Shown here: positions 1 through 64,000 of the stretch, in pieces
Position numbering within the stretch: position 1 is the first letter of the stretch
Layout of the letters: every line of letters starts with the position of its first letter
From: Megalonaias nervosa
Lineage: Eukaryota > Mollusca > Bivalvia > Unionida > Unionidae
Direction: 5' to 3'
DNA length: 64,000 bases
Assembly (NCBI GenBank): GCA_016617855.1
Contig: JAECUM010009842.1
Location: forward strand, 19,407-83,406
Made by a program: the position numbers and the translations under genes
The notes under the pieces: generated by a model
Database searches by the model: none
Told to the model about the DNA's origin: nothing
The model's input: the letters and a program-made list of their open reading frames with translations, nothing else

Positions 1-1067
1 GGCATGCTCTCTATGGATGCAACTGTGGGGAGACCAGGAGGGTGTATTGTAATATGATTAAGTAAGTATTCTCGAAGAACCATATTTTACTAGGAAAAAT
101 TGGTTTTCTCTTCAAATACATTATCCAATGATAATACCTTAGAAGAATAGGTATGAGGTAGAGGGAGGTACATTCCCTTACCCTAGAGATACCATCTTCG
201 GTTCCCTAAGTTATTTGGGACAGCTTCTAGGTAACCAAACTGGAGGGGACTAAATCATTCAAGGCGCAGCTTCAAAAGGGACAAATTTCCCCTTGCAAAT
301 CCAGCAGAAGTCATGAAGCTGAGTCTTAAGAAGCTGCCAATCGATCTTAAAGGGCGATCTATTGAGCTGCTGATATAACTCCTACCAGACTGAATTGGGC
401 CCTCTGGGATTACAGATCTCGGAGATAACAGCTAGAGAACGTGGACTCGGATTTCTATCCCACAACTGCTCAAATCTCATGAGCCAAAGTGCGTAATAAG
501 TTCAGTTAAATCAAGCCCTGCAAGGTAAAAATGCTGTTGTCCTTACCCTAGTCACTGAAAACGTGCCATTTACCCTCACACACCTTTAAAGTGAAGGACC
601 TTCAAGCTCATTTGCTCCTCACCAAGATCAAAGGCCTAAATTCCATTCCGTGCAAGGATCTCCTTACAAGCACCAGGTGTAAAAGAAAAGCCTGTCTGGG
701 CAAAGATGGCAAACATGCAACCTGGGTTGTTTAGCAGTTTGGCATCACCACAATTTTTCTGTGGCTTTGCTTTCTATGAATTGTATTTTTTTTCTAAATA
801 TATTTGCACAATGATTTAAGAAAACAGACAATCTAATAAACTTTAAACTGGAACTTCCACACAAAGTGATGTATTTCCCCATTACTGGTTCACTAACAGT
901 TTTAAATTAATTTTATGACGAAATTGTGTACAAGAGGCAGTTAAAATATCCAGATCACCCATTCTGTTCTTAAAACACAAATTGCTCTTTACATACTGTC
1001 GTTAAAGTCTTGAAACACAAGTTTGTATGTTTTTATCATTAAGGATAACATGCAGAAATCAGGCAGT
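1..1067. other. Non-coding host DNA, nothing recognised
   Basis: No open frame with protein-like composition, no RNA gene and no clear repeat was seen. The sequence is AT-rich and looks intronic or intergenic. It lies 3' of the NFX1 exons seen on the minus strand and could be one of that gene's introns. Confidence 0.4.
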
Positions 1068-1328
1068 GATAGCTGCTAACTGACTTGGGTAAAGGGTTAA
1101 TGGCCAATCAGCTATCAAAACACATGCTTGTGAATGTGCTAGAGTTTGTTTGTCAACGTAACTGACAACAAAACTAGGCCTAGCTACTGATGATTTGATA
1201 GCTGCTAACTGACTTGGGGAAAGGGTTAATGGTCAATCAGCTATCAAAACACATGCCTGTGAATGTGCAAGAATTTGTTCGTCAATGTAACTAACAACAA
1301 AACTAGGCCTAGCTACTGATGACTTGAT
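1068..1328. repeat. Tandem duplication, about 129-bp unit, two copies
   Basis: Two adjacent copies begin with GATAGCTGCTAACTGACTTG at 1068 and 1197. They match almost throughout, including the shared segment AACTAGGCCTAGCTACTGAT near each 3' end. The few differences are point changes, so the duplication is fairly recent. No coding potential was seen. Confidence 0.85.
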
Positions 1329-4300
1329 GAATACACTTTACTACAACACAACAGCCTGGTTAATGCGAGGGGGCATCTCAAAAAGGTATGGTTGGTCAAA
1401 GTATCTCGGAAAAAATCACAGGGCAAAGTCGTTTTCTCTTTCCTAACAGAAGGCGGAGTTTACATATTTTAGGCAACTTTGTCGCCTACTTCGCCTGGCA
1501 GCATGACCCCTGGTTACGACTCCTGGGACTTAAACTATGCAACAAGAAATATCAAAACAAAGAAGTTTTGCATAATTGAAAATAATTAATTTCTTAAAAT
1601 ACAGGAGTGAAAGAATTAAATTAACTTACAGCATGATGAATGAATTCCTATTTCCTAAAAGTCCTTTCAATTCCAATAGTTCCAAGAAATCCGAATACGT
1701 TCCAACGAAAAATGCCCCTTTTGTGTTGAAGTTTCAAATGTACAGAAAGATTTCCAAAGAATTCAAATAGTCATTGAATAAATTTAGTTAATACCGTACA
1801 GTTATTCTAGTGTGTCATGCAAAAAATAAATCTTTTCAAAAACCAAGCTGGGAGATTGAATCCGAAAACATGCAGATTGGGACCTACCATCAGGAAGTTT
1901 TTTGCTGCCTATTTAAGCATTGTTGTCACTAAATATGCACCGATTTTTCGGGTCCAATGCATGTGAAATTCTCAAAGAACATGCCATTTCTCCCTGTGAA
2001 GTGTGTTATTTCCCCCACCCAGTGCACCCATTTCATATTCTGGTCAACTGTGCCCAAACTACACAACAGCTAAAGGTTAGACTCAGGCCTCTTCAACATA
2101 CTTCGAAGAAACTGCCTGTTCCACAGTGAGTGAAAGCACTAGCAATTTACTGACAAATAAACAATGCCCTTTTTAGTTACAACTAACAATGCCTAAAGTG
2201 GGTGTGAATTTATGTTAACAGTTCAAATGTGGACTCAAGCTACCATACATGTGATAACTATTTCCCACATTTTATATCCCACCTTATTTCTTTATTGTTA
2301 ACTCATATATGCATGTAACACTGCTTACTAAATAACATATTTATTCCAAATTAGTTTTTTTGGGGGGGCACATATGCTCTGAGATACATTTCTTCATTCC
2401 TTCTTTTAATTTAATGATGGTAATTAATGCTTATATATATACAGTACATTAATGCCAGGTGTTGACTTCACTGATGGGAATGGAGATCCTAGTTTGCTTG
2501 TCAAGAAAAAGATCTACAGCATTCAGTTATCATTCTTGTGATTTAAGAAGCAATTCACTGCAAGCAAAGCATGTAAACCGCAGCAAAAATAAATTTCTGA
2601 ACTCCTGGTTCACAGAGATGTACTTTTTGTGAAGCTAGCCGGGGGGGGGGGATGGGATTTAATTCCTGAATGTATGAAATCAATGGTCGCATTATATGTC
2701 ACTTAGCTTACATTGCAAATTATGATCATAGGGTTTTAGTACTAAAATGTCATTACCTAAAGTTCCTTATAAAACTATTATTTGGAAAATAATATACATA
2801 ACATAGATTTGCTTACTACCTGATGTTTCTATTAAAAAAATGGGAGAGAGAGACTGTAGATGTACGGGAAAGTAGATATTTTACATTTGATAATGCATTT
2901 ATTTCAGGTGACAACAGTAATACCTATGCACTAACGGTGATGCGGGATGCAAAGACCATGGAACTAGAGCAAAACAGTCATGTAATGATTTATTTTGTAA
3001 TATTATTTCTGTATTGCTTGTTGTCAATAAAGTAATAACTATCCCATCATTTTCAATTTTCATTGCCTATTACATTAACAGACTTGGAAAAATATTCACT
3101 ACTTGTTCTGGCAACATTTTTTGAAAATTGGCAACAAAATATTCAGGTTGGCGATTTTTTTGGTGACAACTTTTTAAAAGCCAGGACCATCCCTGACAGA
3201 GAGATCACTAGTGTTATGTATAATTAATTTGTATTATTCATTGGCTTTTCTTAATATGTTATATACATTTGTATTTTGTACCTGACAGAGTCCAAAATCA
3301 AGTTCACAGTGCACCTGACCAGAGACACTGATTTTGTAAACAACATAATATGTTGCTAATATTTCTCTGTGAAAATAGATTAAATATTAGGATCATTATC
3401 AATGGAAGTGTACATGTTTATCTTAATCTGAGTCAGGGATATTGGAATTTTATGGAAAACCTGTTGTATCTGACGTTTGCCATGTTCTTTATTATAATTT
3501 TAGTACACTGTCTGTTTGACAACTTCGATTGTACTAGAAATGAACTTTTGACCATCATCCTGGTTCTAGTTTTGTGTCTTAGCTTTTTATATACTGTTGT
3601 TTACTTGAGAAATTATTCATTCTTGCCTTAATACCTTGAAGCAGAACCCGTTATATTGTTGTGTTTAGTTTTCTCATTTGGCCAGAATTATTTATTCAAA
3701 TTATTGTTTACTGGAAATAAAAAGTGTTCATCAGTATTATTCTTGGACTATATTATTATGATACATCAAAAGACTTAGTACATCATCACATTCCAGGCCA
3801 CTGGCATATTACCACATTCAAGACTACATGCACATCAAAACATTCAATATTGGAACTTATTTGGAATACCACTGGAATTCAATATGAACTTTACACATTT
3901 GGATTTGTGATACAACTTTTAGGATTATTTGGGATTTTAATTCACAATACTGTAAGTTCTTTTAGAATTTTCATGATTTATTCTTGGGAAATAAATTATT
4001 TGTTGACTTTTACAAAACTTGTTGGTTTTAACTCTTTTCTTTAACAGCTGCACACCGCCAAACATAAATACATTCAATAAAAGATTGACAGGTGAAGAGT
4101 ACATTTTTTCTGAAGTGTCTGGCCCTTCTTGATAATGAGCCAGCCTGCCAGGTATATGTTATATCCGGACCCTTATCTTGTGCTGGAGCACCAATGCTGG
4201 AAGTCTGAAACCAGAACACAGAGGTGCTGGAATCTTTTCCCAACCCCCATTTTGGAGGCTGCTCACGATCACCAAGTTGTCAGACATTACAAGGATTATC

Positions 4301-4379
4301 TTTCACAAAGTGAATAATTTTTTAGGCATGAAAGACACTGATTATGGCCTTCATTTCAAGAAAGTTTATTTTAAGGGTC
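1329..4379. other. Non-coding host DNA, no gene recognised
   Basis: Several short open frames (for example 3350-3631 and 3724-4044) are AT-driven and hydrophobic, with no recognisable motif. A G10 homopolymer lies at 2641-2650. No NFX1-type zinc-finger exon was found on the minus strand here, although the gene's 3' exons must lie somewhere downstream of 12115 on that strand. Confidence 0.4.
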
Positions 4380-5850
4380 CTCTCCTCTAGTCTCCAGTTG
4401 CTGCTGACCACAATAAACTGGGACAAAAGGTGGCATCCCTGCCATATGAACTTGTGTCCATACAGACAGAAATTTCCATATAGGTTTCTCCAGAGGAATT
4501 CCAGATATAAGCCATTTTCTGATCTGCCTCTGCTGCAGGAACTGTCTTATCTTGGTCAAGATCATAACTGAACAATTTAGACATGATGGAAAGGGGTGCC
4601 ACTAGGACAGTAGTGCATGATAAGGAGGCCAAGGTAGGTATACTGATAGCTGATGTAAACTGTGTAGCTGCAAAACTTCCTTCATGAAAATCAACTCCCT
4701 GCTGGAGACCAAGTCTCTGAGCTTCATAACCCATGCAATATGCATGGAAGGGAAGTGAACAAGGTTAAGGCAAGTCAAACATTCCATAACAAGATGGAGA
4801 AAATGCTGGAAGAGAGCTAAATCTGATTTCTAGTTCACCAAAAATCCCAGCTGGGTGAAAAGGGAGAGAATGTTATTTAAGTCCTGCAAAAGAAATTAAA
4901 CTTACCTCATGTTTCTGATGAATGTTGTTTATATACACTACAGTCACTGTAGAATAGGCTAAGCCAAACAGGGTTAGGATGCAGTCAACAAACACCAACA
5001 GACACAATTTGAGACCAAATGAAAGTGCACAAAATTGGTATATTGTTCCTTGAAATGCAAACTGAAGACATTTGAATCAAGCTTGATAGACATGGATATA
5101 AAATTATGCAATGGTCTGATCAAGATTTTTCACAAATTCATGCTTTTGCTAAAAAGCAGTACCAACCATGCTGTCTTGATTCTGAACTTTGTGTGGTTAT
5201 AGATTTCTTGGGCTGGTTCATATTTATAACTGTTTGGAGGATTCTGTTCTCTTTAGGCACAAGAAAAAGTCAAGAATAAAACCCATGTGAGTTTCATTTT
5301 TGAACTATCTCCACTGCTGGCATGGTAAGTAAAGAGCAGATCTCCTTCTGTAGAATGTTTGTCTTCTCTGAATAAATAGAAACTTATTCAATGAAGGGGA
5401 TGACAACAGGTCAGGTCCAGCTGAAACAACTTGGATCAACCATTTGCTTTGTAGAAAAGGTTAATCCATACTGCCAAAAGTGAAGGAGTCTGGTGACAAC
5501 AGGCAGATTGTCAGCAGGTGGTTGTGGAGGCAAGTGATTGGTGGTTGTTGGGAATCTTGGGGAAGGAGAAAGTTGCCTATATATTCCCTTTATTTGGTCG
5601 ATTCTGAAACTTAGAGGCCTGTCGCCAAAATAACTCTGACTGTGGACAAAAATGATGATGATGAGCAGGATTGGATTTCTCTCTCTTTGCCTTTGACCAT
5701 CGCTCCATTGGGACTGAGACTGAAATGAGTGAAAAACTGGAGATGGGGTAATTAGAGTTGGAGAGGCAGCTGCCTGCTTCTGCACATCCTCAATATGACC
5801 ACCAAACAGATGTGGCAAGCCAAATAGTAATGAGTCCAATGTTCAATAAA
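4380..5850 (-). pseudogene. Decayed DIRS/Ngaro-like retroelement (gag end, RT, RNase H)
   Basis: Read on the minus strand, 5839-5411 is an open frame whose C-terminal part (near LPVVTRLLHFWQ) resembles the end of DIRS/Ngaro gag. Further 3', broken frames give reverse-transcriptase signatures: YQFCALSFGLKL near 5030 (the usual FxxLPFGL segment), then VYINNIHQK near 4930 at the place of the YxDD box, with its catalytic Asp residues changed, then TQLGFLVN near 4850. A piece near 4470 resembles the RNase H TDxSxxGWG segment. Many stops and frameshifts separate these pieces, so it is inactive. Family assignment rests on motif order and memory of the family; a tyrosine recombinase was not seen here. 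Confidence 0.6.
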
Positions 5851-7334
5851 TAATGTGGCTTCAGCAAGGATAAGTAGAGAACGGCATTTCATCTCATCAA
5901 GTCCATGTTACATGAAGGTGTCGGGGCACTGTCCATGAAGTGTTCTGCAGCCCTGTTAATCACTTTTGCAATGGGATGAGTTAACTCCTAAGTGTGTTCA
6001 TCATCCATTTGTTCAGCCAGATAAGAAAAATCTAAGGATGCCAAATCAAGCATCAATGAAATGGCAAATGTAATCTGCACAAGTCAGAGATGGTGACCAA
6101 CCACGACAAACTGTGAAGTATTAAGTTAAACACCACCTATGTCTTTATCTAAGTTCGCAATCTCAAGGCATGCGTCACAGAGGGTGCAGTATCAGCAATA
6201 GAATGGTGCTGACAATTGTATCTTTGAAAAGAACGCCTTGGAGTTAATCTTAACAAACTGTAGCAGTAGATTTGCCAGTGTTCAGCCTCATCACAAGCAA
6301 TATTCCCCCCCTCCAAATTTGGGGAATGCATAATCATTTAAAAGAACAAAATAAATAGTTGTATATAATATACTAGTAGTTTTGTCACTTTAACTTTCAT
6401 GTTCTCTCATTATCTAACAGCATTTATTATAATAAATACCCATGTTTCCTTAATTAACTTTCTTTTCAAATTAAATCATGCATTTGCATAAATTTTGTCT
6501 CCATTATTATTAATTCAACCTCAAAATAAATTAAATCTTCCTTGCTGTAGGTGTGACTGTAACCTCAACAATATGTTACACTAGTGACTGTCCAAGACTT
6601 TACATTGCAACCTGACAATCTATATGGTTTACAAAATAGATATCCACTGCCATTTTTCAGTATTTAACACCTTCAGTAATTTTGGTCATTGCTAGCAACA
6701 ACAGACGTAAATGAACATCCACTAAAGAAATGCTACTGGCATATTTTTCCCCAATGAAAAATGCATTTTTGGGAGTACACAAGGTCATAATTTTTGGGGA
6801 ACATATGATAAATAATTGTGGGAAACCAGCAATCTCATGCTCAATGTGCTATATTGTGGCAGGCCTTCTCAATACATGCCAGATGCATAAAGATCATATA
6901 ATAAGCCCCTCTTTTCTCAAATCTACAAAATTATTTTTGGCAATCATGGAACTCAGCCATCCATCATCTGAGGTGATGCAAGAAAACTATACATCATATT
7001 TACATAGTACACTTGTGTGGACAATCCCTGCCCCTGCTTTTGTTGCAGATATCCCCACAGCAATGGGGAGTGTCCATCATATTCACATCAGGATCTCTTA
7101 CTTTACCTGTAATAAAAATCAAAGAAAAATATTCTACTGCCCCTTACACATCACATTTTTTTCAAAATCAACTAGATGATTCTGATTTGAATTTCAGGCT
7201 CTAAAAAGTCTAATACAGCAGTTCAAGTTTAAAATGAGGTAAATTCATCAACAATGGAGCTCCCATGAACTTGTGGCCTGAGGTCGACATTGTATGAGCA
7301 GAGTTGATCTTGATCATAAAGAGGGCCATTAATT
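5851..7334. other. Non-coding host DNA, nothing recognised
   Basis: A 149-codon frame at 6730-7179 on the plus strand has no recognisable domain and no convincing splice context. The part just above 5850 may hold the 5' end of the decayed minus-strand retroelement. Nothing else stands out. Confidence 0.35.
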
Positions 7335-8280
7335 TTCAATATAAAACACTTTAATGATGATCAATAAGTGTGATCTAGATTGAGCGACATGTCCAACATT
7401 ATTTAATGATGATCCATAAGTGTTATCTAGCTTGAATGACATGTACAACATTGTTTAATGATGATCAATAAGTGTTATCTTGATTGAGTGACATGTCCAA
7501 CATTGTTTAATGATGATCAGTAAGTGTTATCTAGATTGACATGTCCAACATCGTTTAATGATGATCAATAAGTGTTATCTAGATTTAGTGACATGCCCAA
7601 CACTGTTTAATGATGATCGATAAGTGTTATCTATATTGAGTGACATGTCCAACATCGTTTAATGATCAGTAAGTGTGATCTAGATTGAGTGACATGTCCA
7701 ACATTATTTAAATTATCAGTGTGATCTAGACTGAGTGACATGTCCAACATTATTTAATGATGATCAATAAGTGTTATCTAGCCTGAGTGACATGTCCAAC
7801 ATTATTTAAATTATCAGTGTTATCTAGATTGATTGACATGTCCAACACTAATGATCAATAAGTTATTTAGCATGAGCGACATTTCCAACATTGTATAATG
7901 ATCATTAAGTATTATCTAGACAGTGATATGTCCAAGATTGTTTAATAATGATCTACATGTACTATTTAGCTTGAGTTAAAGTCCAACATTATTTAATAAA
8001 CAATAAGTGCTATTTAGCTTGAGTACCATGTCCAACATTGTTTAATGATGATCAACATGTATTATCTAGTTTGCATGACATGTCCAACATTATTTAATGA
8101 TCAATAAGTGTTATTTAGCTTGGGCGAAACATCCAAGATTGTTTATTGATAATCTAGCTTAAGTGACATGTCCAACATCATTTAATAATCAATAAGTTTT
8201 AATTAGCTTCAGTGACATGTCCAACATTGTCTAATGATGATTTGTACGTATTATCTAGCCTAATGTCCACAATTGTATTA
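7335..8280. repeat. Minisatellite, about 53-bp unit, roughly 17-18 copies
   Basis: The core TGACATGTCCAACATTGTTT and the following AATGATGATCAATAAGTGTT recur about every 52-53 bp. Copies in the first half are more alike; copies after about 7800 carry indels, and the array fades out near 8280. No reading frame runs through it. It lies 3' of the visible NFX1 exons, probably in an intron. Confidence 0.9.
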
Positions 8281-8344
8281 GTCAAAATGCTGATAAGAAA
8301 ACAACAGAATCCATCTGTCCAGTGACCTTTCGAAACCTGATCAA

Positions 8345-8590
8345 GTTCTGTACATACTCACATCGAAGTCAGATATAATGGCAAACTACAGAAATCCAGA
8401 TCTGCCATTGCACAATGTGCCAGCAGATCTGGGTTTATGCGGTTTGTCAGAATTAACAAGCTGGACAAACATTGTAGACCCTTATCTGCTGGTGCATTAT
8501 GCGATGGCAAATCAGGGTCAATGTTGTTTGCAGTTGGACTATACTTACAGATGAGTATTCTCTATAAGCAAAACTAATGGGGACAAATGG
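8345..8590. repeat. Palindromic MITE-like element
   Basis: The two halves are imperfect inverted copies: the left half contains TGCCATTGCACAATGTGCCA and the right half, reverse-complemented, TGCCATCGCATAATGCACCA. The ends carry inverted versions of a TACATACTCA / GAGTATTCTC type sequence. It resembles the element at 12921-13132, which has the same layout. No coding potential. Confidence 0.55.
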
Positions 8591-10948
8591 TCACTAGTTT
8601 GTAAATCTGGATGAGATAAATTTGTGGATCACTGTAAAATTCTATGAACAAAATGACAACCAAATTACAAACAACGAAAGTTTTATATTTAATAAAAGTG
8701 TTAATAATATTCTCAATAACATAATATTCAGGCAAGGTTTAACATCAATAACTGAGATAATCTAAGAGAAACTGCCACTGACCATTAAAGCATGCCAATT
8801 TAAATTTGATTTTCAATCTTTAAGAAATAACACAGACAATAAGCAAAAAAATCATATTGGATTGAGACAAACTGTTGCTCTAAGGCTTCACCTCTACTAA
8901 GGAACCATTTTTTCAAAACATGTTTATGTTTAGTAAGGTATTATGATATGATAATCTATACTGAATTATAAATATCGCGTAAACAAAAACATTTTAATTT
9001 GCAATGTTAATACCATAAGCCTTGGGACACCTTAACTATTTTTAAAAGTAATTTTTTATGATCTATAAATGTTGGGTCACTAAGCTGTAGCAAGTTTTAT
9101 GTATTATAAGTCTTGGAACACCATCTTTTCTTACCAATCAATCAATATATTTTATTGATCGTAACAACATTTCTAAAACAAATTGCTTTGTGGTTGTTAA
9201 GGGATCATGAATTATTACAAGGCAAGTTTGTAAGTTAATACAATCTGTTTGAAAAGTCAATAAATATATTTAATTTAATGTATTTAATCTTCCTCAGTTT
9301 TCTTATTATTTCTACTAATTCAAATGTATATAATTTGATCAGATGATGACAAGAATTCAGCATTAGTTGGTTGCTGTACTCATTTGTAACAGTAATCTCT
9401 CCCTTTTGTCTCTAGTTTTTTTATTATTTGTTCTATGCATTATTGCATTAGAATTTTGTATCAATGCACTAGTAATTAAATTTTCACTTTGCACTGAAGA
9501 CGTAAATACCTAACTCATTCAAATGTGATCCCAGTATGACAACAATGAACAAACAATAGTGTTTGGTTCAACACTTGCATTAGCGAGTATATTTATATAA
9601 TGGCATCACCACATTTACACTGACAATTTTAACTTCTGATCAATGGAGTACATCGCCTGGATTCAAATTATAGGCACCACTAAACTTACATGTCTATAAA
9701 ATACACACAGCTACAGTAATCGTGCAATTATAAACATGAATATGGGCAACTACACATCGAAGTATTGGAATAGCCACCAGACAAATTTCTTTCTTTACCC
9801 AAGCCAGTTTCAGGGTTTAAGTGATTAACTGAACTAGATTGCTGTCAGAAAACAAAAGATAAATCCATTATAAACAAAGAAGACACCAAAAGAACAAGAT
9901 GCCAATGAGTGGAAAATTGTGATTTTGTTAAGCCGAACATTTTTTGTTCTCAATGTTAATACTGGAATGAAATATTCTGTCAAATATTCTTCAAGCTGTT
10001 TTGGTATAAAGCTATATTCTGGTCATGCACATGAGAGCAGTAGCAAATGCCAAAATTATAATACTTTACATCCTCATAGCATTTTAAAATTTGGAATTTA
10101 CAGAGGAAACAATATTAATCTAACAGTAACATAGTCATGGTTCATATAAAAAACTCAGAACCAAAGTTAAGGACCTTTCAAAGGCTTGTTAATATTTTTC
10201 AAGGACTTGCTCAAATTAATTTGCCAACTTTTAAAGTCAAATTCTGAAAACTCTTTTACTTTGTCTCAAGTCCATTTCCTAATGATAAAGTTTTTCTTGA
10301 AAAATAAACATCAACATACAATAATGGAACTGTCATAAAAAGTTACTGACATAACTAACATTTCAGATGCATGTGCACTTTGTCAGGTAAGTGAATTCTA
10401 TCTTTCAAGTTATGTCAAATCTCTACAGTTTATTTCTTCAAACATTCATCCATATTCAATTTGTTGTCCAGATTATTCAATTCCTGTTTCATTTATCTTT
10501 TCTAAGAGAGCTCAACTGAATGGTTACCCAATGGCTTCTGTCTTCACAATGTTGCTGTCAGCCTGAACTGTGAATGCTTCAGAGGAATTATGTCCCAAAT
10601 AAGGGTTTTAATTCACCAGCTGTATTGGGTTTGTAGATATTTTTCTCCCAATCCATCTTCAAAAAAGGAAGTCATCAATGATTGTTGAGAAGATTCCAAA
10701 GTGTCATGGATTTATCCCATCTGAACTCTTTGATCAATACTATCTAACTGAAACTATATGGGATTTGTGATCCATTTGCAATTAAACACTCATTTCCACA
10801 TCATTATAGCAGATGACTAAGTTGACATTCACCAAGTTTCAGTTTTACTGATAGTGACACCTAAACCATGCTTTGGGAAGTAAAAATGTATCACAGTGTG
10901 GCCCTAAGACATGGGATAATGATGAATACATCCAAATAAATATATGTG
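8591..10948. other. Non-coding host DNA, nothing recognised
   Basis: AT-rich sequence without a convincing gene. The short frame at 9919-10134 has no recognisable motif. A segment near 9140-9170 with CAATCAATCAATATATTTTA is reminiscent of a LINE 3' tail, but no LINE coding sequence accompanies it. Confidence 0.35.
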
Positions 10949-10960
10949 TGATAAAATGGA

Positions 10961-11279
10961 TTTGGTTGTGATTTGGATTTTTAATGTAGCTTTAACAATT
11001 TTTCAGTCATATCACTACGATGTCTGCAGTGTGGCAGTTTATAGTGATGTCTAGCACTGGGACATCATGCCGCTGACATGTGGTATGATGTCCCACCCAG
11101 TCACATTATCCTGACACCAGGTCGATCAGTCCTAACACTAACCTCTTAATGCTGAGCGCCAAGCGAGGCAGCTGTTAGTACCATTTTTATAAGTCTTTAG
11201 TATGACTCGGCTGGGGATTGAACCCACAACCTCCCACATCCGAGGCGGACGCTCTAACCACTAGGCCACCGGAGCGGTC
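10961..11279 (-). mobile_element. tRNA-derived SINE, family A, with 12-bp target duplication
   Basis: Read on the minus strand it starts with a tRNA-like head: A box around GGCCTAGTGGTTAGAGCG and B box GGGTTCAATCC, followed by a conserved body (CAGCATTAAGAGGTTAGTG) and an AT-rich tail. The 12-bp direct repeat TGATAAAATGGA flanks it exactly (10949-10960 and 11280-11291). Related copies lie at 11380-11685, 45590-45907 and 59962-60246 in this window. Confidence 0.9.
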
Positions 11280-11379
11280 TGATAAAATGGAAGATTAGAA
11301 CAACTATTAATTCTTAGTGTTTCTTCAAAATAATTAAATAGGTAAAAATAAAAACAATTGATAGCAATATCTCAAATTC

Positions 11380-11685
11380 GACTACTCAGGTGGCTAAAGT
11401 AGTTAGAGAATCTGTCTCTGATGTCTGAACCCTGGCCGAGTCATACCAAAGACTTATAAAATTGGTGCTAGCAGCTGCCTCGCAAGGCACTCAGCATTAA
11501 GAGGTTAGTGTTAGGACTGGATGGCATTGCGTCAGGAGAATGCGACTGAGGTTAGACATGATGCTACATGTCTGCAGCATGATGCCCCAGTGCTAGACAT
11601 CACTATAAACTGTCACTATGCAGACATCGCAGTGAGATGACAGAAATATTTTTAAAGCTACATTAAAAAATTCAAATCCAAATAA
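11380..11685 (+). mobile_element. tRNA-derived SINE, family A, diverged copy
   Basis: Plus-strand copy of the same family, sharing GCACTCAGCATTAAGAGGTT and the 3' segment CTAGACATCACTATAAACTG. The tRNA-like head is eroded. A 9-bp direct repeat CTCAAATTC flanks it (11371-11379 and 11686-11694). Confidence 0.85.
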
Positions 11686-12114
11686 CTCAAATTCAAGGGC
11701 TTTCAAGGACTTTCAATGCATTCTTAGGAACTTTGCAAAGTTTTTTCCCAATTTGTTTTAATTTTCAAGGGTTTTTCAAGACAGAACATTGGATTCAGGA
11801 GTTTTTCAAGATCTGCGCAAACCTTGAGTAGTCTAAAATTTAAATTCTTACATTTTGTGTATGAGTTCAAATTTTGTGTTAAAGTTGTTATTACAGGGCC
11901 TGGTCCTAATCAACTGTTACTATACTGACAGGAAAAGAGTTTTTTATGTACACACACAAAAAGCCCCAAGACTGGGATGCTCCAATTAAAATTGAATCCA
12001 AAGTTGGTCAAAGATAAGCCTTTTTGTATCTGTAGAAGTCAAAGCCACACAGGACTGGCATAATAAGATCATTATGAATTCAGGCTTAATAGGATGCAAG
12101 TCTATTTTACTTAC

Positions 12115-12192
12115 CACAAAAACATCTGTACTCATTAGGGAATTTGAAAGTGACATTTTGACAGGCAGGGCATCTCCAGCTGTTATCAGAAC
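12115..12192 (-). CDS. NFX1: NFX1, exon encoding the end of the RING finger
   Basis: Internal 78-bp exon on the minus strand. The acceptor (AACAG before 12192) and donor (GTAAGT after 12115) are both canonical, and both flanking introns are phase 1. It encodes SDNSWRCPACQNV and then EYRCFCG. CPAC is the last Cys pair of the RING, followed by the short Cys segment that in NFX1 proteins leads into the NF-X1-type zinc fingers. The phase joins exactly to the 13813-13974 exon. NFX1 is a nuclear RING/zinc-finger factor that binds X-box promoter DNA and, in known members, acts in transcriptional repression and as an E3 ligase. The following zinc-finger exons were not found in 1-12114; they may be too short and diverged to see or lie outside the window. 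Confidence 0.92.
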
Positions 12193-12630
12193 CTGTTGGT
12201 GTAAACAAACTCATCTCAAGGCATTTTATACTAAACAATGTAAGAATAACATTTAAGTCTTTTTGAAATAAATCTTTGACAACGTTTTGCCTACAATAAA
12301 TCGGAAACATATTAGTCCAAATTTCCCTAAATGTTACTGGAGCAAAGATATGTGTATTCCTTTGGAAGACAATCAACACATCATAACCATAGTTTTTGGA
12401 TTAAATTACTTCTGCTTAGATACAATACATCCATCATGAGAATGAAGAGTCCTCTCTCAAAATCACACCCTTTGCTATACTGATCCGAGGCACAAATACA
12501 TCCAACATGAAAGCAAAGAGTCCTCTCCCAAAATCACATCCTCTGCTACACTGATCTGCAGACTTTCTACAAAAATATCTTTTCTCTGGGTAATTAAGAT
12601 CATTATGAATTATAATTATTTGATAATTAA

Positions 12631-12785
12631 CCACTGATGTATGATATTGATCAGCATACATTGAATAAAGGTATCCTCTTAATTGTTCATGCATTGTTTG
12701 AAGATAAAAATGTGAGGTTTTGGTTCAGTTTTAAGGCCATCTTTCAGCACATGACAAGCTATAGTAGTTTTGGTGGAGAAAGAAC
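12631..12785. repeat. Left arm of an inverted repeat inside the NFX1 RING intron
   Basis: This 155-bp stretch is the reverse complement, with few differences, of 13557-13722. It includes CAGCACATGACAAGCTATAG and the A-rich run through GGTATCCTCTTAATTG. The two arms are separated by about 770 bp holding a MITE and part of a SINE. The right arm overlaps the 3' part of a family B SINE, so the arms probably derive from SINE copies in opposite orientation. Confidence 0.85.
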
Positions 12786-12796
12786 TATAAACTATT

Positions 12797-12852
12797 AATT
12801 TTCGTCATCTCACTGCGATGTCTGCATTGTGGCAGTTTATAGTGATGTCTAT
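12797..12852 (-). mobile_element. Fragment of family A SINE (3' part)
   Basis: About 55 bp match the 3' body of the family A SINE (GATGTCTGCATTGTGGCAGT and TTTATAGTGATGTCT). No tRNA-like head and no target duplication are present. Confidence 0.6.
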
Positions 12853-12920
12853 AATAAAGATAATTAATTATCTGGGTAATTAATAATCATTTCTTTTTTC
12901 TTGCACAACAAAGCAACATA

Positions 12921-13132
12921 CCATATATACTTCCATATAACTAGGGTCCAACAGCAAACTGCACAGATTGCAAACTGCTGTCACATAATGTACTATCATA
13001 TCTGGGTCTATGTAGTTTGATACAGTAATCAGTAGAACAAACAAAAGACTGATCTGCCAGCACATTATGCACTGGCAGCTTGGGGTCTATGCTGTTTCCA
13101 GCTGAACTCAACTTACAAGGGAGTATATATGG
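12921..13132. mobile_element. MITE with TA target duplication
   Basis: A 212-bp non-coding element. The left end CCATATATACTTCC is inverted at the right end as GGGAGTATATATGG, and TA flanks both sides (12919-12920 and 13133-13134), typical of Tc1/mariner-type MITEs. The interior has a further inverted pair around GCACATTATGCACTGGCAG. It lies within the NFX1 RING intron and resembles 8345-8590. Confidence 0.7.
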
Positions 13133-13394
13133 TATATACATTCTGACAGGTGGTAAAATTGTTTATATTACCTGCAGTATCAGTATTTTATAATACATGT
13201 ACAGCAACATTACTCATTTCCCAAACATCTTCCCACACTTATGTTTAGTTTTACCTCATACAAAGATATTCTCTCAGATCCTAAAGTTCTACCCTAACAA
13301 AATGTCCAAAAGTCCCTTACTTAAGAGGAGTTGTACGACATCATGCACGCATACACAGATGGGCATTATCAAATAATCCTGACCTTTTTAGAGG

Positions 13395-13625
13395 CTTCAG
13401 ATGGCAAAATGGTCTAAGATGCTAGCCATTACAAAGCACTCACAAATCTCACCTCTATCCACGCAAATTTGCATCCTGACTTGACCAACCCACTTATGTT
13501 AGAAAGACTGCCAATAGCCTCCCATGAGTCGGTGGTTCTTCCCTTGGTCTTCATGGGTTCTTTCTCCACCAAAACTACTAGCTACTATGTATAGCTTGTC
13601 ATGTGCTGAAAGATGGCCTTAAAAC
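13395..13625 (+). mobile_element. tRNA-derived SINE, family B, diverged copy
   Basis: It matches the SINE at 33539-33793 in the same order: an eroded A-box region (AAAATGGTCTAAGATGCTAG), an ATCTCACCTCTATCC segment, a GGTGGTTCTT segment, a TTCTTTCTCCACC segment and TAGCTTGTCATGTGCTGAAA. Its 3' part overlaps the right arm of the inverted repeat 13557-13722. Confidence 0.65.
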
Positions 13626-13722
13626 AGAGCCAAAACCTCACGTTTTATCTTCAAACAATGCAGAAACAATTAAGAGGATACCTTTATTCAATGTACACTG
13701 ATCAATATCATACATCAGTGGG
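13557..13722. repeat. Right arm of the inverted repeat in the NFX1 RING intron
   Basis: Inverted partner of 12631-12785. It ends 91 bp from the donor side of the RING exon 13813-13974. An intronic transcript could fold these arms into a long hairpin. Confidence 0.85.
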
Positions 13723-13812
13723 TTTTTTTATCAAGAGGCTTCAAACAAATTATTGCAAGCCAGAAGAAAGAAAGTGGTGCATGCTGAATTGTAACTTGGT
13801 CACTAGCCATAC

Positions 13813-13974
13813 CTTCCAGTATGGTGGTGGATGAACGTGCCCATGCCTTGATGCAGCGCAGATGAAAACAATGATAGCAGTTGGTGCAGCTCCAGACAGC
13901 ATTTCTGACTCGGACTGTCTCACAACACACCATGCACTCATATGTTCCACAGCTTAGCTGCTCTATCAAAACAC
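13813..13974 (-). CDS. NFX1: NFX1, RING-finger exon
   Basis: Internal 162-bp exon, acceptor TTGCAG before 13974, donor GTATGG after 13813, phase 1 on both sides. It encodes [19 protein letters not shown], then [20 protein letters not shown]. The spacing of the Cys and His residues (CxxC, CxxC, HCFHxxC) is the first part of the NFX1-type RING; the closing CPAC is in the next exon. The residues around CMVCCE and CYHxFHLxCIKxWARS are diagnostic of NFX1 and separate it from generic RING proteins. The exon joins in frame to 16585-17842 upstream and 12115-12192 downstream. Confidence 0.95.
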
Positions 13975-16222
13975 CTGCAACATGTAACATAAATATATTG
14001 ACACAGTCAAATAATTATTTTAAAGTGGATGGTATATATACAGGAACATAACCTGTATACCACAACAGGAACCAGTAAGATGAATCATTGGCATTTAGCA
14101 GCTTTCAGTTTTTTTTAAATATATATTTTGGGACCAAAGCAGAAACTTAAAAACCTAAACAGAAATCTTTGAATATGTAGAATTTATTTGTGCACATCAT
14201 GGTTTGTTTAAAGCAATGGATAATTTTTTTATGAACACTTGCTCCATTAAGAAATCTGAAAGAATTTTTGTTTACACCTTCAAAGCTTCTGTCTGGGCAA
14301 GTCAGAAAACAACAAACAGAGGTTTTTCTATTTTTTCTGAATGGGGCTTATGAGCCATAGAATTGTGAATTTAAGTATAAATTGGAAAACAAATTTGTAT
14401 ACACTGTTACTGTACAAAAACAATCCCAAAGAAAGAGATTTGCATACTGAAACATTTCAACGGCCTTTGGTACTGTGACTTTAATTCTCTTACTACACTC
14501 ATTATTGTAATTTAATATACAAATTGCAATGCATGTTGTTTAAAAAGATGATTCTGAATTATTTTTTGCATCTGAGCTAAAGGATGCTTTTATAATTCAT
14601 AAATTCTGGAGGACCAATTTTGTTAAAATCACTTGTAAAACATACCTTTTCACCTGTCTCAAAGTTTCAAGCGCTTTCCATCAAAATAAAAAAATAACCA
14701 CACATGTACAAAATAGTTACATACACAAGTTTGATAACAAGAGGGATCTATGCACATTAATGAGGTGACTGTGCTTGTTAACTAAAACCATTAAGATCTT
14801 GGATGAATACCATTATAAGCAAGATTCATATGTATTGAGGTGATTCTGCACCTGATTGGCTGAGCTTCTTTCCACTTGAGAGACCGTCTTTCTGATCCAA
14901 TTTTAATCAGATTTAGTAAATAGGTCACTCATATTCAAACCATATCTAACAAGCCCATATTTCAATTTCATCAAATCAAATCACAATTATGGTTTCTAAA
15001 GTGGCAACAAGCTCAGTCAATCTAATAAAGTGATTAAAGCATGACAATAACTGCCTGTCCAACATGGTTTAAATAGGAATAAAGCACTTATCCCTGACTA
15101 GTGCCTTGGAAAAGCATACTTGTCCAAAGTCAAAACTAAACATCATGGATCTTATGCTATGGGCTATGATCAGTCCTGAGAAGGCAGAATCTTTCCTTAA
15201 CCATGCTGGATCAAGAAAATAATACTGGATTTGTTGGTGCATGCCTTGAAAATCAGAGGTTTTGAGTGATACAAAGAAAGCTCCTGCAATGATACCAATG
15301 ACTGAGCTGGCAAAGCATGTAGTTAAAGCTCATAAAATAGACTCAGAGTCCATCCATGCTAGGAGACAGTGATCTCCAGACCTTTACTTTCAGACCCATC
15401 AACTGGATATCTGGGATTCGGAAAGCACCACAGTTGGTACAGAGTCACATCAGAGCCAAGACTGGTGATGAATCAGTCTCTTCAGATCATGTGAAGAAAT
15501 ACTGTAAGTATTATTCATAAGCACTACATACATTTAAAAATAGGTGATTATCTTCAGCTAGGATGAACTTTCTACACCCCCACCCTCATTAATCCTGCCA
15601 ATTGTTGTGCTTATCTGTTATTACAGAGAGAAAAACAATGACTTATAAAGGCAAAATCAGCCATGCATTACGCCAAGCTGTCAGTGAAGTGGATGCTATG
15701 AATTATGATAAATGCCATACACGTAACAAAACAGTGAGGTCCATTTAAAAGACAGGGCAAAAGGTGTAGGAAGCACAATATGCAGTTTGTTTGATTGGTG
15801 GGGGGGCTAATTTTAATTATGTAATACATATATGTAACTAGCATGTAGCTTCCTCTTTTCTGATAAGGAAAAACCTTAAATCATGCCATAGATAACTCCA
15901 GGGCCTCCCTTGGAAATATTTTTTTTGCGCCATGAAATTCACTCAATTTAAAAATGTGAAGCCACTTTCTCCCATTCATCAAAGTATTAAACATGTACAT
16001 CACAGACCCAGTTTGATTCCAGGTCTGATTCCTCCATTAACAAGTTACTGAAATAGTCCCTTGAGGTAGTAATAGCCCCAATTTCATGGGCTTTGATTCT
16101 CATGAAATGACAATCACCAACACAGAAATGAGTAAAAGAAACCATAAAACAACAAAATCAAATATGATCTCATACATTTACAATGGTAATTATAATAACA
16201 AAATGATCTATTAAGAAGACAA

Positions 16223-16226
<4 letters not shown>

Positions 16227-16265
<39 letters not shown>
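16227..16265. repeat. (GA)n microsatellite
   Basis: Almost perfect GA dinucleotide run of about 39 bp with one interruption (AAAGA). Confidence 0.95.
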
Positions 16266-16266
<1 letters not shown>

Positions 16267-16505
16267 ATGAAATAAAGTTTATTCTCACACCCAACAGTTG
16301 CCATGTGAATGCAGCTATGACAAATTGTAACTTCAGGACCTTATGTAGTCCTGCTGATCAATGATCATTGGTGACTTAACAAATGATAAACGTTAATCAC
16401 CAAATGGCACAGTTGTGAATAAAATTCACATCAGATGAGTTTACCTTGATTGCAGTCCTTTGACATTTGCATTAACAAGACCACACACAAAATGACCACC
16501 CATCA

Positions 16506-16553
16506 CATGTATGTATGTATGTATGGATGGATGGATGTATGTATGTATGTATG
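16506..16553. repeat. (GTAT)n / (GGAT)n microsatellite
   Basis: Tetranucleotide run in which the GTAT unit is interrupted by three GGAT units. It starts about 30 bp inside the intron from the splice donor at 16585 and continues the GTATGT sense seen at that donor. Confidence 0.95.
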
Positions 16554-16584
16554 TGCTAATTCAGTGATTATGTGATATACATAC

Positions 16585-17842
16585 TCCTCTGATTTTCATC
16601 ATCCTTGTTGAACTTCTGCCTGCTGCTGAAGTTCATGCCATTACTCCCTCGTTGGCCTTGTAGTCTCCTTTTCCTCATCTCCCCGATGTACTTGTTCATA
16701 TCACCCACCTCCTCTTCACCTCCTCGTCCCCACTTATCATTATCTTGATCTAACTGCACCTTTGCAAGGCTCTGTTCCTTTTGATTAGTACTGTCCTCTC
16801 TAATATGACCTCCAGCAACTTTGATATGTTCACTGTTTGAATTTTCCTTGTGTAAATGACCAAGTCTTCTTTCATTAACAGAATATCTCTGTTCTTCCTG
16901 AACTTGATCCTGCCTAGATGAACCACTTCTGGAGGATCCGTATTGCCTTCTCTCCCGAATTTGAGCACTTTCATTCTTACTGTACCTGATATCTGCTGAC
17001 CTTCTGTCTCGCATGCTTTTACTAGAATCACTATTTTCTGATTTATCAATCTGTCTTTCATGTGGTGCTTTGTTACTCTGGTGACTTTGTTGGTTCCACC
17101 TTTGACTTTGTGACTGCAGCTGTTCATGTTTTAATTCATTCTTTGAATAAAAACTATCTGGATCCTGAAATGTATGGCTATTGGAATGATTGAAATTCCT
17201 GCCACTACTGGATCTACCATCCTTTCCTTTGAAAGCTGCCGAGCGGGTAAATGTCCGGCTTGTTGAACTTTTCTGTCCAGTCCCACCCTGCTCTCTACCT
17301 GGGAACTCAGAGTACCTGTCTGACTTCTCTTTCAAAACTGGGGAGATTTTATTTTCTTTGCCAGCTTTGTCATCGCTTTGCTTGGAGAGTTGACTCTTCC
17401 TGTCATCTACAATTTCTTGTGGAGATAAATCCTCATGCCAGTCATTAGCACCTGGAACCTGTCCAGTTGGCCCTGCTTTGGACTGATCCCCAAAACCAGC
17501 TTTACTATGTTTATATGTTCTATAATCTCCCCTAATGGGTCTTTCTGGGTTGTAGGAATGCTTCCCTCTACTTCTACCAGTGTTGTATCTGCCGCGCAGA
17601 CTGCGGCTTCCTTGTGAGTGTGCATAATCTTGTGAGTATGATATGTCTGGTATCTGTGGTTCATTCAAGTGCAGTGGGTACTGGAATGCTGGTGGAGGTT
17701 GGACATACATGTAGGGGGGAAAATGTTGCTGTGGATCTAAATAGCATAAGTATTGATCTGCATGTGCTGGCAGAGAGAGTGAACCATCGTAAGCTGGTAT
17801 GTTCTGATACTCATCTGTTTCTTGCATTTTCCTCTCTTAAAC
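16585..17842 (-). CDS. NFX1: NFX1, first coding exon (disordered N-terminal region)
   Basis: The exon begins after the acceptor CGTAG at 17843; the coding start is ATG at 17827, with an in-frame TAA 12 bp upstream of it. It runs to the donor (GTATGT) after 16585, giving 414 codons plus one base, which matches the phase needed by the RING exon. The protein segment is low-complexity and rich in Ser, Arg, Gln, Asn and Lys: an aromatic/Pro start (YMYVQPPPAF), an RG-containing part (LRGRYNTGRSRG) and long charged stretches. Similar disordered N termini precede the RING in NFX1. The link to NFX1 comes from the exact splice to the RING exon, not from this region itself. Confidence 0.85.
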
Positions 17843-17959
17843 CTACGATGAAAAAGATGACCTATTTATATTACATCTGATCAAATTCCATTACATCACT
17901 TATATCTCTTATTCAAGCAATAGTGATAACCTCAAAAAAATATCAGACCTATCCCTCAC

Positions 17960-18121
17960 CTGAATCTGCCCAGTAGCCAAAATAAATTCAAGTGCAGTTG
18001 GCCAAGAAATCTTGGTCAGAAGGATACTTTCTCTTGAAATTTCTTCCAATAACTGTTGATTGTGTATATAATGAAATGACTGACTGAAGTTTTCTCTAGG
18101 TTTTTTTTCTTCTATTTTCAT
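17960..18121 (-). other. Possible 5' UTR exon of NFX1 with short upstream ORF
   Basis: A good donor (CAG then GTGAGG) at 17960 faces the acceptor at 17843, giving a short intron of 117 bp. The stretch upstream holds a 54-codon frame starting at 18121 that would stop at once after splicing (GTT TAA). This would be a non-coding leader exon with a short upstream ORF. Its 5' end was not determined. Confidence 0.35.
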
Positions 18122-21100
18122 CCAAATTCAAGCACACATGTGCATCATTTTTCCAGTATTAAAAGACCTACATGCCTGTCACTTTGTCAAATTCTGTTTG
18201 AAAGATATTATAAGAAGTTATTAAAGGCTTTATAGTTTTAGTTGTCATATTAAATGGCAAATATGCATAATTTGTACAAAAATTAAAATCCCATAATGCC
18301 AGAATCCTTACAATCAAAAAGAGTTAAACTATTTTGGGTGCTTGGTGAGAAACCGTTTCAAGAGGTAACGGTGGATATATTTGCTGGTGAATCAAAACAA
18401 TTCATAAAAGTATAAAAGCCCTTAATACTATAATGCTTTCTGTTAAATTCTGACAAATCAGCATTTTTGCGAAGTTATTTAAAGTGTCTTTTTCTAACTG
18501 GTGGCCATATCTGATATCAGACTGGTGTGATCTGCATAAATCTTAATGCCTTTTTATGCCAAGATACTTCTGTTAAAATCTCGTCAAATTCGGTTCAGCA
18601 ATCAAGTCGTTTCGAGTCTTTCTATTTTAGTAACAGTGGCTATTAATACTGTATGGTTGATCATCATCATTTGTGCGAAGAAAAGATTTCTTTACCAGGC
18701 TGCTGTCTGTTCAATTTCATAGGTAGTTTTGTGAAGATGTGATTTATATTGCTCTATTTTTAATAATAGCAGCCTATTTTATGTTGGATGGGCTTCATTT
18801 ATACAAAAAGCCCCTCTGTTTCTATCTCAGTGGTGTCATGCTTGACATGACGGGCCATTCATGCCCTTGAATGCTTGAATCTAACCATCTTCATTTCATA
18901 TTCTATGATATATTACAGTAAGTTATCATTAATAACTTTCACATGAGTGTACGCTCTATTACCATTTGAATGCATATATTAGGCAAAGTGACTGAATTAT
19001 CAGCCAATCAAAACAATTCAAACAAAACATACATCAGGTATGATTAATTAATTGATACATTGTGCTTACGCAACCCTAATACTCACTTGTAGATCACTAT
19101 TTGATTTCAGTTCAGTGAGTCAATGAAATTAAATATTTACTTCAATGTGAATGTAAGTCTGAGGTAACTATTCCTCCAAAGAAACACATACTAGGCTGCA
19201 AAAAAAATCTTGATTCATCGACTATGAAGGAAAGATATTTTGCAGCTCTTGCAAACAATATCGCAAACTGGCACAGGTTGGAAATTCAACCAGTGTATTT
19301 GTCAATGGAACTTACAAATTCTGGATTTCAAAAAGACTCATGACACTTGTGGACCTAATAAAGCACAGTATATGCAAGACATTAGCCAGCATGTGCAGAA
19401 ATTCCTTATGAGTTGCTAACACTCCAAAAGACATTTTTAAAAATAAAAAAAAGTTAAATGAAAAATAAAATGACAATTATCTTTAACACAGCCCAATAAA
19501 TAAAACTAGGTGGCCATTTGTGTGGTTTTATACTACCATCACATTTTCAACTGGTCTGTCTCCTTAGTCATTTTTGCATCTGTGCAAGGTAGTGTACTGT
19601 ATTCTTGAGTTCCACCAGTGGCCACCCAATACTGAGGATATAATACTGTATATGTATTTCATGGAAGATTGCTATTGTTAATGTCAAGTGAATTGTGGAT
19701 TGTGGTATTTTCATGGTGGATTGTGGTAAATCAAGACGCACATACTATATAATGTGTGAAAATCATGAAAATATTAAGAACAGTCGGTTTCAAACCCTTT
19801 GATTCATATATGACAAGTCTTATTATATGTGTATCGAAAGGATCATGTATTAAATGGATCTTAAGCCCATTTAAGTATCTAGTACTTAAAATGTAAGACA
19901 TATCACATGTTATATATGTTTTGGTGCTACTAAGTACTACTAAGTATCAAGTTCGAGTCCGGTACATGTGATTCTATCTGTGAAATATGATAGTAATATT
20001 AACATACCGTATGTTGACATGTAGAATCAAAATTGCATAAGATTGTATGAAACAGGTTTGGGTCTAAGTCCTCCACAGAGTTCCCTCAACCTTTCAACAG
20101 GGATAACCTCCCCGCTCCCATTTTACAGGGAACTTTCCAAGTTCGCCTTAAGTCACGTTAGAAAGAAAAACAAAAGGCGGAGAGCTTTTTGGTCCAGATT
20201 TATGAGACACTGCAAGTCAAGAAACTGACTACTTTTTTTTTTAATTAAGACCCCCCCAAAAAAAACAACATGATAGCTCTACAAAACTTTACCTGCATGA
20301 AGTTAATATTGCACAACAGGACGAAAGTCAGTCCAAGCTGTGTCATTCAGGCTAAAAAAAAAACCCATCCAAACCGCTCATTACAATCGGAAGGAGATCG
20401 GTTCTTTCCGCCAATTGTCGGAATTTGGTCGCAAAGACACGAGATATTCCGATTACCTAACCTTGTTCGCTGAGCACCTAATTTATTTGCGAAATTCCGG
20501 TCTCTGTGAACTGCAATCCCTCAAATGACACAATACTGGTTACGAAAGACTGCTAAAACAACTCCTGAATCAAATCAGACCTGACTGTCTTGGAGCGAAC
20601 TGTACTGGGATGCTGCCCAAATACGTTATTAAACGTCCTCTCTTATTATTGCCTGTGCTTAGCCCTAACAACTGAGTTGACTTCCAATCGGTACATTGCT
20701 CTGAGTGTTCTGATTGGTTGATCTTGTAACCAATCGGAAAGTCCTGGGCCTTTCCCTCGCATGTTAGGGCAAACTTTACAAGTTCCGGTTATTTAGCGAG
20801 TGTCCTATGATTTCGTATTTTCCATAGATTTAACAAAAGAATTTCCCATGTTTTCTTCCCTTGTTAAGCAAGCCATTTCAAAAATATCTGTGTACCTTAT
20901 GTATTTTTAAAAGAACATTTGGTTCCCTTTCTATTTTGGTGTATGGGAGTAATGGGGGTTGTACAATTTACAGATTGGTCTTACTTCAGATGTGCATCTC
21001 TATCCAAAACTGCTAGCTCTGCTTAATTAAAAAAAAAAAAAAAAAAAAATAAATTGTTATATCTTTTGTAACTCATTCATTGTGCTTTCAAAAGCTGGTA

Positions 21101-21407
21101 TTATCCAGTCTCGCAAAATTCTTTCTCTATTTTAATAACTGCTAAGAAAGTATACTTTAGTTTAATTCAGTCTGATTTTTCGAGCACTTGAGAGCAGTAG
21201 CAGCTGGCAAGTGCTAAGACCACAAGTAGATTTCCGCTTTTGTTTCCCCTGACATTTCTGGTAGTGGTAGATCATGTACATAAATATTCAAAGAAAGTTA
21301 AGGCCGTGTTACATAAAGGTAACATAGCGGTATGCCAACATTCCTGCATATTGCAAATGCAAAGAAGATCACCTAACACCTGTCACTCCCTTAGATTAGA
21401 TAATAGC
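18122..21407. other. Host DNA upstream of NFX1, no gene recognised; promoter candidate near 20.6-20.8 kb
   Basis: No protein-like frame with known motif. At 20707-20745 two CCAAT boxes lie in opposite orientation (GATTGG and CCAATCGG) in a less AT-rich stretch with several CpGs, which could be a promoter for NFX1 or a divergent gene. A run of 21 A residues lies near 21028-21048. Confidence 0.3.
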
Positions 21408-22412
21408 CTGGGACGCTGTATTATCGCGGTAGATTATGTTCTTACTGGTACATATTAAAACTGTTTTGATATTGTTGCTTACCTTTAATTTGTCAAGTTT
21501 CAATGACTTTCCCTCTTTCTATTCCTATAAAATATCCTTGTCAAACGAAGCGCTCAAATGTAAATAAAACAGTGTACGATGGCTTATCCAGATTAACGTA
21601 CCATGGGGGAACAACTCTATATTATCGCGGTATTTGCTCAACCTACGTATGGTAGCACACAAGTATTATAATAAAAATAAAATACGACTTACCTATGAGA
21701 AGAAATGTCCACACTTATACTGGTTTAGTATTTCCACAATAAAGGAAAGGATCCAATGATAAAATCCAACACACAAATGTAATTCAAGTGTAAATCCATG
21801 CGGAATCCATTAATAACAACATTACAAATTAAATGCAACAATTATTTAACTTTATATGAATTTTAAATGCAAAATGGGCAAAGAAATGTAACTATATAAC
21901 AACTATTATTAATAGTATTATTTTTATTATTAAAATATTACAGATTTAAAGAAAGTTTAACTGTTATTTTATTCTTATGTACGTACGAGAAATATGATCA
22001 GCAACAACATTTTGTGAATGTTGGTCCATATTGGCTATCATGCATTGATATTGCAACCTTGACCTTGTAAGAACGTATGTCACCATCAGTATATGACCTA
22101 TAATCATCAAACATCAGACGATACACTATTTCGTAACCAAAGCCAATTGCAGGTATAGCATGTTCGACTGGATTTTTTTATATGATGATCAACGTAATTG
22201 CATGAACTTTACAAAAATGTGATCTTCATTCTTTTTCATCGTAAAGTTATACAAAATGTTGACATTTTAGAGGAAATTGTGCTGTAAGATATTTGAATCC
22301 TTACTGCTACAGCTTTACATCTGTAAACAACCGCTGGACGGCGTGTGTCCAGAATTATTCAGAAAATCCCGTTTGCCGCGATAATATAGAGCCCGCGATA
22401 ATACAGCGTTGG
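21408..22412. mobile_element. Non-autonomous DNA transposon with nested inverted repeats
   Basis: The outer ends are inverted copies: ACGCTGTATTATCGCGG at 21413-21429 and CCGCGATAATACAGCG at 22392-22407. A second inverted pair lies inside the first: CTATATTATCGCGG near 21617 and CCGCGATAATATAG near 22376. This is about 1 kb with no transposase frame. The TATTATCGCGG core is CpG-containing and repeated four times in all. Superfamily not determined; the target duplication is not clear. Confidence 0.6.
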
Positions 22413-24929
22413 ACGATAAGTGCAGAGCGCCCCAAGCGGAACCTTAGCTATTATGTGATCGTGACACAAATCCGTTATTAGTGGACTGTAATCTCGATCG
22501 CCAAAGAGATTCCTTTGGCAAAAGAAACAAATGAAAATCAACTGAATAACTGAGACTTTTCTCTCTTATGAGTCATATTGTGGCAGGGAAGAGAGAGACT
22601 AAGAAGTTGCAACTTAAAAAAGTGAACAAAACGGTCAAAATTAATCCTTTTGGGACTCAACGGATACAAAAGGTAAATGACAATTATTTCTTTTCAGATA
22701 ATACTGACGACTGTCGACAGTTCTTGCATCAGCTCAAAGCGTAAATAATAGAAGACTTAAGGCAAGTTGGCCGAATGTCACTTCTCTTTTGAGAAATGAA
22801 AGAAGACTTAATAAAAGTTTAATTATGACTTCACATTACATCAGATGAGAATATTGTGTAATCACATAACAAATGAAGCAAAATAGTATATGTTTAGAGA
22901 GTTCGACTTATTTTAACTGAATTGTCGGGACATTGTAATTCCAAATCGACAAACGAAAGTCAAAGGTCAGGTCAGTAATGGATTCCACGAAACATTCCAC
23001 CTTCTGAGTGACGAAGGTTAGGCCTATCATAAACTAGAGTTGAAATTACAAGGCCTATTCATGAAGCAATAAAACTCATACGAAATGTATCATAATAAAC
23101 CAGATGTGTGACGACCCAAAATGGTCGAATGAAGAGATTTTAAATATTTGATCACATCTGACTTCATATCGGAAGGATTTTCATAAATATAATTGTGTTA
23201 AGTCAAGACGACAGAAGGCAGTAATGACACAAAGCTTAGCATATTTATGTTTTAATATGTTTGATGTCGTAGGACCAACCTAGTACATTTCTAAATCCTT
23301 TCTTGAGGATTTTGTGAAATCAATAAAATCATCCAAACTAGGTACATTAAAATGTCATTAGGCATACTTTCAATCTGGGACCCAGATAAATCCTGTGATC
23401 TGGATTCATTTTTTAAATGTCACATTTTAACAGTCAGAGAAATGTATCAAAACATTTTTGATAAAGATTATTTACAGAGTTTGCATGCTGAAAAAAATTC
23501 AACATTGTGTTTTGATTAATTATCAAGTAAAGTATAAGTGACCAAAACAGAATGTCATTTCTGACAAGTTGTAAACTGACAGTATTGGTTAATAATGTAA
23601 GAGAAACAGTTTGATTTTACTTTACAGTTATTTTTCAATATATAACTTGAAGTTGTTTTAGAGCATGCATATTGATGAGCAGTTATTTTACACATCCTCT
23701 GCACTGCAACTTAGCAATTATGGTTACGTGAGAATATGAGTTGCGATTTGATTTAGTTCTTTACCTTCAAATGCTGCAATTCACTGAGTTTGTAAGATAG
23801 CAGTATCGATGTGTTTTAAGTTTATTATCTCAGGGATTTCTATGGGGCTAAAGGCCAACAACTCACAACTAGTTTTTCAAAATATTTAGTGCACAAAATT
23901 CCCAATCAGAATGTCTAACAAATTCAGGTAGAATTTGACTAGGAAATTGCTATATGAGTGCGGAAAGATATATAAAGAGTTAGAGTAACCTAGGCTGTTG
24001 GAAAATTTCAATGTTTAAGGATCTTGTCTTTGTAAATACTTTGTGAATTAACAGTGCTTAAAATAAAAATAAAAATTCTTGGACCTTTACATGTGAAGAT
24101 TCCGATTGACCCTGTTTGCAAATGGTATAAAAACTCTGCCTTTTCATACTTTCTCCATTCCCAATGTGTGGAGATACAAAAATCATGCAATCTTTATCAG
24201 GGTTCTTTATATGATTTGGAAGTTTAGTGTTCTTTGTAATGCTGGTTCTTTTTCTTCCACAGTTTTGACACCAAGTGCATAAAGTTAATACAGTTCCATT
24301 TTCTCTTTTTTTCAGCTCATATGAATTTCATGTTTCATGATTCATTCCATGAATCTCTCAGTCTCATTGGCATGCTGTTTTCTTTATTAACACTAGACAT
24401 ACCTACTGTACTAATTTCTATTGACCAGTAAAGGTGCCAACAAGTACCCATTGATAATAACCCAGGTAATAAAATGAACAACCCGTAATTAGACATACCT
24501 ACTGTACTAATTTCTGTTGACCAGTCTCGCCAGAAGCTGGTTCATCTTTGGCCTTGCACTTTGGACCAAATAAAATTATGTAAAGTTGCCATCAATAAAG
24601 TGTGTGTGATAATCACTTGGAAATGAAAGCATATCTTACATGACACAGAAATACTGTTAATTTTATGATGATTTGCGATGATCAACATGGGAGCAACTGT
24701 TCCAGTGGTAAACAAAATAAGCCTCATAAGATTGGCACTATTTTTCTAAATACAGTGTATGATAAAATGAAACTGTTCTTAATATCATGTAAGGATTTAC
24801 AATACAACACATAAAAACTGTGCTGCATGAAGTTATCAAAGAGGGGGTAATGGACACAGTGTAATTAGTCTTTTGATCAAATGATCACTGGACATCAACA
24901 GTAGATTAACTAGTGTCCTAATCACCTTG
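22413..24929. other. Host DNA left of the virus-like element, no gene recognised
   Basis: No coding feature. An imperfect direct repeat of about 36 bp (AGACATACCTACTGTACTAA) occurs near 24403 and 24491. The stretch 24537-24835 is loosely similar, in the same orientation, to 44018-44330 on the other side of the virus-like element, so both are probably copies of one old interspersed repeat. The 5-bp target duplication CCTTG of the virus-like element ends the block at 24925-24929. Confidence 0.45.
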
Positions 24930-25176
24930 AGCAGCAGAGGAGGTGAACAGACCACTTGTCTGAATTGTCATTTGTCTAAAAAATAAAGGTTCCTACGAAG
25001 GCTGAAAATAAGGTCGATAACGCTAAACCAGAACCTCTAACTGACCATGAGATTTTCTCTAATTGGTTTAGCTTATCTCGTTACTTTATCTCTGACTCTT
25101 TGTTTTTATTTTATGGTGTGTTTCGTTTACTCGCCTGATCACTCAATATTGGTCATTCACCTCCTCTGCTGCTGTA
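24930..25176. repeat. Left terminal inverted repeat, 247 bp
   Basis: Inverted copy of 40821-41067, matching over nearly its full length with scattered differences. Both ends of this single repeat carry the same sequence in opposite orientation: AGCAGCAGAGGAGGTGAAC at the outer end and its reverse complement at 25158-25175. The first gene starts 32 bp further in. Confidence 0.95.
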
Positions 25177-25207
25177 AATTAAACAGCCAGTATAAATATT
25201 ATCAATA

Positions 25208-26362
25208 ATGGTTGGAGAACCACACTCAGTTAGATTAGCTTGAGAGCGACTAGAGGCAATTAAAAATTATTTACCTGTCCGTGATTCTGTCAAGCAACAA
25301 CTACAATCACGTCAGGAATCTCAAGTTAAATTTGCAGAGCATACAAAACAATTATTTAAACCTATTACAGAAACAACTAAAGGTCTTCTTCCAATGTTAG
25401 AGAAAACCGCTGAAGCAACTGGAAAAATAGCAGAAAGAACAAAACAAACAGAAAGGATTTTACGTGGGCTTCCAGCTGATATAGCTGCTGCTCAACAAAT
25501 ACTTATACCTGAAGGCGCTGAAGCACCACTAGCCCCTAAACCAGCTGAATTAGCTATTACAAAAAAGACAAAAATAAAGATTGATCTGACTGATAGATTC
25601 ACTGAAGAAGCTTTAAAACATATTAAGGAAATTGACTAGGAGAATTTACATACTTTTGCTGTTGATACCTTCAAAAATAGAAAATCTTTTTTGAGTTCTG
25701 AACACGTTGAAAAACCTGTAGATCGTGAAGGCTGGTATAAATGGATATATCGCATAAACAGAGGAGTTGATCAAGTTAGAGATAATGATTCAGATTATAT
25801 TGAGTATAAACTAAATATAAATGAATACGCTAGATACTTAGAATTACAAAGAGAAGGTGTGAGGCAACAAAAACTAGAACAGAGACAAATAACACAAGAA
25901 GAAAGAGCACAGGCAAAACGAGCAATAGAATTAGAAAAGCAAATAAAAAGGGAAGAGAGAGAGCGTAAAAAACAAGAAACAGTAAAAAGACAACAACAGA
26001 AACCAAGTAAAGAAGAAGAATCTCAAGATTTTATCCCCAGTACAGAAGAATGGTGGAGACGATATGAAAAGAAAGAAAAAGAATCTCAGAAAGAATTTAA
26101 AGAATCAGGACCATCAGAACCTTCTACTGGAAGCGGTCTTACTACTCAAGGAAGTGGCCTTATTACTTGTCCTAATAACGTCCTTGCTGATGTTGATCGA
26201 TTAGAAATCCTCATTGGAGGAAAACGAGCTGGTAATAATTCCCCAGAAATAATTAATGAAGCAGCTGATATTTGTAAACAATTATTTACAGGCAGTATCA
26301 TGGATATTAATGTGTATCGGTCTCTCATTAATGAAATCACTGATGATTACCTCAGTGATTAA
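25208..26362 (+). pseudogene. Coiled-coil virion-associated protein (element gene 1), two nonsense mutations
   Basis: Read from ATG 25208, 384 codons with in-frame TGA at 25241 and TAG at 25637; no frameshift. The N-terminal third is helical and amphipathic (residues about 10-110), the middle is a highly charged coiled coil rich in Glu, Lys, Arg and Gln (about 215-275), and the C-terminal part has Gly-Ser-Gly-Leu repeats (GSGLTTQGSGL) and a more ordered tail ending DDYLSD. It is the first gene after the left repeat and overlaps nothing. Position and composition suggest a structural or core-associated protein; I do not recognise a named family. TGA falls at a place fitting Arg and TAG at a place fitting Gln. 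Confidence 0.7.
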
Positions 26363-26393
26363 GTATGTAATTAGATATAATGACTATAATAAG

Positions 26394-26840
26394 ATGATCA
26401 TACATAATACTCAACGTAGACCAACCATGGTCAGGGTAATAAATTCACGATTACCAGTATACAAAACGACCTACGGAGATGGACTAGGTGATGTTGTTCA
26501 GGGTCTGTTTAGAACGTTAGCCCCAAAAGCAATACCGATTGCAAAGCAACTGGGAATGAAAGCTATTGATGTTCATGATAAAGGTATTGGTGCTGTTGGT
26601 GATTTTGCTAGTAAAGCATTTTCAGCAATCAAGGATAGACTAGCACGATTAATACGACGAAAACCTCAGCCACCAGTGAAACTGGCCAGCACTGAAGTGA
26701 TGCCCGCAAATATTAGTAAAATAATAAATCAAGCTGCGAATCAAAAACTGGCAGAGTTGGCTGATGTATCACTATCAGAAAAAGAAAAAAATATAACCAC
26801 TAGTCTAATAGCTGGAAGTGGTCTTCGTGTTAGACGATAA
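26394..26840 (+). CDS. pVI/pX-like small basic virion protein (intact)
   Basis: Start at ATG 26394 (an ATG at 26427 is an alternative, giving VRVINSRLPVYKTTYGDG as N terminus); open to TAA at 26840, 148 codons. The motif RLPVYKTTYGDGLGDVVQGL begins the recognisable part, followed by an amphipathic helix region, a basic patch (RLARLIRRKPQPP) and a C-terminal GSGLRVRR tail. Small basic proteins with this layout sit just upstream of the major capsid gene in animal Polintons and have been compared with adenovirus pVI and pX, which line the inside of the capsid. It lies between the coiled-coil gene and the capsid gene, 14 bp from the latter. No break is seen. Confidence 0.65.
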   Translation: MIIHNTQRRPTMVRVINSRLPVYKTTYGDGLGDVVQGLFRTLAPKAIPIAKQLGMKAIDVHDKGIGAVGDFASKAFSAIKDRLARLIRRKPQPPVKLASTEVMPANISKIINQAANQKLAELADVSLSEKEKNITTSLIAGSGLRVRR

Positions 26841-26854
26841 TAAATATAATAAAG

Positions 26855-28229
26855 ATGTTCAAACGTATATCTGATCCCACATTTGACATGGACGCACCAG
26901 TTCTCAAGGATGAGTCTGTGCGCAATTATCAATATTATTCTTATGACGCACGACAGCCAAATCAGCGTGGACAAATCGAATTACAAGTTCAAGATACAAG
27001 TAGATATTTCTTACCCGCTGAAGCATTTATCGAGATCGAAGGTGAAATTTTAAAAACAGATAATACTGAATACGTCGCTGATGCTAATGTTGGTTTTGTT
27101 AATAATGGTGTTATGGCGTTGTTTGATAGCGCTACATACATGATTGACGGAAAAAATATTGAATCAATTCAGAAAGATGTTGACGTTGCCACGACAATAT
27201 TGGGTCTAGCAAGATACAGCAACGATTATTCAAGATCAGCTGGTCCGTCAATGATGTTTATGAAAGATACTTCTGACCACGCTGATATTGGACAGTATAA
27301 TATAAGACGACCAAGAAACTTCGCTGACACTGATGTGTGGCCGGTGGTTCATGGTTCTAATCCAAATTTTAATCTAGGATTTACAACACGTCGAGCAATG
27401 CTGAAAGGTGGAAGTAGAAGATTTTCATGTGCAATTCCACTTTCACATATCTTTGGATTTTGTAGAAATGTCAGAAAGGTCATTTTCGGAGCCAAGCACA
27501 CAGTTGTACTTGTACGAAAGGCTACAGATGATGATGCAATATAGCGACCTGCCTCTGTTGCTGATGCTGGTAAAATAATGCTGACAAAACTTTTATTGTG
27601 GATGCCAGTATTAACTCCAAAAATATCTGAAGATGAACGTTTATTATCTTTTATGAGTCAAGGTGGTAAATCAACGTTATCATGGTTGACGATGACCACA
27701 GATAGTGTTCAAAATACAATTAATGGTTTATTCACATGGCAAATAGCTTCTCAGCAAGGTGTATCTGCACGCGACATATATTTATTGCATTACAAGATGC
27801 TGCACGAGTAAACTCACAAACACAAAGTATAATGATATTTGACAAACTTGGTGTTTCTGAGGTTTCACTGAGAATAAATGGACATCAAGAACTAGCTGAA
27901 GATATATTATTAAATTTTGATCAAAATCATGTAGCACGTGCATATCATCGCTTGATGACATTTATAGGGCTTGATCAGAATATTGATTCTGGTTTATAAA
28001 TATCACAGATTTTACAACCTTATAACCAATTTATTACTTTTCATTAGAACATTTAGATTTAACCAGACAATCTGTTGTAGGTATACATTTTCGAGCTCGT
28101 GTTAACAGAGATGCTGGAGCTATTCCTAATTACAGAGCAATTGCCGTTATACTCAACGATAAATCAATGTTACTTGAAGGTGTTGGTGGACGAATGAAAG
28201 TTGTTGATGCTTCAGTAGAAAACATGTAA
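26855..28229 (+). pseudogene. Major capsid protein (double jelly-roll type), broken
   Basis: Start ATG 26855, end TAA 28227-28229, about 457 codons. The N-terminal part is collinear with the Polinton/adintovirus capsid family: early FDMDAPVL, the segment QVQDTSRYFLPAEAFIEIEG, VGFVNNGVMALFDSATYMI, then LSHIFGFCRN. The breaks are TAG at 27542-27544 after DDDAI, a one-base frameshift near 27770 and a second near 28000, with one further TAA possible near 28022. The last frame (28025-28229) includes VVGIHFRARVNRDAGAIPNY and ends MKVVDASVENM. It would form the hexameric capsomer of an icosahedral virion. Assignment rests on sequence resemblance, gene order and size; a structure prediction would settle it. 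Confidence 0.8.
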
Positions 28230-28266
28230 TTAGATCGTTTATGATATTATAATATCATATAATCAC

Positions 28267-28650
28267 GTTAGTGTTACCCTGACTCCTGGTCAGATTAAAA
28301 GGCTACAATCAGCATCAAAAGATAACTGAGGAATAAAAATATCACTAAAAAAAGAACAGATCGCAGGTGGTCAAAATAAATTATCTCTTACAGAACGTCA
28401 ATTCAGAAACTTCATTGAAGCCAAAAAATCAAATAAAGGTATAAAACTTAATCTTTCTGCGGGTGCCATTAAAGACATCACTAAGATGGGTGGTATATTT
28501 CCACTTCTTGCAGCTATACCAGCATTAATAGCCGCTGCAGCCCCAGCTGTTGCAAACGCAGCTGCATTAGGCTCTGTTGGAACTGCTGCTGGAATGGCAT
28601 TAAAGAAAGCAACCGGACAGGGAATCATGCACGCAGAAAGCTTAAAATAA
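28267..28650 (+). pseudogene. Minor virion protein with repeated LTxxQIxxL motifs and hydrophobic tail
   Basis: The frame begins near 28267 (VTLTPGQIKRLQSA); no clear ATG precedes it, so the start codon seems lost. TGA at 28327-28329 interrupts it at a place fitting Arg. Three degenerate motif copies (LTPGQIKRL, LKKEQI, LTERQFRNFIEAKKSNKGI) precede an Ala-rich hydrophobic segment (LLAAIPALIAAAAPAVANAA). This motif-plus-hydrophobic-tail family is common in animal Polinton-type elements and is probably a membrane-active internal capsid protein. After TAA at 28648 the same frame stays open to 28815 and encodes two GLRLPGT repeats (near GRGLRLPGT and GKGLRLPGT), so the original protein may have been longer. 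Confidence 0.6.
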
Positions 28651-28823
28651 AGATCACGGGCAAAACAACACGGAAGACATCTAAGAGCACCAAACGTGCC
28701 ACAGCCGGGCCATCTAAGATTATCAGGCCTAGTATACGGTCGCGGTCTAAGATTGCCAGGGACCCCATATTCATGGTACGGAAAGGGTCTAAGACTTCCC
28801 GGGACAGTTCATTGATTCTGCCC

Positions 28824-29222
28824 ATGTCCAATCTTGATTTACTTGATGCTGCTAAAAAATTAAAAATAAAAAACTTCAGAGGTGTTTTTATGTGTGATCA
28901 ATTACCAAAACAACCAGACAATATTGAAACTAGTATTATTAATCTCGATAAAAACTCTGGTCATGGCACTCACTGGGTTGCATATGCAATTGATCCACGT
29001 GGAATAATTTATTTTGATTCGTATGGGTTGGCGCCACCAAAAGAATTTTTAAAATATGTTAGCAGCATGCAAAGTATTCCAATCTGGTAATTAACTGATC
29101 CGCCAATATGTGGTCGTGAAGTACTCACTGTGCTTGATGCCATATCTTCGGCACCACCAAGAAAGCCACCTCATAAAGTCGTGCATGAATATACTACGTT
29201 GTCACATTTAAACAGACATTAG
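28824..29222 (+). pseudogene. Adenain-like cysteine protease, one nonsense mutation
   Basis: From ATG 28824 (PMSNLDLL context) to TAG 29222, 132 codons with TAA at 29088. Catalytic elements in order: His in GTHWVAY (about residue 48), the acidic residue in YFDSYG (about 66), and Cys in PPICGREV (about 96). The internal TAA lies seven codons before that Cys, exactly where adenain-family proteases have the oxyanion-hole Gln, so CAA to TAA explains it. In adenoviruses and Polintons this enzyme matures the capsid precursor proteins. It is shorter than adenovirus adenain (about 204 residues). It follows the minor virion gene and lies 8 bp before the fibre-like gene. An upstream ATG at 28773 is in frame but gives an atypical N terminus. 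Confidence 0.88.
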
Positions 29223-29230
29223 TAAATATA

Positions 29231-30283
29231 ATGGTAGATATTTACAGAAGATCTTCTCGCAGTAAAGCTCAGCAGCAAGGCGACTTATCTAAATATGCAA
29301 CTCTTGACCAGCTCAGAAATGAAATTGATGATTTATTAAACATTACAAGTGTGGATCAAAATGAAGTCGTTGTTTTTCAGGATAAACAAGGACGATTAAA
29401 GACAAGTAATATACAACTGCCAGATGTACTCATACGAATTCCTACCGCGGTTGTTAATAATATCGTTACTTTTACTGATCAAGGTAAAATACAAGATTCC
29501 GGTAAATCAGTTAACGATTATATCAAGAAAGCTGGTGATTCATTCTCAGGTAACATTATCATGAATCGAAATAAAATTATAGACCTTGGAAACACAACTG
29601 CAGATACGGACGCTGCAACGAAGAAATACGTCGACGATCAAGAATCTAAGTACGTATTAGCCAACGGTGGTATAATGCGTGCATTTCTCAACATGAATAA
29701 TAATGGTATTAATAATCTCAGAACACCAGAATTAGATTTTGATGCTGCAACGAAAAAATACGTCGATAAGGAAATTCCAGTAACAACTTCGTTAACAACA
29801 ATCAGTGATGAAATGACCGCATTTAGAACTGATTTTTCTAATCACGTACAAACGTTCTTAAATTTTCGTCGAAATATAAACAGATCTATTAATGAGTTTT
29901 TTGGAAGTCCACCAAATGTTGATATTAAACTCTCTGATGTTAACACGAAACTCAATGATATTGTCAGTGGAATCCCTAATATTGTTAGTAAAACTATTCT
30001 GATTAAAATTCCACACAAATAAATTAACAATATCGTGTACACAGTAGCATCAGGATCATCAACATGGACACCGTGCAATAACAGTCTCGAACATACCGCA
30101 GAAGTAACTGGGTTATACAGGCTGTCCATGTATGGTTTGGAAATTACTGTGGCCACTTCATCATCACCGAATGTACATCATAATCATCTACTGGTGATGC
30201 TAAATAAGAACACCAAAGAAACATTTACGTTGACATCAACAGAAATGCCCCCGAGACATTACTGTGGTGTCTGGAATTCGTAG
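29231..30283 (+). pseudogene. Fibre-like protein with phage tail-fibre repeats, one nonsense mutation
   Basis: ATG 29231; open for 263 codons to TAA 30020-30022, then in the same frame to TAG 30281-30283 (350 codons in all). Residues about 107-136 and 152-178 are two copies of the tail-fibre repeat that ends DAATKKYVD (NRNKIIDLGNTTADTDAATK and a second with FDAATKKYVDKE). The repeat is typical of trimeric bacteriophage tail fibres. The N-terminal part is helical; the part after the stop (VYTVASGSSTWTPC to HYCGVWNS) looks like a compact beta-rich head domain. TAA fits CAA. The likely role is a trimeric receptor-binding fibre on the capsid vertex; this is inference from repeat type and position between protease and penton-like gene. 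Confidence 0.78.
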
Positions 30284-30334
30284 CTGAAACTCCTCAATTA
30301 ATTACCTAATTAAATGACTACGTCATTAAGTATA

Positions 30335-30829
30335 ATGAATCAAACCCAAGGACCCCAGTCCCACATCGATGTTCAACGTCACAGATGCAATCAAATATGT
30401 AAATGTCAGATTGAATTAAAAAATATCATCGACAATTATATAGTAAAAGTAAAAAAATATCGCAGACATATGGTTGTCATTGATATAATTGTTTACTCAG
30501 TTTCTGCTATTACTGCTGGAGCCGGATTATTGTTATCAACAATAACAATGACAGCGCCTGCAGTTGTAACAATTGTCATTTCAACTTCAACAACTATCGC
30601 AGGCATTCTCAGTATTATCGCTAAGAAGATAGCTACATGTACAAATGATAAATTACACGAGTATATAATAAAATTACATACAGCAACAACAGCTTATTCT
30701 AAACTATCGTCATATATTTCGTCGTACCTCAGCGATGGTAAAATATCTGATGAGGAATTCGCAACGATAATGAAAACCTACGATGAAGTATTCCTTGACA
30801 ATAGCCAAGGCGAAAAAATGGAGAATTAA
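30335..30829 (+). CDS. Two-TM protein with EF-hand-like tail (intact)
   Basis: Open from ATG 30314 or, more likely, ATG 30335 (MNQTQGPQSH) to TAA 30829, about 164 codons. The N-terminal region has RHRCNQICKCQ, then two adjacent hydrophobic segments (IDIIVYSVSAITAGAGLLLS and VVTIVISTSTTIAGILSIIA, about residues 48-97), then helices and a C-terminal SDGKISDEEFATIM segment with an EF-hand-like acidic loop. Proteins of this shape recur in animal Polinton-type elements. The layout resembles SLATT-type two-TM modules, but that is only a resemblance. Function unknown; a role in membrane interaction or ion flux is possible. No break seen. Confidence 0.65.
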   Translation: MNQTQGPQSHIDVQRHRCNQICKCQIELKNIIDNYIVKVKKYRRHMVVIDIIVYSVSAITAGAGLLLSTITMTAPAVVTIVISTSTTIAGILSIIAKKIATCTNDKLHEYIIKLHTATTAYSKLSSYISSYLSDGKISDEEFATIMKTYDEVFLDNSQGEKMEN

Positions 30830-30861
30830 ATTCCTGATTTAAAATAATAACAATAATAATA

Positions 30862-32346
30862 ATGTCAACGTCCTTGACTGAGTCAAGAGAATTATTACAA
30901 CAGATCGTCACTAATACAGCACCGTCAAAAACTACAATGATATCATTAAGTTCGACCAATCCTGAGTTTAGCATTAACTTTACAACCACAATTCCAGCAA
31001 AAGAAATAGCCCTAGCACAATTGCGAGTTTATCATAGCTGGCCAAATATTAGATCAAAACCATTCGGTGGACTACAACCGAATAATTCATTAGTATTTGC
31101 AAATAAGAATAAGCGTGATGGAACTCCTGATTGGCAAGTAGTTAGTATTCCAATGGGCAGTTATCATATAGAACAGATCAATGATGAGTTTCAACGCAGA
31201 ATTAAATCTATTACAGGAAAAGAATCAAAAATAGCAATTACTGTTTACGAACCAATATTATCAGCAGCAATTGAAATAAATTCTCTTGATTATTCTGTAG
31301 ATATTTATCAAAGTTCGATTAGATCAGTATTAGGCTGGCCTGAAGTTGAACAAGTTTATAAAGGCCCACCAGAACCACAATGATCTGATTTCATTACAGA
31401 TAAAAAAATATTTATAAAAATCCCAGAATATAGAAAAAATGAATATCCATGGACAAGAGGAGAAAAATATATTAATAGAATTGAAACCTATTTTATAGAT
31501 GTATTTGATGGTAAAAAAGGTAAAGTAACAACAATTGATGTTGAATTAATTAAATCATACTCTAGTCCGATTAAATCTGAGCATGAATGTGTACTTAATG
31601 ATCTACGAAATTTATTTTCTAGCATCAACACTTCCTACAATGATGATTTAAAAAATCAGATAATTGAAACAATACAACATTTAAATCAAATTGCATCAGA
31701 TCTAGAATATATGAATAAGGTTATTGTTGACAGAGAAAAATTATTAATAAACCCATCGACAGATAAATACATAGTAAGTTATATAGTTAATGAAGACGGC
31801 TCAATTCAGCGTGTTCCACTTAATCATGTATTTAAAACTGTGTTTCTAAAATTTTATAAAATTACAGAAGAACAGCTACCAACATTTATAATTCCGGGAT
31901 TTAACTCTGATGAGCTAAAGAAAAATGTTAATGATTTTATTGATGAACACTTTAAAAGGATATGTGATTCATGGAGAAAATTAATCCCGCCACCAACCAT
32001 TCTCAAACATAATAATGATCCATACGGTGGAGGCTGCCATATCTCACCTGGTATCGTTAATATAACATCAACAACCGCAGTCAATCTAGTATGTGACGTA
32101 ATTGATGGCAGCTATCAAGTAGATCTTCCAAAGTCTAGCCAGGCCCAGCAAGGATATATATTATAGTCATTCAGTCCTCAAGCTCCACCTGGGTGGTTAA
32201 TTGTATCTGAGCCAATTAATCCCGTTTATCTACGTGTACATAATCCGCTATTATCAAGGATACATTTCAAACTTACTGACCAGACAGGACACGTTCTGGA
32301 TTTAAGAAATGAAGAATTAAATATTAATCTGTATGTACGCTCATAG
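30862..32346 (+). pseudogene. Penton-like minor capsid protein, two nonsense mutations
   Basis: ATG 30862 to TAG 32344-32346, 494 codons in one frame, with TGA at 31381 (fits Arg) and TAG at 32164 (fits Gln). The N-terminal domain has the typical order of the Polinton penton family: an early strand (FSINFTTTIPAKEIALAQL), YHSWPNI, NNSLVF, then IPMGSYHIEQINDEFQRRI. A long middle region carries charged helices. The C terminus has the family ending with FKLTDQTG, LDLRNEEL and NINLYVR. Such proteins occupy the fivefold vertices of the virion. It is the last gene of the plus-strand virion block. No frameshift is seen, so only two single-base changes separate it from an open frame. Confidence 0.8.
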
Positions 32347-33528
32347 AGCGTTATCATAGAATGTCTGAGTAAATATTCCCTCAAAATTGTTAAAATCTGA
32401 ATAAATAATCAAATTTCCTATAATAATATATGTTTGAGGCAATTGCACATATAATGAAGCGAGATAACTCTGCCGAGCAAAAACTCTCTGTAGAGTAAAT
32501 TAAGCGATTATCTCCCTTGTTACTACGTCGTACCTATAATACATTAAAAACGCGGTCGTAATATATGTATTTTAACCTAGCAAACGAAAACTTATACAGA
32601 AAATGTAATGTGCAATTATTTTATACAGTATATTTTATGAAGTGTGTTTGAAAATTGAAGTAAATCCATGCTACAGTTCTACAATAACTGATTTTATTCA
32701 CTACGCCAAGTGTGGCATGTTATATTGATCTGCATGTACACACCAGGTGTGGCATGTTATATTGATCTGCATGTGCTCTTCAACTTCCAGACTTCCTGTG
32801 TAGAATTATCATATTTTATGAAGTGTGTTTGGAAATTGAAGTAAATCTATGCTACAGTTTTACAATAATTGTGATTTTTATTCAATATACTGGTCATACA
32901 TAATTTACCTGTTTATTCAGCATCAGGTAACTATACAATAATTTCTTGAACGTGTATTTGTATGAATCAGAAAGTGGTGCAGTGTTATAACGTTGGATTA
33001 TCATACTGAGGACCGCGGTTCGATTCCTGTGGCTGACAAGTGTCGACAGTATTCGGAACGATGCCATTTTTCCTAATGGTTGGGGAGCGAAGCAAAGCTC
33101 CAAGGAATTCAATAACCTCTCATCATGTCAAACAATGTGGTGAGTGCATTTTGCACTTACCCCGGGGTTTGATTTGGTGGGGGTTATTGAATTTGCAATG
33201 CCTAGACAGTCCTCTGAATCTCTAAAGTTTCGTTTCGTTTAGTGATTCGCTGGGGGATGTGTCTATGCAAGCTCCATAAAATAATCAGTAGCATGTGTGA
33301 GCTCTCTACCTCATTGAAGAGTACCCCATAAAGATTGATTCAGAAAGAATGTTGCCAAAAAGAAAACTTTGTGGGGTGCCAATAATGGTCATAAGACAGA
33401 CATCATCATGCAAAGGACCCCTCAAAGGAACCACAGGCAATCAAGGGGCCCCAGTGACGGGTAACCGCTTATGATGCTACTGATTATTTTTTATATTTCT
33501 TTTTATACGGATTTAATTTAAACAAATA
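32347..33528. other. Non-coding stretch inside the element, nested repeats
   Basis: About 1.2 kb without genes, unlike the tightly packed rest of the element. It holds a 70-bp direct repeat (near 32627-32698 and 32808-32882, both containing GAAGTGTGTTTG), a 35-bp tandem pair (GTGTGGCATGTTATATTGAT near 32710 and 32747), a SINE-like block (about 32960-33242) with internal hairpins, and an inverted pair (AATAATCAGTAGCAT near 33281 and its complement near 33475). It is probably host repeat sequence inserted after integration. Confidence 0.6.
32960..33242 (+). mobile_element. Probable tRNA-derived SINE, family C
   Basis: The head resembles a tRNA: A-box-like GTGGTGCAGTGTTATAACG and B box GGTTCGATTCC about 35 bp later. 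The body contains short inverted segments (GGAGC/GCTCC near 33085-33102; GAATTCAATAACC near 33106 with GGTTATTGAATTTG near 33183). It ends in a TTTCG repeat tail (GTTTCGTTTCGTTTAG). No clear target duplication found, so the boundaries are approximate. Confidence 0.5.
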
Positions 33529-33538
33529 TTTATTATAT

Positions 33539-33793
33539 GTTGTTGTTGTTGTTGTGGGGCTTAATGCCATTTTTCAGCACACGATAGGCTATACATGGCG
33601 GCCAGTATCAATGGTGGAGGAAGAAACCGGGAAATCTGCAGAAAGAACTACCGACCCACGAGAAGCTACTGGCAAGCTTTCTCACATATCCACATTTGCC
33701 GAATCTTAGACTCGAACCCACGCAGACAGAGGTGAGATGGCAGTGATCCGTAACGAAGAGCGCTTTAGACCACTCGGCCACTCGGGGCCCCTG
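33539..33793 (-). mobile_element. tRNA-derived SINE, family B, inserted in the viral element, 10-bp target duplication
   Basis: On the minus strand it starts with a tRNA Ser/Leu-like head (GGCCGAGTGGTCTAAAGCGC as A box, GGGTTCGAGTC as B box) and ends with a (CAA)n tail. The direct repeat TTTATTATAT flanks it exactly at 33529-33538 and 33794-33803. It landed only a few bases upstream of the ATG at 33805, splitting the AT-rich promoter region of that gene. A diverged relative is at 13395-13625. Confidence 0.92.
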
Positions 33794-33804
33794 TTTATTA
33801 TATA

Positions 33805-34242
33805 ATGAACTACGAAAATATTAACAATATTATTTCTGCTATTGAAAAATTAAAACATGACGGAATAAAGATATCTGATAATCTTGATCCTCAGAAAATT
33901 ATGTGTGATTTTTAATCATTACAACAATGAAAATTTGAAAATAAATACACATTACCATCTAATTATAGATTCATGAAATTAATTTATCAATCTATGTTAG
34001 AATCCTTGGCAATGGTAAATGACACACAGGTGAAGCTATTTACACCTCTTGCACGTTCAGTCGAAAAAATAAGATCCGAATTGTCTCACGAGTACGAAAG
34101 AAAAAAGATTGTGAATAATCGTGTAATGCAGTGGAGAAAGATTTTGTCATTTGATTCTGTCAAAAGTGACACTGAGATCAATGACAATGAAGATGGACCT
34201 TTGACTGTGGTGATTGCTAAACAAAACACTTGGCAAAATTGA
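33805..34242 (+). pseudogene. Unrecognised element protein, two nonsense mutations
   Basis: From ATG 33805 to TGA 34240-34242, 145 codons in one frame, with TAA at 33913 and TGA at 33928. The product is mostly helical and charged; its C-terminal part (RSELSHEYERKKIVNNRV) looks like a coiled coil. TAA fits Gln and TGA fits Arg, the same C-to-T pattern as elsewhere in the element. No known family recognised. It sits at the start of the replication block, before the minus-strand HNH gene, and its upstream region was hit by the SINE at 33539-33793. Confidence 0.5.
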
Positions 34243-34316
34243 TAGAGTCGAACTATACAGTAAAAAAAATATATATTTATTCTGTTTTTTTTTTATTTTA
34301 AGTTAAGAGGACAGAG

Positions 34317-34820
34317 TTATCTGACATATTCGAATATTATCCGCTGATCATATTTTATTGAAAATGCAGATTTGTATGTTTTATTTGCGTCAAGTTGTAC
34401 CGATTGTGGATGTAGGCCAAAATATTTGGCAGCTGCATTTATTGATGGAAAAGTTATTTCTTGGCCAGTTTCTGTATTTACGGCCTTAATAGCTCTCTTT
34501 CCAAATATTTTACACTTTCCTGTATTTTCACGTGCAGAATTCTGACTCTGTGTAATAGCTTGCAAGTTACATAAATGATTATTTTTTGGATTTCCATCAA
34601 TATGATCAATTACAAGTCCATCTTGAATGACCCCATGAAAACATTCATAGATGAATCTAAGTGAGAAATAATTTTTATTTCCACTGGTATTAAATACAAA
34701 ATAACCAAATTTATCAACACTACCGACTGGTTTTTTCAATCGGCAGTTTCTGATCACACCATCACGAGATGCTTCATAATTTTTAATAATTGGATGTGCT
34801 ACAAACTCATTTTGCTTCAT
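34317..34820 (-). CDS. NUMOD4-HNH-NUMOD1 endonuclease (intact)
   Basis: Intact 167-codon frame, ATG at 34820. Order of parts: NUMOD4-like N terminus (IIKNYEASRDGVIRN, residues about 11-25), HNH core (CFHGVIQDGLVIDHIDGN then HLCNLQ, about 60-85; metal-binding DHIDGN and closing Asn visible) and NUMOD1-like DNA-binding part (VNTETGQEITFPSINAAAKY followed by FGLHPQSV, about 114-142). This architecture is that of free-standing homing endonucleases known from phages and large DNA viruses. It is not required for virion building and may be a selfish passenger within the element. It is convergent with the gene 33805-34242 and shares an AT-only leader before its ATG. Confidence 0.9.
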   Translation of the reverse strand: MKQNEFVAHPIIKNYEASRDGVIRNCRLKKPVGSVDKFGYFVFNTSGNKNYFSLRFIYECFHGVIQDGLVIDHIDGNPKNNHLCNLQAITQSQNSARENTGKCKIFGKRAIKAVNTETGQEITFPSINAAAKYFGLHPQSVQLDANKTYKSAFSIKYDQRIIFEYVR

Positions 34821-34862
34821 TAATATAATAATATTATTTGTCTAAATCATTATTTTGAAAAT

Positions 34863-35138
34863 CTAGCAAGATAATCTTCTGCGGTTTTTATAGGAGATTC
34901 GACATTTTTTTTTATCATAATATCGTTTTAGTTCTCTATATTTTTTACCACCGCATTTTAGACACAACTGAGTTTTTCCTCTGACTCCAACACCACACTG
35001 CACACACGGTTTTGGTCCTAGACTCCCATGTCTAACGCTTTGCATATGGTAGCCGCAGAATTCATTTACGCATGCTTTGTTACAAGGAGAAGTATATCCG
35101 ATCATAAGCCAATTACATCGATTCTTTGTTTGAATCAT
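34863..35138 (-). CDS. Small Cys-rich zinc-binding protein (intact)
   Basis: 91 codons, ATG at 35138 directly after a TATATATATATA run. Cys/His pattern: RCNWLMIGYTSPCNKACVNE, then FCGYHMQS, then CVQCGVGVRGKTQLCLKCGG, a treble-clef or double zinc-ribbon layout, followed by a basic Lys/Arg/Tyr tail. Proteins with the CxxH and CxxCG...CxxCG arrangement occur in large DNA viruses and Polinton-type elements, often without assigned function; DNA or RNA binding is likely. It is divergent from the polymerase gene, with only 53 bp between the two start codons. Confidence 0.65.
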   Translation of the reverse strand: MIQTKNRCNWLMIGYTSPCNKACVNEFCGYHMQSVRHGSLGPKPCVQCGVGVRGKTQLCLKCGGKKYRELKRYYDKKKCRISYKNRRRLSC

Positions 35139-35191
35139 TATATATATATACTAAAATTCAATTTAAATATATATTTGTCTTAATTATAATA
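35139..35191. promoter_or_regulatory. Divergent AT-only promoter between Cys-rich gene and polymerase
   Basis: The 53 bp between the two ATGs is almost only A and T, with TATATATATATA next to the minus-strand start and TTAATTATAATA directly before the plus-strand ATG. It fits the short leader pattern seen before most genes of the element. Confidence 0.5.
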
Positions 35192-38100
35192 ATGGAGGAA
35201 TTATCCACAATTGAACCTTCCGCCATCTCAGCGGGAGCTAGATTTGATCTTGACAGACTACCAAAATATAAATTTAGTTTTTCAATGCAAGATCTGGCTT
35301 TAACAAATGAGGATATAACCAAACGTATCCGTGAAGCTAAGAAGGAATTTCGTGACGATGGTACGGCTCATGTGTGGTCAACATTCAGAGTTGGAAATGT
35401 TGTCAGTACTATAATGAATGACAGACGTGGAAGAGAGATTATTAACCACCTTGATGTTCAAAGATATTTTATTTTAATAAAATTTATTGTAAGGACAGAC
35501 GACGACACTTGGATTATCCATGACAAACGTGATCCTGTACGCATGCAGTCAGGAAATAACATTGTTTTATTAAATAAAAATTCCAAACCCGAAATACTGA
35601 CTGGTATTGACAAACCATATTATGAATGAGCATATCCTGTGACTGCGGTTGTCTATGCAATATATCCGTTGAATAATAAACCTGACGTTAATGATCTCAA
35701 GCCAATGAGACTGTCAGTGTCAAGAATAAATTGTGTAGCTGAACGGGTTACAGAACACTTCACAAACGCGATACATGGTAATGGTTTAACAGATTTACGA
35801 CGTAAAAAGATAAATACCTGGGCAGAAGCAGTTAAAGATACTGGAGCATCTATTAAAGATGTTGCTGAGCTGGGAAAGATATTAAAATTTCCAATAACAG
35901 TGAAGACGTCAGCCAGAGATTTTGTATAAATCGAAATATGAATCAAGAGGAGCTTCGATAGATATTATTGATCATAACGCACATGCATGGACTTTGGCAG
36001 TAACAATATTTCCACGAGACAGAACAGTTAAATTTTATAATGGTCATATATTTGATTTTGTCAGGAATATCAGTAAAAGTGACCCTGTGTCTGTTTGGTT
36101 ATTTCAAAGTTCAGAATATGATTATCATGATCAGTTTGTACAGCCTAATGGTGATATTTATCGTACAGAATCTCTTCATGAAGAAATGAAAAATCTTGCA
36201 TTAAAATATACTTCTGACGATGTCAAGGTTGGACAATTACTAAATAATTTTACCGTTCCATCAGTTGCTGCTCGCTTTGCTCAGGAGAAAAATTCATGGA
36301 AACCGGCATGATCGGAATTTCTTGAAGATGTCCAGAAAAGTTGTATCGAATACGGACACGGTGGATTATGGAATACTAAATACGATTATAGCGACATTAT
36401 CTCAGTTGATATGGTAGCATGTTATCCTGAAAGTTTTCTTGGATACGGAGAGTGTTCTGAATACTTTAAGAGATTTGGACATCCATCACATGAGATGACC
36501 AGAGTTGCGATAAACGGACCCTTACCAGATTTTGACCTGACTGGATTTGCCTATATAGAATCATTTGAGTTTACGGAAAATCTCCATCCGATTACTTATG
36601 CTTTGTTTGGAAGACATTTTTCAGAAAAATGTTGGGTTCCAATAGTACTATTACGATATATGCTTGATGCTGGAATTTTAATATCATTGAAAGTAAATGA
36701 AGCAATTATATCGTATCGTCCATAGAAACAAGTTTGGCTACCAGAACCGGATAGATTTAATATTGATGATGTCAGGAGAGAATTTCCTGATCTTAACGAA
36801 GATGATTTTGTTAAAATTACTAATACATAAATGCAGGAAAGAAAGCGATGAGAAACTTGCAAAAGATCTTGGTAGAAAAATAATCGATAAATTTACACAA
36901 GGTAGTTCATACGATTATAAACAACACTGTACAAGATTAATTATTGACGATGCTGAACTCGATTTTGTGATTGCTGATGCAACAGAAAAAAACACATTTA
37001 TAAGTCGAAGTAATGCTTATTTATCAGACGGGACCAAACTAGATACAATTGTGAGTTATAACGATGGCGACTTACCGCAGTTTACTCATTTAAGATCTTC
37101 GATGCTAGCATATGTTTCGATAAATCTACTGTCGATGATAAATAGATTTCCTCGTTACGCTGTCAGAGTTGCTACGGATTCATTTTATATAAATAAAAAA
37201 TATGCGGATTTGTTAAAACCGCTACTCGGTAATGGTGAATGGGGATCATGGAGAATAAAACAAGAAAATATACTTAGTCATTCTGAATCTGCCGACATTG
37301 AAATTAAGGAAATATATTACAAAAATAATCAAATATCAGAATTGTCATCAGCACCATCTGTATATGATCCTGTGGCTAGACATAAGACTGTTTATCTTAA
37401 TGGATGTGGTGGTTCAGGTAAAACAACTCGTGCAATTAAATTATTCCTGAACAACCATTCAGATATAATTGTTTTGACACCGACACATAAACTCGCCAGA
37501 GAAATAAAAGAACGAAGAGTAAAATCATGTACATATCATAGTTTCTTCAGATGGTGCGGAGACACATGGACTCCTGAGCGAATGGGTGAGAAATATATAC
37601 CTAAATACATTATCTGGGACGAGATAGACACGGTACTGTTAGAAATATTAAAAATATTCCTTGAATGGTTATTGAATAAAAATACTGCTGTAATAATGTG
37701 TGGCGATCATGGTCAACCACCACCTTTCGTCGGTCAGTCTCCGCATGAATGGTTAAAATCATTTGTAGATTACTACGAAGAAATAATGATGATCATAGAG
37801 CTATTGATGAATCGCTGAAAGAGTTTAAAGATTAATCAGACTACAACCAGATAGAATACAATGTGAGATAATGCGTAAAGTAATTCCAGAAACTCCTGTG
37901 AATGATTTTTGGAATTTATGGAGACCAAATGATTTAATAGTTGCGAGTAGAAAAATAGTTCATGATGAACTGCAAGAGAAATTATTTCTTTTTCATAAAG
38001 AAAAATTTTCAGATCTACCCGTACCATTGTGTTGTCGCCCAGCAGATACTCGACGACAGAATATTGAAGTTGAAATTCCTGGTGGTGGGATACAAAACCT

Positions 38101-38645
38101 TGTGTTAAATGATTTTGTTTTTGTTGATGTTGTTGAGAGCGCATTAACGCCTTACGGAGTCAGGGACAAATCTCCGTGGACGTTAGGATATGCTATAACG
38201 ATTCACTCGTCACAAGGATTAACTATTTCTGATACAAATATCTGGATTGTCGATGATCGGATCGAATGGTCAAATTTAGTTTATCTTGCAGTATCTCAAG
38301 TCAGAAGAATATCTCTACACAGGATTATCATAGATTACGTGATAACTGAAGAAATCACCAGCGACTTTGTTGTCATAAAGAAAAAATTAGTGAGTTATAA
38401 GCAATGTGACAAAAAAAAATAAGCGTGACTTTGATTTTGATATTGAATTTATTATAACACTGAAGCAACAACAGAACAATCATTGTGCAAGTTGTAACAC
38501 AATAATGTTGTGGCAGTATTTGAATAATAATCCAAGACAGTTCACCGTGGATAGAATTAATAGTAGTCTTGGTCACACACGCGAAAATGTGATGCTAACG
38601 TGTCTTGAATGTAATCGACGTAGGGGTGCAAGTTTACATAAGTGA
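35192..38645 (+). pseudogene. DNA polymerase B fused to SF1 helicase and terminal HNH domain, broken
   Basis: Start ATG 35192 (MEELSTIEPS). Signs along the gene: polymerase motif A in DIISVDMVACYPESF (about 36390), a motif-B-like segment KIIDKFTQG (about 36880), motif C in RVATDSFYI (about 37170), then helicase Walker A LNGCGGSGKTTRA (about 37400), Walker B IIWDEIDTV (about 37610), motif III MCGDHGQPPPF (about 37700), motifs V/VI TIHSSQG and LAVSQVRR (about 38200-38310), and an HNH/zinc end: HCASC, FTVDRINSSLGHTREN, LTCLECNRRRG. No proofreading-exonuclease motif was recognised. Breaks: stops at 35627, 36309 and 36723 (TGA, TGA, TAG), frameshifts near 35920, 36830, 37780 and 37833, and one in the A-run near 38415. 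Known role: replication of the linear element from its repeat ends; the helicase would unwind ahead. Confidence 0.88.
38406..38645 (+). other. HNH/zinc domain at the polymerase C terminus
   Basis: Separated from the helicase only by a slip in an A9 run (about 38411-38419). Two CxxC pairs (HCASC and CLEC) flank the DRINSSLGHTRENV segment, the layout of an HNH nuclease with structural zinc. It is probably part of the fusion protein, because the helicase frame continues into it without a plausible stop or start. Alternatively it is a small separate gene starting at ATG 38406. Confidence 0.65.
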
Positions 38646-39614
38646 AGGTGGTGGTAATTGTGTGTCTTTAGGAATTGTTTGTAATTGTTCACATACAAAT
38701 CCACGTTGAGGAGCCATCGAATCTAGTCTGTAGATTGCAGGTCTACCTGTGGATCTTACCATGCTAGAAATTTTATGTGTAGTCACACTCCAGATAGGAT
38801 CAGTTGCTCTTTTTTTACCACCTTCAAGTTCACCAGGTTCATATAAATATCTTACAGTTACATTACCTAATACTGGTTGAGAGGAAGATTCACGTCGTTG
38901 TATTGGTACATGTTTCTTTGTAATTGCATTAGCAGGCTTCATAGAAGATGCACGAGTAATTTCATTATTCAGCGCAGTTATCACACTTGGTAACCTTGCA
39001 ACCCATTCACGAGATCTCTCCCCGGACTTAAAGTCAGTGGATATTTCCTTTGCATATTGATATCCAAATAACCGCTCAGCAAGTGTTCGATTAAATCATT
39101 CAGTGATTGCCTGATCACAATGAATTTCAGTGTGTCCTTGTCTGATTTTAACGCTATGTTTTTTTATCAACGATAATACTGCATCAAGAAATTCTTTACC
39201 AGGATCAACCTGTAATAGTTGTGGCCATTGCAAGGGTCCTCATTGATAAATTCGTTCAAATGCAGATGCAACTTCAGTTGCTGTCTTTGTTGACAATGGT
39301 TCTGCTTCTTTATATCTACTTGCAACGTCAACGACGGTTAACGCGTATTTATATGTGCGTGATTGATGTCTACCGGTTTTAATAGTATCATGTGGTAAAA
39401 ACAAAATATCTGCTTGATGAACTTCATTGGGAGTACTGACATCAAAATGTGCATACTGAATTGTTTTAGGTGGTGGTAGATAAATTTGCCATATTGCCTG
39501 TCATGCTAACCACGCTGCAGCAACAGCACATGAGACTTTTGCTGATTCAGCAAGTTTACTAATCGCTGCTCTCCCCCTCCAATATCCTTTTGGGCTATAA
39601 TAAACAGATTCCAT
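38634..39614 (-). pseudogene. Retroviral-type (rve) integrase, three nonsense mutations
   Basis: ATG 39614 to TAA 38634, 327 codons in one frame, with TGA at 39503, 39242 and 39098 (minus-strand positions of the first base). Catalytic DDE residues are visible: Asp in VHQADILFLPHD, Asp in LLQVDPGKEFLDAV, and Glu in DQAITE directly before the third TGA. The typical FNRTLAERLFGYQYA segment follows. The C-terminal part (NVTVRYLYEPGELEGGKKRA) is a beta-rich DNA- or chromatin-binding domain. The TGAs fall at WLA-stop-QAIW, IYQ-stop-GPL and TE-stop-FNR, all places where Arg fits. It inserts element DNA into host chromosomes. The gene converges with the polymerase gene, their ends overlapping by 12 bp. 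Confidence 0.93.
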
Positions 39615-39634
39615 TATAATAATCATATAATTAA

Positions 39635-40135
39635 TTACCCAGCTCCTAGCATTATTTTACCTTTCATAGCAGATTTTACTAGAAAACTAGTGAGTTTTTC
39701 TCTGAAAGATTTATCGGGTATAGAATTTAACGCATGAATTAATTTCACATCTCCGAGATGCCGTTGTTGTAAATCTTTACTTTTATACACAACATCACAC
39801 GCTTGATCAATCTTATTTATTGGATACTCTCCAGGTCGTGGTTGATCTTGATCATCAAGTCGGATATCAAGTCGAGTTCCAGGACCACAATAATTGTATC
39901 CAGGAAGATGTTTCTCACCAGGGTATTTAGTCCATGGAGCTCCTGGTAATTTCCCTAATGAAGCAGCGATATCTCCACCTTTGACTGACAAGTCAAGAGG
40001 AATAAATTTATATTTTTTTGTGCCACATTTTACACATTTGCCTGTAATTGCACGTCTTTTATTTTTTGTTATTATCGTTGTCAATCCACTGGTATGGGTT
40101 GGTGCTCTGCATCTAACACAATATATTAAATCCAT
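39635..40135 (-). CDS. Zinc-ribbon plus phospholipase A2-like protein (open, catalytic His missing)
   Basis: Open 166-codon frame, ATG 40135. The N-terminal zinc ribbon has CVRC (about residue 6) and CVKCG (about 34). The second domain has the PLA2 calcium-loop signature LPGYNYCGPGTRLDIRL (about 79-95), then the substrate helix INKIDQACDVVYKSKD. In parvovirus-type and related PLA2 the helix reads Cys-x-x-His-Asp-x-x-Tyr; here the Asp, the Tyr spacing and the Cys are present but the His is gone, as if about three codons were deleted in frame. Viral PLA2 domains breach endosomal membranes during entry. The C terminus ends with a hydrophobic/basic tail (SAMKGKIMLGAG). It is divergent from the packaging ATPase with a 12-bp gap. 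Confidence 0.8.
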   Translation of the reverse strand: MDLIYCVRCRAPTHTSGLTTIITKNKRRAITGKCVKCGTKKYKFIPLDLSVKGGDIAASLGKLPGAPWTKYPGEKHLPGYNYCGPGTRLDIRLDDQDQPRPGEYPINKIDQACDVVYKSKDLQQRHLGDVKLIHALNSIPDKSFREKLTSFLVKSAMKGKIMLGAG

Positions 40136-40147
40136 ATTATTTATTAT
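40136..40147. promoter_or_regulatory. Twelve-base divergent start region between PLA2 and ATPase genes
   Basis: The gap ATTATTTATTAT separates two opposed ATGs. Together with the flanking bases (CCATAT...ATATGG) it forms an imperfect palindrome. With so short a space, both transcripts must start inside the opposite gene or have nearly no leader. Confidence 0.45.
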
Positions 40148-40816
40148 ATGGATATAATTGACTTCTCAGCGGCACGAAAACAAGAACCAGTAAGGCACCA
40201 TCCAGCACTACCAGATTCTATTAGAATGATTATAATAGGCCCATCTGGATCTGGTAAGACACAATTATTACTTAATCTGATAATGCGATGGCTCAAGTGG
40301 AATAAATTATATTTAGTAGCACCACCTGTAGATGATCAACGATGTTATGAAGTACTTAAAGATTTTAATAAAAATGCGAAATTAATAGACGAAGACAGAA
40401 ATGATATTATTGATTTTATCACCGATATTGATGAAGCTCCATCTGTAGATGACCTCGATGGATTTATTAATAACCTCGTAGTGTATGATGATGTGATGCT
40501 GGACAAACAATCAAATCCAGCTCAGATATTTTCCAGAGGCAGATATAAAAATACTGATGTGATTTATGTTACTCAGCGATATACACAAATACCTAAAGTG
40601 ATCAGAGATAACTGCAATATTTTAGTTGTGTTTAATGGAGTAGATAATTATACTTTACAAAATATTTATTATACCTGGTGTTCAAGGGATATGGACATGA
40701 TTAAGTTTAAAAACTTCTTTTCAAAAGCACAAGCTGTTCCGTTCAGATTTATTACGATAAATTTACATGACCCAAGATCTAGGTATCATATAGGTCTGGA
40801 TAAAATCTTTGGTTAA
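40148..40816 (+). CDS. A32/FtsK-type genome-packaging ATPase (intact)
   Basis: Intact 222-codon frame ending four bases before the right terminal repeat. Walker A GPSGSGKT (residues 31-38), Walker B hydrophobic strand plus acidic pair in NLVVYDDVM (about 110-118), then a VIYVTQRYTQIPK segment (about 138-150) with the Gln of the sensor position. This is the size and layout of Polinton and adenovirus-like packaging ATPases of the A32/HerA-FtsK group, which drive viral DNA into preformed capsids. It is one of the few hallmark genes of the element without a break. Confidence 0.93.
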   Translation: MDIIDFSAARKQEPVRHHPALPDSIRMIIIGPSGSGKTQLLLNLIMRWLKWNKLYLVAPPVDDQRCYEVLKDFNKNAKLIDEDRNDIIDFITDIDEAPSVDDLDGFINNLVVYDDVMLDKQSNPAQIFSRGRYKNTDVIYVTQRYTQIPKVIRDNCNILVVFNGVDNYTLQNIYYTWCSRDMDMIKFKNFFSKAQAVPFRFITINLHDPRSRYHIGLDKIFG

Positions 40817-40820
40817 TTAC

Positions 40821-41067
40821 TACAGCAGCAGAGGAGGTGAACGACCAATATTGAGTGACCCGGCGAGTAAATGAAACACACCATAAAATAAAAACAAAGA
40901 GTCAGAGATAAAGTAACGAGATAAGCTAAACCAGTTAGAGAAAATTTCATGGTCAGTTAGAGGTTTTGGTTTAGCGGTATCGACCTTATTTTCAGCCTTC
41001 GTAGGAACCTTTATTTTTTAGACAAATGACAATTCAGAGAAGTGGTATGTTCACCTCCTCTGCTACT
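40821..41067. repeat. Right terminal inverted repeat, 247 bp
   Basis: Inverted partner of 24930-25176. Its inner end (AGCAGCAGAGGAGGTGAAC from 40825) and outer end (GTTCACCTCCTCTGCTACT to 41067) are themselves inverted copies. CCTTG follows at 41068-41072. Confidence 0.95.
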
Positions 41068-41218
41068 CCTTGCATGCTAAGTTCTTACTTATGTGGCTTC
41101 ACCTAATCACATTACAATCACTTGAAACTAGTTTGATAGCTCACACACTATAAGATTGATGCTCCTTTGTATAAACGGATCTAAAAAATGATAATTTTGG
41201 TGACAAAAAACATTTATA

Positions 41219-42796
41219 CACCACTCCCTCGATAACTCGCGCCCTGATAACTCGTAAACCCGCTTATAACGTGGGGTCAGGCGTGGATCCCAATTTTTAA
41301 ACCAGAAAATACCAAAAAATTGATCCCTATTGGTTGAACATGAAGAAAATCGAGATCGAAATTGGTAATGGAAACTTGATACACCGCTCGTTTTATCATC
41401 GAAAACGGTAGATAGGACCTGGAAATTTAATCAACATTATGAAATAACGACTTTTAATAAGAAGACATGTAATTTGTTACATTTTCTTTTCAGACAACAT
41501 TCTTAATAAACCACAATTAACAATATTCAAGGACATTTCCATCAATGAAAATGTCACTTACGCCAAGTGGAGGCAGTACTTTAATAAATAAATACCAATT
41601 AAATAAATTTTTTTATCAATGAAATTTGTGTTCTAGTTCTATCTTTTAGTTCCTTTTAAGTGTAATCATCATAAATGCAATGTGTCCTCTTGTAATTAAA
41701 CGTAAAATGTGTCAATCTACTGTAACAGCTATGTCCGCGAGCGTTTCGCTGAGAACCTAATTAAGTGCCCACCGTGTTTTGATATCGAACTAGCAGAAGC
41801 ATCTGTTGTATTGTTGCACTAAATAAAAAGAGGGCCTCCTTTTCTATTATCACGGTAATTACATCATCTGAATCAAATAAAGCAGGTGGAATTGAAAAAA
41901 ATCAAAAGGCATACAAATCCTACATGCTTAAGAACCAGCGGCACCGACCATATGTCAGGGAGCTCATTTCAGTTGATCAATCGAACACTGTGATACATTT
42001 TTTTGTGTACATATCTAATTAAACTACCTTAAAAATTACCTACTCAATCATAAATGTGATTAAAGATAGCAAGGCAGCCAAGCGAAATGAGTACTTCGTA
42101 AAATAATGAGCTTTGTTTCACACATACGGACCGTTGTGGGAAAAACGAGTTTAAGAGAATTCTTGAATTCGCACATAGAGATATCCTAAAGCATGATAAG
42201 AAGTTTCACTGTTACTTTTGCAATGAAATCACTGCATGAATATTTTACTAATTGAAAAATACAAAAATTGTGTTTCGACATAGACGATTGTCTGACGAAA
42301 TAAATGTTACATGTTTTTCATAAGAAGGAATCTTGTTTGGTAGTGTATCAACAGTTAGTTTGGTTCCCTGCTGCGTACACTCCTAGTTTCATAAAATACT
42401 ATTATACAACACTCCGGGAACCAGACTAATCAACAAAACAAAAAGCCGTGACGTAATACACAAATGTTCTCGCATACCGTGTTTGGTTGTTGAAACCAGT
42501 TGCAATCATGTTATTGATCTTTCAGATGTTGGACATTTTGAAAATAAATGTGATATATAGATAATAACGAACAACTTCATCAGAAAAAGCGCTTTATTGA
42601 CGATTTTTCTTGACTCTATTATAAAATGAGGATTCAGCCATTAAACAGCCCAGTTCCCCCTCCCCTCAACCCCAACCACGCATTTTTCTGGATGTCTAGC
42701 GGGTTTTTTGGAGGTCCCTCGGTAACTTGCGCCCTTGCTTATAATGCGGTCTGTGTTTTTGGACCCCGATGTGTGCGAGTTATCGAGGGAGAGGTG
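41219..42796. mobile_element. TIR DNA transposon remnant with TA target duplication (pogo/Tigger or mariner-like)
   Basis: The left end CACCACTCCCTCGATAACTC is inverted at the right end (GAGTTATCGAGGGAGAGGTG), with TA on both sides (41217-41218 and 42797-42798). A sub-terminal inverted copy follows on each side (for example GGTCCCTCGGTAACTTGCGC near 42713). No transposase frame is left in the 1.58 kb. It starts 151 bp from the right end of the virus-like element. Confidence 0.8.
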
Positions 42797-44348
42797 TATA
42801 CAGATGACTCGTATCTTGAAATTTTCAAAATTATGTGTACTTTTATGCATATTTTGGCATCCTTGAGAAAACTGTTGTAATGTATATGCATTATAAAAGT
42901 ATCTTATATGTCCACTCAAGCATTTAAGTGTTGTTTCTTTGTTCCCCACTCTAGCTACCATATTTGATTTGGGAAAGAGTCAGTATATACAGATACTTTG
43001 TTTTTTCAGAAATAAGTTTTTATGACTAATGATAACTTGATGCCAAGAACTTAATATTTTAAAGCAGTAAACTAACTTAAGAACCTGAAAAAAGCATTTC
43101 AAACTACGTCAGTTACTCTGACAGTTTTGATAAATGTGGTTTTTGTTTTAAACTAACAGTATTTTGACAAAACAGATGGCAGATACGGTCAGATTTTAAC
43201 AAACTTAACAAACTGATATACAGCAGTAGAGACTGATTGAGAGAAAAAAACCAGTTCTGTCAACTAGCTTGTGTTTTGTAAACCAAAATGCAGAAAATTG
43301 GTGCAAGATACTTGAAGTATAACAGGGTTCTCCATAGGATTTTGAAAGTAGTAGTCCATGATTCCTTCCTTGAAAATAGGAATCCCAGTAAAGATACATG
43401 CAGTAATGAGGAACATAATGCATGTAATCTTGGATTCATCAGATTCCTAATGTTGATTCATTGTAAATCATCGAAAGTGACAAATTTGATTATTTGGGAT
43501 GTTGCAATTATAACAATTCTTAATGACTTTACCCCTTGTTCTTTATTTTGTGTGTGTGTGTGTGTGCAGCTAGAAGAAATGAAGGAAGAGATTGATTTTC
43601 TTTTGCATGTTCAGATATTACTTTATTTAATTAGGTTAATTTTATTTCAAATCGATAACCTTGCCAAGTCACTGGAAGAAGAAACAAATGAACAGATTCC
43701 ATTCACTTCTTACATTCCATCTGTAAGCAACTGAACACAGGTACTGCATTCACTTCTCCACAACAGGTTTGGAATCGTTTAGTTTTCTTCCATCACCATC
43801 ACCAATTTGTTTTTTTGTTTCTTGTGTTAAAGATCCATAGCCCATTTGCTGATGTGATGAGAAACCAAAAGCCCTTGTAGGTGAAGTCAGCAATATTTTG
43901 TTTTCTGATTTTGCAGCCCACAGCAATGTTTCAATTCAGTGATCCATTACATGAATCTCATGGTCGCTTTGATGTTCTGCGTTCTATATCTAATGTGGAT
44001 GCAATAACTACTTTTTGCTGGCCAATCAGAAATCATCTTTATCAGCAACCTTACACATGGCACAAGAGATATTCTATATAGTTGCCATCACTTAAAAATG
44101 AAAGTTATATCTGTACATGGCATATAAAACTATCTGATTTTATGATGACACAGATTCGTGACAGAAACCATCACGTTTTACATGTATGACAATTTATGAC
44201 AGTACAGAAGTTTGTATTCCTCTGAGAAACAGAACAAGTCCTAAAATTTTGGCACTGTTTTTCTCAATACAGAATACAATAAAATGCAAGTGTTTGTATA
44301 TCACAGAAGGATTTATAATGTGCTGCATTAGAATTCGGCTGAGACATA
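42797..44348. other. Host DNA, no gene confirmed; (GT)n run
   Basis: A (GT)n run lies at about 43551-43567 directly before CAG, forming an acceptor-like end followed by an open stretch (LEEMKEEIDFLLHV, then LAKSLEEETNEQI near 43660). This could be an exon remnant, but no donor or homology supports it. The part 44018-44330 resembles 24537-24835. Confidence 0.35.
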
Positions 44349-44524
44349 CAGTAAAACCTATCTTGAAAGACCACTCCTTCTGCCAAAAAATAGTGATCTC
44401 TTAAGACAGGTGGTCTCTTATGACAGGTCATAACACTATATAGTCAATAAATTTGTGCAAGGACTATCTAGTCAGAAGACAGGTGGTCTTTCATAGCAGT
44501 GGTCTCTCAAGACAGGTTTTACTG
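44349..44524. mobile_element. MITE, 176 bp, TA target duplication
   Basis: The left end CAGTAAAACCTATCTTGAAA and the right end, reverse-complemented, CAGTAAAACCTGTCTTGAGA form terminal inverted repeats of about 27 bp. TA flanks both sides (44347-44348 and 44525-44526). The interior repeats ACAGGTGGTCT several times. It looks like a pogo/Tigger-type MITE. Confidence 0.88.
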
Positions 44525-44589
44525 TATTTATTAAAGCACAAGCATGTGTAATTGTTTTTATCTGTCTGGGTGAAGATTAAGATATTACT

Positions 44590-45010
44590 GAGATTACATC
44601 CAGAATGGATGCCAGAGCAGCCATGTTAAAAATCTTATTATTGATAATTTTTGTGAATGGAAAGTCATATTAACATATGGTTATAACCACAAGACTTGTT
44701 GACTTCTTAGTTCAAAAAGGAAAATTGTGCCAGTCTGACCTCCACTATATCAGACATGGTTTCCATCTTGAAAATCTTGTTCATATTGACGTAAGGTTTT
44801 CACCAAAAGATTTCTTACAATCTGTAGCTGGTGCTAAATGAAAATTATGCAGATTTTACCCGTTACATGATGATGGTGGCCATCTTGAAAATCTTGTCAC
44901 TACACCTCCATATTGGATAGTCACATTGACATGGTGTTTTCACAGACTGACAATTTGGTGTTTACTTTGTCCTAAATGAAAATCATGCCAATCTGGCATC
45001 CTGTATGGCC
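44590..45010. repeat. Diverged repeat of about 160 bp, part of a dispersed group
   Basis: Recurrent phrases CATCTTGAAAATCTTGT, GGTTTTCACCAAAAGA and TCCTAAATGAAAATxATGCC appear in the same order here, at 47740-47970 and at 49430-50300. Copies are well below identity, so the group is old. Confidence 0.6.
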
Positions 45011-45589
45011 ACTTTGGGCAGCTGTATCTTAAATTCTTGTTATGGGTTCTATTCGAGTGCTTATCAGCTGCCAATAAAGAACCTGTTCCTTGTGAAATAT
45101 TTGTCAGTAACTCAGTAATTTAGCTTAAAAGCACTATAAATTTTGTGTGGTTCATAAATGGTGATATTTATATCAGCGAATTGGATAACCGTTTCAGTAC
45201 TTTTATACGAAGTAAGCAATAACTGCATTTGATAATGAATTTTTTAATAAGTATAATTTATCTACCATTAAAGCTGTGACAGTTGTCTTAACTTAAATGG
45301 TAATTCCAGTGTGTAGAAAAAAATGTTGAAAACAATCTATGACCTGAAGATATACACAGTTTATTTTCCTTAGTTATCATGGTGATAGTTCATCATATAT
45401 GCATTTTTTATGATCATTTGTAAATGTTATTTACCACTTTTAATTACTGTACTTTGTTTTTTCTATATTCTTTGTACCATTGATTGTACTCTTTGTAATA
45501 TACATATTACAGAAGAAATAAAGATATCAATCAATCAGTCATATCAACAATGGGTTTTAAAACCAAAAGACTTCTTATCGTATCCAGGG

Positions 45590-45907
45590 CACCACTCCAG
45601 TGGCCTCAGTGGTTAGAGTGGCCACCTTAGATGTGGGAGGTTGCAGATTTGAATCCTGGACAAGTCATACCAAAGACTTCTAAAAATGGTACTTGCAGCT
45701 GCCTTGCTTGGCACCCAGCATTAAGAGGTTCATGTCAGGACTGGTCAGCCAGGCGTCAGGATAATGTAACTGGGTGGGACATGATGCATCGTGTCTGCGG
45801 CATGGTGCCCCAATGCTAGACATCACTATAAACTACCACACTGCTGACATATTTAGAGATACTATATGACTGAACTTGATAAAGATACATTAAAAATCTA
45901 AATCACA
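45590..45907 (+). mobile_element. tRNA-derived SINE, family A
   Basis: Plus-strand copy with head CTCCAGTGGCCTCAGTGGTT, shared GCATTAAGAGGTTCATG body and CTAGACATCACTATAAACTA segment, ending in an AT-rich tail. No certain target duplication found. Just before it, 45440-45540 ends AAATAAAGATATCAATCAAT, like a LINE 3' tail. Confidence 0.85.
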
Positions 45908-48849
45908 GACAAGCACACACATACCCAGGGCTCTCAACAGAGTTTGAGATGAACACAGGACTCTTCACTCCTGGAACATGCGAGTCCCTCACTTTCTGGA
46001 TAAAAAGGAGAATTATAAATCATTATTTTAATGCATATCAGGATTGAATTCATAGCCATTTATTATATCACACTAAAAAGGAAATATTTTTCAGTAAATG
46101 AAATGTCAAGTTTAAACATTATACATGTACATGTAAATTTATAAATTTTACCCCTACAACAGCACTAAAAAAAAGCAAATAAACCACACCAACAAAATCA
46201 TCAGCTATTAGTTTCAGTCCCAGGAATGATTACTTAGAATGCTGTATAGTTTCCTCTGCAAGTAAAATAGCATCACTATTCACACCAAAGAAACTTACAG
46301 GATTAAACACCTGTCCTTACACCTAACCATATATATATTAACATAAAATTACCATTATTAAATGAAGCAAAGAAGGAATGAAAAAAATATACAAAGCAGC
46401 AACTGTGCAGAAAAACCAGCTAAAAAAATAATTAGTAAACAGTGTTAAATGTCTTAAATGTTGGAACTTAGGAATAAAGGTGGGATATAACATGGGCTGT
46501 ATAGAAAAGATGAAATATTCTGGGGAGGTATGGTACCTAAATAGCTTGAGACAGCAGATGTGGACTGCAGTCAAGATGAATTGCACAAGTTATTAGTACT
46601 GACACTCAAATATCATCAGGCAAATGAACTTTCACCTTTTTCTTTCTTTGCCTTTTGGCATTAGTGTCATTTTCATCAGTTTATTTCTCCTCCAAAATGG
46701 AAAGATTTTGCAAATTCATTTTTATGAATCCATGTACTTTACTCATTTAAAAAGTCTCTACTGATACTGTTCAGCCTTGTTGCTAATGTAAGATGTATTT
46801 CAATCTTTATTCATTCATATTTATATGTTTAAGTAAGCTTGTTTGCCCAGATTTCCTAGTGGAACTTTTATAGTTTGTGATGGTGGAGTTCGGCCATTAT
46901 GTACACCATGGTCCCATAGTGGGATTGATAAATCCAACCCTGACCATCCCAGTCGCGATACACTGTTCATCATTCAGGATTGACAATCTCACCTGAGTAT
47001 GTATTCTTGTATTTATTTTGATGCATATATTTTAGTATATATCGTTACATATTTATTTAGTCATTTTCTTTGTTTTCCTTTTGAGTTGAATATTTATAAT
47101 GTGAATATTAATTTCCTTATTTCATTAAGCTTCCGTGATCTCCAATATTAATTTTACAATTTAATTAAATTGAATTAATTGAATTCAATTTAATTAAATT
47201 GAATTTTAATTCAGTTTAATTAAAAATGAATGCACAAGGTTGGAGTCATGAAGAGGCAGTTTACTATTATATTCTCTCACTGCAGGAGGTAGCCTTTTCC
47301 CACTACAATACTGGTAATTATTTTTATGGCATATCGATGATTTGATAATATTGTCCAAACCAGACTCTGAGAAAGCTTTGTTTAATTTCCTGGTTTATAT
47401 TTGTATTGCCACCAATTTAATTTTTAAATACCAACAAAACAGAGCATCATTTATTTGCTGGACAATCACAAATGCTTGCATTTACACTCAACGGAACATC
47501 AGTTTCTTTGATGTTATGTCAAAATAGCCTTCAAATGAGTAGTTCTGGCTTCCTGTCTGTGTACTTAGCTGTAGTCTTTAGCTATTCTGCAGATTGGTCA
47601 CAGCTGACCAATATATAAAAAGGGGGAGATGTCCCAGTGGAAAATGATGTACATTATTGGGACATGTAACATGGATAAAGGGTGTATCTTTTGAGAATTT
47701 CATGTGTATTTGACTCGGAAGCTTAGGTCTCTAAGAGCCCTGATATCTAATTGGTCCTTAATAAAAATGGGTCTGATCTTAACAGTCAGTATGGCTGTCA
47801 TGACGACCAAAATGAAAATCTTGCTACTTCTCATGAACGGTTGGACATATTAGCATAAGGTTTTCACCAAGAGACTTTTTATGATGTCTAGTTGGTCATA
47901 AATGAAAATGGTGCTGACGATGATTGTGATGTTGGCCATCTTGAAAATCTTGTTTTCAGACAAGAATATCAGGTATGGTTTCAACACTCTCAGGTTGAAA
48001 AGGAGAGACAGTCTTATCTTGAATTCCTGAAGATCTGGTCAGGCAATAGACTGCATGTTCCATTGAGGGACTGTTGTTGATGGATTTGCCTGGAAAATTT
48101 GTATTGTACCTACATGTATTTTGTCAGGGGTGGACAAATCAACAGTCAGTGCACCCAGGACTACCAAAATTGCGTTTACAGATGAGTCTAAGGTTCTCAA
48201 GCCTGTGGGACTAGCTGCAAGTGTAAATTGTAGTCCTACAATGCAAGATGTTTAACCTGCTATTTAGGATAGGGATGGGTATACAGTAGTTGTTACTGCT
48301 TTAATAAACAGTATTTTCACACATTTCCTGTTCAGTTAACCCAAGAACTGCAGTTCAGATTTGTGTGAATATATTACATAGTTTTCAGCCCATATTGACA
48401 GTTGTACAAATTAAAAGCTAATTGCTTTAGCTGTACAATACTTACTTAAATGCATTTTTCCTTAGTGAAGAATATCCAAGCACAATCAGCTGGTTGAGTT
48501 TTTGAAACGGGTGTGTGACATTTCATTTTGTTAAGGAGGGATGGTAGCTTAGGAATGCCAATGTTGGTTAGGATGTAGTTGCTTGTCTCTGATGAAACAA
48601 CTTTGACTAATCACATTTGGTTGTCAGATTTATCTTGTACTTCATTTAAAAATGAATTAGCATCAAGCTGTTCTCTAATCCTTTGAAAGACTTTTCTTGA
48701 AGATGAAGAATTTTTATCCTTGAACAAAATATAGTTACGATATGAACAGATTTGAAACATACCAATCTGTATACTGTCACAGTCCAATTTATCCAGGCTT
48801 ATCCATTAAAAAAAAATGGGGGCTACCAAATTTTGTTTCTGGGATGCCA
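45908..48849. other. Host DNA, no gene recognised; AT palindrome
   Basis: No convincing exon. At 47157-47225 an AT-only palindromic run (AATTTAATTAAATTGAATT repeated in both orientations) could form a cruciform. 47740-47970 is a copy of the 160-bp dispersed repeat. Confidence 0.4.
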
Positions 48850-49085
48850 TACTGCCTCCACTCCACTTTCTCATCAGTAATAAAAGCCTCTGCTCTACTT
48901 TCTCATCAGTAATCAAAGCCTCCACTCCACTTTTTCATCAGTAATCAAACCCTGCACTCCACTTTCACATCATTAATCAAAGCCTCTGCTCAACTTTCTC
49001 ATCAGTAATCAAAGCCTCCACTCCACTTTCTCATCAGTAATCAAAGCCTCCACTCCACTTTCTCATCAGTAATCAAAGCCCCCAC
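48850..49085. repeat. Minisatellite, 32-bp unit, about 7 copies
   Basis: The unit containing CCTCCACTCCACTTTCTCAT followed by CAGTAATCAAAG repeats with few changes (CTGCT in place of CCACT in some copies). Confidence 0.92.
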
Positions 49086-50939
49086 TCTTAATAGCTTTTT
49101 CATCAGTTTACCTTCATTCATAGGTGCAGATGTGTGGGTATTTATGCTTTTTAGTCTAGTTGTATCAGCCCAACAAGTTGTCAAGCCATCCTACAGTAAG
49201 CAGTAGAAATTGTTCTATGTACTGTATACTTTGCTTAGGCCATTTTCTTGACCTTTGTTGCTTGTACAATTATGAAAGTTGATATTTGCGTTGAAACTGA
49301 GGAGTTCTAAGGTGCTTATCTTAATTGTATCTGAGTGACCATCCACTTGCACAAGTTTGATCTCGCTAATCCTTTTAGACGTATTGGAGGATTGTCATTT
49401 AGCTTTACACACACATTCATCCCATTGTCTCTTAGGTCCTAAATGAAATTGATGTTGCTTGGACTTCCAGTATAGCTCCCACAGTGGACATTTTGAAAAT
49501 TTTGTTAGTGCTACTCCTGAATGGATGGTCATATCAACCTGTGGTTTTCGCTGAAAGACTTCTTATTTGGTTCTAATTGAAAATGGTGCCAGTCCATTGG
49601 TACTGTACATGAAAATGGTGCCAATCAATATTGCCACCACAGTGACCTTCTTGAAAATCTTGTTATCAGTATTTCTCCTGAAATTGTGAATGTATGGTTT
49701 CATGATGTCTAGTTGGTCCTAAATAAGAATGGTGTTGTCAGATTTTAAGCCATCTTGAAAATCTTCTCATCACTATTGCTCCGGAATGGATGGTTGTATT
49801 AGCACCGGGTTTTCACTAATAGACTTCTTATGATAACTGGCTGGGCTGAAATAAAAATGATACCAATTTTATGCCCAATGTAGCTGCTCTGGATCACAAC
49901 TCAAAAATTCTTATGATATCCAGTTGGTCTTAAATGAAATGGTTCCTCTCTGATGTTATTGCTACCCTTGAAGGGAAAGTCATATCGTCAAAATATTGTA
50001 AATGCTAGTCATCTCCTAATGTAAGGCAATATCAACATGGGATTTCAGCAGTGGATACCTAGTTGGTCCTATATGAAAATAGTGTCAGTCATAGATCCAT
50101 TATGGCTGTAATGATGACTGTTTTAAAAATCTCTTTGTCACTACTCCCCCAAAATGGGTGATGATTAAGACATTGGGCTTTCACCAGAAACTTATAATTA
50201 TGTCTACTTTGTCCAAAATGATAATGGTGCCAAACTGATGTCCAAAAACACCACAGCAACTTATCAGAAAACCTAGGCATTGCTGAAGAATATCAAAGAT
50301 GGTTTTAACACAAACAGTTAAAAGAAAGAAGTGGTCTTACCTTCAATTCCTGGAAACTCGTTTTGCTCAATAGAGCATCAGTCCCTTCAGAGGACTCTTG
50401 TTTAGCTTGCCTGCACTAAGAGCTCATGCTATAATCCTGACGTCATAGTTTTCAGAGGCAGCATTGTCAGGGTTGCTGGCTTTGGTAAATGTCCACCTGT
50501 TATGTTTTAAGTCATTACGGTATATGTCTTGGTGAACTTGGCTGTCTTTTGTCAGCTTCATTTCTTGCCATTTATCATAGATTCTATTGTTTATGCAAGA
50601 ATACTATGGGCCTTTATCTTTCTAAAATGAAATTTGTAACGTTATCATCTTGGCAGAAATAAATGTTTCAGAAATTTAGTCCTACTGCTTATTGGCTGAT
50701 CCTGGTCAAACATGCTGTAAGTACTGAATTGCAGTTTGGAGACCAAAGGTCCTTACCTTTAAGTGCAAAGTCTGAAATTCTTTCCAATCTTAGCAATGGG
50801 TAGGCAATTAAAACTCAAGTTTTGAAATGTTTCAAATATAATTTTATTTCTCTTTTTAGAGAGTTACGTGTGTGAAAGTTGGAGAAAAACCATTTCTCAC
50901 AGTGTAGAAAAGGGTGATTCTTAGGTCACATATTTACAG
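49086..50939. other. Host DNA with dispersed 160-bp repeats (49430-50300)
   Basis: No exon recognised before 50940. About five diverged copies of the repeat also seen at 44590-45010 fill 49430-50300, partly in tandem. Confidence 0.5.
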
Positions 50940-50940
50940 C

Positions 50941-51530
50941 ATGGGACTAAAGACAGAACTCAATCAGCATCATCACAAGAAAACTAGGCAGACTGAGGAC
51001 CAGGCAAAGTCACCCGATAATGGCGTCAACATACAAACCTTGGGTAGACAAAGGAGGCAGTTCATTGAAAAGGAAAATATTCATCAGAAGCTGGAAAAGG
51101 ACGTCATTGGTAGGTCTGGCCAAAAGCAAGAGGTTTCCAGCAAATTTTGCCGAAAAAGTAAACAGTATTTATTAGAGATCTGTAGTGGAGATGAGGAAGG
51201 TAAGGAAAATGAGAAAGAATCAGAAAAAGAAGGAGATGATACAATTGAAGATGAACACCTGGAACAAGGGAATGTAATGGTGATCAAGAGTCCTCAGTTT
51301 GATAAAAACAAAGATCAGAATGAGATGCCAGTCAAACATGTGGATGAGAACTTTAGTAATAAGATATCCTTAAAGCAAAGGAAAGATCAAGAAAATCTGC
51401 ATCAGATCCAAAAGAATCTGAAAGGTCCAGACCTGAATAACAATCTACAGGATGCTGACTCAGAAAATAAATGGATGATTGGTGAAGATCTTCCAAGTAA
51501 GCAAATTGACAACAAGGATGCTTATGACAG
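50941..51530 (+). CDS. Unrecognised acidic, disordered protein, first coding exon
   Basis: An acceptor (TATTTACAG before 50940) is followed at once by ATG 50941; open to the donor GTAATT after 51530, 196 codons plus two bases (phase 2). The sequence is hydrophilic: Gln/His/Lys-rich start (MGLKTELNQHHHKK), an acidic block near residues 88-110 (GDEEGKENEKESEKEGDD) and Asn/Gln/Lys-rich remainder. No domain recognised. The phase fits the exon at 60270-60560, which is next in line on this strand. The alternative that it is a chance frame is made less likely by its length and by the matching splice phase. Confidence 0.6.
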
Positions 51531-51534
51531 GTAA

Positions 51535-52275
51535 TTTCTTCCTTATTATTTACATCAAACTGGTGACCAATCAGATTTCTGTCTTATTATTTACATCAGA
51601 CCACTGACCAATCAGATTTCTAACTTTTTACTTACATCAAACCACTGACCAATAAGATTTCTAATTCTACCCTATTATTTACATCAAACCACTGACCAAT
51701 CAGATATCTAACCTATTACTTAATCAAACCACTGACCAATAAGATTTCTACCCTATTATTTACATCAAACCACTAACCAATCAGATTTCTAACTTACTAC
51801 TTGCATCAAACCACTGACCAATAAGATTTCTACCCTATTATTTGCATCAAACCACTGACCAATCAGATTTCTAACTTATTACATACATCAAACCACTGAC
51901 CAATAAGATTTATACCCTATTACTTACATCAAACCACTGACCAATCAGATTTCTAACTTATTACTTACATCAAACCACTGACCAATAAGATTTCTACCCT
52001 ATTATTTACATCAAACTACTGACCAGTCAGATTTATAGCTTATTACTTACTTCAAACCACTGACCAATAAAATTTCTACCCTATTATTTACATCAGACCA
52101 CTGACCAATCAGATTTCTACCTTATTATTTACATCAAATCACTGACCAGTCAGTTTTTTGAACTTATTACTTATGTTAAACCACTGACCAGTCAGATTTC
52201 TAACTTATTACTTACATCAAACCACTGACCAATAAGATTTCTACCCTATTATTAACATCAAACCACTGACGAATC
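51535..52275. repeat. Minisatellite of alternating 40-bp units (about 81-bp dimer)
   Basis: The core ACATCAAACCACTGACCAAT recurs about 18 times. Two unit types alternate: one with CAGATTTCTAACTTATTACT, the other with AAGATTTCTACCCTATTATT. The array starts only a few bases after the splice donor at 51531. Confidence 0.93.
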
Positions 52276-53232
52276 AGAGAGCCTTAATAGCCGGTCCTCT
52301 TTTTTATCAAATGCCTTATAGCATAAGCCATATAGCATAAGCCACATTTATTTAAGAGGTGACATTGTCCCACACAGGTGAAGTAAATTTTCATGATTAT
52401 ATCCCCATCTAAGGACGGCACCCCTCTGATGATGTCACCTTCTTGTAGTACAAGTGTTGCTCAAAGAAGGTGGGGAGGGGCACTTTGCTACAAATTAAAT
52501 TGGAGATACATGTTTAATCAAAGTAGTAAATACATGCCATTGGAAAAAAAAACAGTTTGTTACCTTTTTTATGTGTATTACTAATGCTTTCATATGCAGA
52601 TAAAGAATTAATATGATGACTGTCACTAATGCACATGAAAGTAGGTAATACATTCTTGTCTCTGATGCAGAGTTAAGGTATTCCTTATCTTCAAAAATCA
52701 TGATTTCATTTATCTAATTATTCACTCTAAATTGTATATTGCACATGAAATCGCACAAGCACTCGGGAAAGGAATAGGAAACTCTTTTACATTGAATTGT
52801 TGGAGTTGCCTTCCATTACTTTTCTTTGGTGATTGTATATGTTTAAAGTATATATATGAAACATTATGGGTAAACTTCTGACGTAATCCCCCAATAATGA
52901 TATTTAGAATTTGCACTCACTGGTAACTTAGCATTTGGAATCATAACTAGAAAGGTATGGGCTCAGTTTCTTCCATTTAATCAGCCTCGATTCATGCTTG
53001 TTGTTGAACAATTACTGTTGAATTCTTTTCTTTATATAGTTCAGATTTTATCTTGCAGTCTTGATTCAGTTACTGAAAAAGAACAGAAGAACATCATGAA
53101 CTTGTTATGTACCATAACAATTGCTAACTTTTGATTTGGGCTTGAACAAGGATTGATTCTTCCCAGATATTCTGGTTTCATTTATTTTTGTGGGTATTGG
53201 TTTTTGTGGGGTTTTTTAATTACATTTTAATA
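52276..53232. other. Intronic host DNA, nothing recognised
   Basis: Between the minisatellite and the DIRS-like element. Short frames lack motifs. Confidence 0.4.
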
Positions 53233-53935
53233 GCAGCAATACATAACCCATTGCTGTTACGTACCATGCTCATTTCCTCCCACAGAGTGGAGAATTGTAC
53301 ATAAGACACAGTCCTCTTATGCACCTTGCATGTCCATGCACAAAACAGTTGTCATTTTAAAGGGTGCTTTGTTGAGGGTTAGTAATTTACTGCACTGCTG
53401 TCTTCCTTCAACAAGTATTATATCTCAGTGTTACAGTTTTCATCCCTGTATTCATTTTACATATCAGTAACCACTGCCCTATTTAAGAATTTTGTTCTTT
53501 AAGGGACCTCTTAGGTTACCACACTCTATCCCACCACTTAGGTGTTGTGGTTCATTCATTTTCATTATAAATGACACTGGTTATAGGTAGGTCTTTTGTG
53601 TTAAGAATATCACAGCAGAGGCCCTACCCTAACATAGTAGGAATTACTTATTGTTTTTTAACCAATACGGTGCTTTTTTATCTTCCTGTATTGAAAATTG
53701 TTATTATGACTCATGTCACATTGCTATTGTGTCTTTGTGATTGCTCTATAATAAAGGTTTGACAATTGAATGATTTCTTAAGTTAGTAAAGAAAACACAG
53801 GTAAGTTAACAGGCAAGTTTATTGTTGATCTTGTGCATACATTTGGATGCATTTAGCAAACACCATATAAACAGCATGTGAGTTAATGTGTGACATAATA
53901 ACATGTTGTCATTACTGATTGTTTTCTTCCAGGAA

Positions 53936-55475
53936 ATTGTTATTGAAAAGAACTATGTCAGGACAGTTCGTGAGGAAGTATGGCCACAGGAAGGTTCCTT
54001 GGGATATTCACCCAGACTGCCTCATAGAGTGCACAGAAAAAGATTCATTGTTAATTTTGTTAATTATGGTGTACTGAAATCTGAGACCTAGCAGATTCCA
54101 GACACGTATAGAGGGAAAAGGAAATGTCCTTCCTCCTCCTATTCACATTTTTCAGGTTGCTCTCATGCAGAGACCCAAGGGACCACTGCAAGATGAATAG
54201 CTCTTCAGGTCAGAAGAGCACTACTGGGTCTCAGGAGACCAGTCTCTTTGGAGACAGGTGAGGCCCCTCCAATTGGACTGACTGGATATTCAAGAAGTAA
54301 GCCTCTCCAGACAGAGGGAATGAACATTGAAAGAGTAGATTACCATCTCCAAAAGAGAAGAGAACCCAAATATATCTCGTGTTTAGAAAAGTGTGTTGAT
54401 CTTTCTGGGGAGGGAGGAGATGTACTATATGCCTCACATGCTGGTAGCATGTCACACCCTTTACCAGGGGAGGAGTTGCACCTCAGCCAACACTTCCATG
54501 GTAGCATTTTGCACACACATTTACCCCACCCCACCACCTGGGTGGGAGAACAGCACCACACCCTTCATAGTGATGAATGAGATGACTTGGCTCTGAATTA
54601 CATGTATCCATGTTCAGATCATACTGGCCACCAGTCATTTTATACCGATTGCTGACTATTCATTAGCCATCACTAAGAGTCCTCAAGGTATGAGAATTGG
54701 GATCAAACCAAGTTCTCCCCATTTCCCACTCTACCATCACGTCTCGTGCTTGAACGGGAGGCTGCCCACTGGTTTCAGACTAGGGCCAGGATCGGATGTT
54801 TTCCCCACCCCCTTTCCCTATTATCCCCATGAATCCGTGTGTTATATGGGGCCTGAACCTCCTTTAAACCTCCATGAACCACTGGACCTTTGACCCAGAG
54901 CAGAGGTGATTGTGTGGCTTGTGTATTGCCATAACCTTATCATTAGGTGGAATCAGCCAGGAAGGCTGATGGCGTACCATCATCCAGGAAATAAAACATT
55001 CTCATATCATGACTGGAACTTCTGGTACACATGAAGTCTCTTAGCTTTTACTCACCATGATGATCACCTCAACCCCAAAGGGATGTAGTGATGCCTAGCC
55101 ACTCTCCTGTTCAGAGTGTACTAGACAATGATGATACTCAGTTTGTCCTCATTGACTCCAATTTGTTCACTGTAGAAGCAGCACCGTTGATGCCTGCAAT
55201 CAGCCCAACCAGTTCCTCTCAGTTGGATGAGGAGGAGGACATCTGGTTTACTGCCTCTTACCCACAGACTTGTGCCCAAAACCATTTGTCACCCAATTGA
55301 AGATCTTTTCTATTTTGGGAAAGGTCTCAGACTCAGATGTAACCAGTCCTCTTATTCCTCCACAACTGAGGAAATCTTGCAGATGAGGTTCTTAACAGAC
55401 CTAGACATCGCTCAGCTGCACAGAAGGTTTTCCATTTCTTCTGAGTTGAGACTTATGGTCTCTTCCTTGAGTTAG
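53936..55475 (+). pseudogene. DIRS-like gag remnant
   Basis: Broken frames after TTCTTCCAG at 53935. Pro/Ser-rich stretches with acidic patches (SQLDEEEDIWFTA near 55220) are typical of DIRS gag. Stops and frameshifts are frequent. Identification relies mostly on position before the RT. Confidence 0.45.
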
Positions 55476-56205
55476 CAGGTGCACTCCACTAAATGGCCTG
55501 TTTAACCTCCCCAGTTGAACAGTGGATCATCTCAAGTGGGTATCTGAACTGGAACCTGGGCATGCCTTTCTATGAAGACAATTGAAGCAACTGAACAGAT
55601 TGTTAATCACCATAGCTTCTCATGCTGACCTCTTCTCTGCAGCTTTATTCAGTATGCAGAAAGGGGGCATCAGTGAATCCCGCTGCATTAGATATGCTGG
55701 GTATTGGGACCAAAACCTCCTGGCATGCATATTTGTCTGAGTGATATTATTGCCAAAATTCAGCACATCTGCAATTATGTTTTGTTGGACTCTTCGAAGG
55801 TCCTACATATCCATACCAAAGACTTTCAGTGGTCTGCTCCTTTGGAAGCTGAGACCCACTTCAGACTCATTCCTACATAGGCTTCTCAATATCAACATAG
55901 ATTCTTTACATCTACTCCTGGCCCACCACAGTCAGCCTGGAAGCGTGGTGATGCAAATTGTTCCCAGAGACCATCTGCAGAGTTCTTTAAACAGATGCAG
56001 CCTTGGTCCAATCCGCAGATTCAGTTTAAACTTTGAAGGTCTGGTTCAAGGCATGATCACGAAAAAGTCGCAAGAAAATTTTTTCCTAACCCTTATCCTT
56101 TCATAAGGAAGGGGGAAGGCAACCCTAGGGACTCAAACCCTCTTTTGCTGTGCATTCCTTTCCCAAATTTCCCCATAGGTTCTGTTTAGGCATCTTTTCA
56201 GCAGC

Positions 56206-56665
56206 TTGGTCAAGCATCATGGACAGTGGGTGGGTCCTTTCCATGATGAGCAACATTTGCCAACTGCAGATTGGGAACGACCTCCTCAGTCAAGGACCTC
56301 CATGTTCTTTCACCAATCCAGTCTGGTTAAATTAAAGGAAGAGGTGCACACCCTTTTGCAGAAAGGTGCAGTTAAGAGGATAAACAATCAGTCTCCAGAT
56401 TTATTTTCTGAATCTCCCTGGTCACCAGAAAAGTGGAAAGTTTCATCACATGATCGCTGTTCCCTTTAACCCAGTTTCTTCTGGAAGAACCTTTCAAGAT
56501 GGCAACTACATTCTCAATCTAGAACGCAATGTATCCTTCAGATTGGATGGTCTCCATTGACCTATAAGATGTTTACTTGGACGTCCCAATATTTCCATCA
56601 CAGATACCTTAATTTTTGCTTGTACCAGGGAGTTTTTCAATTCCGGTTCAGATATCATACAAAAA
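56206..56665 (+). pseudogene. DIRS-like reverse transcriptase fragment
   Basis: In successive broken frames: LKEEVHTLLQKGAVKRI (about 56340), FKMATTFSI (about 56490), DWMVSIDL then DVYLDVPI (about 56550-56590, the motif A region, with TAA in between) and LNFCLYQGVFQFR (about 56610-56650). This order is that of DIRS/Ngaro RT. The sequence breaks off near 56660; the catalytic YxDD part was not found. Confidence 0.75.
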
Positions 56666-56699
56666 TACCTTTACATTCCCAAAACAATGGGTATAACAA

Positions 56700-57660
56700 A
56701 CCCCAAAATTAGCCCACGGCTAAAAGATTACATGCATGGAGCAACACAAAACACTCCCATCAATATCACACTTGGCTACCAGTCACACTGGTCAATCAAG
56801 CAAGCATCATTATAGGTAGTCACTGACCACCATTCAGTTCCTTGGTCAATCAAGCAATTAGCGCCCACCATTTTTGGTCAGCAATGCCCGATCACCTGCT
56901 ACTCGATCAGCAACACTGTCAACTCAGCTTTACAGCTGCTATGGTCAACTTCTGTGGTTAGCTCTGCAGCTGGTATTACGTTGACAACGATCAGCATGGA
57001 TCACTCTGATCAGCTGAAAATACATCTAACACCATGTACTATGCATGACACGGGCATATACGATAACATGTAATGACATTATATATGGTAAGTTATACAA
57101 ATTACATTATCGGTACAACATTACAAAACAATAATCATGTTCAGAAGTGAACCTGTGTCCAGTAAGATTCCTATGGTACTAAACGTTTCTTACTAAAATG
57201 CAACTTTATATTGCTAATATAAATCTCTTGCTAAGTCACAAACAAGAATAGAAAATACTTGCGTTATACTATGCAAGCCAAAGCTACATTGAAAACATAC
57301 AAAAATCAGCGTGGTAGTATGTACAATAGCTATAACTTACAATATAGATAAGAAATAATATACATAAGAAATTAACAAATAACTTACATACCTCTACAGC
57401 TGAAGATGTGCAAGTCCCTAAGTAGACTGCTTACTGACAAGACTTTCCGTAATGTGAATATATCGTCTTACAGTGAGGCATTTAGACACAAACAATGTAG
57501 CCTACATCGTCTGAGCACTGGACAAATTCGTTTTTCCTATTGAAAACGCTTCGCAATTGCGGCATAGGATGAACCGAACTCACTGTTTCGAAATATTGTA
57601 CAATATACATAAATCACCCACGGGTATCGTTGTACACAAGAAATGAAACCTGAGTACACG
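56700..57660. other. Probable insertion inside the DIRS-like element
   Basis: This stretch has different composition and no RT, RNase H or recombinase motif, yet lies between the RT fragment and the recombinase fragment. It is probably another repeat or a rearrangement. No terminal repeats were identified. Confidence 0.35.
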
Positions 57661-57699
57661 TATTTAATAAATAAAGGGATTTATACAATTCAGTGACAG

Positions 57700-58200
57700 T
57701 TATGTCTAGTTGGAATCTGTCTTGAGTTGTGTGGTCTTTATCCAAAACCTTCTTGAGTGAAACTTCCTCTCAGGTTCTCACACCCAAGATTGTATTTTTT
57801 CTTACCTTGACATCTGCAAGACAATAGAGTGAGATTCATGCTTTGTCAGTTGACATTGGCTGTCTCTGGTTTTAATGGGAATCTGTTTCTTTCTTTTGTC
57901 AGTTGTGATATTTAGCAAACATTTGGTTACATTCAGTGGCTTCATTAAAAGACCATGAAGTTTGAGCTGGTGCTGACTCATAGGTTCATTTTAATCATTC
58001 TTCCTTGGAACATGTCATGAAGGCTGCATTTTGGCAATCACATACTACCTTCTACTATCACTCTTTAGCAAATCAGAGTGCGGGCATTTTTCTCTGGGCC
58101 CACAGTTGCGACACAACATGTTGCCCAGAGAGACACCTACAGTCACTTAAGTTGACATCTGTCTCAGACAGTGAGTTCATTCCATTTTTCTGTTTTTAAT
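57700..58200 (+). pseudogene. DIRS-like tyrosine recombinase fragment
   Basis: Pieces include SEIHALSVDIGCLWF (about 57830), the usual region around the catalytic Arg of DIRS recombinases, and HVMKAAFWQSHTTFYYHSLA (about 58010-58070), the C-terminal region around the catalytic Tyr, followed by VAQRDTYSH in a second frame. Stops and frameshifts separate the pieces. Confidence 0.65.
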
Positions 58201-58552
58201 CTGTTTAACGTATCAGCCTACCCTCTTCCTGACAAATTCAGTTGCACATTAGCGACAGGCATTTATTGCTGCTTTTAAAATGTTTGTTTGGGGAGGGGTA
58301 AAACTAATTTAATTACACAATACTTACCTGTTGCTGTTGCCAAATGCACTTCTCCCATCCCACTCTGATGGCCTGGTATACTGGTAATTGTTGTCCATGA
58401 AAAACATGTCTGTTCTGTGCATAAGCATGTGATGTGCCAAGTGTGTTGACAGTTCTCCACTCTGTGGGAGGATGTATTCACCTCAAACAGACAAGGTTTT
58501 TAGGCGTGAATAAAGAGTGTGCTATGTAATAGCGATGGGTAAGTATTGCTGG

Positions 58553-59961
58553 GTAAGTATTGCATAATTAAAATTGGTTTTATAGATACCTAAGTTCATG
58601 GAGTTGTCTCTCAAGTCTGTATATTAAATAATGATATCATTTTGTTGATTAATCTGTACAAACACCCAAAACAAAGAATGAAGGAAAATATTCTAACAAA
58701 TGTTGGTTCTATGAATGGCTGAAACATCTCAGTGGCAGCCTTTGATATGTAGTGGAGGACGACTGCTTATGATAAATTGTTTAAGAGATTGGTCCTAATT
58801 ATCCCAAGTTGTGTAAATTTGCCATTTTGGAATTATTTAGGTGATTGGTCCTAATTATCCCAAGTTGTTTAATTTTGCAATTTTGGAATCATTTAGGTGA
58901 CAAGCATTTGTGTGTACCAGGAGGCTTGTTTGACATGATGTTTTTTTAGCGGTTTTTTGGGGAAATAATTAATGTGTGAAATTAATGTGTGAACTTTGGT
59001 ACTCTGCTGTAATTACATATACATGTAGTAAATATACATGTATATAATTAGTGTATCATGGGCACTTTCTTTTAGTATCATACAGTCTTGTTTTACGGAT
59101 TAAAAGTGAAAGGATAAAATCAGATGTGCTTTCAGGAGGATTGAAATTTTAAAGACACGTTTGCCACCTGTAATAAGAATAATAAATGTTTAAACTTGTT
59201 TATTCTTTGTTTATGTTTGTTTCGGAAAGATCACAATTGCAGTAAAGTCTTAAATCACTTGGAATTGCAGAGAATACAGAAAGTACAGTTTGTCATGCAA
59301 ATATTTTTGACAGCAGTTTGCTTGAATGAAGGATCAATGCAAATAAGAATCAGGTCTGATTTTTATACACCATTTCATTATTGTGTCTTTCATTTTGTAT
59401 GATAATAATTGAATCTTTCTCTTTTCTCTCTGTCCTTACTGATATCACAACACATATTGATTTAAGGCAGTGAGTGGTAAAGACAGGTGCTAGATAACAT
59501 ATTCAAATATTCTCCAGTTTAACAATACTGACTTTTTTATTATCAGAATGAGCTATAACAAAACAAATGCTTGTAAAAGATATTTTATTGCAACAGCGCA
59601 GTTAAATTATTAAACAGCTGGGCATTGTTGATCGCTAGAAGTGTATAAGCAAGGAAAATGGGGTGGGTGGTGTTCCATATTACACGTGCCTCATTTTTCA
59701 CTGGGTCTTTAAATTCATGTTTCAGAGCAACCATAAAATCCATGAAAATTGGTACCTGATGAAAAATAGTGAAACCACAGTAGATGATGTACACCTCTGC
59801 CTACTTTTATCCATTTTTTTTCTTGAGTTGATAAGTCATCCAGACACCCATAAAAAAAGATAAAAATTACATTACTCTGTAATATTCATGTAGAATATTA
59901 TGATCTTATACATTTCCCGGCCAGTCATGTAAATGTTCTATATTGCCATTTTTCATTCCTT
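58553..59961. other. Intronic host DNA, nothing recognised
   Basis: AT-rich sequence without motif-bearing frames. A short direct repeat (GATTGGTCCTAATTATCCCA near 58787 and 58841) is the only structure seen. Confidence 0.4.
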
Positions 59962-60246
59962 CTTTAAAACCGCTCCAGTGGCCTAGTGGTTAGAGTGTCC
60001 GCCTCGGATGCAGTAGGTCGTGGGTTCAATCCTCGGTCGAGTCACACCAAAGACTTAAAAAATGGTACTAACAGCTGCCTCGCTTGGCACTCAGCATTAA
60101 GAGATTAGTGTTAGGACTGGTTGGCCTGGTGTCAGGATAATGTGACTGGGTGAGACATCACTATAAACTGCCACACTGCAGACATCGTAGCGATATGACT
60201 GAAAAATTGTTAAAGCTACGTTAAAAATCATAATCACATCACATCA
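59962..60246 (+). mobile_element. tRNA-derived SINE, family A, next to a splice acceptor
   Basis: Well-preserved head (GGCCTAGTGGTTAGAGTGTC, B box GGGTTCAATCC) and body, with an 8-bp direct repeat CATTCCTT on both sides (59954-59961 and 60247-60254). Its 3' end lies 23 bp before the exon at 60270, so the second copy of the target duplication now forms the start of that exon's pyrimidine tract. Confidence 0.9.
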
Positions 60247-60269
60247 CATTCCTTGTTTTGGTTTTACAG

Positions 60270-60560
60270 TGGAACTAACCCTGACAAATTTCCATGGGAA
60301 GAGGAGACCTATGTGAAGATGCTGCCTGGTGGGGATGAAAATGAAGATGGTAATAGCATCGAGAAGAGTTACTGGGAGATGGATGGCACAGGTAGATGTG
60401 ACAGCATGGACAGTCTGGGCTTTAAGACAAAACTAAACATAGTCACAGCTTTGTTTACAGTCCAGAGAGATTCCAACAGGCTGCAGGAAGATGTGGAGAA
60501 AAGGTTCAGTACTACATTCCCAGGAGTAGTAAGTCATACAGTCAGCCACAGGGAGTTGAG
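60270..60560 (+). CDS. Unrecognised protein, second visible coding exon
   Basis: Acceptor GGTTTTACAG, donor GAG then GTAAGG; 291 bp, entering in phase 2 and leaving in phase 2. Joined to 50941-51530 it reads on from DAYD with GTNPDKFPWEEETYVKML, then SYWEMDGTGRCDSMDSLGFK and an amphipathic helix region (VTALFTVQRDSNRLQEDVEK). The order and codon use look like a real exon with a folded or helical segment. No family recognised. Further exons must lie beyond it; none was identified to the window end. Confidence 0.7.
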
Positions 60561-60821
60561 GTAAGGATTTTCAGATGTGAATATACGCTAGTTACTTTCA
60601 GCTATGTGATATTGTTGCACCTTGAGCGCTTGATGATGGGTTTTGAACAATTTTTTGTCTTATCTCCCCAGGATTTTGACCCTTTGCACCCTCCAGGGTT
60701 TGCTTTTTGTCTGGAAATAAATTGAAAAATATGCATACCACTGTTCTTTAGTGGATGTCTGTCCATGTCTATGTTGGCACTAGCAATGACCCAAGGCATT
60801 AATGGTGACAAAAACTTTAAG

Positions 60822-61065
60822 ATGGCAGTGAATATCCATTTGAAAACTATGTAAGTGGCAATGAATATCCATTTGAAAACTTTGTAAGTGGCAATGAATA
60901 TCCATTTGAAAACTATGTAAGTGGTAATACATATCCATTTGAAAACTTTGTGAGTGGCAATGAATATCCATTTGAAAACTTTGTAAGTGGCAGTGAATAT
61001 CCATTTGAAAACTGTGTAAGTGGCAATGAATATCAATTTGAAAACAATTTAATTGGCAATGAAAA
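60822..61065. repeat. Minisatellite, 33-bp unit, about 7 copies
   Basis: The unit with GTGGCAATGAATATCCATTT and GAAAACTTTGTAA repeats in register. Since 33 is a multiple of 3, both long minus-strand open frames here are a by-product of the repeat. Confidence 0.93.
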
Positions 61066-63527
61066 CGGTCAGGATTTGTGGTGGTTGTTTGAGTTGCAAA
61101 ATAAAAGTCTTTGGCTGCAAGTGTAACATATGGCAAAAAACATGAGAGCAAGATCCGGAATGAAGAAGTTCCATGTTGCAACTCATTTCAGGTTACCAGG
61201 TATTCAAGAATGTTAATGTTTTCAGGTATTACTTGAGCACATGAAAAAATATTTATTGCAAAATTTTCAGTGTCCATGAAAAATATGATTGTACTATACA
61301 GATGATAAAGTTACGGTGGTGCTACTGTCCAAGCAAAAAACTTTGTCTCATTTATTTTAGCACTATTAGTTCATTATATGCAACTGTTTTCCTTTGTCCC
61401 TTTAAATGTTGTGTGTCCCCTAACTTTGGAATGGGGGATGCCACATCCCCAGCCCTTGGGATCCTATGTGAAACCCTAATACATGTGGGACCTAATCTGG
61501 TATGTAAAATTTTTCAGGGCATGATGAACCTTAGGGAGGGGTATCCATACGTGCTTATTTTCATCTGTTCCTCTTTGTATTCATCTGCTGGTGTCCTGTG
61601 ATTTATATCCGTTTTGTGGTCACCATTATTTTGAACAGCAGAGCCATAATGTCAATGGCATAACATTTTTTGTTTCACAGGACCACAGTGGGTACTATTT
61701 TCTTTGGTGATGGGTGGGGTAAATTTTCACCAGAATTGGTAATTTCTTACGCACATTTAGTATTGCTGTTGTCCATACTGATGTGTCATGTGCATTAAAT
61801 TTCTGTTATTGAACTGTTTATTCATTGATTTCATTCTGCATTTTTCCAAATCATGGTTAATTTAAAATATTTAACATTCCCTTTTAGCTGTAACTTAGTG
61901 TCACACCTTTTATTAAGCTCTCCATAATGTCTAAGTGACATGGCTCCACAAGGAGGCATGGTGTAGGAATCAATTCTCTATGTTCACTTGCTGCAACTCC
62001 ATGGACTTGCAAGCTGTCAATGTGTAAAGGTTTATCCTTAGTCCTTTCCTCGCTATCCCCTCCCTCACTGTGTTGCATGGAGAAATGAAAAATCATGTGA
62101 GCTGTACTATATGTGAAAAAAATCCATGCTTAAACATGTCCATTGAAAAACCATTGTACCTTGTTTTCTTTTGACAGATTAAATTGATTAAATAAATGAA
62201 TCATTTGTACTAAATTGAGGTTAAAATAATTCTCATAGTAATTTAACTTCAAAACAAATTTCATAAGTATACAAATGGTAGATTTGTGAATTTATATTGC
62301 TTGTATGCCCAAATTTCCCATGCTTTAGAGAAGTTTGGGAATATTTTGATACAGACAGTTGTATCTGTATGAGTATAATGTTCTTTAATGTTGTCTATAC
62401 TGTAAATCTAAACTTATGAAACTTTGGTCAATGATAACCCTGTCAATAAAAATTAATTGTGCAACATTTTTTAAAAAATTGTCAGCCCATCCTAGGGGGT
62501 GGGACTAGGGACGATTTGACATACGTTTCAAATAATTCATTTGATCCTGAGTTTTATATCTCATGTACAGAGCTCACACTAGCCTGTAAAATCCTGTGGC
62601 CAGTTTTGTCATCAGTCCTACAAAAAGATTTCACCAATTTGTTGTACCACTACATCTTGGAACCAAATTTTTCTCCTTGAATCACCACAGTGAATAAAAA
62701 AGTTTCTTGGTTGTCTCTTTTCACTGAGTACAATGTTGATCTGTTCCACACTGCCCCCTGGATATGTCAAAGCATCATCACTTAATGCACTTTGAAAAAT
62801 CTGAAATTCTAAAAAATTTAATCTTACATTTAAGAGGTCCCAACAGCAAAGCTTAGTTTTCTCTATGCCATTTACTCATACACACACAATTCTATATCTA
62901 AAAACCCTGCAAGTATCTCTATTTGCCATTTACTCGTACACACTCAATTCTATATCTAAAAACCACGCAGGTATCTCTATTTGGGGTTCAGTGGGTAGAA
63001 ATGGTTTTGGGGAGTAAGTGCCAATTCATGGCAAGGTGAACTTAACTTTACTTTCCTTGTATGTAAAAGTGAAATTTCACAGACAAGGGTACATGTAACT
63101 ATTTTGCCTTTAACTGATCCCTAGCAAGGCCTCTGTTTGCCGAAAATTAAGCAAGCCCGACATAATAGATGGTCTCAGATTTGTCACCAGACTTGCATAT
63201 TTATCACAAAACTCAGAAAAAAATGCCTATGGGTTGTAGCTTTTGAAACTTACAGATTCACACCTGGTAAACATGATTATAAGTGCAGGCATGAAAAGAA
63301 GAATGCATATACACAACTGACATTTGCATCTAGGGCAGTCCACACCCTCAGGAACTAAAACTTGCAGATAGAAGAGGCCAAAACTTGCAGATAGAACTCA
63401 AAACGGGGATTTGCTGCACAAAGACAGAATACAAGTTTAATTTGAAAACAATATAATTTAATAAATTAGTTTCTTAAAGTTGTGCTTTTATGCATGTGGA
63501 CTTTTCTTTCTTACACACTTTATCTAA
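61066..63527. other. Host DNA, no gene recognised
   Basis: No exon with support. A duplicated stretch of about 65 bp (CAATTCTATATCTAAAAACC near 62887 and 62945) is visible. Short frames at 61302-61601 and 63137-63358 have no motif. Confidence 0.4.
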
Positions 63528-64000
63528 AATAAACACTTGATCCAACAAGAACCCCAAGATATTGTTATCTACTTGTTTCTGTTGTTTGTACAATCATGTG
63601 ATCCAACAATAACTACAAGGTATTATTGTGTACTTGTCTCTATTGTTTGTACAATCATGTAACATACACCCCGATCCAACAATAACTACAAGGTATTATT
63701 GTGTACTTGTCTCTATTGTTTGTACAATCATGTAACATACACCCTGATCCAACAATAACTACAAGGTATTATTGTGTACTTGTCTCTATTGTTTGTACAA
63801 TCATGTAACATACACCCTGATCCAACAATAACTACAAGGTATTATTGTGTACTTGTCTCTATTGTTTGTACAATCATGTAACATACACCCTGATCCAACA
63901 ATAACTACAAGGTATTATTGTGTACTTGTCTCTATTGTTTGTACAATCATGTAACATACACCCTGATCCAACAATAACTACAAGGTATTATTGTGTACTT
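63528..64000. repeat. Satellite-like array, 73-bp unit, running off the window
   Basis: Units starting GATCCAACAATAACTACAAG recur at 63674 and 63747 and onward every 73 bp. The first one or two copies are diverged or shortened, later ones almost identical, with no sign of the array ending at 64000. Confidence 0.95.

What the first reader, a model, noticed from the sequence alone, without database searches (positions are those of the whole stretch)
24930..41067. A 16-kb endogenous Polinton/adintovirus-like element with a full virion, replication and integration gene set
Terminal repeats, target duplication and genes for capsid, penton-like protein, protease, fibre-like protein, packaging ATPase, polymerase, integrase and PLA2 are all present in one unit. 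The set is richer than a minimal Polinton and combines adenovirus-like, parvovirus-like and phage-like modules.
Basis: partly seen in the sequence, partly recalled or inferred. Interest (0 to 1): 0.9.

Follow-up and report, generated by a model that had tools for sequence, protein, structure and literature searches.

The report
Mussel virus-like transposon with polymerase-helicase replicase
A decayed 16-kb virus-like transposon sits in a genome that is likely that of a freshwater mussel and has well over a hundred relatives there; its copying gene fuses a predicted DNA polymerase to a helicase, a design that the papers we could read describe from protists and from parasites of giant viruses.

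Summary
The element is real: 24930-41067, 247-nt terminal inverted repeats (96%), a 5-bp target duplication (CCTTG) and one gene set. It is one copy of a large family in a 2.19-Gb host assembly, likely a unionid mussel: 40 repeat, 150 ATPase and 110 replicase matches, each list cut off by the tool. Capsid, fibre-like, ATPase, integrase and (weakly) protease genes are supported; 'penton' is untested. Two points change the classification. (1) The polymerase is not the adintovirus/Polinton kind but part of one ~1,150-aa protein: vOTU-like region, PolB palm (motif C ATDS), PIF1-like helicase, C-terminal HNH. That is the Tlr1-type pPolB-S1H replicase known from polinton-like viruses, a ciliate element and transpovirons. 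Its relatives occur in the unionid Sinanodonta, a sea slug, a coral and mycorrhizal fungi. (2) Target duplications are exactly 5 bp in 5 of 7 paired copies, never 6. The PLA2-like protein lacks the usual catalytic motif in the 6 loci that span it. Capsid, penton-like, integrase and replicase genes are broken here, so this copy is a fossil; ATPase copies show dN/dS 0.20-0.33, so the family likely spread with that gene working. New variant of a known kind; no virion shown.

The parts
24925..24929 (.). left 5-bp target duplication CCTTG
24930..25176 (+). left terminal inverted repeat; itself an imperfect palindrome (outer ~18 nt repeated inverted at its inner end)
25244..26362 (+). charged ORF of unknown function, one in-frame stop
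   Evidence: no match above cut-off
26256..26840 (+). ORF of unknown function, 194 aa, open
26855..27999 (+). double-jelly-roll-like major capsid gene, broken; only the stretches with matches are given
   Evidence: PF21738 in pieces 26855-27541 (above cut-off) and 27724-27996 (below); 29 relatives; 18 of 21 members of A4 match PF21738
28773..29090 (+). adenovirus-type cysteine protease, partial
   Evidence: PF00770 E 0.0055 in the stop-to-stop frame 28485-29087, below Pfam cut-off
29231..30022 (+). fibre-like protein, 263 aa, open
   Evidence: PHROGs head-decoration (E 1.7e-9) and tail-fibre (3.3e-9) families over short stretches
30314..30829 (+). hydrophobic ORF, 171 aa, unknown
30862..32346 (+). 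penton-like/minor virion candidate, ~495 codons, two in-frame stops; assignment inferred, no family match
33539..33793 (-). later insertion with 10-bp target duplication TTTATTATAT, read by me as a tRNA-derived SINE; not part of the original element
   Evidence: neither ARAGORN nor Rfam at gathering score calls it
34317..34820 (-). free-standing HNH endonuclease, open
   Evidence: PF13392 E 6.8e-11; PHROG 59 E 6.1e-25
34863..35138 (-). cysteine-rich zinc-ribbon-like ORF
   Evidence: weak DZR match, E 0.058
35192..38645 (+). replicase: vOTU-like region, pPolB palm (motifs A and C), PIF1-like SF1 helicase, C-terminal HNH; broken here by stops and frameshifts
38634..39500 (-). rve integrase pieces (core and C-terminal part)
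   Evidence: PF00665 E 4.8e-5 for 39240-39500, below cut-off; no match for 38634-39095
39635..40135 (-). DUF5679 zinc-ribbon plus PLA2-like domain, open; canonical HDxxY absent
40148..40816 (+). packaging ATPase (A32-like), 222 aa, intact
40821..41067 (-). right terminal inverted repeat
41068..41072 (.). right 5-bp target duplication CCTTG

Best explanation
This is a decayed copy of a large family of virus-like integrated elements, in what is likely a freshwater-mussel genome, whose replicase joins a predicted protein-primed B-family DNA polymerase palm to a superfamily-1 helicase and whose integrase likely makes 5-bp target duplications. Shown: terminal repeats, 5-bp duplications in 5 of 7 paired copies, the gene set by family matches, the fusion in one ORF in three other copies, many copies, low dN/dS of the ATPase. 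Inferred: the replicase would copy the linear element from its ends by protein priming, with the helicase opening the strand in place of a proofreading exonuclease domain. The A32-like ATPase would package DNA into a double-jelly-roll capsid matured by the adenovirus-type protease. The rve integrase would insert the linear DNA into new sites. The family would have spread by this cycle, within the germ line and possibly between cells or hosts as virions. The window's copy later lost its capsid, penton-like, integrase and replicase frames and received a small insertion. The fibre-like and PLA2-like proteins would serve attachment and membrane passage, the latter doubtfully, as its catalytic motif is changed.
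For: TIRs; TSD of exactly 5 bp in 5 of 7 pairs against 2 of 371 unpaired end combinations, one of these two a contig with the same flank and identical repeat. Family size, lower bounds with the window's own copy counted: 40 TIRs, 150 ATPases at 91-100%, 110 palm-helicase matches at 81-100%. Linkage: in the 8 search loci that hold the ATPase (the window's included, two probably haplotypes of one insertion) a PLA2-like piece lies beside it in 8 and an integrase piece in 7; the eighth, L011, has the HNH and zinc-ribbon genes there instead. Fusion: palm motif C (ATDS) and helicase in one frame in relatives; 12 of 110 host-genome matches lie in frames of 1,000 aa or more, 9 of them without a stop in the match; 3 of these 9 read as they stand give ORFs of 1,166, 1,149 and 1,138 aa (the last cut at the edge of the stretch fetched) with motif C and Walker A in one order, an HNH-like end in two and part of it in the third. 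Helicase profile matches PIF1 and RecD chains, best E 3.7e-6. Published description of Tlr1-like pPolB-S1H, with changed first Asp of motif C and C-terminal HNH or GIY-YIG: PMC11071308 section 10. Virion genes. ATPase dN/dS 0.33 over 78 pairs from 13 of 20 TIR-chosen copies, 0.20 over 28 intact-only pairs. Host: best named relatives Sinanodonta woodiana and Potamilus streckersoni, both Unionidae; replicase tree puts the window and both Sinanodonta rows in one set of 7 rows, 100/100.
Against: No Pfam polymerase family matches the palm, also not in the three long ORFs, so the palm rests on motifs and likeness to the published type; one of the three ORFs lacks the Asp of motif A. A structure prediction of the palm-helicase could not be completed, and the capsid model was poor (pLDDT 42); the capsid profile finds no PDB chain. 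Integrase and protease matches are below Pfam cut-offs. Pattern scans of IMG/VR viral contigs found no relative of ATPase or helicase, so no sign of free virions there. Two of 7 TIR pairs have no matching flanks. 12 of 20 TIR-chosen ATPases are not intact.
Confidence: 0.78

Rival explanations
1. It is an ordinary adintovirus/Polinton (Maverick) with a normal protein-primed PolB that happens to sit next to a helicase gene.
For: rve integrase, adenovirus-type protease, DJR-like capsid, A32-like ATPase, TIRs; published Polintons also carry PLA2-type lipases (PMC4642659, passages); adintovirus PolB has an OTU-like domain too (PMC11071296, passages).
Against: Palm and helicase are in one frame in the window piece, in Sinanodonta and other relatives and in three ORFs of about 1,140-1,166 aa; motif C is ATDS, changed at the first Asp as in Tlr1-like proteins; TSD 5 bp, not the 6 bp reported for vertebrate Mavericks (PMC8097293, passages), a weaker point since PLVs are reported with 5-6 bp (PMC12220804, passages).
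Confidence: 0.1
2. The elements no longer make virions: a self-synthesising transposon that keeps only replication and integration, the capsid genes being relics.
For: Capsid and penton-like frames broken in the window; no related viral contigs in pattern scans; many copies in one genome.
Against: The packaging ATPase, a virion-assembly gene, has dN/dS of 0.20-0.33 between copies, and 134 of the 150 best-scoring ATPase copies have no stop (my count, window included; this sample favours intact copies); capsid relatives occur in other genomes and on unnamed contigs.
Confidence: 0.3
3. The 247-nt repeats are independent small palindromic transposons (MITEs) that by chance flank viral genes.
For: Each repeat is itself an imperfect palindrome (z -6.2 and -3.95) with its outer end repeated inverted at its inner end.
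Against: The 39 repeat copies that could be judged continue into the element's left (18) or right (21) inner sequence, one of them (L051) judged on 46 nt only; the 5-bp duplication spans the whole element, not the single repeat. Only the 40 best of 4,362 candidates were scored, so diverged solitary repeats are not excluded.
Confidence: 0.04

Closest known systems
Tlr1 element of Tetrahymena and Tlr1-like (pPolB-S1H) polinton-like viruses
   Same: Fused pPolB palm and superfamily-1 helicase with C-terminal homing-endonuclease domain, changed first Asp of motif C, rve integrase (Tlr1), ATPase, DJR capsid (PMC11071308 section 10; PMC4028283 passages; PMC4642659 passages).
   Different: Likely animal host; HNH rather than Tlr1's GIY-YIG (PMC12721341 passages); an adenovirus-type protease (weak match), which Tlr and the 2015 PLVs lack; PLA2-like and fibre-like genes.
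Polintons/Mavericks (animal)
   Same: Size ~16 kb, TIRs, rve integrase, A32-like ATPase, protease, DJR capsid, PLA2-type lipase in some.
   Different: Replicase is a helicase fusion; TSD 5 bp instead of the 6 bp of vertebrate Mavericks (PMC8097293 passages).
Adintoviruses
   Same: Animal-associated, rve integrase, protease, capsid set (PMC11071296 passages).
   Different: Defined by distinctive PolB with OTU-like domain and BLASTp-recognisable hexon; here the polymerase is fused to a helicase; hexon not compared with reference adintoviruses (defining paper PMC8502044 not held).
OmPLV of Oxyrrhis marina
   Same: Fusion of pPolB and SF1 helicase in an endogenous polinton-like virus (PMC12721341 passages).
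   Different: There the helicase is N-terminal and the exonuclease is kept; here polymerase first, helicase second.
Transpovirons
   Same: Tlr1-like helicase protein (PMC11071308 passages).
   Different: Plasmid-like, capsidless parasites of giant viruses (passages).

Membership tests
Tlr1-type (pPolB-S1H) polinton-like elements | one protein with pPolB palm followed by superfamily-1 helicase | tested here: met
   palm by motifs A and C only, no fold test
Tlr1-type (pPolB-S1H) polinton-like elements | exonuclease domain absent | tested here: inconclusive
   about 140 residues lie between the putative vOTU histidine and motif A in L060, little room (inference); no profile test possible, Pfam sees no polymerase at all
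Tlr1-type (pPolB-S1H) polinton-like elements | vOTU upstream of palm with Cys and His | tested here: inconclusive
   INCV and HNAHAW present in the three ORFs; motif reading is mine, no model or family match
Tlr1-type (pPolB-S1H) polinton-like elements | DJR capsid and A32/FtsK-like ATPase | tested here: met
   (capsid by profile; AlphaFold model poor)
Polinton/Maverick | pPolB of the usual kind, not joined to a helicase | tested here: not met
   fused to SF1 helicase
Polinton/Maverick | rve integrase | tested here: met
   PF00665 E 4.8e-5, below Pfam cut-off
Polinton/Maverick | 6-bp target duplication (typical rather than strictly defining) | tested here: not met
   exactly 5 bp in 5 of 7 pairs, none in the other 2, 6 bp in 0 of 7
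Adintovirus | distinctive PolB with N-terminal OTU-like domain | tested here: inconclusive
   OTU-like motifs read by me, but the polymerase is fused to a helicase; not compared with reference adintovirus PolB
Adintovirus | hexon recognisable by BLASTp to reference adintoviruses | not tested
   no reference proteins at hand
Adintovirus | integrase with C-terminal chromodomain | tested here: inconclusive
   C-terminal piece 38634-39095 has no Pfam match at E up to 1; a broken piece, not examined otherwise
Parvovirus-type PLA2 | catalytic HDxxY with calcium loop | tested here: not met
   calcium-loop-like stretch kept, CDVxY in place of HDxxY in 6 of 6 loci that span the site, window included and two probably haplotypes of one insertion; HDxxY is recalled

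The most novel reading that the evidence does not exclude
Animals carry their own class of Tlr1-type viruses: a lineage with a polymerase-helicase-HNH replicase, a 5-bp integrase and palindromic terminal repeats, living in molluscs, corals and mycorrhizal fungi, that still makes virions in freshwater mussels and has expanded there to hundreds or thousands of copies.
Probability: 0.3. Interest if true: 0.8.

Novelty: new variant of a known kind. Interest (0 to 1): 0.55.

Why it matters
The papers seen here place pPolB-S1H replicases in protist polinton-like viruses, a ciliate element and giant-virus transpovirons. The same replicase in a large multi-copy family of a likely animal host, with relatives in named records of a unionid mussel, a sea slug, a coral and mycorrhizal fungi, would extend that branch to multicellular hosts. 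It is joined here with a protease that the published Tlr1 and early PLVs lack. It offers a host with many copies, some with long open frames, in which the old question whether such elements still make virions can be examined by looking for particles and transcripts.

Tried and rejected
Adintovirus label: rejected for the replicase fusion, with the 5-bp TSD as a lesser point. MITE reading of the repeats: rejected (39 of 39 judgeable copies belong to the element). Covariation in the palindromic repeats as evidence of a selected hairpin: not found (2 two-sided pairs against 0-3 in slid controls), so the palindrome is a sequence fact without shown function. Viral-contig scans found nothing; the one GTDB hit (L001, 3.1 kb, labelled a Diapherotrites MAG) has a relative of the replicase broken by stops and adds little. 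Eight flank ORFs and one in the insertion gave no Pfam match above cut-off, so no host gene is named. Capsid fold: AlphaFold model at pLDDT 42 not used, no fold search run. PDB profile search with the capsid alignment: no match. score only the best candidates. In one search, 7 of 20 ATPase copies whose alignment fell into several pieces were left out of dN/dS. In the tree I used 27 of 81 replicase relatives plus the window; the tool warns that long branches meet.

Literature: papers that bear on the claim but are not held are PMC8502044 (adintoviruses) and PMC5499653 (SF1 helicase fusion 2016). The statement that animal Tlr1-type elements were not found in print rests on searches and on passages of the papers cited. 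Only section 10 of PMC11071308 was read as a section; other papers were seen as passages, abstract starts or listings.
Full report
What was checked. The window holds one pair of long inverted repeats, 24930-25176 and 40821-41067 (248 nt aligned, 96%), directly flanked by CCTTG on both sides (24925-24929, 41068-41072). The element from end to end is 16,138 bp. The host assembly (G000, 2.19 Gb, 54,709 contigs) contains the window at C8286:19407-83406.

Terminal repeats. The repeat finds 40 copies at 94-100%, the window's two ends included (4,362 candidates, only 40 scored). I fetched all 40 with up to about 1 kb inward. Of these, 39 run into sequence like the window element's left (18) or right (21) inner end, L051 judged on 46 nt only; the other (L050) was fetched too short to judge. 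Seven contigs hold a left and a right end, 12-16 kb apart. In 5 of 7 the flanks share exactly 5 bp (CCTTG, AGTTG, CCAAT, CAACT, AAGGG), in 2 none, in none 6. Among 371 other left-right combinations, 2 match at 5 bp, one of them a second contig with the same flank and an identical repeat, so probably the other haplotype. The two arms of the window's element differ at 11 of 246 positions; in the other four with duplications at 4 to 6. The window's copy is thus the oldest of these five, if all evolve alike (inference). Vertebrate Mavericks have 6-bp duplications (PMC8097293, passages); rve integrases typically give 6 bp, while PLVs are reported with 5-6 bp (PMC12220804, passages).

The repeat is an imperfect palindrome: its outer ~18 nt recur inverted at its inner end. 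Both arms fold better than all 200 shuffles (z -6.2; -3.95), and 38 of 39 copies keep 16-19 of the 20 outer bases complementary to the inner end (L031 keeps 13). No covariation supports a selected hairpin. Its use is unknown.

Linkage in other copies. Of the 8 search loci that hold the ATPase (L003, L006, L008-L013; L010 is the window, L008 and L009 probably haplotypes of one insertion), all 8 have a PLA2-like piece beside it and 7 an integrase piece; L011 has the HNH and zinc-ribbon genes there instead.

Virion and packaging genes. ATPase 40148-40816 is open, Pox_A32 E 8e-12; of 46 relatives 44 lie on contigs up to 3.1 kb without a named organism and 2 in Sinanodonta woodiana. The capsid gene at 26855-27999 gives PF21738 (double jelly roll-like) in two pieces, and 29 relatives, the named organisms being Sinanodonta and Potamilus streckersoni; 18 of 21 sequences in alignment A4 match PF21738. 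The AlphaFold model of a relative was poor (pLDDT 42), so the jelly roll rests on the profile. The protease match is weak (E 0.0055). The fibre-like protein matches phage decoration and tail-fibre families, best E 1.7e-9, over short stretches. The penton-like frame 30862-32346 has two in-frame stops and no family match; 'penton' is inferred from position and composition only.

PLA2-like protein. 39635-40135 (minus) is open and joins a DUF5679 zinc-ribbon domain to Phospholip_A2_4 (E 1.5e-9 and 9e-7). The calcium-loop-like stretch is kept, but the window and five other loci that span the site all read CDVxY instead of HDxxY (HDxxY recalled from parvovirus PLA2; L008 and L009 probably haplotypes). 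Catalysis is therefore doubtful.

Replicase. In the window, pieces in three frames cover 35192-38645. The longest (36697-37818) carries AAA_19 (E 4e-11), preceded by a stretch with VRVATDS. 81 relatives were found: Sinanodonta (58% over 86% of the query), Elysia marginata, Desmophyllum pertusum, the fungi Paraglomus, Acaulospora and Racocetra, lucinid-symbiont MAGs (likely clam DNA, inferred) and many unnamed contigs. Alignment A2 (13 rows) shows ATDS and the helicase in one chain and an HNH-like end in three rows. The helicase profile matches PIF1 and RecD chains (best E 3.7e-6 for 5ftb; chains named PIF1 at 0.003-0.005). The host genome holds at least 110 matches at 81-100%, the window's own included; 12 of 110 sit in open frames of 1,000 aa or more, 9 of these without a stop in the match. 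Three of the 9 read as they stand give 1,166, 1,149 and 1,138 aa (the last cut at the edge of the fetched stretch) with ATDS at ~650-690 and GSGKT at ~730-770, motif A (ACYP) at ~406-438 (one of the three lacks its leading Asp), and in two the HNH-like end (the third stops inside it). Upstream, INCV and HNAHAW could be the Cys and His of a viral OTU protease (my reading). This is the architecture that PMC11071308 (a preprint; section 10) describes for Tlr1-like helicases: middle TP-like region, vOTU, palm with changed first Asp of motif C, S1H, and C-terminal GIY-YIG or HNH.

Tree. With 27 of the 81 relatives plus the window the window groups with two Sinanodonta rows and unnamed sequences (7 rows, 100/100), apart from a fungal set (4 rows, one unnamed, 100/100) and from the sea slug, coral and lucinid rows. 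The window's branch is long, as expected of a decayed copy, and the tool warns about long branches.

Selection. At 20 right ends chosen by their repeat, the ATPase is intact in 8; the 13 with one alignment piece gave 78 pairs with mean dN 0.063, dS 0.191, ratio 0.33; intact only, 28 pairs, 0.20. Two of the 20 (L020, L021) look like haplotypes of one insertion. In the protein search, 134 of 150 top copies have no stop (my count), but that sample is chosen for protein similarity.

Mechanism. Shown: ends, 5-bp duplications, gene set by family matches, one-ORF fusion, copy number, low dN/dS of the ATPase. Inferred: end-to-end protein-primed copying by the fused replicase, packaging by the ATPase into a jelly-roll capsid, insertion by the rve integrase. 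Whether capsids still form is open.

Known or new. The kind is known; the combination (likely animal host, Tlr1-type replicase with HNH, protease, PLA2-like and fibre-like genes, 5-bp duplications, palindromic repeats) was not found in the papers searched, with two central papers not held. PLA2-type lipases in Polintons were already noted (PMC4642659, passages). Hence: new variant of a known kind.

Noticed in passing
window 33539-33793: Insertion of about 255 bp inside the element with a perfect 10-bp target duplication TTTATTATAT; I read it as a tRNA-derived SINE, no tool calls it one.
   Followed up: partly
window 32630-32871 and 32703-32774: Short direct repeats (61 nt, spacing 181; 35 nt, spacing 37) and a tRNA-like stretch near 32985 by eye, perhaps further host insertions between the penton-like gene and the HNH gene.
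   Followed up: no
window 24930-25176 and 40821-41067: Each terminal repeat is an imperfect palindrome whose outer end recurs inverted at its inner end; kept in 38 of 39 copies, no covariation.
   Followed up: partly
window 39635-40135: DUF5679 zinc ribbon fused to a PLA2-like domain with CDVxY in place of HDxxY in the six loci that span it.
   Followed up: partly
L011: An ATPase copy with HNH and zinc-ribbon genes, not an integrase, beside the PLA2-like gene: a second gene order in the family.
   Followed up: no
window 63599-64000 and 51534-52278: Host tandem arrays (73-bp unit, 99% alike; 41/82-bp unit).
   Followed up: no
L020 and L021: Two contigs of the assembly carry the same right flank and identical repeat, probably two haplotypes of one insertion.
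   Followed up: no
L001: A relative of the replicase, broken by stops, lies on a 3.1-kb contig labelled as a Diapherotrites archaeon MAG, probably a mis-binned contig.
   Followed up: no
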